DNA from: Xanthomonas sp. GPE 39 | GTDB lineage: Bacteria; Pseudomonadota; Gammaproteobacteria; Xanthomonadales; Xanthomonadaceae | Direction of reading: 5' to 3' | Assembly: GCF_000963005.1 (NCBI RefSeq) | Contig: NZ_JZHZ01000007.1 | Coordinates: 1,426,567-1,490,566, forward strand | DNA length: 64,000 bases | Shown here: positions 1 to 64,000 of the stretch, in pieces | Layout of the letters: each line of letters opens with the position of its first letter | How positions within the stretch are numbered: the first letter of the stretch is position 1 | Notes under the pieces: model-generated | The model's database searches: none | The model's input: only the letters and a program-made list of their open reading frames with translations | What the model was told of the DNA's origin: nothing | Program-made: the position numbers and the translations under genes

Positions 1-3000
1 GTATGCCCAAAGGCGTCATGATCGAGCACCGGGGTTGTGTCAACTTATATCATCACTATGCCATTTGCTATTTAAGGAGTGGCGATAAGGTATTGGTCTT
101 ATCTTCTTTTTCCTTTGATTTGACGCTTAAGAATATTATTTCCCCATTGTTTTTGGGCTGTGCTGTCGAATTGGCACCGGCGGGTGTGGTGGTCGGATCA
201 CGTATCCTGAATCTTCTTGAGTCAAGTGGCGCTGCATTGATAAATTGCGCGCCAAGTCAATTGCATGGAGTTTTAGATGATTTTGAATCGAAACTAAGAG
301 TAGCCTCGCTAGCGAAACTTCGCTATATCATACTGGGGGGAGAGAAGATAAAAATTGATCTGATTTCTGAATGGATTTCAGGTTCTGAGAAATATGTATT
401 TATAAATAGCTATGGGCCAACTGAAATCACCGACGTTGCGGTCGATGGCGTCATCAAGGGGGGGGATGTTTCAGAGTCGATGCCGATTGGCCGTCCAATC
501 GCTAACACGCGCATCTACATCTTGGATATGCACGGTGCACCGGTTCCGATTGGGGCGGTGGGCGAGTTGTATATCGGCGGCGATGGTGTGGGGCGTGGAT
601 ATTTGAATCGTGACGATTTGACCGCCGCGCGCTTCCTCGCGGATCCATTCAGTGCCGATCCGACAGCGCGCATGTATCGCAGTGGCGATTTAGGGCGCTG
701 GCGAACCGATGGCACGATTGAGTTTGTGGGTCGCAACGATCACCAAGTCAAGATTCGTGGTTTCCGTATTGAACTCGGCGAGATCGAGGCAAGATTGAGC
801 GCACATGCGGATGTGCGCGAGTGCGTGGTGGTGCCCATGGAGGATGCCACAGGCAACGACAAGCGACTGGTGGCGTATTTAGTCGCTGCCGAGGGTGTGA
901 TGTCCGAGCATCTTGGCGCAGAAAGCTTGCGTAGTTGGTTGTCGGACACGTTGCCCGATTACATGGTTCCAGCGGCCTATGTGCAGTTGGATCGCCTGCC
1001 GCTGACTCCCAACGGCAAGTTGGATCGCAACGCATTGCCCGCACCGGATGAGGCAGCCTACGCGGTGCGTGCGTATGAAGCACCTCAGGGTGCCATCGAA
1101 CAAGCCATTGCGGCGATCTGGCGCGACCTACTTGGCCTGGAGGCCATCGGGCGGCACGATAACTTCTTCGCCCTCGGCGGCCACTCGCTGCTGGTAGTGA
1201 CGCTGACCGAGCGGATGCGTCAGCAAGGGTTGCAGGCCGATTTGCGCACCCTGTTTGCCACCCCGACGCTTGTGGCACTGGCCGCAGCGAGCGGTGGCGT
1301 GTCGGTCAGCGTTCCGCCCAACGGCATTATGCGCGATACCACGCTGATCACACCGGAGATGCTGCCGTTGGCGGTCCTCACTCAGCAACAGATCGATAGT
1401 ATCGTCGCGATGACCCCTGGCGGCTCTGCCAATATCCAGGACATCTATCCGCTTGCTCCATTGCAGGAAGGCATCTTTTTCCATCATCTGTTGCAGCGCG
1501 AAGGCGATGCCTATCTGCAACCGAACCTGATCGCGTTCGACAACCGTTCGCGTCTGGACGTGTTTGTCGATGCACTGCAATGTGTGATTGATCGTCACGA
1601 TATCCTGCGCACAGCGGTGGCCTGGGAAGGACTTGCTGCACCGATGCAGGTCGTGTGGCGGCATGCGCCACTCCTGATTGAGGAGGTGTGCCTGGACGAA
1701 GCCGATGGCGATGTGGCCATGCAACTGCAATCGCGTTTCGATCCGCGGCACTGGCGTTTGGATGTACGTCATGCGCCACTGATGCGTGGTTTTACTGCAT
1801 ACGACTCGGTCAATGGTCGCTGGTTGCTGCAATTGCTCAGCCATCACATGGCCCTGGATCACACCACGCTGGAAATCCTATTGGAGGAAGTCCGGTGCCA
1901 CTTGTGCGGTGATGCCGACAGTTTGCTTCCCCCACTGCCGTTCCGCAATTTTGTGGCGCAGGCACTGCTGGGCGTGAGCCACGAGGAGCACGAAGCATAT
2001 TTCAGCACGATGCTCGGCGATGTGGATGAGCCCTGTGCACCATTCGGTCTGATCGACACACAGGGCGATGGATCCGACCTGGAAGAGGTGCGGCTCAATC
2101 TGCCGGATCGACTGTCGTTGTCGTTGCGCAACCATGCGCGCACGCTTGGGGTGAGTACGGCCAGCCTGTTCCATCTGGCCTGGGCGCAAGTGGTGGCGCG
2201 CGCCACGGGGCATGAGCGTGTTGTGTTCGGAACGGTGCTGTTTGGCCGTATGCAGGGCGGAGCGGGAGCTGATCGTGCACTGGGCATGTTCATCAATACC
2301 TTGCCATTGCGGATCGAGATTGATGGGTCCAGCGTAGTAGAGAGCGTGCGTCTGATGCAGCAGCGCCTTGCCGGGCTGTTGCGACACGAACATGCGCCGT
2401 TGTCGTTAGTGCAGCGTTGTAGTGGTGTTCCTGCGCCCGCGCCGTTGTTTACCTCACTGTTCAATTATCGGTACAGCGGCCAGGCAGAAGGCGTTGCCGA
2501 GACGATGGCGTGGGAGGGGATCGAGACATTGTCCAGTCACGAGCGGACAAATTATCCGCTTGGCGTTTCTGTGGATGATGTGGGATCTGCTTTCGTGCTG
2601 ACGGTGCAGGCGCAGCGACCTCTGGTTCCGGAACGGATATGTGCGTTCCTGCTGAAGGCGCTGGAGAGTCTTGCCAATGCGCTTGCCGATGCGCCAAAGA
2701 CGCCGGTGTGCGATCTCGACGTTCTGCCTGAGGCCGAACGGCATCAGCTGCTGACCCAGTGGAATGCAACCGCGACAGATTATCCGCGCGATAAGTGTGT
2801 GCACGAGTTGTTCGAGGAGCAAGTGGCGCGGGCACCATTGGCCATCGCGGTGGTGCAGGGTGAAGTATCGCTGACCTATGCCGAGTTGAACGCGCGTGCT
2901 AACCGTCTGGCGCATTATCTACGCGAATTGGGTGTGCGCCCGGATGATCGTGTGGCGATCTGTGTGCAGCGCAGCGTGGAAATGGTCGTGGCGGTGCTTG

Positions 3001-6000
3001 CGGTGCTGAAGGCGGGTGGTGCGTATGTGCCGCTTGACCCTGCTTATCCGCCGGATCGAGTGGCTTATATGCAGGTCGATTGCGACGCGGTCGCGGTGCT
3101 GACAGATTCGGCCAGCCGTCATTTGATCGAGAACAATGCCACTTCGGTGGTGATCGTTGATCTGCAAGCCGACGCTGCGCAGTGGCAGCATTTGCCCGAC
3201 AGCAACCCCGACCACCACGCGATTGGCCTGACTGCGCGGCATCTGGCGTATGTGATCTACACGTCCGGATCGACTGGTAAGCCGAAGGGGTCGATGAACG
3301 AGCATCGCAGCGTCGTGAATCTTGCGTTGGCGCAAATAGGTGCATTCCATGTTGAAGAAGACAGCCGCATCCTGCAGTTTTCTTCGTTGAGTTTTGATGC
3401 CTTCGCTTCTGAGTTGCTGGTGACGCTGTTTTGTGGAGCTTCGCTGTATATCGCCGACCAAGGTGATGTATTGGCAGGTGAGACGCTCACGAAACTATTG
3501 GCGGAAAATGAAATCAGTCACGTCACGTTGCCTCCTTCGGTACTGCATCAAATGCCTGAAGAGCCAAGGCTTTCGTCTCTGAAGACACTCGTCGTTGCCG
3601 GCGAAGCCCTCTCTGTGGCCATCGTGGAACGTTGGGCTGAAGGAAGACGCTTGATCAATGCATACGGTCCCACGGAGACGACGGTCTGCGCCTGTGTGCA
3701 TGAATGCGATGCGAATGTGGCGGGTGCACCACCGATTGGTCGTCCGATTGCCAATGTGCGGATCTATATTCTGGATATGCACGGCGCACCAGTTCCTGTT
3801 GGAGTGGTTGGCGAGTTGTATATCGGTGGTGATGGTGTGGGACGTGGTTATCTGAATCGCGACGATTTGACCGCCGCGCGCTTCCTCATGGATCCATTCA
3901 GTGCCGATCCGACGGCACGGATGTATCGCACTGGCGATCTGGGTCGCTGGCATACCGATGGCACGATTGAGTTTGTGGGACGCAACGATCAGCAGGTCAA
4001 GATCCGTGGTTTCCGTATTGAATTAGGCGAGATCGAGGCACGGCTGGGCACACATGCGGATGTGCGCGAGTGTGTTGTGGTGGCGCTGGAAGATGCCGCG
4101 GGCAGCGACAAGCGATTGGTGGCGTATTGGGTTGCGACGCAGGATGCGACGCACGCGCCGCTTGGCGTGGAAAGCTTGCGCAGTTGGCTGTCGGATACGT
4201 TGCCGGATTACATGGTGCCGGCGGCTTATGTGCAGTTGGATCGCCTACCGCTTACCCCGAACGGCAAGTTGGATCACAAGGCATTACCCGCGCCGGATGC
4301 TACAGCCTATGCCGCGCCTGCGTATGAAGCACCGCAGGGTGAGGTTGAACACACCATTGCCGCGATCTGGTGTGACCTGCTGGGTCTAGAGAGCATCGGG
4401 CGGCACGACAACTTCTTTGCGCTCGGTGGACATTCGTTGTTGGCGGTGCGAGTTGCCTCTCGCCTGCGTCAGGAATTGGGTGTCGAGATCGGCGTGGCGG
4501 AGTTGTTTGCCAATGCAACGCTGAAGGACCTTGCCGCGTGTGTGGCCTCTTCGTCCGCTGCGATCTTGCCGCCGATCCTGCCCTTGCAGCCGGATGCGCC
4601 GCACGTGCTGTCCTTTGCACAGCAACGGCTCTGGTTCCTGTCGCAGTTCGAGGGTATCAGTCAGGCGTATCACATCAGTGGCGGGCTAAGGTTGCGTGGT
4701 GTGTTGGATGCGCAGGCGTTGCAACGTGCGTTGGATCGCATCGTGGCCCGACATGCGTCGCTGCGCACGACCTTCGCGCTGGTCGATGGGCAGGCGTTGC
4801 AGCAAATCGCTGATGAAGAAAGCGGCTTCCATTTGCTCACCCACGATCTGTGCGGTGTACCTGATCGTGAGGAAGCGCTTGAAAAACTGCTGACCGAGGA
4901 GGCACATGCGCCATTTGCATTGGAGCAAGGCCCACTCATCCGTGGCCGGCTGATACGACTTGCCGATGACGAGTCCGTCCTCTTCGTCACGATGCACCAC
5001 ATCGTCTCGGATGGTTGGTCGATGGGAGTTTTGATCAACGAGCTGAGCGTGTTGTATCGGGCCTTTGCACATGGCGAGGCCGATCCGCTGGCGCCGTTGC
5101 CGATCCAGTACACCGATTATGCAAGCTGGCAGCGGCAATGGCTGGCGGGCGAGGTACTGGAGCAACAGGCCACGTATTGGCGTGAGGCACTGTCCGGCGC
5201 ACCGGTATTGCTGGAACTGCCAACGGATCGTCCGCGTCCAGCGCGTCAGGACCATGCCGGCGCGATGTTGGAGGTGGTCGTCGAGCCGCACCAAGCACAG
5301 GCGTTGAAGGCGCTGAGCCAGCGCCATGGTCTGACGCTATATATGACCCTCCTGGCGAGCTGGGCGTTGCTGCTATCGCGTCTATCCGGCCAGGACGATG
5401 TGGTGATCGGCAGTCCGGTGGCTAATCGTGGGAGATCGGAGACAGAAGGACTGATCGGCTTTTTCGTCAACACGCTGGCGTTGCGAGTGGAGTTGTCCGG
5501 TTCGCCGACGTTGGAGCAACTGCTGGCCTCGGTGAAGAACCGCACACTGCAAGCGCAGGCACATCAGGATATCCCGTTCGAGCAGGTGGTCGAACTGCTG
5601 CAACCGCCACGCAGTCTGGCGCATGCGCCGCTGTTCCAAGTGATGTTTGCTTGGCAGAACACGCCGCAGGGGGAGTTGGATCTTGGCGAGCTCGATGCCA
5701 GCGGATTGGGTGTTGCGCAGACGAGCGCGCAGTTCGACCTGTCGTTGTCGTTGGTCGAGAGTGAGGAGGGGATCGTCGGCAGTCTGGCCTATGCCACGGC
5801 ATTGTTCGAGCGTTCGACGCTGGAGCGGTGGATGGGCCATTGGCGGCATCTGTTGGCCGCGATGGTCGCCGAGGGTGCCGAAGATCAGGCAGTAGATCGT
5901 CTGCCGTTGCTGGACGATGCCGAGCGCTATCAGGTGCTGACGCAGTGGAATGCAACGGCAGCAGATTATCCACGCGATGCCTGTGTGCACGAGTTGTTCG

Positions 6001-9000
6001 AGGCACAGGTGGCGCTTGATCCATCAGCCATCGCGGTAGTGCAGGGCGAGGTATCGCTGACCTATGGCGAGTTGAACGCGCGTGCCAACCGTCTGGCGCA
6101 TTACCTGCGCGAGTTGGGCGTGCGCCCGGATGATCGTGTGGCGATCTGTGTGCAGCGTAGTGTGGAGATGGTGGTGGCAGTGCTTGCGGTGCTGAAGGCC
6201 GGCGGTGCCTATGTGCCGTTGGATACGGCCTATCCGCCGGAGCGCTTGTCCTACATGCTCACGGATTGCGGCGCGGTGGCGGTGCTGACGGATGACGCGA
6301 GCCGTCCTCTTGTCGAGGACAATGCCAAATCAGGTGTGATCGTCGATCTGCAAACCGAGGACGAGCGCTGGCAGCATTTGCCAGACCGCAATCCCGACCG
6401 CGATGCCAATGGTCTGACCGCAAATCACCTTGCATATGTGATCTATACGTCCGGATCGACGGGGATGCCGAAGGGCGCGATGAACGCGCATCGCGGCGTC
6501 GTCAACCGTCTGGTGTGGATGCAAGAAGCCTACACGCTGGATCGATCCGAGGTTGTTTTACAAAAAACACCGATCAGCTTCGATGTCTCGGTCTGGGAAC
6601 TGTTCTGGCCGCTGCTGAGCGGTGCGCGTGTGCAGTTGGCGCAACCAGAAGGGCATAAAGATCCGGTGTATCTAAAGGCGTTGATCCGCGATACGCAGAT
6701 CACCACCTTGCATTTCGTACCGTCGATGCTTCGGGCGTTGATCGAGCATGGCGATGATGATCCGTGTACTGGGGTCAAGCGAGTTATTTGTAGTGGCGAA
6801 GCCTTGCCGGCAGTGCTTGCAGAGCGTGCCCAGGCGGTTTTTCCATCATCTGAGATTTTCAACCTTTATGGACCGACAGAAGCGGCAGTGGATGTCACCG
6901 CCTGGCGCTATTGTGCGGGATGGGAAAATGCCGCAATTCTCCCGATTGGTCGTCCAATCGCGAACACGCAGATCTATATCCTTGATGTACAAGGTGCACC
7001 GGTTCCGATTGGAGTGGTGGGCGAGTTGTACATTGGCGGCGATGGCGTGGGGCGTGGGTATCTGAATCGCGAGGACCTGAGCGCCGAACGCTTCCTCACC
7101 GATCCATTTAGTACCGATCCGACGGCGCGGATGTATCGCACTGGTGATCTGGGGCGTTGGCGTGCCGATGGCACGATTGAGTTTGTCGGACGCAACGATC
7201 ACCAAGTCAAGATCCGTGGTTTCCGAATCGAGTTGGGCGAGATCGAGGCGCGGTTGAGCGCGCATGTGGATGTGCGCGAGTGTGTGGTGGTGGCGCTGGA
7301 AGATGCCACGGGCAGCGACAAGCGATTGGTGGCGTATTGGGTTGGTAGGCAGGATGCGACGCACACGCCTCTTGGCGCGGAAAGCTTGCGCAGTTGGCTG
7401 TCGGATACCTTGCCGGATTACATGATCCCAGCAGCCTATGTGCAGTTGGATCGCTTGCCGCTGACTCCGAACGGCAAGTTGGATCGCAAGGCATTACCCG
7501 CGCCAGATGGCTCGGCCTATGCAGCGCCTGCGTATGAAGCACCGCAGGGCGCGATTGAACAAACCATTGCCGCGATTTGGTGTGATCTGCTGGGTCTGGA
7601 GAGCATCGGGCGACACGATAACTTCTTCGCGCTCGGTGGACATTCGTTGTTGGCAGTGCGAGTTGCTTCGCGCCTGCGTCAGGAATTGGGTGTCGAGATC
7701 GGCTTGGCGGAGTTGTTCGCGCATGCAACGCTGAAGGACCTTGCCGCCTGCGTGGCATCTTCGTCCGCTGCGATCTTGCCGCCGATCCTGCCCTTGCAGC
7801 CGGATGCGCCGCGCGTGCTGTCCTTTGCACAGCAACGGCTCTGGTTCCTGTCGCAGTTCGAGGGTGTCAGTCAGGCGTATCACATCAGCGGCGGGCTAAG
7901 GTTGCGCGGGGCGCTGGATACGCAGGCGCTGCAGCGTGCGTTGGATCGCATCGTGGCTCGACATGCGTCGCTGCGCACGACCTTCGCGCTGGTCGATGGG
8001 CAGGCGTTGCAGCACATCGCTGCCGAGGAGAGCGGCTTCCATTTAATCGATCACGATCTGCGCGGTGTGCCTGATCGTGAGAAAGCGCTCGAAAAACTGC
8101 TGACCGAGGAGGCACATGCGCCATTTGTATTGGAGCAAGGCCCACTCATCCGTGGTCGGCTGATACAACTTGCCGATGACGAGTCCGTCCTCTTCGTCAC
8201 GATGCACCACATCGTCTCGGATGGTTGGTCGATGGGAGTTTTGATCAATGAGCTGAGCGTGTTGTATCGGGCCTTTGCACATGGCGAAGCCGATCCGCTA
8301 GCACCGTTGCCAATCCAGTACGCCGATTATGCAAGCTGGCAGCGGCAATGGCTGGCGGGCGAGATACTGGAGCAGCAGGCCACATATTGGCGCGAGACGC
8401 TGTCTGGTGCGCCGGTGTTGCTGGAACTGCCAACGGATCGTCCACGTCCAGCGAGACAGGACCATGCCGGTGCGATGCTGAAGGTGGTCGTCGATCCGCA
8501 GCGGACGCATGCACTCAAAGCACTGAGCCAGCGGCATGGTCTGACGCTATACATGACTCTCCTAGCGAGTTGGGCGCTACTGCTGTCACGCCTGTCCGGG
8601 CAAGACGATGTGGTGATCGGTAGTCCAGTGGCTAATCGTGGTAGATCCGAGACCGAAGGGCTGATCGGGTTTTTCATGAACATGCTGGCACTGCGGGTGG
8701 AGTTCTCCAACTCGCCGACGCTTGCGCAATTGCTGGCCTTGGTGAGGGAGCGTGCACTGCAGGCGCAGGCGCATCAGGACATCCCGTTCGAGCAGGTGGT
8801 CGAACTGATTCAACCGCCACGCAGTCTGGCGCATACGCCACTGTTTCAGGTGATGTTCGCGTGGCAGAACACACCGCAGGGCGCGCTGGATCTTGGCGCA
8901 ATCGAGGTCAGTGGATTGGGTGTTGCACAGACGAGCGCGCAGTTCGACCTGTCCTTGTCGTTGGTTGAGAGCGAGGAGGGGATCGTCGGTCGTCTGACCT

Positions 9001-11756
9001 ATGCCACCGCGCTGTTCGAGCATGCGACGGTGCAGCGATGGATGGGCCATTGGCAGCATCTGTTGGATGCGATGGTGGCCGATGGTGCTGAAGATCGGGC
9101 GGTGGACCGTCTGCCGTTGCTGGACGATGCCGAGCGTCATCAGGTGTTGATGCAGTGGAATGCAACGACGAAGGACTATCCAAGCGATGCCTGTGTACAC
9201 GAACTGTTCGAGGCACAGGTGGCACGGACACCATCCGCCATCGCGGTGGTGCAGGGTGAAGTGTCGCTGACGTATGACGAGTTGAATGCACGTGCCAACT
9301 GTCTGGCGCATTCTCTGCGGGAGTTGGGTGTATGCCCGGATGATCGCGTGGCGATCTGCATGCAGCGCAGTGTGGAGATGGTGGTCGCGGTGCTTGCGGT
9401 GCTGAAGGCCGGTGGTGCCTATGTACCACTGGACCCGGCTTATCCTGTCGAACGTCTTGCCTATATGTTGGAAGACAGCGCTCCGGTTGCGGTTCTGGCG
9501 CAGACATCGACCTTGACCCTGCTACTGACCGCATCCGTGCCGATCATCAATCTGGATGAGTCGCACTGGCAAGATCGGTCCGTGTCGAATCTGTCGATGG
9601 ATGGTCTGACCTCGGCGCATCTGGCTTACGTGATCTACACTTCCGGCTCCACGGGCCGGCCCAAGGGCGTGATGATCGAACACCGCAATACGGTGAATCT
9701 GCTGGCTTGGGCGCAGCGTTCTTTCGCAGCATCGGTCCTGGAAAAAGTCCTGTTCTCCACGTCGTTGAACTTCGACCTATCGGTCTATGAATGCTTTGTG
9801 CCTTTGGTGTGCGGTGGTGCAATTGAGGTGGTCGACAATCTGCTTGCCATGCAGGCAGATGGGCAGGGTGTCACGTTGATTAACACCACGCCTTCCGCAT
9901 TGAAGGGGTGGTTGGAATCAGGCGGACGAGGCGAGGGCGTCCATACGGTCAACGTGTGTGGTGAAGTGTTGAAGCGTCAGGTAGTGGAGGATCTGTTTGC
10001 CAAGACGCAAGTCGAACGGCTGTGCAACCTATATGGCCCGTCGGAAACCACGACGTATTCGAGTTGGGTATCGATGGAGCGCAGCGACGGTTTTGTGTCT
10101 CATATCGGCACGCCGTTGGACAATACACAGTTCTATGTGCTGGATACGCATCGTCAGCCTGTGCCGGTGGGTGTGACGGGTGAACTGTATATCGGTGGTG
10201 CCGGTGTAGCGCGTGGTTATCTGAATCACGGTGATTTGACTGCCGAACGCTTCCTCATGGATCCATTCAGTGCCGATCCGACGGCGCGGATGTATCGCAC
10301 TGGTGATCTGGGGCGCTGGCGTGCCGATGGCGCGCTTGAGTTTGTGGGGCGCAACGACCATCAGGTCAAAATCCGTGGTTTCCGCATCGAGTTGGGAGAG
10401 ATCGAGGCGCGGCTGAGCGCGCATGTGGATGTGCGCGAATGTGTGGTGGTGGCGCTGGAAGATGCCACGGGCAGCGACAAGCGATTGGTGGCGTATTGGG
10501 TTGCGACGCAGGATGCGACGCACGAGTCCCTTGGCGTGGAAAACTTGCGCAGTTGGCTCTCGGACACGTTGCCGGATTACATGGTGCCGGCGGCTTATGT
10601 GCAGTTGGATCGCCTGCCGCTGACCCCGAACGGCAAGCTGGATCGCAAGGCATTGCCCGCGCCGGATGCGACAGCTTATGCCGCGCCTGCGTATGAAGCA
10701 CCGCAGGGTGAGGTTGAACACACCATTGCCGCGATCTGGTGTGACCTGCTGGGTCTAGAGAGCATCGGGCGGCACGACAACTTCTTTGCGCTCGGTGGAC
10801 ATTCGTTGTTGGCGGTGCAGATGGTAAGTCGCCTCAATCACGCTGGGATTGAAAATAAAATTAGTGATTTGTTCTCCAATCCAATCCTGATGTCGTTGGC
10901 GGCACATCTACAAAATGAAGTGTATAGGGGGAAATTTAATGGATTGATTCCTTTTAGGGAAGAAGGTGATGAGAATCCACTTTTCATGCTATATGAGGCA
11001 TCAGGAAGTGTCCTGTATGCAAAAAATATTGAAAAATTCTTGCGCGCGGGAATGCCGATTTATGGGATCGAATGTCCTGTGGATTTTTCAATAGATACCA
11101 TACAAGGCATGGCTGCTGATGCGATCAAGAAGATGCGCAATTTGCAGAGTTCAGGTCCATATCGTCTGGCTGGCTGGTCTTTTGGTGGGCTAGTGGCTTA
11201 TGAAATGGCAAGTCAACTTGTAGATGCAAATTTGCAAGTCGAATTTTTAGGTCTTCTCGACACTAGCCATCTGTCGACTGACGCTAAAATTAAGAATTCA
11301 ATGGACTCTGCACGCAAAATAGATTGCGATTATGTAATTAGAAAGTTGTTTGAAACAGGATTTGGTCATAAAGTTGATTCGAGTGAAAAAATTAATGAAT
11401 TAAGTGATCTTGTTAAGTTGTATCAAGAGATGGGTTTTTCTTCGGATTTTATCAGGGAAGGTGAGTTGATGGACTACGCCATGCGCGTCAGTCACCACAT
11501 CAATGCGTCTATTGCATATTATGCAAAATCAATTCCGATGCGGGTGCACTTATTTGAGGCGTCCCAATTTTCCGAGGATAATCCATTCCTGGGGAGTCCA
11601 GCTCAGAGTTGGCAAGGCGTATTGCCTGAGAATTTAATTCGCGTCATCGAAGTGCCTGGCACACATCAAACTATGATGGAGTCACCTAATGTCGAAATTT
11701 TGTCACGGGTTCTTTCAGAGGCTATTAAGAACGGTTTGACTGACCCACAGAGCTGA
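1..11756 (+). CDS. Non-ribosomal peptide synthetase, 3' part (5' end outside window)
   Basis: Terminal part of a multimodular peptide synthetase, 3917 residues visible. It begins inside the A3 core of an adenylation domain, so the start lies upstream. Domain order with the carrier serines: A1(partial)-T1(S395); dual E/C (about 470-910, YPLAPLQEG, HH-L-x4-GD signature, HHMALDH core at 614); A2-T2(S1478); LCL-type C (MHHIVSDGWS, H1665); A3-T3(S2548); second LCL C (H2735); A4-T4(S3601); thioesterase (GWSFGG, S3726). All A domains keep YGP(T/S)E, RTGDL or RSGDL, and NGKLD. Pocket residues aligned by eye to GrsA: A1 DLKNIGSDV (not assigned), A2 DASTVAAVC (Tyr), A3 DVWHISLVD (Ser), A4 DLYNNCLTY (Ala-like). 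The dual E/C implies that residue 1 is D. Release is by the C-terminal TE, as hydrolysis or cyclisation. The function class is certain; the product is inference. Confidence 0.95.
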   Translation, partial: MPKGVMIEHRGCVNLYHHYAICYLRSGDKVLVLSSFSFDLTLKNIISPLFLGCAVELAPAGVVVGSRILNLLESSGAALINCAPSQLHGVLDDFESKLRVASLAKLRYIILGGEKIKIDLISEWISGSEKYVFINSYGPTEITDVAVDGVIKGGDVSESMPIGRPIANTRIYILDMHGAPVPIGAVGELYIGGDGVGRGYLNRDDLTAARFLADPFSADPTARMYRSGDLGRWRTDGTIEFVGRNDHQVKIRGFRIELGEIEARLSAHADVRECVVVPMEDATGNDKRLVAYLVAAEGVMSEHLGAESLRSWLSDTLPDYMVPAAYVQLDRLPLTPNGKLDRNALPAPDEAAYAVRAYEAPQGAIEQAIAAIWRDLLGLEAIGRHDNFFALGGHSLLVVTLTERMRQQGLQADLRTLFATPTLVALAAASGGVSVSVPPNGIMRDTTLITPEMLPLAVLTQQQIDSIVAMTPGGSANIQDIYPLAPLQEGIFFHHLLQREGDAYLQPNLIAFDNRSRLDVFVDALQCVIDRHDILRTAVAWEGLAAPMQVVWRHAPLLIEEVCLDEADGDVAMQLQSRFDPRHWRLDVRHAPLMRGFTAYDSVNGRWLLQLLSHHMALDHTTLEILLEEVRCHLCGDADSLLPPLPFRNFVAQALLGVSHEEHEAYFSTMLGDVDEPCAPFGLIDTQGDGSDLEEVRLNLPDRLSLSLRNHARTLGVSTASLFHLAWAQVVARATGHERVVFGTVLFGRMQGGAGADRALGMFINTLPLRIEIDGSSVVESVRLMQQRLAGLLRHEHAPLSLVQRCSGVPAPAPLFTSLFNYRYSGQAEGVAETMAWEGIETLSSHERTNYPLGVSVDDVGSAFVLTVQAQRPLVPERICAFLLKALESLANALADAPKTPVCDLDVLPEAERHQLLTQWNATATDYPRDKCVHELFEEQVARAPLAIAVVQGEVSLTYAELNARANRLAHYLRELGVRPDDRVAICVQRSVEMVVAVLAVLKAGGAYVPLDPAYPPDRVAYMQVDCDAVAVLTDSASRHLIENNATSVVIVDLQADAAQWQHLPDSNPDHHAIGLTARHLAYVIYTSGSTGKPKGSMNEHRSVVNLALAQIGAFHVEEDSRILQFSSLSFDAFASELLVTLFCGASLYIADQGDVLAGETLTKLLAENEISHVTLPPSVLHQMPEEPRLSSLKTLVVAGEALSVAIVERWAEGRRLINAYGPTETTVCACVHECDANVAGAPPIGRPIANVRIYILDMHGAPVPVGVVGELYIGGDGVGRGYLNRDDLTAARFLMDPFSADPTARMYRTGDLGRWHTDGTIEFVGRNDQQVKIRGFRIELGEIEARLGTHADVRECVVVALEDAAGSDKRLVAYWVATQDATHAPLGVESLRSWLSDTLPDYMVPAAYVQLDRLPLTPNGKLDHKALPAPDATAYAAPAYEAPQGEVEHTIAAIWCDLLGLESIGRHDNFFALGGHSLLAVRVASRLRQELGVEIGVAELFANATLKDLAACVASSSAAILPPILPLQPDAPHVLSFAQQRLWFLSQFEGISQAYHISGGLRLRGVLDAQALQRALDRIVARHASLRTTFALVDGQALQQIADEESGFHLLTHDLCGVPDREEALEKLLTEEAHAPFALEQGPLIRGRLIRLADDESVLFVTMHHIVSDGWSMGVLINELSVLYRAFAHGEADPLAPLPIQYTDYASWQRQWLAGEVLEQQATYWREALSGAPVLLELPTDRPRPARQDHAGAMLEVVVEPHQAQALKALSQRHGLTLYMTLLASWALLLSRLSGQDDVVIGSPVANRGRSETEGLIGFFVNTLALRVELSGSPTLEQLLASVKNRTLQAQAHQDIPFEQVVELLQPPRSLAHAPLFQVMFAWQNTPQGELDLGELDASGLGVAQTSAQFDLSLSLVESEEGIVGSLAYATALFERSTLERWMGHWRHLLAAMVAEGAEDQAVDRLPLLDDAERYQVLTQWNATAADYPRDACVHELFEAQVALDPSAIAVVQGEVSLTYGELNARANRLAHYLRELGVRPDDRVAICVQRSVEMVVAVLAVLKAGGAYVPLDTAYPPERLSYMLTDCGAVAVLTDDASRPLVEDNAKSGVIVDLQTEDERWQHLPDRNPDRDANGLTANHLAYVIYTSGSTGMPKGAMNAHRGVVNRLVWMQEAYTLDRSEVVLQKTPISFDVSVWELFWPLLSGARVQLAQPEGHKDPVYLKALIRDTQITTLHFVPSMLRALIEHGDDDPCTGVKRVICSGEALPAVLAERAQAVFPSSEIFNLYGPTEAAVDVTAWRYCAGWENAAILPIGRPIANTQIYILDVQGAPVPIGVVGELYIGGDGVGRGYLNREDLSAERFLTDPFSTDPTARMYRTGDLGRWRADGTIEFVGRNDHQVKIRGFRIELGEIEARLSAHVDVRECVVVALEDATGSDKRLVAYWVGRQDATHTPLGAESLRSWLSDTLPDYMIPAAYVQLDRLPLTPNGKLDRKALPAPDGSAYAAPAYEAPQGAIEQTIAAIWCDLLGLESIGRHDNFFALGGHSLLAVRVASRLRQELGVEIGLAELFAHATLKDLAACVASSSAAILPPILPLQPDAPRVLSFAQQRLWFLSQFEGVSQAYHISGGLRLRGALDTQALQRALDRIVARHASLRTTFALVDGQALQHIAAEESGFHLIDHDLRGVPDREKALEKLLTEEAHAPFVLEQGPLIRGRLIQLADDESVLFVTMHHIVSDGWSMGVLINELSVLYRAFAHGEADPLAPLPIQYADYASWQRQWLAGEILEQQATYWRETLSGAPVLLELPTDRPRPARQDHAGAMLKVVVDPQRTHALKALSQRHGLTLYMTLLASWALLLSRLSGQDDVVIGSPVANRGRSETEGLIGFFMNMLALRVEFSNSPTLAQLLALVRERALQAQAHQDIPFEQVVELIQPPRSLAHTPLFQVMFAWQNTPQGALDLGAIEVSGLGVAQTSAQFDLSLSLVESEEGIVGRLTYATALFEHATVQRWMGHWQHLLDAMVADGAEDRAVDRLPLLDDAERHQVLMQWNATTKDYPSDACVHELFEAQVARTPSAIAVVQGEVSLTYDELNARANCLAHSLRELGVCPDDRVAICMQRSVEMVVAVLAVLKAGGAYVPLDPAYPVERLAYMLEDSAPVAVLAQTSTLTLLLTASVPIINLDESHWQDRSVSNLSMDGLTSAHLAYVIYTSGSTGRPKGVMIEHRNTVNLLAWAQRSFAASVLEKVLFSTSLNFDLSVYECFVPLVCGGAIEVVDNLLAMQADGQGVTLINTTPSALKGWLESGGRGEGVHTVNVCGEVLKRQVVEDLFAKTQVERLCNLYGPSETTTYSSWVSMERSDGFVSHIGTPLDNTQFYVLDTHRQPVPVGVTGELYIGGAGVARGYLNHGDLTAERFLMDPFSADPTARMYRTGDLGRWRADGALEFVGRNDHQVKIRGFRIELGEIEARLSAHVDVRECVVVALEDATGSDKRLVAYWVATQDATHESLGVENLRSWLSDTLPDYMVPAAYVQLDRLPLTPNGKLDRKALPAPDATAYAAPAYEAPQGEVEHTIAAIWCDLLGLESIGRHDNFFALGGHSLLAVQMVSRLNHAGIENKISDLFSNPILMSLAAHLQNEVYRGKFNGLIPFREEGDENPLFMLYEASGSVLYAKNIEKFLRAGMPIYGIECPVDFSIDTIQGMAADAIKKMRNLQSSGPYRLAGWSFGGLVAYEMASQLVDANLQVEFLGLLDTSHLSTDAKIKNSMDSARKIDCDYVIRKLFETGFGHKVDSSEKINELSDLVKLYQEMGFSSDFIREGELMDYAMRVSHHINASIAYYAKSIPMRVHLFEASQFSEDNPFLGSPAQSWQGVLPENLIRVIEVPGTHQTMMESPNVEILSRVLSEAIKNGLTDPQS
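4309..9120 (+). repeat. Near-identical internal module repeats of the NRPS
   Basis: The T-C stretch at about 4309-5900 recurs at about 7540-9120 with only scattered substitutions. The start of the T2 block, 4321-4449, is identical by eye to 10690-10818 in T4. The C-terminal halves of all four A domains are also near-copies. These long coding repeats are direct and in frame, so they can recombine to delete or duplicate whole modules, and they are an assembly hazard for short reads. Confidence 0.85.
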
Positions 11757-12456
11757 GGCGCTTGCGGCTGCTGGAAGAGGAAAATCGCAAGCTCAAACAG
11801 TTGGTTGCCGACCTGAGCCTGGACAAGGCGATGCTGCAGGAGGTGGTCATAAAAAAGCTCTGAGGCCTGCCCAGAAGCGCGACTGGGTAGGCCGGCTGAA
11901 GGAGCGTTTTGGGTGAGTGAGCGGCATGCGCTGCGTGTCGTTGCAATGTCGCGCTCGGCGTTTTCCTACAAGGCCAAGGCGCGCGATTGCAGCGCCATCC
12001 GTCTGCGGATGCGCGAGATCCCCCAGACGTGTGTGCACTTCACTGATGGTGGTGGATCACTTCACTCATGAGTGTCTGGACATGGTCGTGGACCAGTCGT
12101 TGAAAGGCGAGGACGTTGCCGATGCGATGACACGGCTGGTGGTGCAGCGGGCAAGCCTGCGGCGATCAAGCTGGACAAAGGGAGTGAGTTTGCCGGCAAG
12201 CTGATGGATCGATGGGGACATGAAAACGGGGGCAGCCGGACTTCTCCCGACGCGGAACGCCAACCGAGAACGCCTTGGTGGAAGGCTTCAACGGACGCTT
12301 GCGGCAGGAAGTCAAACTCCGGACTCTAAGCCCGATCACGACTTAAGGCGGTGGGCGTCGGAGTCGCGCCAGCTCCGCGTCAAGATGTTCGGCTAAGACC
12401 GCGTGTCGATGAGTCCGCTATGAAAAGCCTGGTGACACACTCGGCTTGACAGGTCA
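11745..12456 (+). pseudogene. Decayed IS3-family (IS407-like) transposase remnant
   Basis: Bases 11748-11862 read in another frame than the NRPS as the leucine-zipper tail of an IS3-type OrfA (ELRRLRLLEEENRKLK, then ADLSLDKAMLQEV), ending in TGA. OrfB then begins (RPAQKRDWVGRLKERFGVSE, then SRSAFSYKAK). It loses its middle after about 12020 and resumes in shifted frames with rve-type integrase fragments: VVDHFTHECL near 12047, KLDKGSEFAGKLMDRWG near 12170, and ENALVEGFNGRLRQEV near 12270. No frame is intact, so it cannot make transposase. A terminus-like ACAGGTCA at 12449-12456 may be the right end; the left end is not visible because the remnant abuts the NRPS stop. Both boundaries are approximate. 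Confidence 0.75.
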
Positions 12457-12690
12457 GGCCGTCGGTCGCATGATGTAGGTTATTGATTTGTAAGGTATAT
12501 GTAATTTATACTGCAGAGTGCCATGATCCAGCTCCTTTTGATGTGTGTTGATTCGTTAGAGGGGTTTTTCGGAATTATCTGAGAGCTCACAGTTTGGCAT
12601 GTCGATATTTTATGTATTGCCTGGATTTGCTTTTTGCGGATCAATGAATGGGCAGTATAAACCAATTAAACGTATGAGGTTTTATTTTTT

Positions 12691-13431
12691 ATGTGCTGGA
12701 ATGGACAAGCTTCCACGGCCGTAGCTGCTTGTGGATTATTAGGTTGCGCGTATTCTGCTTATAAAAAAGAGCCGTACGCATTGTGGGGATGTCTGGCGTT
12801 TTTTTCGCTTATGGAAATACTTCAGGCGTTCACCTATACGGTGATTAACTCCTGTAGCAACCCCATGAATCAGGTCGCCACGTTACTTGGTTTTCTTCAT
12901 ATCGCGATACAGCCGTTTTTCATAAATGCAATATCTCTTTATTTTATTCCTGAGGCGGCAAGGAATAAGGTGAAGAATTATGCGTATTTCGTCTGTTTTG
13001 TTTGTCTCATCTTGATGATTATGAAGATATATCCCTTCGAATGGGCGCATCACGTCCCCAGGGGAGCTGCACTTTGCGCCGACCGTCTATGCTCGGTCAG
13101 TGGTAACTGGCACATCGCTTGGGAGCTGCCTGTTAACGATATTCTCAACATCACCATCTTCAACATCAAGATCGTGTGGGCGCCGTATATTGTCGCCGCC
13201 TTCGTCGTTCCGCTGTTGTATGGCTCGTGGCGCTTCACGATTTTCCACCTGGTGATGGGGCCGTTCCTATCCCGACTCACCACGGACAACCCGAATGAAT
13301 TTCCTGCGGTCTGGTGCTTGCTCTCGATTGGATTTTTATTGCTGGTGATCAAGACACCTGTGCGTAGTTGGCTTTTTGTCAAGACGGTCTGGTGGTATAG
13401 AGGCGGCGCCCCGAAGAGTCAGTCTGCATAA
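12691..13431 (+). CDS. Uncharacterised multi-spanning inner-membrane protein
   Basis: 246 residues with about six or seven hydrophobic segments (for example around 12-20, 28-50, 62-85, 95-115, 165-185, 195-210 and 220-235). The N-terminus is MCWNGQAS with a short loop to the first helix, and there is no cleavable signal peptide. It has conserved-looking Trp, Glu and Gln residues inside helices (WGCLAFFSLMEILQAF) and a Cys-containing loop near 125-135. No recognised catalytic motif was found. The first part is more AT-rich than the second, and no good Shine-Dalgarno precedes the ATG. It stands alone between the IS remnant and acnA and is followed by a strong hairpin. I do not recognise its function. 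It resembles small bacterial membrane families that start MCW, but I cannot name the family with certainty. Confidence 0.7.
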   Translation: MCWNGQASTAVAACGLLGCAYSAYKKEPYALWGCLAFFSLMEILQAFTYTVINSCSNPMNQVATLLGFLHIAIQPFFINAISLYFIPEAARNKVKNYAYFVCFVCLILMIMKIYPFEWAHHVPRGAALCADRLCSVSGNWHIAWELPVNDILNITIFNIKIVWAPYIVAAFVVPLLYGSWRFTIFHLVMGPFLSRLTTDNPNEFPAVWCLLSIGFLLLVIKTPVRSWLFVKTVWWYRGGAPKSQSA

Positions 13432-13468
13432 GCGCGGCAAGCAGGGACTGATTCAAGCCGCAAGCGCA

Positions 13469-13499
13469 ACACCTGCAGCCCGATAAGGGCTGCAGGTGT
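13469..13499 (+). terminator. Intrinsic-terminator-like hairpin after the membrane-protein gene
   Basis: A perfect 13-bp stem (ACACCTGCAGCCC pairs with GGGCTGCAGGTGT) closes on a GATAA loop and is followed by CTTAATTT. It lies 38 bases past the stop at 13431 and 90 bases past the acnA stop on the other strand, so it may also serve acnA. The T-run favours the plus-strand gene. Confidence 0.7.
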
Positions 13500-13588
13500 C
13501 TTAATTTCACCGCCGCAGTTCGGTACAGCCAACTTTGGGTCCGCTCCCTTCTGCCTGTTTTCATGGAGCGTGTTGGATCCAGCGAGGA

Positions 13589-16348
<2,760 letters not shown>

Positions 16349-16443
16349 GATCGAACTCCTATGGCATCGAGGCTGTAGGGACGTACCGCAGTCTGACTGA
16401 TTCAGTGTACACGTTGGCTTGCGGCCGGGGATCGCCTACATGC

Positions 16444-16483
16444 TTGAGTATGTGCAATTTAGTATGTAAAATTTGTACGTACT
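16444..16483 (+). promoter_or_regulatory. Promoter with overlapping palindromic operator for the vapBC-type pair
   Basis: TTGAGT (16444-16449) and TAAAAT (16467-16472) are spaced by 17 bases, a good sigma-70 promoter. A 14-base direct repeat AGTATGTGCAATTT / AGTATGTAAAATTT occupies 16447-16474 (12 of 14 identical). A 23-base imperfect palindrome at 16461-16483 (9 of 11 pairs match, arms AGTAtGTA and TACgTACT) covers the -10 box. This is the expected layout for antitoxin autorepression. A shorter perfect palindrome, GTGTACAC, lies at 16405-16412. Confidence 0.65.
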
Positions 16484-16498
16484 TGAAACGGAGCCGCC

Positions 16499-16756
16499 AT
16501 GGAAGCCATCGTCGCCGAGCGCGGACAGATCACCTTGCCCAAGGCCGTGCGCGATGCTCTGGGTTTGAGCAAGGGCACGGTGCTGAAAGTGGAGCTAGAC
16601 GGCGGCCGCATCGTCCTGCGCAAGAGCGTGGACGATGCGATCTCGCGTGCGCGCGGTCGCTTCAAGCTCGACGGCTTCGCCAGCACCGATGAGGCGATGC
16701 GGGCGATCCGTGGCCGTGCGCCGGGCGATCCATTCGAGTCGGACGCCACGGCGTGA
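16499..16756 (+). CDS. vapB: AbrB/MazE-type antitoxin (VapB-like)
   Basis: 85 residues. The N-terminal half is a swapped-hairpin SpoVT/AbrB DNA-binding domain (VAERGQITLPKAVRDALGL, GTVLKVELDGGRIVLRKS). The C-terminal half is a charged tail (about 45-85), the usual toxin-neutralising region. It likely binds and inactivates the PIN toxin encoded next and represses its own promoter through the palindrome upstream. The stop codon overlaps the toxin GTG start (GTGA), the classic antitoxin-first, coupled arrangement. A GGAG-containing sequence precedes the ATG. The gene sits between the two aconitases. Confidence 0.85.
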   Translation: MEAIVAERGQITLPKAVRDALGLSKGTVLKVELDGGRIVLRKSVDDAISRARGRFKLDGFASTDEAMRAIRGRAPGDPFESDATA

Positions 16757-17160
16757 TCGCGATCGACTCCTCGGTGCTGGTGGACCTGCTGGCCGACAGC
16801 CCGCAGGCTGATGCCGCCGAAGCCTGTCTGCGCCAGTGCTTGAGTACCGGCCCGGTGGTGGTCTGCGGTATCGTCTTGGCCGAGGTCTGCGCGGCGCTGC
16901 GCGATGGCGCCGAGGCGCTGTCGGTGCTGGAGGAAATGAGCATCCGTTTCAATGCCCTGGAATCCAAGTCGGCGTTGCGCGCTGGCGAGATGCAACGCCG
17001 GTTCCGTGCTCGCGGTGGCCAGCGCGAACGGGTGGTGGCCGACTTCTTGATCGGTGCCCATGCCATGCTCCAGTGCGATGCCTTGATTACCCGCGACGAT
17101 GGCTTTTTCCGCGATTATTTCAAGGGCCTGAAGATCATCGTCCCCAAACCTGCGGCCTGA
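16753..17160 (+). CDS. vapC: PIN-domain ribonuclease toxin (VapC-like)
   Basis: 135-residue PIN domain. The acidic quartet that binds Mg2+/Mn2+ is in place: D5 (IAIDSSVLVD), E44 (LAEV), D97 (VADFLIGAHA) and D115 (ITRDDGFF). VapC-family toxins cut tRNA or rRNA and stop translation when freed from VapB. It starts at GTG, overlapping the antitoxin stop by one codon shift, so translation is coupled. Nothing indicates inactivation. The acnB ATG follows 45 bases later with no terminator between, so readthrough from the autoregulated toxin-antitoxin promoter into acnB is possible (inference). Confidence 0.87.
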   Translation: MIAIDSSVLVDLLADSPQADAAEACLRQCLSTGPVVVCGIVLAEVCAALRDGAEALSVLEEMSIRFNALESKSALRAGEMQRRFRARGGQRERVVADFLIGAHAMLQCDALITRDDGFFRDYFKGLKIIVPKPAA

Positions 17161-17205
17161 TGTAGCGCCGCCGCCCCATCTTTCGTCTTTTTCCGGAGAA
17201 CCCGC

Positions 17206-19797
17206 ATGTTGGAAGCCTATCGCCACCACGTCGCAGAGCGCGCCGCGCTCGGTATCCCGCCGCTGCCGCTGAGCGCGACGCAGACCGCGCAGGTCATCGA
17301 ATTGTTGAAGCATCCGCCTGCGGGCGAGGAGCAGTTCCTGGTTGAACTGTTGAGCCAGCGCGTACCCGCTGGCGTCGACGATGCCGCCAAGGTCAAGGCC
17401 TCATATCTGGCTGCGGTCGCCTTCGGGACCGAGAAGACACCGCTGATCTCGCCGACCCGCGCGACCGAACTGCTGGGCACCATGCTGGGCGGCTACAACG
17501 TCCATCCGTTGATCGAACTGCTGGACAACCCGGAACTGGGCGCGACGGCGGCTGAGGGTCTCAAGCACACCTTGTTGATTTTCGACGCCTTCCACGACGT
17601 GCAGGAGAAAGCCGAGGCCGGTAACACGCACGCCAAGGCAGTGCTGCAGAGTTGGGCGCAGGGCGAGTGGTTCACCAGCAAGCCGGAAGTGCCGCATAGC
17701 CTCACCATCACCGTGTTCAAGGTGCCCGGCGAGACCAATACCGATGACCTGTCGCCAGCGCCGGACGCCACCACGCGTCCGGACATCCCGCTGCACGCGC
17801 TGGCGATGCTGAAAAACAAGCGCGATGGCGCACCGTTCGAGCCGGAAGAAGACGGCAAGCGTGGCCCGATCCAGGCCGTCGCCGATCTCAAGGCCAAGGG
17901 CCATCTGGTCGCCTATGTCGGCGACGTGGTCGGCACCGGTTCCTCGCGCAAGTCGGCGACCAACTCGGTGCTGTGGTGGACCGGCGAGGATATCCCGTAC
18001 ATTCCCAACAAGCGCTTCGGTGGCGTGTGCCTGGGTTCGAAGATCGCGCCGATCTTCTACAACACCATGGAAGACGCCGGCGCGCTGCCGATCGAACTGG
18101 ACGTCTCGCAGATGGAGCACGGCGACGTGGTCGAACTGCGTCCCTACGATGGCAAAGCGCTGAAGAACGGGCAGGTGATCGCCGAGTTCGCGATGAAGTC
18201 GGACGTGTTGTTCGACGAAGTGCGCGCTGGTGGCCGCATTCCGTTGATCGTCGGTCGTGGCCTGACCGCCAAGGCGCGCGAATTCCTCGGCCTGCCGCCG
18301 TCGGAGCTGTTCCGCTTGCCGATGAACCCGCCGGATACCGGCAAGGGCTTCTCGCTGGCGCAGAAGATGGTTGGCCGCGCCTGCGGCCTGGCCGACGGAC
18401 AGGGCATGCGCCCGGGCACCTATTGCGAACCGAAGATGACCTCGGTGGGCTCGCAGGACACCACCGGCCCGATGACCCGCGACGAACTGAAGGACCTGGC
18501 CTGCCTGGGCTTTTCCGCCGACCTGGTGATGCAGTCGTTCTGCCACACCGCCGCGTATCCCAAGCCGGTGGATGTCAAAACCCACCACACCTTGCCGGAG
18601 TTCATCTCCACCCGTGGCGGTGTGTCGCTGCGTCCGGGCGACGGCGTGATCCATAGCTGGCTCAACCGCATGCTGCTGCCCGACACGGTGGGCACCGGCG
18701 GCGATTCGCACACCCGCTTCCCGATCGGCATCTCGTTCCCGGCTGGCTCCGGTCTGGTGGCGTTCGCCGCCGCCACCGGGGTGATGCCGCTGGATATGCC
18801 CGAGAGCGTGCTGGTGCGCTTCAAGGGGCAGATGCAGCCGGGCGTGACCCTGCGCGATCTGGTCAACGCGATCCCGCTGTACGCGATCAAGCAGGGCCTG
18901 CTGACCGTGGCCAAGCAGGGCAAGAAGAACATTTTCTCCGGTCGCATTCTGGAGATCGAGGGTTTGCCCGACCTGAAAGTGGAGCAGGCGTTCGAGTTGT
19001 CCGACGCCTCCGCCGAGCGTTCGGCCGCTGGTTGCACGGTGCGCTTGAACAAGGCCCCGATCATCGAGTACCTGACCAGCAACATCACCCTGTTGAAGTG
19101 GATGATCGCCGAGGGCTACGCCGATGCGCGTTCGCTGGCGCGGCGGATCAAGAAGATGCAGGAATGGTTGGCCGATCCGCAGTTGCTCGAACCCGATGCC
19201 GATGCCGAGTACGCGGCGGTGATCGAGATCGACCTGGCCGACATCCACGAGCCCATCGTGGCATGCCCGAACGATCCGGACGACGTCAAGACGCTCTCCG
19301 ATGTCGCTGGTGCGACCATCGATGAGGTGTTCATCGGCTCGTGCATGACCAACATTGGCCATTTCCGCGCGGCGGCCAAGTTGCTCGAAGGCAAGCGTGA
19401 TATCCCGACGCGTCTGTGGGTTGCACCGCCGACCAAGATGGATGCCTCCGAGCTGACCAAGGAAGGCCACTACGGCACCTTCGGCGCCGCCGGTGCGCGC
19501 ATGGAAATGCCGGGTTGCTCGTTGTGCATGGGCAACCAGGCGCAGGCCCGCGAGGGCGCGACCGTGTTCTCCACCTCCACCCGCAATTTCCCCAACCGTC
19601 TTGGCCGCAATACCAACGTGTACCTGGGGTCGGCCGAACTGGCGGCGATCTGCTCGCGCCTGGGCCGTATCCCGACCAAGCAGGAGTACATGGCCGATGT
19701 TGGGGTGATCAAAACCAGTGGCGAGCAGATCTATCGCTACATGAACTTCGATCAGATCCAGGACTACCAGGATGTGGCCGATACGGTCACCGCCTGA
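17206..19797 (+). CDS. acnB: Aconitate hydratase B
   Basis: 863 residues, the normal AcnB length (E. coli 865), with the inverted domain order: an N-terminal HEAT-like domain (1-160), the swivel domain ([33 protein letters not shown]) and then the Fe-S catalytic body. Cluster cysteines are C713 (IGSCMTN), C771 and C774 ([10 protein letters not shown]). It catalyses citrate-isocitrate isomerisation. In other bacteria it may also isomerise 2-methyl-cis-aconitate, and the iron-free form binds mRNA. A GGAGAA precedes the ATG. It lies downstream of vapBC in the same direction and is closed by a strong bidirectional terminator. Confidence 0.97.
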
Positions 19798-19822
19798 GAT
19801 AAAGTGCTGTCATGCGGTCACG

Positions 19823-19849
19823 AAAAAGCCCGGCAATGCCGGGCTTTTT
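19823..19849. terminator. Bidirectional intrinsic terminator between acnB and the GGDEF-EAL gene
   Basis: AAAAA-GCCCGGC-AAT-GCCGGGC-TTTTT: a perfect 7-bp GC stem flanked by five A and five T. It works on both strands and ends the converging transcripts. Confidence 0.92.
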
Positions 19850-19954
19850 CTTAAGTCGTCATCTGCATAAATGCGCCGCTGGCGCGTTCTGATATCGATC
19901 GTGGCCCCATTCGTGGATCCGGCCATGCTCATGGCCAGGTTCGACGCTGCGTGC

Positions 19955-22549
19955 TTATTGCGTCGGTGTGCCAGCTTGCGCCTGCAGCCACTGTTCCAGC
20001 GCGCTTGCGGGCAGCGCACGCGAGAATAGAAAGCCTTGCAACACGCCACAGCCCAGTTCCGCTAGGAGGCTGCGCTGCGCGTCGGTCTCTACGCCCTCGG
20101 CCACGGTGTGCATGCCCAGGGTTTCGCCGATGCGCAATACCGAGGTGGTCAGGGCACGGGAGGTCGGGCTGTGCTCCAGGTCGCGCACGAAGCTCATGTC
20201 CAGCTTGAGTTCGTTAATCGGTAATTGGTGCAGATGGCTGAGGCTGGAATAACCGGTGCCGAAGTCGTCCAGCGACAGCAATACGCCGCTGCTCTGCAAT
20301 TGGCGCAGATTAGCCAATACTGCAGCGGTATTGGACAGCATGACGCTTTCGGTCATTTCCAAGGCCAGGTCGTCGGCGACCAGGCCATAGCTGCTCAGCA
20401 TTTGTTCTACTCGCGCAGGTAATTGCGGATCGGCGAAATTATTGGCGGACAGGTTCACCGCCACGCGTGGCACCGCAATCCCGCGCAGACGCCAGTCGGC
20501 CATCTGACGGCAGGCTTCGCGCAACGCCCATTGGCCGAGCTCCTCGATCAGGCCGCATTCCTCGGCCATCGGTACGAACCGTGCCGGCGAGATATTGCCG
20601 AGATTGGGATGTTCCCAGCGCAACAGCGCTTCCACCCCATACAGCGCGTGCGGTGCCTGGCTGAACACCTGCGGCTGATAATGCAGTTGCAGTTCGTTAT
20701 GGTGTAAGGCATCGCGCAGCGCGGTCTCCAGGGCCACGCGTTCTTGCGCCATGCGGTTCATGTCGGAGCTGAAGTAGCGGAAACTGCCGCCGCCCTCGTC
20801 CTTGGCTCGGTACATGGCCAGATCGGCGTGGCGCAGCAGTGTTTCGATGTCGTCGCCGTCCTCGGGAAACATCGCCACGCCGATGCTGGCACTCGGATGC
20901 AGGGTGACATGACCGACCACCACCGGCTCGGCCAGTGCCAGCAATAGGCGTTCTGCGGTGCCAGCGGCTTGTTCGGCTCCGCATTGCGGCAACATCAGCA
21001 CGAATTCGTCGCCGGACTGACGGCTGAGCAGGTCGGTGACTCCCATTTCTTCGGACAACCGTTGCGCGATATCGCGCAGCAGTCCGTCGCCAGCGTGATG
21101 CCCCTGGGTCTCGTTGACGCGTTTGAAGCGGTCGATATCCACGAACAGGATCGCGACCGGGGAGCCGTGGTATTCGGCATCGGCCAGTGCTTGTTCGGCG
21201 CGTGCGCTGAACATTACTCGATTGGGCAGGTTGGTCAGCGCATCGTAGAAGGCCAACTGATGTACGCGTTCCTTAGTCTGTTCGCGTTCCATTGCCAGCG
21301 CGCATAAATGTACGCACAGTTCGATCAAACGCATGTGCCAGGGCAGTGGCTCGCAGACCTCACGGTAGTACAGTGCAAAGCTACCCAGCACACGCCCGCC
21401 GCTGGATTTGATCGGGGTGGCGACGCAGGTGCCAAGATGCAATTCTTTTGTCAGTGAGCGGTAGTCGGCGAACAACTCATCTTGCTGTGCATCCTTCACA
21501 ATGACCTGTTTGCCGCGCCACATCGCGGCGCCGGAAGCGCCGACATTGGGGCCGATGGGGACGTTTCCTACCTTTTTCTGCAATAGCTCTGGCATGCTCG
21601 GTGAAACCAGCAGATGCAGATTGCTGTTGCTGTCTACGCTGAAGATCGAGGTCAATAGCTGCGGAGCGATGCGCTCGAACTCTCTGCAGATCAGCGTTGC
21701 GACATCGGCCAGTGGTTGTTCGCGGACCATCGCATCGAGCACGTTTTTGTGCAGCACCTCGTGCATCTTGCTGTGCGTGATGTCGGTGAATGACACCATG
21801 TAGTGCTGGACAGTGCCGTTTTCCTCGGTGATCGGATTGGCCACCATCGTGGTCCACAACGGTGTGTTGTCCTTGCGATAGACCAACAAATCGACCTGGT
21901 GGCCGAATCCCGCGCGCATGCGTTCGCGGGTCTGCGACACCACCTGCATATCACTGCTAGGGCCAGGCAGTACTTCGCTGGGAAGTCTCCCAAGGATTTC
22001 TTTTGCGTCATAGCCGAATACGCGGCTGAAACCTGCATTCACATAAAGAATATGCAAGTCTTTGTCGCACAGGATAATAGCGCTGTCGCTACGTTCCAGT
22101 GCCAGCGAGAGCAAGCGCATCTTGGTGTTGCGCTCGTTTTCGGTGCTGATGTCGCGCACTTGCAGGACCTGCAGCGGTGCACCTTCCTGCGGCACAGGCG
22201 AAGCGCTGATCGATATCCAACGCTGCACGCCTTTGTCGCTTTGCAGTGGCAGCGTGTAATCGTTGCCGCCACGCAAGCAACTGGTAAGGAAATCGGCACG
22301 AATTTCCTCGTCGATGAGTTCCCCGAATTCGCGCCCCAGCACCTGTGCCTGAGACAAATTCCACAGAGTTTCGGCAATGTGGTTGAAGGCGACAATGCGC
22401 GACTGCGCATCGATGACCACCACGCCATCGCCCGTGCGCTGCGTGGAATGCAACGGCGCCAGCTCGTGGCTGGACGCTACATGCGTCTGGATCGTCGCAT
22501 CCGCGCTGGTGTCGGACGCGATCGGTTTAGTGACGCGGCGGTGCGGCAT
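19955..22549 (-). CDS. PAS-PAS-GAF-GGDEF-EAL c-di-GMP signalling protein
   Basis: 864 residues, cytoplasmic, with no membrane segment. Order: PAS1 (about 35-140), PAS2 (about 150-265), GAF (about 290-425), GGDEF (about 440-600), EAL (about 610-860). The synthase motif reads SGDEF (512-516) rather than GGDEF, and there is no RxxD inhibitory site five residues before it. The phosphodiesterase motifs look complete (E640 in EALLRW, DDFGTGYSSL). It may therefore act mainly as a phosphodiesterase, with the GGDEF domain binding GTP or weakly active (inference). The ATG begins 4 bases after the cheB stop, so it is probably the last gene of the cheR-cheD-cheB transcript, tying c-di-GMP turnover to chemotactic adaptation. 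No convincing Shine-Dalgarno. Confidence 0.9.
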   Translation of the reverse strand: MPHRRVTKPIASDTSADATIQTHVASSHELAPLHSTQRTGDGVVVIDAQSRIVAFNHIAETLWNLSQAQVLGREFGELIDEEIRADFLTSCLRGGNDYTLPLQSDKGVQRWISISASPVPQEGAPLQVLQVRDISTENERNTKMRLLSLALERSDSAIILCDKDLHILYVNAGFSRVFGYDAKEILGRLPSEVLPGPSSDMQVVSQTRERMRAGFGHQVDLLVYRKDNTPLWTTMVANPITEENGTVQHYMVSFTDITHSKMHEVLHKNVLDAMVREQPLADVATLICREFERIAPQLLTSIFSVDSNSNLHLLVSPSMPELLQKKVGNVPIGPNVGASGAAMWRGKQVIVKDAQQDELFADYRSLTKELHLGTCVATPIKSSGGRVLGSFALYYREVCEPLPWHMRLIELCVHLCALAMEREQTKERVHQLAFYDALTNLPNRVMFSARAEQALADAEYHGSPVAILFVDIDRFKRVNETQGHHAGDGLLRDIAQRLSEEMGVTDLLSRQSGDEFVLMLPQCGAEQAAGTAERLLLALAEPVVVGHVTLHPSASIGVAMFPEDGDDIETLLRHADLAMYRAKDEGGGSFRYFSSDMNRMAQERVALETALRDALHHNELQLHYQPQVFSQAPHALYGVEALLRWEHPNLGNISPARFVPMAEECGLIEELGQWALREACRQMADWRLRGIAVPRVAVNLSANNFADPQLPARVEQMLSSYGLVADDLALEMTESVMLSNTAAVLANLRQLQSSGVLLSLDDFGTGYSSLSHLHQLPINELKLDMSFVRDLEHSPTSRALTTSVLRIGETLGMHTVAEGVETDAQRSLLAELGCGVLQGFLFSRALPASALEQWLQAQAGTPTQ

Positions 22550-22553
22550 GGTA

Positions 22554-23630
22554 CTAGCGCGCCTGTACGGACAGCGCGATCAGTCGCTCTGCGATCTTGT
22601 GCAATGGCAGCACTTCCTGCGCAGCGCCAAGTCGGAAGGCGGCGCCGGGCATGCCCCAGACGACGCTGGTCGCCTCGTCTTGGACAAGGGTGCTGGCGCC
22701 TGCCTGTAGCATTTCGAGCAGTCCGCGTGCGCCATCGTCGCCCATGCCGGTGAGGATCGCGCCAATCGCATTGGCGCCGGCGTTGCGCGCCACCGATTGG
22801 AACAGCACGTCCACTGCAGGTTTATGCCGGTTGACTGGCGGGCCGTCGTCGATTTTGCAGCGCCAACGTGCACCATCGCGGATCACTTGCAGATGCTTGC
22901 CACCGGGGGGCAAATAGGCATGTCCGGGCAAAATCGCTTCGCCTTCGCTGGCTTCACGTACCGCCATGGCCGAATGACGGTTGAGGCGATCGGCGAAGGC
23001 GGTGCTGAAGCCGGCAGGCAAGTGTTGAGTCATCACCACGGCCGGTGCGTCGGCGGGCATGCCTTCCAGAACCACGCGCAGCGCTTCGGTGCCACCGGCG
23101 GACGCACCGATGGCGATCAATCGGTCGGTGGTACGGAACTTCAGTGACGACGGGGCGGTGGGCGTCACTGCCGCAGTACCGGTTGGTTTCGGTATGTTCG
23201 CGCGGTCCAGCGCACGCACCTTGGCCTTGGACGCGGCTTTGACTTTACCGATGATCTCCTCGGCGTACTCTTCCAGGCCGCGTGCCACGTCGAGTTTTGG
23301 CTTGGAGACAAAGTCTACCGCACCCAGGGAAAGCGCCTGCAATGTGGTGTCGGCACCGTGCTCGGTGAGCGAGGAGATCATCACCACGGGTGTGGGCCGC
23401 AACCGCATCAGGTTTTCCAGGAACGCCAGCCCATCCATTCGTGGCATTTCCACGTCCAGGGTGATCACGTCCGGATTCAGGCGTTTGATTTTTTCGCGTG
23501 CCAACAATGGATCGGCAGCGGAACCGACCACTTCGATGCCAGGGGCGCGCGAGAGAATTTCCGTGAGGATTTGTCGCACGACGGCGGAGTCGTCGACGAT
23601 CAGCACACGGCAAGGGGCTTCTAAATTCAT
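22554..23630 (-). CDS. cheB: Chemotaxis protein-glutamate methylesterase/deamidase CheB
   Basis: 358 residues. The N-terminal receiver carries the phospho-acceptor D59 ([12 protein letters not shown]). The C-terminal esterase has the catalytic triad S177 ([10 protein letters not shown]), H203 (TQHLPAG) and D299 (LTGMGDDG). It removes methyl groups from chemoreceptors and deamidates them when phosphorylated by CheA. Its ATG overlaps the cheD stop (ATGA). It is the only cheB in the window; the cheY-cheZ-cheA set further up lacks one, so this enzyme may serve both systems (inference). Confidence 0.97.
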
Positions 23631-24229
23631 TCGAACAACTCCACGGCTCCGGTGACAGGAGCTTTGGCGAGACGGGCGCGCACGGCCGATTCGGCGGCGG
23701 CGACTTCTGCTTCTTCGTGTGCGTGTGGCAGACGCTGTACGACAACGCGACCGGTGGCAGGAAAGAACCAGATTTTACGCGGATGGATGCCACGTAGATC
23801 CTCGGCGATCACCGGGATGTGTTCGGCTTTGAGGTAGTTCAGCACGAAATCCGAGTTGCGGGTACCCACCGGATTGTTGGTGAAGCCCTTGAGCACATTG
23901 CCACCGCCGAACACCTTGGCTTCCAGCCGGCTGCGGGCGGCACCGCGCTTGAGCAGGTCGTTGATCAGCATTTCCATTGCGTAGCTGCCGTAACGTGCCG
24001 GAGCGCCATCGCCGCTCTGGCCGTCCGGCAACATGAAGTGGTTCATGCCGCCGATCTTGAGCAGGGGGTCGCGGATGCACGCCGCAACGCAGGATCCCAG
24101 GATGGTTGTCAGCGCGGTGTCATCGTCCACGACGAGATATTGCGTCGGCAACAGTTTGGCTGCCGTCGTCTTGAAGCGGGTATCGTGATACCGCATCACC
24201 TGGTCCATAGACATGGTGGCGGTACTCAT
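23627..24229 (-). CDS. cheD: Chemoreceptor glutamine deamidase CheD
   Basis: 200 residues with the papain-like CheD core: catalytic C47 ([13 protein letters not shown]) and H64 (GGMNHFMLP), followed by the [14 protein letters not shown] and [11 protein letters not shown] stretches. CheD deamidates receptor glutamines and in some bacteria binds CheC. No cheC is visible here; CheZ in the other cluster could supply the phosphatase role. It overlaps cheR and cheB by 4 bases each. The N-terminal 20 residues ([10 protein letters not shown]) are variable, so an internal start at residue 6 or 8 is possible. Confidence 0.95.
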
Positions 24230-25092
24230 GTGTGCGCCTTATTGCCCGCGCGATACAGGGTGCGACCGCAGGGTTGGATCAGGTCTGCGGCGTGCAGATA
24301 ATTCTCTGAATGACCGGTGTAGAGCATGCCGGCGGCGTCCAGATGCGGTGTCAGCCGCGACAAGATGCCGCGCTGAGTCGGCTTGTCGAAGTAGATCATC
24401 ACGTTGCGGCAGAACAGAGCAAGATACGGCCCTGCGACGTCGTAGCGCGGTTCCAGCAGGTTCAATTGGCGGAATTCGAGCAGATCGCGCAGGGCTGGGA
24501 TCACCCGGCATTGGCCTTCGTTGGCGCCGCTGCCACGCTGGAAATACTTGCGCTTGATCGCCGGGTCCAGGCTCGCGATACGCTCGAGCGCATAGACGCC
24601 GCGCGAGGCGGTCGCCAGCACCTGGGTGTCTACATCGGTGGCCAGGATCCGTACCGGAGGGGTCAGCGTTCCGAATGCCTCGCAAGCGGTGATCGCCAGC
24701 GAATAGGGCTCTTCGCCGGTGGATGCGGCGCAGGACCAAATCTTCAGCGGTGCCGAAGCAGCATGTTTTTTCAGTTCCTCGTTCAGCCGTTCGAAATGGT
24801 GCGGTTCGCGGAAGAACGAGGTCAGATTGGTGGTCAGCGCATTGGTGAATGCCTCCCATTCATCGCCGCCTTCGCGTTCGAGCCAGTCCAGGTAGTCGCG
24901 GAACGAGCGCAGCCCCAGGGTGCGCAGGCGTCGCGAAAGCCGGCCATACACCATGTCGCGCTTGGCTGGAGCCAAGGCAATGCCTGCCTTCTGGTAGATC
25001 AAGTCGCAGACACGCTTGAAATCCCGATCACTGAATTCGAAGTCGCGGTTATCAAAACCGGGGGGCGGCGGAGCAGAGATCGGAGTGGCCAT
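24226..25092 (-). CDS. cheR: Chemotaxis protein methyltransferase CheR
   Basis: 288 residues. The N-terminal helical domain (about 15-85, [14 protein letters not shown]-like, here [16 protein letters not shown]) is followed by a SAM-binding fold with [17 protein letters not shown] as the glycine-rich loop, [11 protein letters not shown], and FCRNVMIYF. It methylates receptor glutamates using S-adenosylmethionine. First gene of a cheR-cheD-cheB-GGDEF/EAL transcript with overlapping genes. A sigma-28 type promoter stands about 30 bases before the ATG. One nearby receptor ends in a CheR-docking pentapeptide (QWQEF). Confidence 0.97.
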
Positions 25093-25121
25093 AGGTCTCA
25101 GCGGTAGTCGGTCTACAGAGG

Positions 25122-25147
25122 TATCGGCGAGGAGTCGAAAAAATTGA
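25122..25147 (-). promoter_or_regulatory. Sigma-28 (FliA) type promoter before cheR
   Basis: On the minus strand, TCAATTTT (6 of 8 to TAAAGTTT), then 11 bases, then GCCGATA (perfect -10). It places the transcript start about 20-25 bases before the cheR ATG. Confidence 0.7.
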
Positions 25148-25453
25148 CCCGTCTCGCAGGTAGTGTGTTGCCCATCACCCGGTACGTATCGATCCTAGCG
25201 CTGCCACTGCTGTTCTCCCAGAGGCGATTGCAGTGTAGTGGGTGATATGAGGAACGCTGTGTCCCAAATGAGACGATTTTGGGTGTAATCCTTCAGCCAT
25301 CAGTGCTCGTCCACCTCGCGCGTGACATGCCGGTCGCGCTGAGCGAATGCGGTGAAGCCAAATGGCAAAGATCCCAGGCGCTGGGGCCGGGGATCGGGAT
25401 GACGGTGATGATGGAGCCGGGAGTAACGTTTTTCCCAGCCTGAATTTTGTGAA
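25148..25453. other. Intergenic stretch between cheR promoter and receptor gene
   Basis: No open frame here has a plausible start or protein-like composition. It should hold the 3' end of the receptor transcript, but no hairpin with a T-run was found. Confidence 0.4.
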
Positions 25454-27814
25454 TTATTCAGGCATCGAGGAGCGCGCGACCTTGGCGAGTTTGCTTGGGG
25501 CGGTTGCTCCAGGCTTCTTTTTGGACTGCATTTTTGTGTGTGTCCTTGCCACGTGTTGTGGCGAGAACGAGTGATGCATGTCTGGCGTCGATCGTGCCAC
25601 TCGGAAGATCGAGACCGATTCGATCAATTGGCCTGCCTGTTCTTCCATCGAGTGCGCGGCAGCCTTGGCTTCTTCCACCAGCGCCGCGTTCTGCTGGGTG
25701 GCTTCGTCCATCTGGCTGACAGTCTGGCTGACCTGATCGATCCCGGCAGACTGTTCCTGCGAGGCAGAGGCGATCTCGCTCATGATGTCGGTGACCCGCT
25801 GCACCGAGGCCACGATTTCGTTCATAGTCTGACCGGCTTGGCGCACCAGCGCCGAACCATTCGAGACTTGGCTCACCGAGGCATCGATCAAGCCTTTGAT
25901 TTCCTTGGCGGCGCTGGCCGAGCGCTGCGCCAGGGTGCGCACTTCGCTAGCGACGACCGCGAAGCCGCGGCCCTGTTCGCCGGCCCGGGCCGCTTCCACT
26001 GCGGCGTTGAGCGCCAGGATATTGGTCTGGAAGGCGATGCTGTCGATGACGCCGATGATGTCGGCGATCTTCTTCGAGGACGTCTCGATGCCGCTCATCG
26101 TGCTCACGACCTGTCCGACCACCTCGCCGCCCTGCGACGCGACCGAGGCAGCGCCGACCGCCAACTGGTTGGCCTGGCGTGCATGCTCGGCATTCTGCTT
26201 GACGGTAGAGGTCAGCTCTTCCATGGAGGCGGCGGTTTCTTCCAGGTCCGACGCCTGTTGCTCGGTGCGGCGCGACAGGTCGTTGTTGCCAGTTGCGATT
26301 TCCCCGGCGGCGCCGTTGATCGCGTTCGCCACATGTTGGATGCCGCTGATGATGCTCGATAACTGTTCGGCGGTGGCGTTGGCGTCGTCGCGCATCGTGG
26401 CGAACACCCCGTGGAACTCGCCTTGCATGCGGATGGTCAGATCGCCCTGCGATAGTGCAGTCAGCAGCTTGGATACTTCGCCGATGCTATCGCCGTTGGC
26501 CTGCAGTAGACCGTTGAGTTGCTCGGCCAACATCAAGAAGAAGCCCTGCTTGCCGTCGATGGTGATACGCCCGGACAGGTCGCCGGCGCCGGCGGCCTGC
26601 ACGATCGTCGCTACTTCCCGTTCGACTTGCGCCTCAAGCGTGCGATCACGCGATTCGCACACATAGCCGATATGGTTGCCGTGTCCATCGCGGATGGAGG
26701 TGATGATCTGGGCAATGCGTGCATCGCCATAGGCCATCTCGCGTTCGACCACGCCTTTATGTTCGATCTCCGCCGCGGTTCTGGGATCGACCTGGTTGCC
26801 ATACTCGATCACCGAGACCGAGGAGCCAACCAGTGGCAGTTTGGAGTCGAACGCCGGCGCGACCGAGCGGATCTCGTCAGCGTACTTGTCGGTGATGCTC
26901 TGCATCGACGGGTTGGCGTAGACGATGCGGTAGTCCAGGTCGGCGATGAACACGCCAGTAGAGGAGTTGTCCAGAGCGGTGCGGATGCGCAGGTTCTCGG
27001 CGGATGCCGCGGCATCTTGTTCGATGCGTGCGCGCAGGTCATGCTGCATACGCTGGAGTGCTTGCATCAGTTCGCCGACTTCGTCCTGACTGCTGGCGTC
27101 GATATGTCCGTCGAGCTTGCCGCCAGCGACTTCGTTGGCCACCTTGACCGCGCCACGCACGCTGTTGGCCAGTAGCTTTCCGAACAGGAACGCCAGGGAG
27201 ACCGCGCTGCCGATGCCGATCAGCAGGCACACCAGCAGCATCGCCGACGCCTTGCCATAGGTGCTGCCGGCGTTGTCTGCCGCGACCTTGGACTGGCGGT
27301 CGTTCTCGGCGATCAACGCGATCAGGTCATCGGTCACCTTATTGTCCAGAAGGCTGGTTTCGCTGGTGAAGGTGTCGATTGCGTCATCGCGTAGGTCGAG
27401 CTGCAACATCTCGTCCACGGAACCATAGGACGCGATTGCCTTTTTCCAGTCCTTCACCAGGCGCTCGTAGGCTACTTTTTCCTGGGCTGTGCTGATCTTT
27501 TTCGGATACTGGGCGATGATCTCGTCCATCTGCTTTTTCAGAGCGATCTTACGCGTCTGCGATTCTTTCTTTACCGCATCGCTGCTGCGGATCAGGCTTT
27601 GATACGCGGCGCTACGGTAATCGCCGAGGATTGCGCGCATTTCACCGCCGATACGCACGCTGGGCACTACCGAACTGGAAAGGTTCTTGGTCTGATGATT
27701 GAGCGAGTTCAGTCCACTGTAGGCTGTCAGTCCCTGAATCAGCATCAGGGCCAGTACGATGCCGAATGCCAGCATCAATTTTGGCATCAGCTTGAGATTT
27801 TTTATCCACTGCAT
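25454..27814 (-). CDS. Methyl-accepting chemotaxis protein with PAS domain
   Basis: 786-residue chemoreceptor. TM1 is at about 10-32 and TM2 at about 188-212, with a helical 4HB-like periplasmic sensor between them, then a HAMP (about 213-265). A PAS domain (about 272-390, [20 protein letters not shown]) follows, with a further HAMP-like linker (GDLSGRITI). The long coiled-coil signalling hairpin has the tip [20 protein letters not shown]. The C-terminus ends ARSSMPE, with no CheR-docking pentapeptide. The PAS next to the membrane suggests a second, cytoplasmic or redox/ligand input. It lies about 100 bases downstream of the secreted OB-fold gene, which has a sigma-28 promoter. A weak 9-bp hairpin at 27871-27901 lies between, so co-transcription is possible but unproven. 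Confidence 0.95.
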
Positions 27815-27870
27815 TAGCGCATTTCCCTTGTGTTGACAGCCACTGCGAAGGTAAAGACAGCGATAGCACG

Positions 27871-27901
27871 CCGTGCTGGATGGCCAAGGGCCCCAGCACG
27901 G
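27871..27901 (-). terminator. Possible weak hairpin between the OB-fold gene and the receptor gene
   Basis: Perfect 9-bp arms CCGTGCTGG / CCAGCACGG with a 13-base loop, 14 bases past the stop of the secreted protein. There is no T-run on the minus strand, so it is an attenuator or mRNA stabiliser at best. Confidence 0.35.
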
Positions 27902-27914
27902 TGATGCACAGTGG

Positions 27915-28295
27915 TTATTTGATGGTTGCCAACTTCAAGCTAGAGGGAGCGCTGACCTGAATTTCCGCGCGCGAGCTGTCGCGTTCGATCTTGCCGATCA
28001 CGCACACATCCTTGCCTTCCAAGGCTTCCGGCGGAAAGCTGAACTTGCTGCGATCAGCGCCAGCGATCCGTGCGGAAAAGGTGTGGCGTGGAAACATGCC
28101 GCCCATGTACAAAAAAGTGGGTTCGCCCTCGGAATTCTGCGCATATTTTGCCTTCTCGACCTTGCCGCAGACCATGCCGTCCTTGCCGACGAACTTGGTC
28201 GCCATTTCCGGCGGAATCATCTGCTGAGATTGGGCAAAGGCGCTGGGGCTGGCGGCGAGTAGAAGGACCAAAAGCAGCGGCAGGTTCGATTTCAT
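27915..28295 (-). CDS. Small secreted OB-fold-like protein of unknown function
   Basis: 126 residues. There is a clear signal peptide ([21 protein letters not shown], cleavage about residue 21). The mature part contains [20 protein letters not shown], then a central hydrophobic strand (TFSARI), then [20 protein letters not shown]. This alternation of short strands, with 'CGKV...GxPTF' and 'CVxGKI' motifs, resembles the tRNA-anti-like or nuclease-associated OB fold seen in small periplasmic proteins. No catalytic residues are evident. Two cysteines (in VCGKV and DVCVIG) could form a disulfide in the periplasm. An AAGGAA lies 8 bases before the ATG. A sigma-28 promoter about 60 bases upstream makes it part of the motility regulon (inference). 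Function not known. Confidence 0.85.
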
Positions 28296-28356
28296 AGAAC
28301 GATTCCTTGAGGGCGATGGATGAAGTAATGGTGATATGAGTCAGCCACTCTTCAGC

Positions 28357-28382
28357 TATCGGCAACTTTTCTATGAACTTGA
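28357..28382 (-). promoter_or_regulatory. Sigma-28 (FliA) type promoter before the secreted OB-fold gene
   Basis: On the minus strand, TCAAGTTC (6 of 8 to TAAAGTTT), 11 bases, GCCGATA. The predicted start gives a leader of about 55 bases to the ATG at 28295. Confidence 0.7.
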
Positions 28383-28414
28383 TTCACTCAAATGATATGC
28401 AGTTCGCACTTCAA

Positions 28415-28440
28415 ATGAAAACCCGCCATTGCGGCGGGTC
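28415..28440 (-). terminator. Intrinsic terminator after cheW
   Basis: Read on the minus strand: ACCCGCC-GCAAT-GGCGGGT followed by TTTCATTT, 35 bases past the cheW stop. Confidence 0.8.
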
Positions 28441-28474
28441 GGAGTGGGGGAGGCTGGAACGGCTGCTTGATGGA

Positions 28475-28969
28475 TCAGGCAGCTTCCTCGATATGCTGTA
28501 TATGCTGGCCGAATTCGGCGCTGTCTAGTAGGGTTTCGATGTCCAGCAGGATCAACATCCGGTCGTCTTGAGTGCCGATGCCGGAGATGAAGCGGGTGTC
28601 TACCGCTGCACCGAACTCTGGAGTCGGACGGATCTGTTCTTCGTTCAGTGGAATCACGTCCGAGACGCTATCCACGACGATACCGACCACGCGGTCCACG
28701 ACGTTGAGCACGATCATGACGGTAAAGGCATCGTAGCGCGCTTCCTTGAGTCGCAGCTTCAGCCGCAGGTCGATCACCGGGACGATGGTGCCGCGCAGGT
28801 TGATAACGCCCTTGATGTACTCCGGCGCATCCGGGACCCGGGTGACCGAATCGTAACCGCGGATTTCCTGTACTTTCAGAATATCCACGCCGTAGTGCTC
28901 TTCACCGAGCGTGAAGCTGAGAAATTCGCCGCCTGTGGCGCCGGAATTGGAGGTATTTTTTTCGTTCAT
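28475..28969 (-). CDS. cheW: Chemotaxis coupling protein CheW
   Basis: 164 residues, a single CheW (SH3-like double barrel) domain at about 15-150: FTLGEEHYGVDILKVQEI, VINLRGTIVPVIDLRLKL and the conserved GIVVDSVSDV. It bridges receptors and CheA in the array. A 14-residue Asn/Ser/Gly-rich head precedes the domain. AGGAG stands 6 bases before the ATG, with a strong sigma-28 promoter upstream and its own terminator, so it is a monocistronic unit. Confidence 0.96.
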   Translation of the reverse strand: MNEKNTSNSGATGGEFLSFTLGEEHYGVDILKVQEIRGYDSVTRVPDAPEYIKGVINLRGTIVPVIDLRLKLRLKEARYDAFTVMIVLNVVDRVVGIVVDSVSDVIPLNEEQIRPTPEFGAAVDTRFISGIGTQDDRMLILLDIETLLDSAEFGQHIQHIEEAA

Positions 28970-29032
28970 CGTGTGCTCCTGGTGCGCACGGAATTGCGGT
29001 GGGCGGGGAAATGGAATCGTGACTTATCCGTA

Positions 29033-29058
29033 GATCGGCGTGCTGCCCCAGAACTTTA
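29033..29058 (-). promoter_or_regulatory. Sigma-28 (FliA) type promoter before cheW
   Basis: On the minus strand, TAAAGTTC (7 of 8), 11 bases, GCCGATC (6 of 7). The best -35 match of the series; leader of about 57 bases. Confidence 0.75.
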
Positions 29059-29077
29059 GCGATGCTGTGCCGCCCAT

Positions 29078-29911
29078 TCAGGGCAGCGTGCCGCTCTTGC
29101 GGGCGTTGCGTTGGCGCTCGATGCGGAAAATGTACCGTTGGATCGCCGCATCCGCGCCGCGCGGCAGGTCGACAAAGCGCACCCCGAGCCGTAGCGTTTC
29201 CTGCCCGTTGGCCAGCTTGGAGGTGTACATATTGCAGACCTCCAGGGTCAGTCGGATCGCAGGGGTGTCAGGTAACTGCAACTCGCAGCCTTTGTAGCTC
29301 TGTTGCAACTCCGGTAGCGATTGATTCGGTGCAATGGTCATGGAGAGCGCGACCGCAAGACCGCCGTTGCTGATGTCCAGCACGCGCAGTAACAGTTCAG
29401 TTTCCGGGTTGGCTTCGTCCAGGCGCAGGATGCACATCGGTGATTCGGTCACCGGCGTTTCGAGGCGGAAATGCTCGCGGCGTTGCAGGTAATAGAGCGA
29501 GTCGGGCAATGGGGCGCGGAATCCGCCGATGCCATCCACCTCGACCCGTTCCTGGTTCTGGACGCGAAAACGCACGCGCACTTTGTCCAACTGAGCGAAG
29601 CACAACAGGTATTGCGCCTGTTCGGCTGCTTGGTTGCAGGCATCGTTGACGCTGAGATCCAGCAATAAGCTGTCCTCGTCCAGAGCCAGCAGTGCGGTCG
29701 AGAAAGACTGGTCGCGGCCGCTCAGGTGTGCGCTGACCTGTGATCGTTGGTTGATCAAGGAGTGCAGCAACTGGCGAATCTGCCGCTTGTTGGTGAGCAT
29801 GAAGCGATCGTCCGCCTCCTCCTCTTCCGGCGAAGATGGGAGGGGGGCATCGCTGGAATTACCTTCGGCCATGGTGGGAAGTGCGTGCTCTGGTAGGGTG
29901 GGACGGCGCAT
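29078..29911 (-). CDS. ycgR: PilZ-domain flagellar brake, YcgR-like
   Basis: 277 residues from the chosen start (the frame stays open up to 30085). The N-terminal YcgR domain (about 35-145) is followed by a PilZ domain with both c-di-GMP motifs: RREHFR (RxxxR) and DISNGG (the D/NxSxxG motif). When loaded with c-di-GMP, YcgR binds the stator or rotor and slows the motor. I chose MRRPTLPEH at 29911 because a GCCGATA box at 29933-29939 would start transcription about 15 bases before it. Starts further out lie upstream of that promoter. M14 (29872) is an alternative. No good Shine-Dalgarno precedes either start. Confidence 0.88.
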
Positions 29912-29932
29912 TTTTGACTGCCATAGGTATGC

Positions 29933-29960
29933 TATCGGCTGAGTATGGCGTTTTTGTAGA
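29933..29960 (-). promoter_or_regulatory. Possible sigma-28 type promoter before ycgR
   Basis: A perfect GCCGATA at 29939-29933 (minus strand) is preceded after 11 bases by TACAAAAA, a poor -35 (3 of 8). It is used here to decide the ycgR start. Confidence 0.45.
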
Positions 29961-30194
29961 TCGCGCGCGTTATCTGGGCAGTGCTGGCTGGGCGTGAGCA
30001 TTCGGTAGATTGCGGCCGATGCTACGTTGGTTGTCTGGTTTTCCATCGCGCGTAATGGCGCTGTCTCTCTCCACGAGCCGGGCATCCGATGGGATGGCCC
30101 GGTCTATGTAGTCGATTATCTGCGTGATTGGCAGTGCTAGCACCCACACGGCACGGTGTACGCACCGCCTTGGCTACGCTTGTCCTCAGCCGAG

Positions 30195-32678
30195 TTAGCA
30201 CATTGCTTCGGCAGTGGCACGCATCTGTGGCCTGGCCGGAGTCACCGTAATCTTGAACAGCGACACAGCCTGGCTCAACTGGCCAGCCTGTTCTTCCATG
30301 GAGCGTGCGGCGGCTGTTGCTTCCTCCACTAGGGCGGCGTTCTGTTGCGTGCTCTCGTCCATCTGTGCAACGGTCCGGTTCACCTGTTCGATGCCGGCAG
30401 ATTGTTCCTGCGAGGCGGCGGCAATTTCGCCCATGATGTCGGTGACGCGTTGTACCGAGGCGACGATCTCCTGCATGGTCTTGCCGGCCTGCTCGACTAG
30501 CGTGGAGCCCTCGGCGACGCGGCCGACCGAGTCGTCGATCAATCCCTTGATCTCCTTGGCGGCATTGGCCGAGCGCTGGGCCAAGGTACGCACTTCGCTG
30601 GCCACAACGGCGAAACCGCGGCCTTGTTCGCCGGCACGCGCGGCTTCCACCGCCGCATTCAAGGCCAGGATATTGGTCTGGAAGGCGATGCCGTCGATGA
30701 CACTGATGATGTCGGCGATTTTCTTGGACGAGGCTTCGATACCGCTCATGGTCTGTACCACCTTGCTGACCACCGCACCACCTTGCGAGGCGACCGAGGT
30801 GGCGCCGACTGCCAACTGATTGGCTTGCCGCGCGTTTTCCGCGTTCTGTTTGACGGTGGAAGTCAGTTCTTCCATCGAAGCGGCGGTTTCCTCCAGGCTT
30901 GCAGCCTGCTGCTCGGTGCGGTGGGAAAGGTCATCGTTACCGGTGGCGATTTCGGTGGAGGCAGCGTTGATGCTGAGCGCCGCGTTCTGAATGCGGCCGA
31001 CCATGGCCGCCAACTGTGCGGTGGTGGCATTGGCATCGTCGCGCATGGCGGCGAACACACCCTTGAAATCGCCGTGCATGCGTGCGGTGAGATCGCCGGC
31101 TGCGATTGCTTTTAGTAATCTCGACAGCGCCTGTAGGTTGCCGTCGGCGGTGCCCATCAACTGGTTGAGGCTCTCGACCATGGCGCGGAAGTCGTACTGG
31201 AAGCGTTCTGTTTCGCCACGCACGCTGAAATCGCCGGCGGCTGCGGCGCCAGCCAGATGCTTGATCTCATGATTCATGGCGGTCAGGTTCTGCTTGACCT
31301 TATCCATGGTATCGGTGAGTACCGCTTTTTCACCTGGGAGGCGGTCCATGTCTTCTGACAGATCGCCGATAGCGTAGCGGCCCATGATTTGCGCCATGCG
31401 CATTTTGACCATGACATGCGCGCCCACCAGCATGTTGCTGTCGTGGACCATGCGGCCGTAATCGCCTGGGAAGGCATGTGCGTCCATGCGGTAGCTGATC
31501 TGCCCCGCATCGTGGCGCTTGGCCATTTCTGCCTGTGCGGCAAGAACATCACGCAACTGCTGTTGCATACGTTGCATGTAGGCGAGCAGTTGTCCGCTTT
31601 CGTCTCGGCTAGGAACCGTGATTTCGGCGTCCATGCGACCTTCGGCGATATCGGCGGCGACAGTTGCGGCACGTCGTACATTCCGCGTTAGCGCACTCAA
31701 GGTTTTTATCCACACCGCTGCAATCAGCAGGGTCAGCAGGCCCAAACCGGCAATCGCCCCCCACATCGCTTGACGCGATGCATCCAGATGCCGTTGCGAC
31801 TGTTCTTGTAAGGCTTGCAAGGAGGTGATGCTTAATTCACGCAGGGCTTCGTCCCACCCATGCAATGCTTGGTTCCACTGCTGGTCGGCATCGGCTGTCT
31901 TGCTGTTGAGCGCTTCTTCGAGTTTGGGTAAGGCCTGCTCGGCCACTTGCGCTTCTTTCGCCTCAGCCTGCGCTAGCGCCGGATTTGGCTGTTCGAGTAG
32001 GCCGATCGCTTTCTTCAGTTCATGTTGGAACCTTGCGTGGTCGTGCTCGAGTTCGCCGATTTGTGCCTTTAGCAAGGGGGCGTCGCCGCTTGCCTTGGAA
32101 GGATCTTCTAGCGCCTCCAGGCGTGTGAGTGTCTCGCTGGTGTTGGGCGCATCGATCAAGCTGGCGACCACCAAGTGATAGCTTTCCACATAAGGTGTAT
32201 AGACCAATTTGCTTTCGTCGCGCAGGGCATCCAATGCATCGGCTGCTTGTTTAGACTCCGCGACGGTATCGTTGCGTCGCGTCTGCAACGTTTGCTCCAG
32301 CAGCTTCAGCTCCTTGCTCGTTTGCTCGAATCCTTCCATCTCTGTCAGGGTATGCTGCAGTTCGCGCAAGGATCCATCCGTGCTTTGCGCGGCTTTGCTC
32401 GCATCGGCACCGTTCTTTGCCTGCTCGGTTTGTAGTGCATCCAGCAACCCCAGCATCTGCCGCAGCGGAGCATAGCTGCGCAGTTCATCGCGGCTGACCT
32501 GTACGTTCTCGTTGAGAGTGCTGGTGTAGAGAACCAAAGGAATCGCCAGGCCGATCAGCGCCAGAATGCCGACCAGACTCAGTTTGCGGGCGATAGGAAG
32601 GTCTTGCCAGGTCCGTAATAGCGGATTGCGGTCCGAGGCGATCAATGTCGTACTAGTGGTGAGGCGTGACGTCGTCAT
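30195..32678 (-). CDS. Methyl-accepting chemotaxis protein, long periplasmic helical sensor
   Basis: 827 residues from the ATG at 32678 (an ATG at 32714 adds [12 protein letters not shown]). TM1 is at about 31-52 and TM2 at about 300-322. The long periplasmic region between is almost all helix-forming, rich in Leu, Glu, Gln and Lys, and lacks a PAS/Cache pattern. HAMP and HAMP-like repeats follow ([30 protein letters not shown]), then the signalling hairpin with [20 protein letters not shown]. The C-terminus (ATAEAMC) has no CheR-docking pentapeptide. The cytoplasmic half is close to that of the receptor at 33220-35472, so they are paralogues with different sensors. No clear promoter was found in front. 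Confidence 0.94.
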
Positions 32679-33219
32679 TGCAAGAGATCTCTTGGCTTTT
32701 ACGAAAAAACACATGCGATAAGCCTCAGATCACAAGCACCGGACAAGGACTGGGGCCGGTTCATCGGCATATCCAAGCAGGTTACGAGGGCATTCCAGCC
32801 GCAGTCAGCGTTATCCGCAGTTTCCCTAACGGCAAACTGGGCAAATTCTGAACCTGTGACGGCGGTGGAGTTATTCCGCGTTAGGGATGGCCTGTCGCAG
32901 TCGATGCGCATGCGCGCGGTAGGCGACGGATGTGTCGCCAGAGCATGCGAGGGCGTATGGTTGCTCGGAAGTATGGCGGCGCGAGCAAGCGCCCTTGCGT
33001 GGTTTAACAGTGCCGAGAATCCCATCGCCGCAGTTTCTAGCCCAGAGATGCTACTGCGTTGCGTAAAACCGACGTTCTACCGACATGTGATGCTGGTGTC
33101 ATCCAGCACAGTACGGGGAGGTACTGTGGTGATTGTCCTGGTGGAAGGATGCTGTTGTCGTAATCGCCGCATTGCCAGGGTTGGTCGTCATGCCGTCGTC
33201 GGCATGACGACCAACTGGA
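32679..33219. other. 541-base gap between two receptor genes
   Basis: No convincing gene. It contains a perfect 14-bp hairpin at 33181-33214 just past the stop of the upstream receptor. There is a poor GCCGATG box at 32762-32768 that lacks a -35, too weak to call a promoter. Confidence 0.4.
33181..33214 (-). terminator. Long perfect hairpin after the receptor gene
   Basis: TTGGTCGTCATGCC pairs perfectly with GGCATGACGACCAA around a GTCGTC loop, 6 bases past the receptor stop. No T-run follows on the minus strand, so it may stabilise the mRNA end or act as a dispersed palindrome rather than as an efficient terminator. Confidence 0.5.
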
Positions 33220-35472
33220 TCAGAACTCCTGCCACTGCTTGTCGTCACCTGCGGGTGCAACCTGCTTGGTGGGCCGATGTGCGACACGGGCAGGCGTCTT
33301 GTACGGGGGCTTGGCTGCCTGCGTTATCGCCTTGGACGCGATGCTGCTCGGTCGGCGTGGGGCAGTCGCCGACCCGGTGCTGTCGATCTTGAACAGGGCC
33401 ACGGTATTGGTGAGTTCTCCTGCCTGTTCTTCCATCGAGCGTGCGGCGGCGGTGGCTTCCTCGACCAGTGCGGCGTTCTGCTGGGTGGCTTCGTCCATCT
33501 GGTTCACGGTCTGGTTGACCTGCTCGATGCCAGCGGATTGTTCCTGCGAGGCAGCGGAGATTTCGCTCATGATGTCGGTCACGCGCTTCACCGAGGCGAC
33601 GATCTCCTCCATGGTCTTGCCGGCCTGATCGACAAGCGCCGAGCCTTCGGCGACGCGGCCGACCGAGTCGTCGATCAGGTCCTTGATCTCCTTGGCGGCA
33701 CTGGCCGAACGCTGGGCGAGGGTACGTACTTCGCTGGCGACCACGGCGAAACCGCGCCCTTGTTCGCCGGCACGGGCCGCTTCTACGGCTGCATTCAAGG
33801 CCAGGATATTGGTCTGGAACGCGATGCCGTCGATGACGCTGATGATGTCGGCGATTTTCTTCGAGGAGGTCTCGATGCCGTTCATGGTCTGAACCACTTG
33901 ACCGACCACGGCACCGCCTTGCGAGGCAACCGAGGCGGCACCGATGGCAAGTTGGTTGGCCTGACGCGCGTTTTCGGCATTCTGCTTGACGGTGGAGGTC
34001 AGTTCTTCCATCGAGGCAGCGGTTTCCTCCAGGCTGGCGGCCTGCTGCTCGGTGCGGCGCGATAGGTCGTCGTTGCCGGTGGCGATTTCGCTGGAGGCGG
34101 CATTGATACTCGTGGCGGCGGTCTGGATGCGGCCGACGATATTGGTCAATTGGTCGGCGGTGGTATTGGCGTCGTCGCGCATCTGAGCGAATACGCCCTG
34201 GAAGTCGCCGTGCATGCGTGCGGTGAGATCGCCAGCGGCGATGGACTGCAGCAGTGCCGAGAGTTTGCCCAGGTTACTGTCACTGACCTGCATCATGGCA
34301 TTGAGGTCCTGCACCATCAGCCGGAAATCGTGCTGGAACTGCTCGGCGTTGCCACGTGCACTGAAGTCGCCAGCGGCGGCGGCGGCGGCCAGTCGCTTGA
34401 TTTCGGTGTTGATCGCCAGCAGGCTGGCCTTGGCTGCATCCATGGATTGGTGCAGGACGGCCCGGCTGCCGGGCAGGCGACGTGCGTCGCGGCGCAGGTC
34501 GCCGTTGGCATATTCGTTGAGCACGGCGATGGCATCGACGATGGCATCGAGATGCTCGAACATCATGGTGTTGATGCCCTTGCTCAGCTCGCCGTAGACG
34601 CCGGGGAAATCGATAGGCATGCGATGCGTCATGTCCTTGTCGGCATGCAGTTCGATCATGCGCGCGGTTTCGCTGGAGAAGCGCTGCAATTGTTGCTGCA
34701 TGGCGTCCATGGCGACCAACAGGCGGCCGGGTTCATCGCGCGCGTCGGTGGCGACGTGGTTGTCCAAGCGGCCGTTGGCGATGGCCTCGGCGGCGCGGGT
34801 GGCGCGGCTGAGCGGCTCAGTGAGGCTGCGGGTGATCGCCCAGGCCAGCAGGCTGCTGATGACCAGTACCGCCACGCCACCGGCGATGAGCATGTTGCGA
34901 CCGTTGGCCATCGCCTGACCCGCGTTGGCGTAGGCGACTTTCATCTGCGCTTCCTGCAATTGTGCAATTTCGCGGATCTTCGCCTGCCATACCAGGATGG
35001 CGGGGCGTGCGCGTTCGCTCAGCAGGGTTTGTGCTTCCATATTGCGGTCTGCCATGCCAAGCGCGATGACCTTCTCGTCTATCTCACGCGCAGCATCTTG
35101 TGCCGCATCGATGTCCGCGCGCAGCTTCACCACGCGTTGGCTGTCTGCGGGGAAACTATCCAGCTCTTTGCGCAGATCGTTATAGCGCTGGCGATTTTTC
35201 TTGATATCGGCCAATGCCAGCGGATTGAGTTCTGGCCTTGTCACCATCGCCAAGGTGCCCATGGAGATGAGGATGCCGGAATTGGCATCGACCATGCCAT
35301 TGCTGATCCGGGTTTTCTCCACATTCACCTTGACGATGCTATCCAACTGCTTGCGTGCATTGGAGATGGAAAATACCCCTCCGACGACCAGCAAGCACGA
35401 GAGCAGGATCAGCACACCGAAAGCTCCCCCGAGCCGGTGGCCGACGTTGTAGCGTTGTAGAAACGAATTCAT
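33220..35472 (-). CDS. Methyl-accepting chemotaxis protein with C-terminal CheR-docking pentapeptide
   Basis: 750 residues. TM1 is at about 14-36, followed by a four-helix-bundle sensor ([20 protein letters not shown] start typical of 4HB_MCP), then TM2 at about 190-210. The following segments are HAMP ([13 protein letters not shown]), further HAMP-like units ([21 protein letters not shown]) and the signalling tip [20 protein letters not shown]. After a basic Pro/Ala/Lys tail, the protein ends QWQEF. This fits the x-aromatic-x-x-aromatic docking motif (NWETF type) that tethers CheR and CheB. AAGAAGG precedes the ATG. A sigma-28 type promoter lies about 270 bases upstream, giving a long leader if real. 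Confidence 0.95.
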
Positions 35473-35743
35473 TGGATGCCTTCTTGAAAAAATAGATGGC
35501 GAATGACGTAGGTTTCTACGTGCTCGCCAGGAGTCTGGCTGGGTGCTGGTCGTTCAATGCAGCATGAATCGAACGACACCTTGCAAGGTTGCGTACTGTG
35601 TTCGAGTGGCCCTCGCCACGTGTGCGTAGGTGATGGGATACAGCGCTTTGCTTCAGCGAATGGAGCGTTTGTCGTGCAGGCCGATCCCATCTGAAGCGCC
35701 GATGGCGTGGTTCATTTGGTAGACAAATTCGCTGCGAACCGAA
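35473..35743 (-). other. Putative long untranslated leader of the receptor gene
   Basis: Between the sigma-28 type site at 35744-35768 and the receptor ATG there is no protein-like frame: the open frames are short, Cys/Pro/Thr-rich and lack a Shine-Dalgarno. It could be a regulated leader, or a decayed gene; nothing is recognised. Confidence 0.35.
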
Positions 35744-35771
35744 TATCGGCGGCTCCGGCGAAATCTTGAGT
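35744..35771 (-). promoter_or_regulatory. Sigma-28 (FliA) type promoter upstream of the pentapeptide receptor
   Basis: On the minus strand, TCAAGATT (6 of 8), 11 bases, GCCGATA (perfect). It is far (about 265 bases) from the ATG. Confidence 0.55.
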
Positions 35772-35872
35772 GTTGCTCTTGTCGTCGCAGCCCGCTAGCG
35801 CGGTGCCGCGTTCGTTCGAGCACCTTGGCCGCTTCGATGGGGTGGTGTTAGTGGTGATGGAGGGCCATATAA

Positions 35873-35900
35873 GCAAAAGCCCCGGCAGTTTTGCCGGGGC
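35873..35900 (-). terminator. Intrinsic terminator after cheA
   Basis: On the minus strand GCCCCGGCA pairs with TGCCGGGGC around a 4-base loop and is followed by TTTTGCTT, 62 bases past the cheA stop. Confidence 0.88.
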
Positions 35901-35961
35901 GTGTGGTGTGGTGTGGTGCATGGGGCGCTCGGGAGGCGATTGGGCCTGGGAAAGCGTTGAC

Positions 35962-37962
35962 TCAGGCCGCTTGTTGCACTCGCAGCGAGCGGACCAGACC
36001 GCCGATATCCACGATCAACGCCACGCGGCCGTCGCCGAGAATCGTCGCACCGGAGATTCCGCTGATGCGGCGGTAGTTGTTCTCGATATTCTTGACAACC
36101 ACCTGCTGTTGACCGACCAGTTCGTCCACTTCCAGTGCCAACTTCTGTCCATCGGCTTCCACGACCACCACCAGTGGCTCGCTCTGCGGGTTTCCACCAA
36201 AGCCATAGGAGTCGCTGAGCGATAGGATCGGCAGGTATTCGCCGCGGACCCGAAGCACCCGGCCTTCGCCTGCCATGCTGCGAATATCGTCGGCCTGCGG
36301 TTGTAGCGCTTCGATGACGTAGGCAAGTGGCAGGATCAGGGTTTCGCCGGCGACCGAGACGGTCATGCCGTCCAGAATCGCCAATGTCAGCGGCAAGCGG
36401 ATCAGCACGCGGGTGCCGCGACCGAATTCGCTTTCCAATTGCACTTCGCCGCCCAGGCCCTGGATATTACGCCGGACCACGTCCATGCCCACGCCACGTC
36501 CGGACAGGTCGGTGACCGCATCGGCGGTGGAGAAACCAGGAGCGAAAATCAGATCCCAGACCTGCGCGTCGCTCGGATTATCCGGCACGGTCAAGCCACG
36601 TTCGGTGGCCTTGGCCAGGATGCGATTGCGGTTGAGGCCGGCGCCGTCGTCGCTGACTTCGATGACGATATGTCCACCCTGATGAGACGCCGCCAGGGTG
36701 ATGGTGCCGGTCTCGTCCTTGCCAGCGGCCCGACGGGCTTCCGGCATTTCCAGGCCGTGGTCGATCGAGTTGCGCACCAAGTGCACCAGCGGATCGGCGA
36801 TTTTTTCGATCAGGCCCTTGTCCAGCTCGGTGCCTTCGCCGATGGTGCGCAGGCGTACCTGTTTGCCCAGGCGCGAGGAGAGGTCGCGGACCAGACGCGG
36901 GAAACGGCGGAATACCGCATCCACCGGCAGCATGCGCACGCCGATGACCGCTTCTTGCAGGTCGCGGGTATTACGTTCGAGCAGATCCAGGCCGGCAAAC
37001 AAGCGCTCGGCGGCGGCGGGATCCAAGCCACTGGAAACCTGCTTGAGCATGGCTTGGGTGATAACCAGTTCACCGACCAAATTGATCAACGCATCGACCT
37101 TATCGACGCTGACGCGGATCGAGCTTTCCGCTTCCTGCGCGGCGGCGGCGTTGCCGGCGGGCGCATTGGCGGCAACCGTGGCCGCCGGTGTTGCGGTGGC
37201 CGCAGCCGGTGCCGGAGTCAGCACAGGCGCCGGTGCGGTGGCCAGACTCGGCGGTGGCACGGCGCGGATATCCAGTTCGCAATCGTCGATCACCCAGGCA
37301 AAGGTGTTTTCGATCGCGCTGCGCGGGATTTTGCCGACCAGGCCAAGATCCCATGCCATGTAGGCTTCCAGCGGATCGAGATCGGCGAAGCTGGGCAGGC
37401 GGCCTTCACGGCATGCAACCTGTAGCGGGCCGAGATGTTCGAGTTCGCGGATGATACGTAACGGATCGTTGCCGCTCATGAACAGCGACGGCGACGGGGT
37501 AAAGCCGATCTGCCAGGCTTCCGGTTCGGCGGCCTGATTTGCGGCCGGCGTCGCGGTGGTCGGTGCGACGTCTTTGCCGTTCAGTGCGCGCTGTAGGCGG
37601 TCGTGGACAGCCTTGACGGCAGCCGGGTCGGCAGCAACCCCGTGTTCGGCTTCGCGTAGCAGCGCACGCAGTACGTCTACCGATCCAAGGATGGCGTCGA
37701 TTGCGTTCGCTTCGACTTCGCGCTTGCCGGCGCGCAGCTCATCGAGCAGCGTTTCTAGGACGTGGGTGAGTCCGGCCATTGCTTCGAAGCCGAACGTGGC
37801 GGCACCACCCTTGATCGAGTGCGCGGCGCGAAACACCGAATTGATGGTTTCGGGGTCGCGGTTGCCTTCTTCTAACGACAGCAATCCGGCCTCCATCGCG
37901 TCCAGCCCTTCGCGGCTTTCCTCGAAGAAGGTGGCGTGGAAGCGTTGCAGGTCCATGCTCAT
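35962..37962 (-). CDS. cheA: Chemotaxis histidine kinase CheA (second copy)
   Basis: 666 residues. P1/Hpt with H48 (FRAAHSIKGGA). A middle P2-like domain (about 150-245, IGFTPSPSLFMSGNDP) is followed by an Ala/Pro-rich linker, dimerisation domain P3, and the HATPase P4 (N-box VRNSIDHGLE, then DDGAGLN and GRGVGMDVV). A CheW-like P5 completes it (SVAGETLILPLAYVIEAL, NIENNYRR). All kinase boxes are intact. It lies 30 bases after a CheY-type receiver gene, which itself overlaps a STAS gene. This differs from the cheY-cheZ-cheA set at 42677-45439 and indicates two array kinases. The ATG at 37962 or that two codons later could be the start; no clear Shine-Dalgarno. Confidence 0.96.
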   Translation of the reverse strand: MSMDLQRFHATFFEESREGLDAMEAGLLSLEEGNRDPETINSVFRAAHSIKGGAATFGFEAMAGLTHVLETLLDELRAGKREVEANAIDAILGSVDVLRALLREAEHGVAADPAAVKAVHDRLQRALNGKDVAPTTATPAANQAAEPEAWQIGFTPSPSLFMSGNDPLRIIRELEHLGPLQVACREGRLPSFADLDPLEAYMAWDLGLVGKIPRSAIENTFAWVIDDCELDIRAVPPPSLATAPAPVLTPAPAAATATPAATVAANAPAGNAAAAQEAESSIRVSVDKVDALINLVGELVITQAMLKQVSSGLDPAAAERLFAGLDLLERNTRDLQEAVIGVRMLPVDAVFRRFPRLVRDLSSRLGKQVRLRTIGEGTELDKGLIEKIADPLVHLVRNSIDHGLEMPEARRAAGKDETGTITLAASHQGGHIVIEVSDDGAGLNRNRILAKATERGLTVPDNPSDAQVWDLIFAPGFSTADAVTDLSGRGVGMDVVRRNIQGLGGEVQLESEFGRGTRVLIRLPLTLAILDGMTVSVAGETLILPLAYVIEALQPQADDIRSMAGEGRVLRVRGEYLPILSLSDSYGFGGNPQSEPLVVVVEADGQKLALEVDELVGQQQVVVKNIENNYRRISGISGATILGDGRVALIVDIGGLVRSLRVQQAA

Positions 37963-37992
37963 AGGGAGGGGATCCGGAAAAGAGAGAGAAAA

Positions 37993-38358
37993 TCAGCCCA
38001 GAACTTTCTGAACGGTGGCGATCAGTTGTTCGGGGTTGAACGGCTTGACCAGCCAGCCAGTGGCGCCGGCGGCTTTGCCTTCGGATTTTTTTTCTGCCGC
38101 CGATTCGGTGGTCAGCATCAGCATTGGGGTGAACTTGTAGTCCGGTAACTGGCGCAGTTCGCGGATCAAGCTGATACCGTCCATGTTCGGCATGTTGACG
38201 TCGGTGACCACCGCGTTGAAGCGCTGGCCCTTGGCGCGACCCAAGGCGACCTGGCCGTCCTCTGCTTCTTCGACAGCGTAGCCGGCCGAGGTGAGGGCAA
38301 ACGAGACCATTTGGCGCATTGACGCCGAATCGTCCACTACCAAGATACGTGCGCTCAT
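37993..38358 (-). CDS. cheY: CheY-like single-domain response regulator
   Basis: 121 residues, a stand-alone receiver: acidic pocket DD (VVDDSASMRQ), phospho-acceptor D53 (VTDVNMPNMDG), T85-region (MLTTES) and K near 106 (WLVKPF). The sequence belongs to the CheY-like group that goes with CheA-STAS gene sets rather than the motor-binding CheY at 45044. Its ATG overlaps the STAS gene stop by 4 bases. Its output is not evident: it may bind the motor, act as a phosphate sink, or signal to the STAS protein. Confidence 0.95.
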   Translation of the reverse strand: MSARILVVDDSASMRQMVSFALTSAGYAVEEAEDGQVALGRAKGQRFNAVVTDVNMPNMDGISLIRELRQLPDYKFTPMLMLTTESAAEKKSEGKAAGATGWLVKPFNPEQLIATVQKVLG

Positions 38359-38663
38359 GCAGCGTTCTCCACAGATTTCAAATTTTCAGAGGTGGCAGGA
38401 AGGCCCAGCGATTCGCTGACCCCTAATAGGCGTGCCGCGTCGCTGAAGGTCGCGGTGCAGGCCTCGAATTCAGTGCGTTTGCCTTCTTTGCGGCGTGCAT
38501 CCACGAACGCGCACAGAACCTGCACGGAAGCAGTGTGGATGCGGCGGACTTGGCTGGCATCCAGCCGCAACACCTCGTCCGACGTCAGGAACGTGGTGAG
38601 GCGTTGTTTCAGGTCTGCGCTGATCTCGATGCCCAGATCCTCGCCAAGTGGGACTGTGCTCAT
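38355..38663 (-). CDS. STAS-domain protein (anti-sigma-factor-antagonist-like)
   Basis: 102 residues, one STAS domain: ISADLKQRLTTFLTSDEVLRLDASQVRRIHTASVQVLCAF, with the phosphorylatable serine position of SpoIIAA-like proteins represented by T or S in IHTAS. It likely binds a kinase or partner protein in the chemosensory complex. In other bacteria such STAS genes precede cheY-cheA. The start at 38663 (MSTVPLGED) is preferred over the ATG one codon earlier, because GGAG lies 6 bases before it. First gene of the STAS-cheY-cheA unit. Confidence 0.88.
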   Translation of the reverse strand: MSTVPLGEDLGIEISADLKQRLTTFLTSDEVLRLDASQVRRIHTASVQVLCAFVDARRKEGKRTEFEACTATFSDAARLLGVSESLGLPATSENLKSVENAA

Positions 38664-38685
38664 CATTACTCCGCACGAATGGTTC

Positions 38686-38714
38686 TATCGAAGGTAACGG
38701 CCGTGGCTTGAAAA
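38686..38714 (-). promoter_or_regulatory. Possible sigma-28 type promoter before STAS-cheY-cheA
   Basis: On the minus strand, TCAAGCCA (4 of 8), 11 bases, TTCGATA (5 of 7 to GCCGATA). Spacing and position (about 16 bases from predicted start to ATG) fit, but the boxes are weaker than others in the window. Confidence 0.4.
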
Positions 38715-38772
38715 GCTTTAGGCGGCATATGGAAAGTGCGGTGTAGTCTGCAGTTTCTATTTATTTTTTCGC

Positions 38773-39984
38773 TCAATGCAACAGTTGTTCAGCGTCGAGC
38801 AAGATCATCGGGTGCTGCGTCAGTCGCGCGACGCCGCGGAAAAGATGGTTGGAAATACGGCAGATACGGGCATTGTCCGGTGGTTCGATCTCATGATCGG
38901 TCAAGCTGGCGACGTCCTCGACAGCCGATACGCGCAGGCCCAGAGTTTCGCCACTTTCTTCCAGCACCACGACCCGCGTCTGCATGTCCATTTCGATTGG
39001 TGCCGATCCCAGGTGCAGTCCCAGATCCAGGACCGGCACCACCTGGCCGCGCAGGTTCATGATGCCTAGCATCGATGGTGCCGTACCACGCAGTGCCAGT
39101 AGCGGCACCGGTAGTACGACTTCTTGCACTTTCAGTAGCTCCAGTGCGTAGGCCTGTTCGCCGCAGCGTAGACGTAGCCAACGCGTGCTACGTTCGGTCG
39201 CGCGCTCGGGGACGGTGGCCGAGCCCTGTGGCAGGGACGGTGCCATGAACGCTTGTAGGTTGGGCGTCAGCCGCGTTGCGCCGGCTTTTGCGCGTTCGGC
39301 TTCGGCGCGACGCTCCGGTGGCACCGCCATCGCTGGGCGCTTGACGGCGCGTGTGCTGGCGGCATCGTCCTCGGCGGCAAGATCGCGCGCAACAGTGGAA
39401 CGTTGTCGTTCCATCGCTGCCACTGCTTCTAGATCGGCCTGACGGTCGGCGTTGGGTGCCTGCTGCGACATGATGCCGGCCAGTGCGGGGTCTGAATCGG
39501 CTTCGGCCAGGACGGCGGCGGCGATTTGCTCCGGGGTTGGGCCGGTCGGCGCAGGCGTCGGTGCCTGCTGCGACATGATGCCGGCCAGTGCGGGGTCTGA
39601 ATCGGCTTCGGCCAGGACGGCGGCAGCGATTTGCTCTGGGGTTGGACCTGTCGGTGCTGGCGTTAGCGCCTGCTGCGACATGATGCCGGCCAGTGCGGGG
39701 TCTGAATCGGCTTCGGCCAGGACGGCGGCGGCGATTTGCTCCGGGGTTGGGCCGGTCGGTGCTGGCGTCGGCGCCTGCTGCGACATGATGCCGGCCAATG
39801 CGGGGTCTGAATCGGCTTCGGCCAGGACTGCGGCAGCGATTTGTTCGGGGGTCGGACCGGCTGGCATGGGCGTTGTCGTATTAGCAGTAGCCGCTGAGAG
39901 CGGTGATGTGACGTTCTGCGCTTCGCTGGTCGTGTCGTGCAACAGACCTTCCAGATAGTCGTCGATGATGTTTGGAGTACTCAT
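38773..39984 (-). CDS. parP: ParP-like array-positioning protein with C-terminal CheW domain and tandem repeats
   Basis: 403 residues. The N-terminal 20 residues (MSTPNIIDDYLEGLL) look like a short amphipathic interaction helix. Residues about 40-175 are four tandem 35-residue repeats (PTGPTPEQIAAAVLAEADSD then PALAGIMSQQ and APTPA). A charged Ala/Arg-rich linker follows, then a CheW-like domain (about 265-395, RWLRLRCGEQAYALELLKVQ, IMNLRGQVVPVLDL). In Vibrio and Pseudomonas, ParP links CheA arrays to the polar ParA-type ATPase ParC through its N-terminus. The gene order motC-motD-parA-this gene matches. Its ATG overlaps the parC stop (ATGA). A 14-residue N-terminal extension is open but rejected. 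Confidence 0.85.
   Translation of the reverse strand: MSTPNIIDDYLEGLLHDTTSEAQNVTSPLSAATANTTTPMPAGPTPEQIAAAVLAEADSDPALAGIMSQQAPTPAPTGPTPEQIAAAVLAEADSDPALAGIMSQQALTPAPTGPTPEQIAAAVLAEADSDPALAGIMSQQAPTPAPTGPTPEQIAAAVLAEADSDPALAGIMSQQAPNADRQADLEAVAAMERQRSTVARDLAAEDDAASTRAVKRPAMAVPPERRAEAERAKAGATRLTPNLQAFMAPSLPQGSATVPERATERSTRWLRLRCGEQAYALELLKVQEVVLPVPLLALRGTAPSMLGIMNLRGQVVPVLDLGLHLGSAPIEMDMQTRVVVLEESGETLGLRVSAVEDVASLTDHEIEPPDNARICRISNHLFRGVARLTQHPMILLDAEQLLH
39461..39880. repeat. Four tandem 105-bp coding repeats in parP
   Basis: The sequence TGCTGCGACATGATGCCGGC recurs at 39461, 39566, 39671 and 39776, exactly 105 bases apart (35 codons). Copies differ at only a few bases, so the array is young or homogenised. 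Confidence 0.95.
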
Positions 39985-40763
39985 GCGGCTTGTTCCATCA
40001 GCGTCGCGTCGTTGAGCAGCAGCCATTCCAGCGCGCGCCGATAAGCGGCCAGGCCGCGACCGGGATAGTCGCCGCCACCGCTCGCGATGGTCAGTGCCTT
40101 GACGTTACAGATCTTGGTGTCTACCGGAATCGCGTCTTCCCACACCCGTTCGCCATAGCTGTCTTGCATCTGTCGCAGGGTTTCGTTGCCGGCGCGGGTG
40201 CGCTTGTCGAACAGCGTCGGCAGGATCGATGCGGGTAGGGGGCGGCGACGCGAACGCTCGACCATGTCCACGGTGCGGACCATGCTGGCCAAGCCGTGCA
40301 GTGCGAGCGGCTCGGCTTGCGTGGGAATGATCACGCGATCGGCAGCGGCCAGTGCGTTGATCATCAATAGGCCCAGGGTCGGAGGGCAGTCGAGCAAAAT
40401 GTAATCGTGCTGTCCGGCATGTCGGGCCATGGCCTGCTGTAACGCCAGACCTAATCCCGGCTGGTTGGCGCTGCGTCGCTCCAGCGTGGCCAGCGCGGTC
40501 TGCCCGCAGACGAAGCTCAGGCGTTCGATCGCGGTGGTGTGGGCAAGCGTGGAGAGTTCACTGGATGGGGTGGAAAACAGATCCACCACGCCAGCCGGTT
40601 GCGGTTCCTGGGGCACATCGAACGCTCTGGTCAGCGATGCGTGCGGATCGAGATCGAGCATCAACACGCGATGGCCGAGCATGGACAGGCCACGGCCCAG
40701 TGCCAGCGTGCTTGTCGTTTTACCCACGCCACCTTTTTGGTTGGCAATCGCCCAGATACGCAT
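39981..40763 (-). CDS. parC: ParA/Soj-type ATPase ParC of the flagellar-chemotaxis cluster
   Basis: 260 residues of the ParA/MinD fold: deviant Walker A KGGVGKTTSTLAL with the signature lysine, Walker A' LMLDLDPHASLT and Walker B ILLDCPPTLG. In related gamma-proteobacteria it places chemotaxis arrays at the flagellated pole and helps their segregation. Chromosome or plasmid partition is unlikely because there is no ParB gene and the neighbours are motC-motD upstream (4-base gap) and parP downstream (overlap). Confidence 0.92.
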   Translation of the reverse strand: MRIWAIANQKGGVGKTTSTLALGRGLSMLGHRVLMLDLDPHASLTRAFDVPQEPQPAGVVDLFSTPSSELSTLAHTTAIERLSFVCGQTALATLERRSANQPGLGLALQQAMARHAGQHDYILLDCPPTLGLLMINALAAADRVIIPTQAEPLALHGLASMVRTVDMVERSRRRPLPASILPTLFDKRTRAGNETLRQMQDSYGERVWEDAIPVDTKICNVKALTIASGGGDYPGRGLAAYRRALEWLLLNDATLMEQAA

Positions 40764-40767
40764 CAGT

Positions 40768-41706
40768 TCACTCCTTCAATGTCAGCAGGGACTGCCCGGG
40801 GGCTGTCGGCGCTGCCGTGGCGGGGGTTGTCGAGGTGGTCGGCGCTGCACCGGCGCTGAAACGCTCTAGTGTCGATGGCGCGTTATTCGTGCTATCACCG
40901 GAATCGGCCAAAATGACCAGCACCACGCGTCGGTTGGCGTTGCGTCCGCTTGCGGTATCGTTGCTGGTATGCGGGCGGAATTGGCCATAGCCGATCATCG
41001 ATAGTCGAGAGGGTTGCAGGCCCTGGTCGGCGAGCAGATGCACCACACTGGCCGCGCGCGCCGCCGAGAGTTCCCAGTTGGATGGGAACTGTGCGGTGGC
41101 GATCGGTGTGTTGTCGGTATAGCCCTCCACGCGCACGCCGTTAGGGACGCTCGCCAATACCTGCGCTAGCTGTGCCAAGGTCGCATGTGCGCTCTGATCC
41201 AACGTTGCAGAGCCGGAGCCGAACAGGATGTCGCTGTTGATCTCCACTTCGATCCACAGCCCGGAGCGGTGTACGTTGATCAGTTTTTTCTGGATCAGTG
41301 GTGACAGTGCGGCGTCAAGGCGCTCGGCAATGCGGTCGAGCTGTTGTTGCGCGCGTCGCAGTTGCTGTTCGTCACGTAGCGCATCGGCTGGGCGTGGCAG
41401 CGACGTTGCTAGCAGCCGGTTCGGATCGGCAATGGACAGCGCCGGGCTGGATCGGATGGGTGTCGGTCGCGTGTTGCCCTGGCCTTGCATCGGCTGCTCG
41501 CCCACCTGCACCGGATGCATGGTCTGCTCGGTGCCACCGAAGGCTGCGTTCATCGCGCTTGCCATGACCCGATATTTGGCCGCGTTGACCGTGGACAACG
41601 CGTACATCACCACGAAGAAAGCGAGCAGCAACGTCATCAGGTCGGCGTATGGGATGGCCCATGCCTCGTGATTGGTGTGCTCGTCGTGGGAATGTTTGCG
41701 GGCCAT
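40768..41706 (-). CDS. motD: Flagellar stator protein MotD (MotB family)
   Basis: 312 residues from MARKHSHDEH. One TM helix (about 24-44) carries the proton-binding aspartate in the motif IPYADLMTLLLAFFVVMYA. A plug/linker follows, then an OmpA-like peptidoglycan-binding domain (about 175-290, NSDILFGSGSATLD, VEGYTDNTPIATAQFPSNWE, LSAARAASVV). It forms the anchored half of a torque-generating unit with MotC. The start at 41706, 8 bases after the motC stop, is chosen; the open frame runs 22 codons further into motC without homology. The Ser/Thr/Ala/Pro-rich C-terminal tail is unusual but unstructured. Confidence 0.95.
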   Translation of the reverse strand: MARKHSHDEHTNHEAWAIPYADLMTLLLAFFVVMYALSTVNAAKYRVMASAMNAAFGGTEQTMHPVQVGEQPMQGQGNTRPTPIRSSPALSIADPNRLLATSLPRPADALRDEQQLRRAQQQLDRIAERLDAALSPLIQKKLINVHRSGLWIEVEINSDILFGSGSATLDQSAHATLAQLAQVLASVPNGVRVEGYTDNTPIATAQFPSNWELSAARAASVVHLLADQGLQPSRLSMIGYGQFRPHTSNDTASGRNANRRVVLVILADSGDSTNNAPSTLERFSAGAAPTTSTTPATAAPTAPGQSLLTLKE

Positions 41707-41713
41707 GTCGGAC

Positions 41714-42454
41714 TCAATGCAGGAATCCGGCCAGTTTCGATTCGATGTTGCGCGGATTCTCGCCCTTGGCAATGGCGATCAATCCTTCGATGAGCATTTC
41801 CTGCTCGCCGCTGCTGTGCTTGATCACGCTCTTGAGTTTGCTGGCCATCGGCAGGAACAGCAGGTTGGCCGAAGCAATACCGTAGATGGTGGCGGTGAAG
41901 GCAGCGGCGATACCCAGGCCGAGCTTGCTCGGGTCAGCGAGATTTTTCATGACAGCGATCAGCCCCAGCACGGCGCCGATGATGCCCAGAGTCGGAGCGT
42001 AGATGCCCATGCCCTCGAACACCTTGGCGGCGGCTAGATCGCGGTGGGCCTGACCTTCCAGGTCGATCTCCAGCATGTGTCGGATGGCGTCGGGTTCGAC
42101 GCCGTCCACCAGCATCTGTAGTCCCTTGCGGACGAATGGATCCTGTTGCTGCGGCAGTTCCTGCTCCAGGCCGAGCAAGCCCTGGCGTCGTGCAATATTG
42201 CTCCACTCCACGATCTGTTGCAGTACCGCCTGACGGTCGCTCGGTGGCGGCAGCAGGATCCACTTCGCAATTTTGAACGCGCGCTGGAACACCGCCGGTG
42301 GTGTTTGCACAAGAATTGCCGCAAAGGTCCCCACGATCACGATGACGAACGCAGCCGGCGACCACAACGCCGAAATCCCGGCGCCTTTGAGGATGCTGCC
42401 GCCGATCAGCGAAATGATCGCCAGCAGCAGGCCGATGAGACTGAGTTTGTCCAT
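41714..42454 (-). CDS. motC: Flagellar stator protein MotC (MotA family)
   Basis: 246 residues with four TM helices (about 4-22, 32-50, 148-168, 180-200) and the cytoplasmic loop between TM2 and TM3. Conserved PTLGIIGAVLGLI and AAFTATIYGIASANL segments carry the prolines and threonines that line the ion channel. It pairs with MotD in a second-type stator, as in Pseudomonas MotCD. There is no Shine-Dalgarno: the eight bases before the ATG are CCTCCTGC, directly preceded by a GCCGATA -10 box. The mRNA is therefore predicted to be leaderless or nearly so. Confidence 0.96.
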   Translation of the reverse strand: MDKLSLIGLLLAIISLIGGSILKGAGISALWSPAAFVIVIVGTFAAILVQTPPAVFQRAFKIAKWILLPPPSDRQAVLQQIVEWSNIARRQGLLGLEQELPQQQDPFVRKGLQMLVDGVEPDAIRHMLEIDLEGQAHRDLAAAKVFEGMGIYAPTLGIIGAVLGLIAVMKNLADPSKLGLGIAAAFTATIYGIASANLLFLPMASKLKSVIKHSSGEQEMLIEGLIAIAKGENPRNIESKLAGFLH

Positions 42455-42462
42455 GCAGGAGG

Positions 42463-42488
42463 TATCGGCAAGGGAGCGGGGGACTTAA
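42463..42488 (-). promoter_or_regulatory. Sigma-28 (FliA) type promoter immediately before motC
   Basis: On the minus strand, TTAAGTCC (5 of 8, core TAAG), 11 bases, GCCGATA (perfect). Only 8 bases separate the -10 from the motC ATG. Confidence 0.7.
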
Positions 42489-42676
42489 TGGGCAGCCGGG
42501 ATTGGAGACGTGCGCGAAACGAAATGTGACAGCACACAAATACAAGTATTCGAGGTAAAAAGTGCAAATATCCTTGGCAGGACGTTGCGATGGCTTCTTC
42601 AACGTGTTGCGGTTTGTTTCATCAACGCGTTTGACAATGGTTTGGATAAGGGCGGCACTGTTGCCGTCCCGAACCC

Positions 42677-44431
42677 TTAGCTTTTCAGGCCATCCACATC
42701 CAGGATCAATGCCAGGCGGCCATCGCCGATCAGGGTGGCACCGGCATACCCTTGCAGGCCGCGCAGGGCGCGCGGTAGCGGTTTGATGACCACCTCCTCG
42801 CGACCGCGAACCTGGTCCACCACCAGACCCATACGCGATTCACCAGCTTGCAGCACCACGATGGTCAGTAGTGGCAGTTGTGGGGCATCGACGTTGAGCC
42901 ACTGGCGCAGATCCACCAACGGCAGCGTATGCGATTGCCGGTCGAGTACGGCGCGGCCGTCGAACCAGCCCAGCGAGCGGCGTGGCGCATGCAGTACTTC
43001 GACCACGCGCGCCAAGGGCAGTGCATAGACACTATCGCCGGCCTGCACCAGCAGGGTTGGCAAGATCGCCAGGGTCAGTGGCACGCGGATCAGGAAGCGG
43101 CTGCCGCGGCCCAACTCGGATTGGATCTGGATTTGTCCGCTGAGTTCGCGGATGCGCGACTGCACCACATCCATGCCGACACCACGGCCGGAAATGTCGG
43201 TGACCTCGGATTTGGTCGAGAAGCCAGGCAGGAACACCAGATGCAGGCACTCCTCGGTACTCAGTCGTGCAGCGGCTTCCGGATCGATCAAGCCCTTTTC
43301 GCGCGCCTTGGTACGCAACCGCTCCGGATCGATGCCGGCACCGTCGTCTTGCACCTCGATGGTGACGTAGTCGCCTTCTTGTTGTGCAGACAGGCGCACA
43401 TGGCCGCCACGCGGCTTGCCGGTGGCTTCGCGTAGCGCGGGCGCCTCGATGCCATGGTCGATCGCGTTGCGCACCAAATGGACCAGCGGATCGGCCAATG
43501 CCTCGACCAGATTACGGTCCAGTTCGGTGTCGGCACCGATCAGTTCCAATTCCACTTCTTTCTGCAAAGAACGGGCAACGTCGCGCGCGACCTTCGGAAA
43601 GCGCGAGAACACCTTGCCCACCGGTTGCATGCGTGTGCGCATGACTGCCGATTGCAGCCGCGCGGTGGCGATATCCAACGTGCTCACTGCACGATCCAGC
43701 TCTTCGTCGCGCAAGCGCGCACGCAGTGTCTTGAGTCGATTGCGCGATAACACCAGCTCGCCGATCATGTTGACGATGGCGTCAAGGCGTTTGGTGTCCA
43801 CGCGCACGGTTTGTTCGGGTTCGCTCGCCTTTGCCGCAACGCCCGGCTTGGCTGCCGCTGCTGGCGCGTTGGACTTGGGAGTTGGTGCTGGCGCAAGTTG
43901 TGGCTTGGCCGCAGGCGCGGCACCGCCGTGTAGATTGTCGAGTAGGGCTTCGAATTCGTCGTCGCTGATCAGGTCCGAATCGGCACCATTTCCTCCAACC
44001 GGCATACTGCTCTTGCTGGCTGTTGCAGCGGGGGGGGGCGTTGCGGCTCCCTCGTCACCTGCGGCGAATTGCGCGATCAATTGTGCCGGGGCGCGTGGTG
44101 GCTCGTTGCCGCTACCGAACGCATCGAGCATCGATTGCAGGTAGTCCAGCGATTGTTGTGCGGCGTCGAAGTGACGCGCTTCCAGTGTGGCCTGGCCAGC
44201 GCGGGCCATGCCCAGGGTCTCTTCGGCGGCATGGCACAACTCGACCATGGCGTTGATCGACAAGAAACCGGCGCCGCCCTTGAGGGTGTGGAAGCCTCGG
44301 AATACGGCGTTGAGCTGGCTGCTGTCATCAGGCGCCTGTTCCAGCGACACCAACTGTTCGCCTAGGCGGTCCAGGATTTCCTGGGCCTCGATGATGAAGT
44401 CGGCAGCGATGTCGTCTGATACGGCGCTCAT
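42677..44431 (-). CDS. cheA: Chemotaxis histidine kinase CheA (flagellar cluster copy)
   Basis: 584 residues from MSAVSDDIAADF. P1/Hpt with H48 (FRGFHTLKGGAGF). A Pro/Ala-rich linker follows with a short acidic element (DLISDDEFEALLDNLHG) that may bind CheY or CheB in place of a full P2. P3, P4 (VRNAIDHGIEAP, DDGAGIDPERL, GRGVGMDVV) and P5 follow (DSVYALPLARVVEVL). It starts 4 bases after the cheZ stop; the frame is open for 52 more codons upstream inside cheZ, which are not used. Last gene of the flhF-flhG-fliA-cheY-cheZ-cheA unit. Shorter than the other CheA (666 residues), mainly in the P2 region. Confidence 0.96.
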   Translation of the reverse strand: MSAVSDDIAADFIIEAQEILDRLGEQLVSLEQAPDDSSQLNAVFRGFHTLKGGAGFLSINAMVELCHAAEETLGMARAGQATLEARHFDAAQQSLDYLQSMLDAFGSGNEPPRAPAQLIAQFAAGDEGAATPPPAATASKSSMPVGGNGADSDLISDDEFEALLDNLHGGAAPAAKPQLAPAPTPKSNAPAAAAKPGVAAKASEPEQTVRVDTKRLDAIVNMIGELVLSRNRLKTLRARLRDEELDRAVSTLDIATARLQSAVMRTRMQPVGKVFSRFPKVARDVARSLQKEVELELIGADTELDRNLVEALADPLVHLVRNAIDHGIEAPALREATGKPRGGHVRLSAQQEGDYVTIEVQDDGAGIDPERLRTKAREKGLIDPEAAARLSTEECLHLVFLPGFSTKSEVTDISGRGVGMDVVQSRIRELSGQIQIQSELGRGSRFLIRVPLTLAILPTLLVQAGDSVYALPLARVVEVLHAPRRSLGWFDGRAVLDRQSHTLPLVDLRQWLNVDAPQLPLLTIVVLQAGESRMGLVVDQVRGREEVVIKPLPRALRGLQGYAGATLIGDGRLALILDVDGLKS

Positions 44432-44435
44432 ACGA

Positions 44436-45044
44436 TTACAACCCCAATCCGGACAACAGGTCGTCGGCGTCGTTTTGCGACACGCCGTGGCGATCCAAGC
44501 CGGGCAATGCCGGGCCAGCCAGGCTGCCATCGGCCTTTTTTTCTTCCTTTGGCGGTAATCCCAGCGCGCCGAACCCTTCGTGCACACGGCGCACGATTCC
44601 GGCGACGCGGCGGATGATCTGCCCGGTCAGGTCCTGGAAGCTCTGCGCCAGGGCCATTTCGGTGAGGTTGTGGCGGATCTTGTCCAGGATCTCGCTCTGG
44701 TCGTCGCTCAAGCCGCCGGCACGCAATTGATCGGCAAGTGCACGGCATTGCTCTGCTAGATCCAAGGTGCGGTGACTGGCCTGTTCGGTCATTGCCACCA
44801 CATGGTCCAGTCGGGAACAGGCGTCATCCAGTTCGCCGGCGTCGCTGGGCACCACTGGCAGTTCGCCCAGTGCTTGGCCCAGATCGCGTGCAAGTCGGCT
44901 CAGGCCCTGCATCATGGGGCGTGTGCGCCAAGCAGCGAGGGTGTCGATCTCTCTGCGCCAGCCGGCTTCGTCACCGCTCTCCAGGGCATCCAGCGCACCT
45001 TGGAGGCGTTCGATCAGGGCAGTGCGTTCAGCTGTCACTTCCAT
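44436..45044 (-). CDS. cheZ: CheY-P phosphatase CheZ
   Basis: 202 residues from [10 protein letters not shown], mostly helix. The catalytic helix region is ALAQSFQDLTGQIIRRVAGI, with the glutamine (in DLTGQ) that activates water for CheY-P hydrolysis. The C-terminal tail, DADDLLSGLGL, is the typical amphipathic CheY-binding peptide. It ends the tumble/turn signal from CheY. The start codon overlaps the cheY stop (TGATG). The 32 upstream codons of the open frame lie within cheY and are rejected. Confidence 0.95.
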   Translation of the reverse strand: MEVTAERTALIERLQGALDALESGDEAGWRREIDTLAAWRTRPMMQGLSRLARDLGQALGELPVVPSDAGELDDACSRLDHVVAMTEQASHRTLDLAEQCRALADQLRAGGLSDDQSEILDKIRHNLTEMALAQSFQDLTGQIIRRVAGIVRRVHEGFGALGLPPKEEKKADGSLAGPALPGLDRHGVSQNDADDLLSGLGL

Positions 45045-45439
45045 CAGGCCGTTGCTCCAAGGCGTTCGAAGATCTTGCCCAGTTTTTCTTGCAGTGTTTG
45101 CGCGGTGAACGGTTTGATGATGTAGCCGTTCACGCCGCACTGCGCGGCTTCGATGATTTGCTCGCGCTTGGCCTCGGCTGTGACCATCAGTACCGGTAAA
45201 TGCTTGAGCTTGTCGTCGCCGCGGATGTTGCGCAGCAAATCGATGCCGGTCATGCCGGGCATGTTCCAGTCGGTGACCACGAACTCGAACGGGGCCGAGC
45301 GCAATGCGGCCAGCGCGCTGTTGCCGTCTTCGGCTTCAGCGGTGTTGGTGAAGCCAAGATCGCCGAGCAGGTTCTTGACGATGCGTCGCATCGTCGAAAA
45401 ATCGTCCACGATCAAAATCCTCATATTTTTATTCACCAC
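45044..45439 (-). CDS. cheY: Chemotaxis response regulator CheY (motor-binding)
   Basis: 131 residues. Receiver with DD in [11 protein letters not shown], phospho-acceptor D57 (VVTDWNMPG), T87-type residue ([10 protein letters not shown]) and the conserved lysine in [11 protein letters not shown]. The STMRRIV helix and Tyr in the NGYIIKPF stretch match motor-switch-binding CheY proteins. It lies 15 bases after fliA and overlaps cheZ, so it is co-transcribed from upstream. Confidence 0.97.
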
Positions 45440-45454
45440 TAACTCCCTAGGTTC

Positions 45455-46204
45455 TTATTCTTCGTCTTCCAGGCCTGCGTCGGCGGCTTCGAATGCCTTC
45501 AGGCGTCCGCGCAACCGTACCGTGGCCTGACCGTGGATCTGGCACACGCGCGACTCGCTGACTCCGAGGACCGCGCCGATTTCCTTAAGATTCAATTCCT
45601 GCTCGTAGTACAGGGACAGCACTAATTGTTCGCGTTCGGGCAATTGCCCGATCGCTTTGCCAAGTTCGCGGCCGAATTCGCTGCGTTCGAGCATCTGCTG
45701 CGGATTGGGGCCGCCCTTGGCGATGGTGTCCAGTTCGCCATGATCCTCGATACGCGATTCCAGGCTCAGTACTTGTCCGCGTGCGGCATCTTCCATCAAC
45801 CGCATGTATTCGGGCAGCGGCATTTCCATCGCTGCGGCCACTTCATTGGCGGCAGCGGCGCGACCGGTATTTTGTTCAATCTTGCGGATCGCCGAGGCGG
45901 CGTCACGCGCGCGTCGGTGCACCGAGCGGGGCACCCAATCGCCACGGCGGATCTCGTCGATCATCGAGCCGCGGATACGGATCGAGGCGTAGGTCTCGAA
46001 TGAGGCGCCCTGGTCGGCATCGTAGCTGCGCGAAGCCTCGATCAGGCCGATCATCCCGGCCTGGATCAGGTCGTCGATCTCGACGCTGGCCGGCAGCCTG
46101 GCTGCCAGGTGATGGGCGATGCGTCGCACCAGGTCCGAGTGTTGCGCGATGTAGTCATTGGAACTATTGCGCTGCACGGCGCGATAGTGGGCGGCGGCGT
46201 TCAT
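45455..46204 (-). CDS. fliA: Flagellar sigma factor FliA (sigma-28)
   Basis: 249 residues from MNAAAHYRAV. Region 2 (YIAQHSDLVRRIAHHLAARL, IDDLIQAGMIGLIEASRSYD, FETYASIRIRGSMIDEIRRGDW), region 3, and the region 4 helix-turn-helix (ELNLKEIGAVLGVSESRVCQ) are all intact. It directs RNA polymerase to late flagellar genes, here motC, cheW, cheR and others that carry GCCGATA boxes. Its ATG overlaps the flhG stop (ATGA); the 65 upstream codons of the open frame overlap flhG and are not used. The anti-sigma factor FlgM gene is not in the window. Confidence 0.97.
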   Translation of the reverse strand: MNAAAHYRAVQRNSSNDYIAQHSDLVRRIAHHLAARLPASVEIDDLIQAGMIGLIEASRSYDADQGASFETYASIRIRGSMIDEIRRGDWVPRSVHRRARDAASAIRKIEQNTGRAAAANEVAAAMEMPLPEYMRLMEDAARGQVLSLESRIEDHGELDTIAKGGPNPQQMLERSEFGRELGKAIGQLPEREQLVLSLYYEQELNLKEIGAVLGVSESRVCQIHGQATVRLRGRLKAFEAADAGLEDEE

Positions 46205-47085
46205 GCGGCGACTCCACGCTGGATGATGCGTTCGACGAAGAACTCGACGTTGCCGCTCGGAACGGTCGGTGCCTGCCAGCGTGAAGCGCGCCGTGCAATA
46301 TCGGAGATCGCTTGGGCCGAGGGGCTGGAGGGGTAGGCTTTGACCACTGGTTGCTGGCGTTGCACTGACAGTCGCAGCCAGTCGTCCTGCGGTACGCAAC
46401 CCAGATAGTTCAGTGACACGTCACCGAGGAACTTCTCGCAGACACGGCTGAGCTTTTCGTATAGCAGGCGGCCTTCGTTGGCGTCGCGAACCATGTTGGC
46501 GACGATCTGCAGTCGGTCCATGCCGCGCTCGCGTGCAAGGACTTTGATCAGGGCGTAGGCGTCGGTGATCGAGGCAGGCTCGTCGCAGACCACCACCACG
46601 GCGTCCTGCGCGGCCTGGCAGAAGGTCAGTACGCTGTCGGTGATACCAGCGGCCGTGTCGATCACCATGATGTCCAGGTCGCGCTGCAACTCGGAGAACA
46701 CATTGACCAGGCCGACGTGTTGAGCGGGAGGCAGTTCGGCCATGTAACGGCGGCCGGAGGCGGCGGGTACCACCATCAGCCCGTTGGGCATGTCGATCAG
46801 GGCTTCTTCCAGCGTGCAACGCCCAGCGACCAGATCGGCCACGGTGAATCTAGGCGTCAACCCCAGTAATACATCGACGTTGGCCAGGCCGAGGTCGGCG
46901 TCCAGAAGCAGCGTGCGCTTGCCCATGTCGGCCAGCGCCATCGACAGATTGACCGAAATGTTGGTCTTGCCGACGCCACCCTTACCACCGGTCACAGCGA
47001 TCGTGCGCACTGGACCCAGCGGTTCGTTGCGCGTCGCCGATAGGGGAAACGCGTTGGTCAGATTGGCGTAATCACGCGACGGCAT
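46201..47085 (-). CDS. flhG: MinD-like flagellar number regulator FlhG/FleN
   Basis: 294 residues from MPSRDYANL. ParA/MinD ATPase with the deviant Walker A GGKGGVGKTNISVNLS, LLLDADLGLANVDVLLG and VIDTAAGI. It limits the number of polar flagella, opposing FlhF and (in Pseudomonas/Vibrio) the activator FleQ/FlrA. Its start lies inside the last 14 bases of flhF. The frame is open for 37 codons further, but these overlap flhF and are not FlhG-like. Confidence 0.95.
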   Translation of the reverse strand: MPSRDYANLTNAFPLSATRNEPLGPVRTIAVTGGKGGVGKTNISVNLSMALADMGKRTLLLDADLGLANVDVLLGLTPRFTVADLVAGRCTLEEALIDMPNGLMVVPAASGRRYMAELPPAQHVGLVNVFSELQRDLDIMVIDTAAGITDSVLTFCQAAQDAVVVVCDEPASITDAYALIKVLARERGMDRLQIVANMVRDANEGRLLYEKLSRVCEKFLGDVSLNYLGCVPQDDWLRLSVQRQQPVVKAYPSSPSAQAISDIARRASRWQAPTVPSGNVEFFVERIIQRGVAA

Positions 47086-48625
47086 GGTTCTGCTCCGGAG
47101 TACAGGGCTTATCGGCAGCGCGCCGCAAATCTTCAAGGCGCAATACCAGGCTGGCGGCGTTGGCGCGGTGTAGGTCGTCCGGCACACGCTGTCCATCGGT
47201 CACCCAGGTGATGGGAAGGCGATGGTCAACGACCACCGATAAGGCACTGCCAAACCGTCCGGTTTCGTCCAGCTTGGTCAGGATGACGCCCTGTGGATCG
47301 GCGCTGGCGAAGCGGCGCACCACTTCGTCCAGGTCGGAAAAATGGGCGTTGGTGGGAAGCACGAGCAAAGAGCGGACGACGCGTGAGGCGCGCAGCCAGT
47401 GCAGTTGCGCGGCCAGGGCGCGGTCGCGCTGGCCCATGCCGGCGGTGTCGATCAGCACCAGTTTGTAGTCGGCCAGACGCTGTAGAAGCTGCTGTAGCGA
47501 GGCATCGCTGTCGGCCTCGTGGACGGCGATCCCGAGCTGTCGGCCATAACTATGGAGTTGTTCGCGGCCACCGACGCGGACGGTGTCAGTGGTGACCAGG
47601 GCCACGTCGCGTGCGGCGTTGCGCTCTAGGAAGAGAGAGGCCAGCTTGGCGATGGTCGTGGTCTTGCCGGCGCCGGTGGGGCCGATCAGGGCGATCACGC
47701 CGCCTTGCTCGAGCGGATCCAACGCCGCGATCGGCAGGCGTTTGGACAACAGGCCCAGCATCATGCCGCGGCCGCGGTGCAGTTCCAGGTCGGCGGGAAT
47801 TTGCATGACAACGTCGCGGGTGATGCCGCCGTCGAAGCCGTAGTCGTCCATCAATTCCAGGGCCTGGGCGCGTACCGGCGAGCCGCGCAGGCGCTCGTCG
47901 GTGAGCCGATTCATTTCACGCTCGATCATCTGCCGCATCAACGCCAGTTCGTCGCGCAGTTGCGTCAATTGTTCGTCGTTCTGCGGCGCCGGGAAGTTGG
48001 GAACTGCGGTGAGCGTGGTGGCCGCCGGAATTTCGGCGCTCTTGATCGGGGCCTCGGCGACGAGCTTGGGGGTGCTCGCTGGCGCCAGTGCCACGGCGGG
48101 GATGTCTTCGTGCCAGGCTGTATCTGCGGCGGTGGGCGCAGCGGCGAGGGTTGTACTGGCAGCGGGAAATGGTGTCGGCAGCGAGACGTTGATCGGCGCG
48201 TTGCGGAACACATCGTCGGGGATGCTGCTCTGGGCAGTGGCCGGTTCCTGGACGGCCGCCGCTGGCGTGAGCGTCGATGTCGCAGTGCCGAGCTTGCCAA
48301 GCGGCCGTGCCGACGTGGCGGCGCTGGCATTGCTGCGGCGCTCGCTGATCGCGGCCATCATCGCCATCGCCGAGTTTGGCCCTGTCGCTTTTTGACGTGT
48401 GGGCCGTGGCGTTGCCGCTGTGGTGGCCGGACGTGGCGTTTCCTCTGGACGCACTGCGTCCAGAGCGCGTTGTACCAGTGTCTCGTCGTAGTTGCTGGCG
48501 GCGACGATCTCGATACCTTCGTCGGTTCGCCGGTTGGACAGGATCACCGCATCCGGACCCTGCTCATCGCGCACCATACGGAACGCGGTACGCATGTCTG
48601 GAGCGACGAAGCGTTTGATTTTCAT
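47072..48625 (-). CDS. flhF: SRP-type GTPase FlhF, polar flagellar placement
   Basis: 517 residues from MKIKRFVAPDM. An N-terminal B domain (1-75) is followed by a long Ala/Pro/Thr-rich linker (about 80-240) and the N and G domains: P-loop GPTGAGKTTTIAKLA, TTDTVRVGGREQL, DTAGMGQRD and TKLDETGRFG. FlhF recruits the first basal-body parts to the cell pole. The start is the conserved MKIKRF; 19 further upstream codons are discarded. There is a 168-base gap to flhA with no clear sigma-54 or sigma-28 site that I could find. Confidence 0.96.
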   Translation of the reverse strand: MKIKRFVAPDMRTAFRMVRDEQGPDAVILSNRRTDEGIEIVAASNYDETLVQRALDAVRPEETPRPATTAATPRPTRQKATGPNSAMAMMAAISERRSNASAATSARPLGKLGTATSTLTPAAAVQEPATAQSSIPDDVFRNAPINVSLPTPFPAASTTLAAAPTAADTAWHEDIPAVALAPASTPKLVAEAPIKSAEIPAATTLTAVPNFPAPQNDEQLTQLRDELALMRQMIEREMNRLTDERLRGSPVRAQALELMDDYGFDGGITRDVVMQIPADLELHRGRGMMLGLLSKRLPIAALDPLEQGGVIALIGPTGAGKTTTIAKLASLFLERNAARDVALVTTDTVRVGGREQLHSYGRQLGIAVHEADSDASLQQLLQRLADYKLVLIDTAGMGQRDRALAAQLHWLRASRVVRSLLVLPTNAHFSDLDEVVRRFASADPQGVILTKLDETGRFGSALSVVVDHRLPITWVTDGQRVPDDLHRANAASLVLRLEDLRRAADKPCTPEQNHAVA

Positions 48626-48793
48626 GGGGACACCTTGGCGCCGTGACGCGTGAGGGGGAGCGCGGGACTGAAAAATCGGCACAGACGCTGTTGTCGTTCC
48701 GAGCGGTGGTATGCGGGTGTGCAGATATTCATATGTCCTGTCCGATTCATGCCTTTACACTTTTCCGAGTCCGAAGTCCCCGGATCGGGTCTT

Positions 48794-50878
48794 TCAACTG
48801 ATCGTTCCCACCAACTTCAACCGCTTGTCTTCCGGCACTTCGCTGTAGGACAGCACCGATAGCGAGGGGACGCTGTGGCGGACCAACCGTGCCAGTGCCG
48901 CGCGGACCTGCGCCGGCACCAGCACCACCGCTGGCTCATTGCGTGCTTCTTGCTTGCTCACGCAATCGGCCAGGCTTTGGTGCAAGCGTTCGGCCAGTCC
49001 GGGTTCCAGCGCTGCACCGTTGCCCTGACTGGAGTCTTGCAAGACACGTTCCAATTGCGGTGCCAGGGTGAATACCGGCAGTTCCGATGCCATCCCGGCG
49101 ATCTCCTGGACGATGAAACGGCCCAGGGCGTTGCGTACCGCGGCGGTGAGCACTGCCGGTTCCTGGCTTTGTGGGGCGTTTTCCACCAGGGCCTCGACGA
49201 TTTTGCGTAGCTGCCGTACCGGGATTTTTTCGATCAACAGGTTTTGCAATACGCGTACCACCACCGACAACGGCAACGCCTTGGGGGTGAGGTCCTCGAC
49301 CAGCTTGGGCGCGCTCTTGGCCAGGGTGGCCAGCAATTGCTGGACTTCTTCATGCCCAAGCAGTTCCGGGGCGTGCTCGCGGATCAGGTGCGAGAGATGG
49401 GTTGCGATCACTGTGGCCGGGTCGACCACGGTATAGCCCATGGTTTCGGCCTGTGCGCGCTGATGCGGCTGGATCCATACCGCATCCAGGCCGAATGCCG
49501 GGTCCTTGCCAGGGATGCCCTCGATCTTGCCGAGCGCACCGCCTGGGTCCAATGCCAGTTCGCGGTCCGGGTGGATGTCTGCGGTGGCCACCGGCACACC
49601 GTGGACCAGCAGGCGATAGGCATTGGCTTGCAATTCGAGGTTGTCGCGGATGTGCACGGGCGGCACCAGAAAGCCGATGTCCTGGGTCAGCTTGCGCCGC
49701 ACGCCTTTGATGCGCGCCATTAATTCGCCGCCCTGGGTCTTGTCCACCAGGGGGATCAGCCGGTAGCCGACTTCCAGGCCTAGCGGATCGATCGGCCGTA
49801 GTTCGTCCCAGCCCAATTCGGCATTGGCTTGTGCTGTGGCAGCGGCAGCCGGCTGCGCCGCATCGGCTGCCGCTGGTGACGGTTGCAGGCTGCGTTTCCA
49901 CATTTTCCAGGCCAACAGGCCCAGGATCAGCGCCAGTGTCAGAAAAGCGACGTTGGGCATGCCCGGGATCAGGCCGACCAGGCCCATGATCGCCGCAGCC
50001 ACCGCCAACGCTTTGTGTTGGCCGAACACCTGGCCCATCATCGAAGCGCCCATGTCCTGCGAGCGAGATGCGCGGGTGACCAGCATGGCCACCGCCGAGG
50101 ACACCAATAGCGCGGGCAACTGCGCGACCAGGCCGTCGCCGATCGACAGCAAGGTATAGGTGGAGGCGGCCTGACCCACCGGCATGCCGTGCTGGAGGAC
50201 GCCAACCGCCATGCCGCCGATCAAGTTGATGAACAGGATCAAGATGCCGGCGATTGCGTCGCCGCGGATGAATTTGCTGGCACCGTCCATCGAGCCGTAG
50301 AAATCCGCTTCCTCGCGGACTTCCTCGCGTCGTGCTTTGGCTTCTTCGCGGGTGAGCAGGCCGGCATTGAGATCGGCGTCGATGGCCATCTGTTTACCGG
50401 GCATAGCGTCGAGGATGAAGCGCGCGGTCACTTCCGACACACGCCCGGCGCCTTTGGTGATGACCACGAAGTTGATGATGGTCAGGATCGCGAACACCAC
50501 GATGCCGACCGCGTAGTTGCCACCGATCACGAACTCGCCGAAGGCTTCGATCACCTTGCCGGCGGCGCTGTGTCCGTTCTGGCCGTTGATCAGGATGACG
50601 CGGGTCGAGGCCACGTTCAGTGCCAGGCGCAGCATCGTGGTCATCAGCAGCACGATGGGAAAGATGCTGAATTCCAAAGGCCGTTTCACGTACACCACGG
50701 CCAGCAGCACCATCAGCGAAATCGCGATGTTGAAGGTGAACATCGCGTCCAACACCGGGGCGGCCAGCGGTACCACGACCATCGCCAGCATCACCAACAC
50801 GATCAGCGGGGCACCGAGCCCGTGCTTGATCATGTCCATCATCTTGCGCGTGTTCATCTGCGCGGCGGGCTGGCTCAT
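48794..50878 (-). CDS. flhA: Flagellar export gate protein FlhA
   Basis: 694 residues. Eight TM helices lie in the first about 330 residues, with the FHIPEP-type loop (FEFVIGGNYAVG region; KGAGRVSEVTARFILDAMPGKQMAIDADLNAG). The C-terminal cytoplasmic domain (350-694) forms the nonameric export ring that docks chaperone-substrate complexes (SLFGHEEVQ-like: LLGHEEVQQLLATLAK). It energises flagellar type III export using the proton motive force. Its ATG overlaps the flhB stop (ATGA). Confidence 0.97.
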   Translation of the reverse strand: MSQPAAQMNTRKMMDMIKHGLGAPLIVLVMLAMVVVPLAAPVLDAMFTFNIAISLMVLLAVVYVKRPLEFSIFPIVLLMTTMLRLALNVASTRVILINGQNGHSAAGKVIEAFGEFVIGGNYAVGIVVFAILTIINFVVITKGAGRVSEVTARFILDAMPGKQMAIDADLNAGLLTREEAKARREEVREEADFYGSMDGASKFIRGDAIAGILILFINLIGGMAVGVLQHGMPVGQAASTYTLLSIGDGLVAQLPALLVSSAVAMLVTRASRSQDMGASMMGQVFGQHKALAVAAAIMGLVGLIPGMPNVAFLTLALILGLLAWKMWKRSLQPSPAAADAAQPAAAATAQANAELGWDELRPIDPLGLEVGYRLIPLVDKTQGGELMARIKGVRRKLTQDIGFLVPPVHIRDNLELQANAYRLLVHGVPVATADIHPDRELALDPGGALGKIEGIPGKDPAFGLDAVWIQPHQRAQAETMGYTVVDPATVIATHLSHLIREHAPELLGHEEVQQLLATLAKSAPKLVEDLTPKALPLSVVVRVLQNLLIEKIPVRQLRKIVEALVENAPQSQEPAVLTAAVRNALGRFIVQEIAGMASELPVFTLAPQLERVLQDSSQGNGAALEPGLAERLHQSLADCVSKQEARNEPAVVLVPAQVRAALARLVRHSVPSLSVLSYSEVPEDKRLKLVGTIS

Positions 50879-52005
50879 GGCGTGTTCTCCGGGGCGAACT
50901 CATCTACGTTCAACGGCGGCATCGGCGGCATTGGGCCGCTGCGCCAGGCGCGCAACTGGTAGACGTAGGAGAGGATCTGGGCGACCGCCGAATACAGTCT
51001 CACGGGAATTTCCTTGCCGAGTTGGCCTTCCCTATACAAGGCGCGTGCCAATGGTGGCGCAGACACCACTGCGATGCGGTGCTGCTCGCCGACTTCGCGG
51101 ATGCGGAAGGCGATCTCGTCCACGCCCTTGGCGAGCACGGTGGGTGCGCGCATGCGCCCGCTTTCGTATTTCAGCGCCACTGCGTAGTGGGTCGGGTTGA
51201 CCACGACCACGTCGGCCTTGGGCACGGCTTCCATCATGCGCCGCTGCGACATTTGCATCTGCATCTGGCGGATGCGCCCCTTGACCTCGGGATTGCCGTC
51301 GCTTTCCTTCATTTCTCGACGGACTTCCTCGCGGGTCATCTTCAATTTTTTGATGAAATGCCACTTTTGATAAGGAGCATCGATCGCAGCCAGGAGCGCC
51401 AGCGCCCCGGCGGTGTACAGCAGCAAGCTCAGGGTGAAGCCCAGGCCATGGCCGATGGCTTGTTCGAGCGGCTGCTGTAGCAGGCCGCGCAGGCCGTCCA
51501 AGCCTTTCCAAATGGACAAGAACGCGGCACCACCGACGAAGCCCATGCGCAGCAGCGACTTGAGCAGTTCGACCAGGCTTTCGCTGCCGTATAGGCGGGA
51601 GAGCCCGGTCATTGGATTGAGCCGGTCGAATTTGGGGATGAGCGCTTGGCCAGAGAAACGTAGGCTGCCCATGAGCAGCGGTGCGATGAAGCCAGCGGCC
51701 ACACAGATGCCGATCAGTGGCAGGACTACCCAGAACAGCCCGATCAGCAGATCACCGAAATAGCCGAACAGGGCCTGCGGAGTGTCGCGTAGATGCGGGT
51801 CCGGCTGCAGTGCGTGTTTCATCCATGCCACCGCACCGGCGCTCATCGAACCGGACATGCCCATCAACGCGAAGATGCTGGAGCTGAATACCGCCGCTGT
51901 AGCCAGTTCGCGCGAGCGCGGGATATTGCCCTGTTCACGGGCTTCGCGCAGACGCTTTTCGGTCGGTTGTTCTGTGCGTTCTGCGCCTTCTTCGTTTTCG
52001 GACAT
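50875..52005 (-). CDS. flhB: Flagellar export switch protein FlhB
   Basis: 376 residues. Four TM helices in the first about 215 residues are followed by a cytoplasmic autocleavage domain with the site N270-P271-T272-H273 (VVVNPTHYAVAL). Cleavage between N and P switches export from rod/hook to filament substrates together with FliK. The N-terminus is highly charged (ENEEGAERTEQPTEKRLREA), as usual. A sigma-54 type promoter lies 36 bases upstream. It heads flhB-flhA. Confidence 0.97.
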   Translation of the reverse strand: MSENEEGAERTEQPTEKRLREAREQGNIPRSRELATAAVFSSSIFALMGMSGSMSAGAVAWMKHALQPDPHLRDTPQALFGYFGDLLIGLFWVVLPLIGICVAAGFIAPLLMGSLRFSGQALIPKFDRLNPMTGLSRLYGSESLVELLKSLLRMGFVGGAAFLSIWKGLDGLRGLLQQPLEQAIGHGLGFTLSLLLYTAGALALLAAIDAPYQKWHFIKKLKMTREEVRREMKESDGNPEVKGRIRQMQMQMSQRRMMEAVPKADVVVVNPTHYAVALKYESGRMRAPTVLAKGVDEIAFRIREVGEQHRIAVVSAPPLARALYREGQLGKEIPVRLYSAVAQILSYVYQLRAWRSGPMPPMPPLNVDEFAPENTP

Positions 52006-52040
52006 GGGCTTGTGCGTGGCGGGGGAGTGCCACTGCCCAT

Positions 52041-52056
52041 TGCAAGGCCTATGCCG
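52041..52056 (-). promoter_or_regulatory. Sigma-54 type promoter before flhB
   Basis: On the minus strand CGGCAT-AGGCC-TTGCA, with the required GG-N10-GC spacing. It lies 36 bases from the flhB ATG, the same geometry as the site before fliL. Confidence 0.6.
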
Positions 52057-52104
52057 CGATGCCGATGTCCACCAGCGCTGTTGTTGCCAATACGCGTTGG
52101 CGGG

Positions 52105-54987
52105 TTAGGCTGGCTGCAGTTCCACCCGGTCGCGGCCGAGGCGCTTGGCTTGATAAAGCGCTTTGTCGGCACGGGCCAGCATCTGCTCCAGGCTCTCTCC
52201 CGGGCGATACCAGGCCACGCCGATCGATGCGGTAATCCACAATTGATGTTCGTCCAGGTGCAGCGGTTGTTCGCCGATCACCCTGCGTAGGGACTCCAGC
52301 CGTTCGTGCGAGGGCGGCGGCAATCCTGGCAGGACGCTCAGCAGTTCCTCGCCGCCGTAGCGCCCGATCCGATCGTCGTCACGCAGGTTGCTGCTCAGGC
52401 GCTGCGCGACTTCGATCAGTACCGCGTCGCCGACCAGATGACCGTGGTTATCGTTGATCCGTTTGAAGTGGTCCAGATCGATCATCGCCACCGCCAGCGG
52501 GTTACCTGTGGCATCGCTGTAGCGCATCTGCGCGGTCAGAGTTTCGAGGATGCCGGCACGGTTGAGCAGGCCGGTGAGGGCGTCGTGCGAGGCTTTGACT
52601 AGCAGCGCTGAGCGGGCCAGCTCCAATTCGTGTTTGTCGCGCTCCAATTCCTCGGTGCGAAGTGCAACCAACTCGGCCAGTTCGCGTTGGTGCTGGCGCA
52701 TGCGGCGTTCGCGCCAATGCAGTGCCGCCACCACAAGTGCTCCGCCGAGCAGTAGATAGAGTCCCTGCATTGGTTCACTGCACCACCATACTGGCGCCAC
52801 CGAGAACGCCACCCGGATTGGTGCCGAGGCGGTATGCCGGTAGGCATCGAACAATTGGACTTCCAGGACATAGTCACCGGGTTCCAACGGTGGTTGCTCG
52901 ATCTCGAGGTTGGGAGTGTGGATCCAACGCGCGTTCTCGCCCTGGAAACGATAGCGGATCGAGATCCTGTTGCGATCATCGTAGAGGTCTGGCGAGCCCA
53001 ATTCGATGTGCAGGGGCTCCTCGCTCCAGGATAGGCGTGTTCCAGCGGTGATTGGTTTGTCGTCACGGCTGAACTTGTTGAGCGTCAAGCGCGGTTTCTG
53101 CGCATCGAACAGGCGTCGAGGATCCAGTACATGGCTGACGCCCCGGCTGCTCCCGATCCACATCGACCCATCGGCATCCTCGAAGAGGGCTGAATCGGAG
53201 ATGTCGTTCCAGAGCAATCCTTGGGTTTGGGTCAAGCGCGACCAGGCGTGTCCGTTGAAGACATCGATGCCCTGATTGTGGCCGATCCACACCCAGCCAT
53301 TGCGCGTGCGTCGAATGGCATAGACCTGCAGCGTCTGTAAATGCGCGGTTTTCTGCGACAACGTCAGGGTGCCGCCGTCGAACCGGCCTTGATGCAGGCC
53401 AGGTGCGTACAGCGTCGCCCAGACGCTGCCGTCGTCCTGGACGAGCAGCTTGCTCAGTTGTGCGTCAGTGGGCTTACCATCGAGCAATAGCTTGATCGGC
53501 GTCCAGACGGTGCCGCGTAACTGGAACAGCCCCGCCACGCCTGCGATCAGGATGCTGCCGTCTTTACGTTGTTGGATGTCGGAATATTCCCCGCCCGGCA
53601 GTGCCTGTATCCGTTGCGGAACTGCATCGGAGTGTGCGGAATCGAGCATGTAGATGCCGTCCAACGTCAGGATCCAGATCCGGCCTGCGGTGTCCAGGTA
53701 GAGTCGGTTGGCGGTGTGACCAAGGCGAGGATAGACGCGCAGCAATTGTCCTTGAGGGTCGTAATGGCGTAACTGTCCAGGCGAATCGATACACCATAGT
53801 GATCCGTCCGCTGCCCGAGCGATGCTGACGACCTGCGTGTCGGCGTCTTGGAGCCAGGGTTGGAACCGTCCGTTACTGAGCTGGCGGTTCATGCCGCCTT
53901 CGTTGCCGAGCAGTAGCTCGCCGCTGCGGCTGCGTTGAATGCTCCAGGTCGGCGCTTTGCTCATGCCCTGCGAGGTGTCCCAGTTCTCGATCCAGCCATA
54001 GCCGTTCCAACGCAGCACGCCTTCGCCATCTATGCTCATCCACAGCTCGCCGGCCTGGTCGAATGACAGGGCGACGATGCTGCTGTCGGGCAGACCGTTG
54101 CGCAGGTCGAAACTGCGCCAGTGACCGTCTTCCCAGCGCGTTAGACCTTGCCCTGTGGGCACCAGCACACGCCCCTGCGGATCGAGCAGGATTTGCGTGC
54201 GCATCATGACGCGTTCCGGGCCATCTAGCGTGGGTGGGGTTTGCTCCTGAAACTGGCTGGCCCCTGCCGGTAACCGCATGATGTTGCGATCGCCCAGCAC
54301 CCACAAGTTGCCATTTCGATCGTGGACGATGCTGCGCCATTGTGCGGGCGGCAAGCCTTGTGATGGCCCGTAGAGCATGACGCTGCCGTCTGCGTGGACC
54401 CGGCATAGCGCCTTGCCGCAGCCCAGCCACAGGCTGTCGGCCTCGCCTTTCACATCGTGGACCTCGCCCAGTTGCGGTAGCCGTGCCAAGGTGGCGGTGT
54501 TGAACATCGGGCGTAACTGCCAATCACCGTTCTGGTCGGTGACGGCGCGTAGAACCTGCTTTCCATCGAGGACGATGGTGCCCCAACTGGTGTTTGCCAG
54601 ACGCAAGCGATTCTTCAGCAGTGGCCCGGTTTGCTCTGGTGTCAGTCGGCGCAATTGTGCGCCGTCGCTGACGAACACCGCGTCGAAGGTAGTGACCCAG
54701 ACGTGCTGTTGGGCATCTTCAATTGCATCGATGACATAGAGGCCGAGCTGGCCTTGCAGTGGCACTTGCTGGAAATCGTGGCCGTGGAAACTGTACAGCC
54801 CGCTTTCCGTGCAGACCCACATGCTGCCGTCGTGGCGCTGTAACAAGCAGGTGCCAGCCAAGCCCAGCAGGCCTTGATCCTGTCCGTAGCGCCGCAGCGG
54901 GATCGTCTGGGCGTGCGCGGCATCGCTCAATCCGGATCCCAGCAGCAGGCACAGCCATAGCAGGCACAGGCGTGACAGGGTGTGCAT
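52105..54987 (-). CDS. Membrane sensor diguanylate cyclase: beta-propeller (Reg_prop)-Y_Y_Y-TM-GGDEF
   Basis: 960 residues. A signal peptide (1-26, ends AHA-Q) is followed by two-component-regulator propeller repeats (about 30-600; recurring GSMWVCTESGLYSFHG, GNLWVLGDRNIMRL, GWVWIGHNQGIDVFNG). Then come a Y_Y_Y immunoglobulin-like domain (about 635-745), one TM helix (about 755-775), a coiled coil and a GGDEF domain. The catalytic loop reads GGEEL (878-882) instead of GGEEF, and the RxxD inhibitory site RDDD (869-872) is intact. It should sense a periplasmic ligand and make c-di-GMP; the F-to-L change leaves activity uncertain. It lies between fliR and flhB with gaps on both sides. A possible sigma-28 site is upstream. 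Confidence 0.93.
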   Translation of the reverse strand: MHTLSRLCLLWLCLLLGSGLSDAAHAQTIPLRRYGQDQGLLGLAGTCLLQRHDGSMWVCTESGLYSFHGHDFQQVPLQGQLGLYVIDAIEDAQQHVWVTTFDAVFVSDGAQLRRLTPEQTGPLLKNRLRLANTSWGTIVLDGKQVLRAVTDQNGDWQLRPMFNTATLARLPQLGEVHDVKGEADSLWLGCGKALCRVHADGSVMLYGPSQGLPPAQWRSIVHDRNGNLWVLGDRNIMRLPAGASQFQEQTPPTLDGPERVMMRTQILLDPQGRVLVPTGQGLTRWEDGHWRSFDLRNGLPDSSIVALSFDQAGELWMSIDGEGVLRWNGYGWIENWDTSQGMSKAPTWSIQRSRSGELLLGNEGGMNRQLSNGRFQPWLQDADTQVVSIARAADGSLWCIDSPGQLRHYDPQGQLLRVYPRLGHTANRLYLDTAGRIWILTLDGIYMLDSAHSDAVPQRIQALPGGEYSDIQQRKDGSILIAGVAGLFQLRGTVWTPIKLLLDGKPTDAQLSKLLVQDDGSVWATLYAPGLHQGRFDGGTLTLSQKTAHLQTLQVYAIRRTRNGWVWIGHNQGIDVFNGHAWSRLTQTQGLLWNDISDSALFEDADGSMWIGSSRGVSHVLDPRRLFDAQKPRLTLNKFSRDDKPITAGTRLSWSEEPLHIELGSPDLYDDRNRISIRYRFQGENARWIHTPNLEIEQPPLEPGDYVLEVQLFDAYRHTASAPIRVAFSVAPVWWCSEPMQGLYLLLGGALVVAALHWRERRMRQHQRELAELVALRTEELERDKHELELARSALLVKASHDALTGLLNRAGILETLTAQMRYSDATGNPLAVAMIDLDHFKRINDNHGHLVGDAVLIEVAQRLSSNLRDDDRIGRYGGEELLSVLPGLPPPSHERLESLRRVIGEQPLHLDEHQLWITASIGVAWYRPGESLEQMLARADKALYQAKRLGRDRVELQPA

Positions 54988-55148
54988 GTGCGGATCAGTT
55001 GCCTTGCCGCTGCATGGCGCGCGGATATCGTTGACGAGCGTGCGCTAGAGATGAGGAGTGCATGGCAGGCCGGATCACAGGTGGTGGAGAAAACCTCGAG
55101 TAGAGCGACCTGCGAGGATGGCCGTGCTGCCTGCCAACGCAGCATCGC

Positions 55149-55173
55149 GCCGATACACGTCAGTAGTATCGGC
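55149..55173. promoter_or_regulatory. Inverted repeat GCCGATAC/GTATCGGC with possible sigma-28 promoter
   Basis: Perfect 8-base arms at 55149-55156 and 55166-55173, 9-base loop. On the minus strand the right arm supplies a perfect GCCGATA -10, with TCAAGTTA (6 of 8 to TAAAGTTT) 12 bases before it (55186-55193). This could drive the propeller-GGDEF gene with a leader of about 175 bases, or the repeat may be a protein site. Confidence 0.45.
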
Positions 55174-55198
55174 CGCTGTGTTCTTTAACTTGAGGTAT

Positions 55199-55990
55199 CT
55201 ACGCAGTGAGCTGGCGCGCGGCATCGAAGGCGGCGTCGAACAGCCGTTGCACCGGCGGTCCCATTTCGCTGACCAGCACTGCCAGCAGCGCTAATCCCAG
55301 CACCATCGCCACTGGCAGACCGATCTGGATCGGATTCAGCGCCGGCGCGGCTTTGGACAATGCGCCGAAGGCCAGGTTGACCGCCAACATCGCCACGATC
55401 ACTGGCAGCGCCAAGCTGACCGCACCGCGCATCATGCTCATGAAGAAGTCCGGTGCGACCGCGATCATGGCCTGCGCGTCCGGCAACGCATTGCCGATTG
55501 GCAGTGCTTTGTAGCTATCCACGAGTAGCGCCACGACCGCCAGATGCCCATTGGCGGTGAAGAACAGTAGGCCGAACGCCAAGTAGAACCATTGCCCGAT
55601 CACACCGGAATTGACTCCGCGCAGTGGATCGGCCATTTGCGCGAAGCCCAGCCCCGTACTCTGCGAGATCATTTCACCGGCCATTGCGCCGGCCTCGAAG
55701 ATCATCCGCAACATGAAGCCCATGCTGGCGCCGACGGCCAATTCGCGTGCCACGCTGAGGACGACCGCTGCATCGAAGCCATTCCAGTCCGGCACTGGCG
55801 GTAACAGCGGTGCCAAGGCCATGGCCAGGGTGGCCGCCAGGATCACTCGGATACGTGCTGGAATCGCGCGGGTGCCGACCAGGGGCATCACCATCAGCAT
55901 TGCGCCGATGCGTAGCATGGTCCATAGGATTGCGCCGACCATCGCGAATGCACGCGAGCCGTCGATGACCATTTGTGTGGCGGCGTCCAT
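55199..55990 (-). CDS. fliR: Flagellar export gate protein FliR
   Basis: 263 residues, six predicted TM helices (for example LWTMLRIGAMLMVMPLVG, ILAATLAMALAPLLPPVP, IGQWFYLAFGLLFFTANGH, VAMVLGLALLAVLVS). It forms the export gate core with FliP5 and FliQ4. The gene starts 13 bases after fliQ and closes the fliL-fliR set. Confidence 0.96.
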   Translation of the reverse strand: MDAATQMVIDGSRAFAMVGAILWTMLRIGAMLMVMPLVGTRAIPARIRVILAATLAMALAPLLPPVPDWNGFDAAVVLSVARELAVGASMGFMLRMIFEAGAMAGEMISQSTGLGFAQMADPLRGVNSGVIGQWFYLAFGLLFFTANGHLAVVALLVDSYKALPIGNALPDAQAMIAVAPDFFMSMMRGAVSLALPVIVAMLAVNLAFGALSKAAPALNPIQIGLPVAMVLGLALLAVLVSEMGPPVQRLFDAAFDAARQLTA

Positions 55991-56003
55991 CCCGGTACAG
56001 CCG

Positions 56004-56273
56004 CTAGCCGATCAGATGCGGAATACGCTGAAACAGCATCGTGGTGTACTCCACTAGATGCGCCAGCAGCATGCTACCGGTAGCGAACAGCATCGCGGTC
56101 AGGGCGATGACCTTGGCGATGAAGGCGATGGTCGGCTCGTTGAGCTGTGTCGCGGCCTGAAACACGCCGATCACCACGCCGACCACCAGCATCGCCAGCA
56201 GCAATGGGCCGGCGACCCATAACACGGTGACCAGGCCGCCACGCAGTTCGGTCAGAGCCAGTTCGGGACTCAT
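56004..56273 (-). CDS. fliQ: Flagellar export gate protein FliQ
   Basis: 89 residues, two TM helices (about 14-38, LWVAGPLLLAMLVVGVVIGVF, and about 52-75) with the conserved QAATQLNEPTIAFIAK loop between them, the FliQ/SctS hallmark. It starts 4 bases after the fliP stop. Confidence 0.97.
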   Translation of the reverse strand: MSPELALTELRGGLVTVLWVAGPLLLAMLVVGVVIGVFQAATQLNEPTIAFIAKVIALTAMLFATGSMLLAHLVEYTTMLFQRIPHLIG

Positions 56274-56277
56274 CGGC

Positions 56278-57093
56278 TCACACTCCGTTGAAGCTGGCAG
56301 CGAGCGTGCCGACGGTCAGTACCCAACCGTCGACCAGCACGAATAGCAGGATCTTGAACGGTGCCGAGATCAACATCGGCGACATCATCATCATGCCCAT
56401 CGACATCAGTACGCTGGCGACGACCAGATCGATGATCACGAACGGAATGAAGATCAGAAAGCCGATTTCGAAAGCGGTTTTCAGTTCGCTGGTGACGAAG
56501 GAGGCCACCAGTACCGGGAACGGGATCGCGTCCGGACTGCTATAGGTTCCGTTGCCGGCCATGCCGGCGAAGGTCATCAGATCGCTCTCGCGGATCTGGG
56601 CCAGCATGAAGGCGCGTAGCGGCTGAGTGGTCAGCGTCCAGGCGGTCTGAAAATCGATCTGGCCGTTGAGGTACGGGCTCATGCCATGGCCCCAGGCTTT
56701 TTCCCACACCGGCATCATCACCAAGGCGGTCAGGAACAGCGCCAGACCCATTAATACCTGGTTGGATGGGGTTTGTCCGGTGCCCATCGCTTGGCGCAAC
56801 AGGCCGAGCACGATGGTGATACGGGTGAACGCGGTCAGCACCAGCAGCATCGATGGCAGCAGGGTGATGGCGGTCATCAACATCAGCGTCTGCAGCGGCA
56901 GGCTGACCGACTGCCCGCCGATTTTGCCGACGTTGACGTCCGGCAGCGAGGGCAGGGTGGGGGCGCTGTTCTGTGTGGTCGCTGCCACGGTGTGCGCCGC
57001 CTGCGCCCAGACCAGTGCCGGCAGCAGGCTCAACGTCAGCAGGAGCAGTAACAGGCACAGGCGGCGCGCGTTGCGGTTCCAACGAAGCGACAT
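56278..57093 (-). CDS. fliP: Flagellar export gate protein FliP
   Basis: 271 residues from MSLRWNRNARR. A cleavable signal peptide (about 1-32, ending WAQA) and a short periplasmic stretch are followed by four TM helices. Family signatures are LTAFTRITIVLGLLRQAMGTGQTP, ALFLTALVM and FEIGFLIFIPFVIIDLVVAS. It builds the helical export channel with FliQ and FliR. The start 2 bases past the fliO stop is used; the much longer open frame runs through fliO in another frame and is discarded. Confidence 0.96.
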   Translation of the reverse strand: MSLRWNRNARRLCLLLLLLTLSLLPALVWAQAAHTVAATTQNSAPTLPSLPDVNVGKIGGQSVSLPLQTLMLMTAITLLPSMLLVLTAFTRITIVLGLLRQAMGTGQTPSNQVLMGLALFLTALVMMPVWEKAWGHGMSPYLNGQIDFQTAWTLTTQPLRAFMLAQIRESDLMTFAGMAGNGTYSSPDAIPFPVLVASFVTSELKTAFEIGFLIFIPFVIIDLVVASVLMSMGMMMMSPMLISAPFKILLFVLVDGWVLTVGTLAASFNGV

Positions 57094-57095
57094 GA

Positions 57096-57512
57096 TTATT
57101 TTTCCTTGCGCAGCTTCTGCGCCAGCAACTGGGCGAAATCGGGAAGTTGCTTGAGTTGCTTGAGGTTGGGGAGCGATGGTGCCGATGCCTGCGGTAGCGG
57201 CTCGGGCAGGCGATGCAAGGTACTGACTCCACCAGGCGAGACCCCGAGCAGCAGTTGCTCGCCGTTGACATCGATCACCACCACGCGCTCCTTGGCTCCG
57301 ACCGCCAGGCTGGCGACGACGCGCAAGCCATCGGTTGGACGGAAGCCGCTGCCGGGCAAGCGCTTGAGTACCCATGCCATCGCCAGAATCAGGCCCAGCA
57401 CGAGTAGCAGGGCGAATACCGCGCCGAGCAGGCTGGGCGGTGACGGCGCGGCGCTGCCGATTGCCGAGCTGCTCTTGGCTGCCTGCGTGGCGACCGCAAG
57501 CAATGTGCTCAC
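57096..57512 (-). CDS. fliO: Flagellar export accessory protein FliO
   Basis: 138 residues with one TM helix (about 27-48, LLGAVFALLLVLGLILAMAWVLKRLPG) and a C-terminal cytoplasmic domain (RVVASLAVGAKERVVVIDVNGEQLLLGVSPGGVSTLHRL). This is the FliO pattern. It helps assemble the FliP ring. It overlaps the fliN stop by 4 bases. Confidence 0.94.
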   Translation of the reverse strand: MSTLLAVATQAAKSSSAIGSAAPSPPSLLGAVFALLLVLGLILAMAWVLKRLPGSGFRPTDGLRVVASLAVGAKERVVVIDVNGEQLLLGVSPGGVSTLHRLPEPLPQASAPSLPNLKQLKQLPDFAQLLAQKLRKEK

Positions 57513-57847
57513 CGCAGTCTCCGGATGCGTTCGCTGGGGCTGACCACATCGGTCAAACGCACGCCGAAGCGATCGTTGATCGTCACCACTTCGCCGTGCG
57601 CGATCAGGGTGCCGTTGACGTACACGTCCAGCGGTTCCCCGGCGCCGCGTTCCAGTTCCACCACCGAGCCCTGGTTGAGTTGCAGCAGGTTGCGGATCGG
57701 GATGCGGCTGCGACCGACTTCCAGCGACAGGGTGATCGGCACGTCCAGGATCACGTCCAGATTCAGGTCGTTGGTCTCCGCCACGGTCTCCTGCTGGAGG
57801 TTGTCGAACTGGGCCGGTTCGGCCTGGTTAGTCTCGTTCTCACTCAT
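57509..57847 (-). CDS. fliN: Flagellar motor switch protein FliN
   Basis: 112 residues from MSENETNQAE. The SpoA/SPOA domain is NLDVILDVPITLSLEVGRSR through VYVNGTLIAHGEVVTINDRF to GVRLTDVVSPSERIRRL. It forms the lower C-ring with FliM and binds CheY-P. Its ATG overlaps the fliM stop (ATGA). 43 upstream codons of the open frame lie in fliM and are not used. Confidence 0.96.
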   Translation of the reverse strand: MSENETNQAEPAQFDNLQQETVAETNDLNLDVILDVPITLSLEVGRSRIPIRNLLQLNQGSVVELERGAGEPLDVYVNGTLIAHGEVVTINDRFGVRLTDVVSPSERIRRLR

Positions 57848-58851
57848 GGTGCGTCTTCCTGGAAAGCAGGGCGGCGGCGCAGTGCGCCGGGGGGATGGGT
57901 GGCGGTGATCTTGACCGCATTTTGACCTTGGGAGACGCCAAATTCCCCGGTGAACACCGGGATGTTCTCTACGCACAGCGGTACTTGCTTGGGTAAGTCG
58001 ATCGGCAGGATGTCGCCGATTCTCAGCCGGGTCAGGTCGCGCAAGCTCATTTCCTTCTGTGCCAGCACACTGGAAATGGTGACTTCCGATCCGTACAACT
58101 GCTCGCGCAGCATGATGTTCCAGCTTTCGTCGCGGTCCACGCGGTCACTCTGGATACCGGCGTCGAGCAGTTCACGGATGGGTTCCAGCATCGAATACGG
58201 CAGGGTCACGTGTATTTCCCCGCCGCCGCCTTCCAGTTCGACGTGGAAGCGGCTGACCACCACGTACTCGCGTGGGGTGACGATGTTCGCGAAGTGCGGG
58301 TTGACCTCGGAGTTGAGGTATTCGAACTCCACGTTCATCACTGGTGCCCAGGCTTCGTGCAGGTCGGCGAAGGTTTGCTTGAGCATCAGTTGGATCACCC
58401 GCATCTCGGTCGGGGTGAACTCGCGGCCTTCGATGCGGGTGGGGTAGCGGCCATCGCCACCGAAGAAGTTGTCGACCACGGTGAACACCAGGGTCGGTTC
58501 GAACACGATCAAGCCGGTACCGCGTAGCGGTTTGAATTTAATCAGGTTCAGGTTGCTGGGCACGTACAGCGAATGCATGTAGTCGTTGAACTTGATCAGA
58601 TCGATGCCGCGCACCGATAGGTCAGCCGAGCGCCTGATCAGGTTGAACAAGCCAATCCGGCACAGCCGTGCGAAACGCTCGTTGACCATCTCCAGCGTGG
58701 GCATGCGCCCACGGATGATCCGATCCTGACTGGAGAAGTCGTACTGGCGAGCTTCTCCAGGTTCCGTAGGCGCAGGCTCGGTATCCACCACGCCGGCATC
58801 GACCCCATGCAACAGGGCATCGATTTCATCTTGAGAAAGCAGGTCGCTCAT
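57844..58851 (-). CDS. fliM: Flagellar motor switch protein FliM
   Basis: 335 residues. The N-terminal CheY-P binding peptide is LLSQDEIDALLHGV. The CheC-like middle domain (about 45-230; KFKPLRGTGLIVFEP, DNFFGGDGR) binds FliG, and the C-terminal SpoA domain (about 250-325) binds FliN. Phospho-CheY binding here switches rotation. It starts 15 bases after fliL. Confidence 0.97.
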   Translation of the reverse strand: MSDLLSQDEIDALLHGVDAGVVDTEPAPTEPGEARQYDFSSQDRIIRGRMPTLEMVNERFARLCRIGLFNLIRRSADLSVRGIDLIKFNDYMHSLYVPSNLNLIKFKPLRGTGLIVFEPTLVFTVVDNFFGGDGRYPTRIEGREFTPTEMRVIQLMLKQTFADLHEAWAPVMNVEFEYLNSEVNPHFANIVTPREYVVVSRFHVELEGGGGEIHVTLPYSMLEPIRELLDAGIQSDRVDRDESWNIMLREQLYGSEVTISSVLAQKEMSLRDLTRLRIGDILPIDLPKQVPLCVENIPVFTGEFGVSQGQNAVKITATHPPGALRRRPAFQEDAP

Positions 58852-58866
58852 GGTGATGGCGCCTTA

Positions 58867-59388
58867 TTACTGAGTCACGAAGCTGGTGAAAAGCAATTCT
58901 TCCACGCATTTCTTGCCGGTCTCGCCGGTCATCAGTTTCTGCGCGTCGGCAAGTGCGTTTTCTTGTAGCTTTTTCCGTCCGGCGATATCGGTGATTTCCT
59001 GTGCCTTGACCTGCGAAAACAACATCAGCAGGTGCGCGCGGATTGCCGGTGCATTTTCTGTGATCAGTTTCAGTTCTTCCGGGTCACGGGTCATCAGTTG
59101 CACTTCCAGTTGCAGGTAGTGCGGGCCGTCTTCGGGCGCCCCGTTGAGATTGACCACGAATGCCGGTTCCATCGCGAAGTATTGTGCTGGCTTGGGGACC
59201 TCGGCGGGCTTGGCCTCTGCTTTCTTGTGGCCTGTTTCCGGCTTCTTATTCAGGAAGAAAAATGCGCCAGCGCCACCGCCGCCGAGCAACAGCACCGCCG
59301 CGATGACGATGATCAGCAGTTTCTTCTTCGACTTGCCGCCCTCGGGGGCGTCCTTGGCGTCTTTACTCGATTTGTCGGGGGCTGACAC
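58867..59388 (-). CDS. fliL: Flagellar basal-body protein FliL
   Basis: 173 residues from a GTG start (SAPDKSSKDAKDA). A Lys/Asp-rich cytoplasmic head is followed by one TM helix (about 27-48, LLIIVIAAVLLLGGGGAGAFF) and a periplasmic FliL domain (about 70-173, AMEPAFVVNLNG). It forms rings around stators and supports torque. AGGAAC stands 7 bases before the GTG; no nearer ATG fits. A sigma-54 type promoter lies 35 bases upstream, so the gene heads fliLMNOPQR. Confidence 0.95.
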   Translation of the reverse strand: MSAPDKSSKDAKDAPEGGKSKKKLLIIVIAAVLLLGGGGAGAFFFLNKKPETGHKKAEAKPAEVPKPAQYFAMEPAFVVNLNGAPEDGPHYLQLEVQLMTRDPEELKLITENAPAIRAHLLMLFSQVKAQEITDIAGRKKLQENALADAQKLMTGETGKKCVEELLFTSFVTQ

Positions 59389-59422
59389 GGATCGTTCCTA
59401 AAAGAGAGGCTCTCTGTGTGGA

Positions 59423-59438
59423 TGCAATCGGTGTGCCG
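59423..59438 (-). promoter_or_regulatory. Sigma-54 (RpoN) type promoter before fliL
   Basis: On the minus strand CGGCAC-ACCGA-TTGCA, one mismatch from TGGCAC-N5-TTGCA, with exact GG-N10-GC spacing. Start site expected near 59411. Confidence 0.75.
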
Positions 59439-59496
59439 AAATGATGCCTGCAAAACGCCGGACATTTGACGGATGATCTTCCCCCGCGCGTCATCT

Positions 59497-59532
59497 GGGA
59501 AAGCTTGAGTTCTATGGGGTTCAAGCTTTCCC
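59497..59532. terminator. Perfect 12-bp hairpin between fliK and fliL
   Basis: GGGAAAGCTTGA pairs with TCAAGCTTTCCC around a 12-base loop, 46 bases past the fliK stop and upstream of the fliL promoter. There is no T-run on the minus strand; it probably marks the end of fliGHIJK mRNA or protects it from 3' decay. Confidence 0.5.
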
Positions 59533-59578
59533 GTGCGATGCCTCGCCCTGTTCAGTGCGACCGCGTGGGCCGTGCTGA

Positions 59579-60961
59579 TTATGCGTAGGCGTCCAACAGG
59601 CCACGTTGGCGCAGCAGCATCGTCGGAATTTCGACGTTGCCGATCCGCTCTTCGGCCACTTCGCCGCTACCGTTGGCATACTGCTGCGGCATGCTCTGCG
59701 TTCCGGCCTGTTGCTGTTGTGGCTGCTGGCCAACATCGGCCTGGCCGAGCTGGAATCCGTGTTGACCCAGCATCTCGCGTAGCCGTGGCAGGCTGTTTTC
59801 CACTGCCTGGCGGACGTTGGCTTGAGCACTGGTGAAGCTGGCGTTGACCTGGTCGCCGGCCAAGTGCAAACGCACCTCGATCGGACCGAGTTCGGCTGGA
59901 TTGAGTTTGATGTGTGCATGGCCGATTGTCTGGTCGGCCAACCAACTGATGCGTGCCCCCAGTTCTTCGTCGAAGTGCATGCTGTGCAGGTTGGGGGTCG
60001 GGGTTGGCGAGCCAGTGAACGGCGTGGCCGCGTCGATCACCCTTGCTGGGGTTTGGATCCCAGTGGATGCGAGCAGATTGATCGGTGTGCTATCGCCGGG
60101 GGCGACGTTGCTGCTCTCGGTATGCTTGTCCTCGATCACCGCGGTGATCGCTGCCAAATTCGCCATTGGGCTCGCGCTTTCGCTGCCCGTCGTCTTGGCG
60201 TTGCTGGCGACTTCGGCCAGCATTGCGCCGAAGCTATTGGCGGTGCTGCCCCCAGCATTGGCGGTTGCGCTGGTCGCCGAGGTGGTCGTGGGATCGGTGC
60301 CGCTCGCGGTCGTTGCAGCCGTTGCGATGGCGCCCATGGCCTGGGATACGCCAGCAGCTAAGGTGTCGCCGCCGAGTAGGGCGCCGATTTCCTTGGTGGC
60401 GGTTCCGGCCACGCCGATCGCCAGTCCGGCGGCAGCGCCTAGAGGAGTGGTATTGGCGGCAGGCAGTACGGCTGCACCAATCGTCGGCAACAGGCCCAAG
60501 CCGATCCCGGCCAGGCCAGCCGGCGGCCAGGTGCTATCGTCCTTCTTTTCGTCGCCCAGCTTGGCTGCCGTCTTGCCCTTGGTTGGTGCTTTGACATCGA
60601 CGCTGCTTTTGTCGCTTTCCTGTGCAACCTTGTCACCTGCCTGTGCGCTGGGTGCCGGATCGTTGCTGTGGTCGTCGCTCGTTGCAGGGCGTTTGCCGGC
60701 GTCGGCTTGGCTTGGCGCCGACGATGGTGCTTTTTTGGCCTGCTCCGTGGTCTGCTCGCTGTTCTGCTTCGTGGTCTGTTGTGTGGTCTGTTGTGTGGTC
60801 GGCCGTGTTGTTGGCGTGGATGCGTCACGCGGCGTGTCGCCACTGAGCAGCTTGTCAAAATCCTTGTCGCCGCTGCCGTCGTTGCTTTGCGTCTCGCTGC
60901 CGGTATTGCCGAGTTGACTGGAACGGCTGCTGCCGCCCAGCGCAGAAAGTGCGTTGTTCAT
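59579..60961 (-). CDS. fliK: Flagellar hook-length control protein FliK
   Basis: 460 residues. The N-terminal half is a disordered ruler rich in Ser/Thr/Ala/Gln/Lys, with a TTxQTTxQ stretch at about 50-75. The middle is Ala/Thr/Gly-rich. The C-terminal substrate-switch domain (about 330-440) has AHIKLNPAELGPIEVRLHLA and LREMLGQHGFQLGQADV, followed by a Gln-rich tail. It is exported, measures the hook and triggers the FlhB switch. Its ATG overlaps the fliJ stop. Confidence 0.94.
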   Translation of the reverse strand: MNNALSALGGSSRSSQLGNTGSETQSNDGSGDKDFDKLLSGDTPRDASTPTTRPTTQQTTQQTTKQNSEQTTEQAKKAPSSAPSQADAGKRPATSDDHSNDPAPSAQAGDKVAQESDKSSVDVKAPTKGKTAAKLGDEKKDDSTWPPAGLAGIGLGLLPTIGAAVLPAANTTPLGAAAGLAIGVAGTATKEIGALLGGDTLAAGVSQAMGAIATAATTASGTDPTTTSATSATANAGGSTANSFGAMLAEVASNAKTTGSESASPMANLAAITAVIEDKHTESSNVAPGDSTPINLLASTGIQTPARVIDAATPFTGSPTPTPNLHSMHFDEELGARISWLADQTIGHAHIKLNPAELGPIEVRLHLAGDQVNASFTSAQANVRQAVENSLPRLREMLGQHGFQLGQADVGQQPQQQQAGTQSMPQQYANGSGEVAEERIGNVEIPTMLLRQRGLLDAYA

Positions 60962-61425
60962 TGTCCGTCTCCGTTGCTGTGCTCGTGCTGCGCTGTCGCT
61001 GCGGCAATGCGCACGCGACGCGCGCCCAGGTCGTCCATTTCGCGCTGGCTGCGACGGTCATCGACTTTGCGTTCCTGCGCGTGATAACTGGCGGCGAGCT
61101 GCTCCAGCACTTGTTTGTCGCGGCTGGCCAGCAGCAGCCGGCTACGTTCTATTTCCACTTTCTCGCGGTTGCGGTCCACGGTCTGGCACTGCTGTTGTAC
61201 GGCACTTTCCAAACGGTCCAAGAATGCACGGCGGTTGGCTAGCTGTGCCAGGTTGGTGGCCGACATATGACTGTTGGCATATTCCTCGGCATAGCGGCGC
61301 AATTCCTCCAGTCGCGATTCGTGGGTCGCCAGTACGCGCTGGCGTTCGGCCAAATCGCGCGCCACCTCGTCCTGGTGTTGCTGGGCGCGGTGGAGCAAGG
61401 GGGCGAGACGCTTTGACTGCATCAT
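60958..61425 (-). CDS. fliJ: Flagellar export chaperone FliJ
   Basis: 155 residues, nearly all coiled coil (heptads from about 8 to 140, high Glu/Arg/Gln/Leu), the stalk-like FliJ pattern resembling the F1 gamma subunit. It interacts with the FliI hexamer and FlhA. It starts 3 bases past the fliI stop. In this coding strand the motif LANRRAFLDRLE is typical of gamma-proteobacterial FliJ. Confidence 0.9.
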   Translation of the reverse strand: MMQSKRLAPLLHRAQQHQDEVARDLAERQRVLATHESRLEELRRYAEEYANSHMSATNLAQLANRRAFLDRLESAVQQQCQTVDRNREKVEIERSRLLLASRDKQVLEQLAASYHAQERKVDDRRSQREMDDLGARRVRIAAATAQHEHSNGDGQ

Positions 61426-61428
61426 GGG

Positions 61429-62805
61429 TTAGTTCTCACGTTCAACCAGCCGCTTCAGTGCGTCTTGGCTATGGGGAAGGTCTGCAGCTCTGGCGACGTC
61501 TTGCCCGAGGAACTCCATGATCTCCGGCCAGCGTTCCAGTGCTTCGTCCACGGCTGCGTCGTTGCCGCGCTGGTAGGCGCCGATGGTGATCAGGTCGCGG
61601 TTGGACGAATACGCCGAAACCAGCCGCTTGAGTGCGCGGATGCGCAACCGCCATGGTTCGTCGGCAATGTCCTGGACCACGCGGCTGACCGAGGATTCGA
61701 TGTCGATGGCCGGATACAGGCCGCTATCGGCGACGCGTCGGGAGAGCAGAATGTGGCCGTCGAGAATGGCGCGGGCGGCGTCGGCGATCGGGTCCTGCGG
61801 GTCGTCGCCTTCGGTCAGCACGGTGTAGAAGGCGGTGATCGAGCCACGGCCCTTGGCGCCATTGCCGGCGCGTTCGACCAGGGCCGGTAGCTTGGCGAAG
61901 ACCGAGGGCGGATAGCCGCGCGTGGTCGGCGGCTCGCCGACCGATAGGCCGATTTCGCGTTGCGCCTGGGCGAAGCGGGTGAGCGAATCCATCAGCAGCA
62001 GGACGTTCAGCCCTTGGTCGCGGAACCATTCGGCGATGGCGGTGGCGCGGTAAGCGCCATGCAGGCGCGCCAGCGGTGGCCGGTCCGCCGGTGCGGCGAC
62101 GACCACGGCGCGACGCAGGCCTTCCTCGCCGAGGGTGGTTTCGACAAAATCGCGCACTTCGCGGCCACGTTCGCCGATCAGCCCGACGACGATGATGTCG
62201 GCAGCGGTATAGCGGGTCATCATGCCGAGCAGCGTGGACTTGCCGACGCCGGAGCCGGCAAACAGGCCGACACGCTGGCCGCGGCCGATGGGCAACAGGG
62301 CGTTGATCGCGCGCACGCCCACGTCCAGCGGGGTAGTGATCGGTTCGCGGGCCAGTGGGTTGATCGACACGCCCGCCATTCCCACGGAGCCTTCGGCGCG
62401 GATCGGACCCTTGCCGTCCAGCGGCAAGCCGTCGGAGTCGATGACCCGGCCGAGCAGGCCTTCGCCGACTTCCACGCCGCCACGGCGATGCAGTGGCACC
62501 ACCCGTGCGTTGGGCAACAGGCCATGGGTTTCGGCGCTGGGCATCAGGGAGGTGCGGTCGCCGGAGAAGCCGACCACTTCGGCATCGACCCAGCCGCCAT
62601 CGACCTCGACCCTGCAGATCGCGCCCATCGGCGCTTCGCAGCCAACCGCTTCCAGCGTCAGGCCCACTGCGCGGCGCAGGATGCCCTCGCGGATCAGCCC
62701 ACGACCGTTGGCCGGGTCCAGGTCGAGATTGCCCAGGCGTGTGGCGACACGCAGGTTGCGTGCTTCCAGCCAGTCGCCCGGATGCGTGCCGAATAGCGCG
62801 CTCAC
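61429..62805 (-). CDS. fliI: Flagellum-specific export ATPase FliI
   Basis: 458 residues, F1-beta-like. Walker A is GLFAGSGVGKSTLLGMM, Walker B is LNVLLLMDSLTRFAQAQREI, and the signature GEPPTTRGYPPSVFAKLP is present. The cytoplasmic hexameric ATPase helps unfold and deliver export substrates, with FliH as regulator and FliJ as stalk. Its ATG overlaps the fliH stop (ATGA). Confidence 0.97.
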   Translation of the reverse strand: MSALFGTHPGDWLEARNLRVATRLGNLDLDPANGRGLIREGILRRAVGLTLEAVGCEAPMGAICRVEVDGGWVDAEVVGFSGDRTSLMPSAETHGLLPNARVVPLHRRGGVEVGEGLLGRVIDSDGLPLDGKGPIRAEGSVGMAGVSINPLAREPITTPLDVGVRAINALLPIGRGQRVGLFAGSGVGKSTLLGMMTRYTAADIIVVGLIGERGREVRDFVETTLGEEGLRRAVVVAAPADRPPLARLHGAYRATAIAEWFRDQGLNVLLLMDSLTRFAQAQREIGLSVGEPPTTRGYPPSVFAKLPALVERAGNGAKGRGSITAFYTVLTEGDDPQDPIADAARAILDGHILLSRRVADSGLYPAIDIESSVSRVVQDIADEPWRLRIRALKRLVSAYSSNRDLITIGAYQRGNDAAVDEALERWPEIMEFLGQDVARAADLPHSQDALKRLVEREN

Positions 62806-63419
62806 AGTCCGGCTCCGGACTTGCGCATGATCGTTTCCAGCGCCGCGCGCAGACGCGCATCGAGAGTGCCGTCAATCCGCACCGACTCGGCGTGTACGCG
62901 CAGATCGCCGCGGCTCAGGCTTAGGTCGGGCACCAGCCGGATACCGGCGTCCATTAAGGTCAGCAGCGGGGTCAGCGCGGCGATGTCGTCCGGATGCAGG
63001 CGCACCTCGACGTCACGGTGCGTGCCGCCGACCGCGTCCAGTGCTTCGCCGACCAGTTCCGAGAGCAATCCCGGGTCGGTCTGGTAGGCGCGGCCGACCA
63101 GGCTGCCGGCAATCCGCACCGCCAGTTCGCCGAGTGCCCCGACGACCTCGTTTTCCAGCCGCGCCAGTGGACGCGAGAAATTATCCAGAATGCCTTCGAT
63201 CTGTGCGGTGAGGCGGCGGATTTCCGATTGTCCCTGCGCCAGACCTTCGGCGTGGCCGCGCTCGAAACCTTCGTGTTGGGCGGCCGCCTCGATTGCCTGG
63301 ATTTCTTCCAGGCTCGGCGGTCGCAGCACCGGCACCTCTGGCAGTGTCTCTTCCAATACCGCAGGCGGCGCAGGGGCATCCAGTTCCGGTGCCAGCCAGC
63401 GCACGACGTTGTTGTTCAT
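62802..63419 (-). CDS. fliH: Flagellar export regulator FliH
   Basis: 205 residues. The N-terminal part is Pro/Glu/Leu-rich, and the following region contains AAAQHEGFERGHAEGLAQGQ, the glycine-spaced helix typical of FliH. The C-terminal half resembles F-ATPase delta (VEVRLHPDDIAAL, DLSLSRGDLRVHAESVRIDG). It anchors FliI to the C-ring. It overlaps both fliG and fliI by 4 bases. Confidence 0.94.
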   Translation of the reverse strand: MNNNVVRWLAPELDAPAPPAVLEETLPEVPVLRPPSLEEIQAIEAAAQHEGFERGHAEGLAQGQSEIRRLTAQIEGILDNFSRPLARLENEVVGALGELAVRIAGSLVGRAYQTDPGLLSELVGEALDAVGGTHRDVEVRLHPDDIAALTPLLTLMDAGIRLVPDLSLSRGDLRVHAESVRIDGTLDARLRAALETIMRKSGAGL

Positions 63420-64000
63420 ACCATGGCCTCCGCACCGCTGCCGCCGAGGGCGATCACACCCTCATCGGCCAGGCGCCGCACGATGGCAAGAATTTCCTTC
63501 TGCGCCGCTTCCACGTCGGACAGACGCACCGGGCCGCGTGCTTCCATGTCTTCCAGCAGGATTTCGGCGGCACGCTGGGACATGTTCTTGGTGATTTTTT
63601 CGCGCACCTTGATGTCGGCACCGCGCAGGGCCAGGCCGAGGCGGTCGCCGCTGACCTCGCGCAACATGGTCTGTAGTGCGCGGTCTTCCAGTTCGACCAG
63701 GTTGTCGAACACGAACATCAGATCCTGGATGCGGCTGCCCAGGTCGGCGTCGATCTTGCTGATCGCCGCCAGTACGCCTTGGTCCGAGCCGCTTTCCATG
63801 AAGTTGAGGATATTTGCAGCGACTTTGACGCCGCCGACGTTGGACGATTTCAAGTTCTGGTTGCCGGAGAACTGCCGCTCCATGATCTCGTTGAGTTCGT
63901 TGAGCGCATTCGGCGGAATCCCATCGAGGGTCGCGATGCGCATCAGCACATCGGCGCGGGTGCGTTCGGGGAGTAACTTCAGCGCCTCTGCGGCCTGATC
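63416..64000 (-). CDS. fliG: Flagellar motor switch protein FliG (5' part outside window)
   Basis: 195 residues visible in frame to the window edge (first codons read DQAAEALKLLPERTRADVLM). The middle domain, with EHPQ-type region replaced by upstream sequence not seen here, connects to the C-terminal torque domain. That domain carries the charged helix VFDNLVELEDRALQTMLREV and KNMSQRAAEILLEDMEARGPV. FliG transmits torque from the stator to the MS ring. First visible gene of fliGHIJK; its promoter is outside. Confidence 0.97.
   Translation of the reverse strand, partial: DQAAEALKLLPERTRADVLMRIATLDGIPPNALNELNEIMERQFSGNQNLKSSNVGGVKVAANILNFMESGSDQGVLAAISKIDADLGSRIQDLMFVFDNLVELEDRALQTMLREVSGDRLGLALRGADIKVREKITKNMSQRAAEILLEDMEARGPVRLSDVEAAQKEILAIVRRLADEGVIALGGSGAEAMV

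Follow-up and report, generated by a model that had tools for sequence, protein, structure and literature searches.

An exported OB-fold protein encoded directly before one type of 4HB chemoreceptor in Lysobacteraceae, a candidate sensing partner

The chemotaxis locus and its two-gene unit

The window analysed here, a stretch of 64,000 nucleotides from Xanthomonas sp. GPE 39, is close to Xanthomonas albilineans. Its minus strand carries a chemotaxis cluster in the order MCP, YcgR-type PilZ protein, CheW, a small ORF for an exported OB-fold protein (the OB gene and OB protein below), a further MCP, CheR, CheD, and CheB; the last three frames were named from recognition of their sequences and are presumably cheR, cheD, and cheB. 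The features around the OB gene are collected in Table 1. The whole genome holds one copy of the OB gene and 12 receptor matches. The product is a 126-residue exported protein, as the initial annotation had claimed, with a signal peptide that we read by eye, and the receptor starts 100 bp downstream of the OB gene, in agreement with the gap of about 100 bases given there.

Table 1. Features of the OB gene and its surroundings in the window
Feature	Position	Strand	Remarks
MCP	30195-32714	-	
YcgR-type PilZ protein	29078-30085	-	
CheW	28475-28969	-	
Terminator-like hairpin with T-rich tail, after cheW	28420-28440	-	9 pairs, tail TTCATTTGAA; consensus match
FliA (sigma-28) box TCAAG-N14-GCCGATA	28357-28382	-	TCAAGTTCATAGAAAAGTTGCCGATA; exact match, upstream of the OB gene
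Ribosome-binding site AAGGA of the OB gene	28304-28308	-	read from the sequence
Exported OB-fold protein ORF	27915-28295	-	126 aa, ATG start
Signal peptide, residues 1-21	28233-28295	-	Sec-type; cleavage AFA/QS after residue 21, read by eye
GC-rich hairpin without T-run, gap between OB gene and receptor gene	27871-27901	-	stem search
Partner chemoreceptor, 4HB_MCP_1-HAMP-PAS-HAMP_2-MCPsignal	25454-27814	-	786 aa; domain search
4HB periplasmic portion of the receptor (approximate; about residues 31-190)	27245-27724	-	co-occurs with the OB gene
FliA-like box before cheR	25122-25147	-	1 mismatch; consensus match

The terminator-like hairpin after cheW may separate that gene from the next promoter; six such elements were found in the region, against 4.0 expected from shuffles. 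A separate FliA-like box stands before cheR, and this box, together with the positions of the boxes and gaps, suggests that the OB gene and the receptor gene form a FliA unit of their own. The gap within this putative unit contains a hairpin whose form is kept while its sequence differs between loci: a perfect stem of at least 8 bp occurs in 46 of 63 distinct OB-receptor intergenic stretches, compared with 99 of 3150 mononucleotide shuffles, and a T-run follows in 1 of the 46. In operons of periplasmic binding proteins, hairpins shield the upstream transcript, and by this analogy the intergenic hairpin would fit the production of more OB protein than receptor.

Elsewhere in the window, a 417-aa protein with a C-terminal CheW domain (38773-40026, minus strand) has neighbours that by eye are ParA-like and MotB-like, and a 3917-aa NRPS (3-11756, plus strand) shows four adenylation, three condensation, four carrier, and one thioesterase match.

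FliA boxes and distribution among genomes

The FliA box named in the initial annotation is an exact match and is kept across species. Within the window, the FliA pattern at up to two mismatches has 16 matches versus 4.36 expected, a number reached in 0 of 100 shuffles; a second exact box (35744-35769, minus strand) lies upstream of the receptor at 35472-33220. Across the whole genome, six sites fit T[AC]AAG-N14-GCCGATA perfectly, and allowing up to one mismatch gives 47 matches versus 34 for the reversed-pattern control. By itself the motif is thus weakly specific genome-wide, and with so small an excess the motif alone proves little.

Conservation among related loci is more telling. In 48 of the 62 loci found, searched with spacers of 13-15 over 250 bases upstream and 60 bases inside the gene, the box matches at least 10 of 12 bases in 47 (12 bases in 25 loci, 11 in 15, and 10 in 7), the exception being L058 with 9, and the spacer sequence varies. 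In a reduced set of 30 of the 62 loci, with start codons extrapolated where matches were partial, at least 10 bases match in 29, compared with 2 of 600 shuffles and with 80 of 1085 random 250-bp stretches taken from these loci, where further FliA boxes are present. Fifteen further loci, some from the same species as those of the 48-locus test, have a box before the receptor-proximal OB copy in nine cases (L115, L117, L118, L119-L122, L124, and L125) and no clear box there in six (L110, L111, L113, L114, L116, and L123); the sole 10/12 match of L116 sits inside the upstream OB gene, and the box is missing in some divergent lineages. Because the box is conserved across species while its spacer is free to vary, the evidence for a promoter is strong. 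A conserved box lies at promoter distance from the OB gene and, judged from the 48 loci, it is under selection.

A profile search found 50 copies of the OB gene in 43 of 149 Lysobacteraceae genomes (all genome and locus counts here are taken without correction for kinship), and FliA was found in 73 of the same genomes at E 1e-40. All 43 genomes with the OB gene are FliA-positive, and the gene is absent from all 76 genomes without FliA (hypergeometric 5e-18, kinship ignored). Within one genus, genome G207 has both genes and G175 has neither. Both are present in all 20 genomes examined from the window's own genus, so there is no loss to study there; these include the X. albilineans lineage, for which PMC3826837 describes a reduced genome and a reduced set of MCPs. 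The gene is missing from 30 of the 73 FliA-positive genomes and is therefore not an ordinary flagellar part or a general motility component. The proposal of a new motility component made in the initial annotation is thus not supported in its general sense: what the gene tracks is one receptor type.

Fold and relatives of the OB protein

The predicted model of the OB protein has a pLDDT of 80, with block means of 75-92 over residues 21-120. It is a five-strand barrel of the order b1-b2-b3-a-b4-b5, with strands at residues 38-50, 59-63, 72-76, 95-105, and 108-113 and helices at 78-83 and 88-91, which places the predicted fold in the OB-fold superfamily. OB-containing proteins are the top matches in the structural comparison, so that the earlier description as OB-fold-like holds on both counts. 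The OB domains of Asn/Asp-tRNA synthetases and RPA-like proteins are cytoplasmic or nuclear nucleic-acid binders, and among the matches listed they share 8-18% identity with the OB protein.

In 25 other alignment rows the protein is 62-98% identical to the window copy, with many invariant residues; the closest relatives are L003 (98%) and L001, L002, L004, and L008 (93%). Every one of the 25 aligned family members, divergent tandem copies included, keeps two cysteines, C43 and C98 in full-length numbering. In the model they lie on strands 1 and 4, which adjoin in OB barrels.

No known Pfam or NCBIfam family scores above its cut-off. The BOF (YgiW/YdeI) stress OB profile NF033674 (stress_OB_fold) gives E 0.17 and 12.1 bits, where the cut-off is 35, and the best TIGR00156 match, E 0.051, occurs in 1 of 25 family members and lies under the NCBIfam cut-off. 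The Pfam search returned no SBP_bac or other solute-binding protein match, and the model is a single OB barrel of about 105 residues instead of a two-lobed protein. Among solved structures, the best sequence match is E 0.18, to Caf1.

Extracytoplasmic OB domains of other Proteobacteria (L080, L166, L167, L168, and L170), either exported or anchored in the membrane, represent the same domain by profile or tblastn. They occur alone in L166, L167, L168, and L170 and at the end of nuclease-like proteins in L080 (583-1806, plus strand) and L167 (3979-5400, plus strand), which comprise an N-terminal nuclease-like region, a TM stretch seen by eye, and the C-terminal OB domain; the label nuclease-like is taken from plasmid relatives annotated DUF559, other plasmid matches being annotated nucleotide-binding. 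Unlike the OB protein, these domains have no chemoreceptor among the listed neighbouring frames, judged by eye (for L166, L167, L168, and L170 on frames of at least 110 aa, with a portion of the stretch covered in the first three), and some lack the Cys pair: both cysteines are missing in L166 and L170, and two small exported proteins of G705 keep both with no receptor seen nearby. The class and phylum searches for distant relatives gave 5 of 369 (4 own-family), 9 of 398 (7 own-family), and 2 of 337; they scored 11-13 first-look candidates per genome, so that distant members may be missed. Since the outside relatives show no receptor neighbour, the receptor pairing appears, within this few-candidate distant sampling, to be an invention of the Lysobacteraceae.

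Pairing with one 4HB receptor type and its possible meaning

In 43 of 43 genomes, the gene immediately downstream of the OB gene encodes a receptor with one particular 4HB periplasmic domain, and the matched OB and 4HB stretches are 21-119 nt apart. The initial annotation had named a gene unlinked to receptors elsewhere as evidence against its proposal; the linkage is kept in every genome, with one extra stand-alone copy, an exported paralogue in G172 (L112, 6225-6599, plus strand) that has no receptor among its neighbouring frames, in a genome that also holds the pair at L111. The downstream neighbour matches a receptor in all of the loci L001-L079 that reach past the OB gene (all except L040), and the upstream neighbour varies among CheW, a PAS-GGDEF-EAL protein, PilZ, and others.

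A profile of 25 4HB sequences scores at least 202 bits in 43 of the 149 genomes, exactly those with the OB gene, and at best 118.8 bits in the other 106; the 202-bit cut was chosen after the scores were seen, and at least 11 of the 25 profile rows, the window included, come from the genomes searched. A cleaner held-out test used the first 200 residues of the receptors. From 226 receptor frames, 34 were dropped, none of them OB-adjacent (no start or TM found, or too short), which left 192 N-termini, 72 from receptors adjacent to an OB gene and 120, the majority in the OB loci, from receptors without such a neighbour. Trained on 39 partners (the window, L001-L037, and L061; mostly Xanthomonas, plus a few Stenotrophomonas and MAGs), the profile gave 70.8-301.9 bits for the 33 other partners, among them near-identical rows with equal scores (L043/L121, L050/L120, and L052/L124), and at most 58.3 bits, with a median of 0.85, for the 120 non-partners. 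Loci with the receptor cut at a contig end (L040, L047, L053, L054, L056, and L058) are outside this test.

The PAS domain does not follow the pairing in the same way. It was matched in the partner receptors of the window, L050, L111, and L115 and weakly in L010, and the search found no PAS match in those of L048 (Pseudoxanthomonas), L113, and L116 (genus g90), where the 4HB domain is present. The emphasis on a PAS-containing receptor in the initial annotation was thus misplaced, and a PAS-coupled reading was rejected. The pair also occurs without a matched che gene of the window's set within 12 kb (L110, L111, L115, and L117; the L118 stretch is too short to judge). Tandem OB genes precede a single receptor in L110, L113, L115, L116, L117, and L118, and in L115, L117, and L118 the FliA box stands solely before the receptor-proximal copy; a receptor might be served by a pair of binding proteins or by a heterodimer. 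The OB gene is genetically tied to one receptor LBD, and a partnership of its product with the 4HB receptor is strongly supported by this genomic pattern.

The two partners differ in how far they have diverged, with a mean p-distance of 0.297 for the OB protein versus 0.571 for the receptor 4HB domain. Over 20 loci, the partial r of co-divergence is 0.83 for the OB protein and the 4HB domain, 0.11 with the signalling part, and 0.45 with CheW. Without the g90 lineage (17 loci), the values are 0.67 for the 4HB domain and 0.77 for the cytoplasmic middle part; co-divergence does not single out the 4HB domain.

The OB protein is a real, conserved, and receptor-specific component with an export signal. 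Its gene is nearly always directly before one receptor type and usually under a flagellar promoter, and hence the protein is probably a dedicated helper, outside the membrane, for sensing by that receptor type. We propose, with a probability of about one half, that it is a periplasmic ligand-presenting partner dedicated to one 4HB chemoreceptor and expressed from a FliA-driven two-gene unit. FliA would transcribe the OB and receptor genes jointly; the exported protein would fold into the five-strand barrel, probably stapled by a disulfide between the two invariant cysteines; the OB cleft would most likely bind a small or oligomeric ligand; and the loaded protein would dock on the 4HB domain, through which the receptor would sense the ligand indirectly and chemotaxis would be affected. 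Of the possible roles we favour that of a ligand-presenting adaptor, as a best guess, on two grounds: periplasmic binding proteins classically work through 4HB receptors, and conservation is far higher in the OB protein than in the 4HB domain that it would touch.

The linkage between the OB gene and the 4HB domain would be expected equally of a structural or regulatory partner that helps to assemble, stabilises, or inhibits the 4HB domain and binds no diffusible ligand, and the much smaller divergence of the OB protein also speaks for such a partner. OB scaffolds can bind proteins, and engineered OBody entries are among the structural matches. We nevertheless regard this explanation as unlikely, with roughly one chance in its favour to three against, because the separate gene and the hairpin suggest unequal dosage and because most receptors in the OB loci, 120 of the 192 extracted, have no such neighbour. 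Redox or thiol sensing, in which the Cys pair would open and close with the periplasmic redox state and the signal would pass to the receptor, fits the genomic pattern too and draws on the invariance of the cysteines and on their neighbouring strands, but we consider it improbable: a structural disulfide accounts for the same conservation, the cysteines are absent from L166 and L170, and the G705 proteins keep both with no receptor seen nearby.

Even less probable, if by little, is an envelope-stress protein of the YgiW/YdeI/SipA (BOF) type that lies in a motility transcript by chance. The OB protein is likewise small, exported, and of OB fold, and PMC6370654 describes V. cholerae SipA, E. coli YgiW, and Salmonella YdeI as periplasmic proteins that interact with outer-membrane proteins, SipA also binding antimicrobial peptides. 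However, the stress_OB_fold score is far under its cut-off, and a chance neighbour would not follow a single type of 4HB receptor through each of the 43 genomes; the OB protein differs from BOF proteins in lacking a significant sequence match to them, in its invariant Cys pair, in its FliA-type promoter, and in its chemoreceptor link. That the promoter serves the receptor and the OB gene is a passenger in between, kept by vertical descent, is very improbable. Most loci do lie in one conserved cluster of related genera, but the protein is well conserved with many invariant residues, the pair is kept where the search matched no che gene close by and where the cytoplasmic half of the receptor is a different one, and the 4HB type stays at or below 118.8 bits in all 106 genomes without the OB gene.

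Returning to the ligand-presenting partner, a wider claim, to which we give not quite even odds, is that the OB protein represents a new class of co-receptor: a periplasmic OB protein, distinct from the binding proteins of ABC transporters, on which a 4HB receptor family in Lysobacteraceae (Xanthomonas, Stenotrophomonas, Pseudoxanthomonas, Luteimonas, and others) would strictly depend as its subunit for ligand or redox sensing, with the 4HB domain alone maybe unable to sense. The freely accessible literature searched yielded no account of an OB-fold protein that partners a chemoreceptor. Many chemoreceptors lack assigned ligands, and ligand screens with isolated periplasmic domains would fail if a partner protein were required; a dedicated OB-fold partner would offer a direct reason for such failures and a candidate sensing protein for this 4HB receptor type.

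Solute-binding proteins dock on Tar- and Trg-type receptors, as MBP does with Tar. Many SBPs activate chemoreceptors through binding to their LBDs, as stated in PMC9600550. The present system shares with SBP-assisted chemoreception a separate periplasmic protein, a four-helix-bundle receptor, and a proposed indirect mode of sensing. Compared with SBP systems, the OB protein forms one barrel of some 105 residues and not two lobes, its gene is coupled to that of the receptor, its docking is putative, and the seven named window neighbours are chemotaxis or PilZ genes and not transporter genes. If binding is shown, the system is a variant of partner-assisted chemoreception, and periplasmic adaptor sensing would then reach beyond transporter binding proteins.
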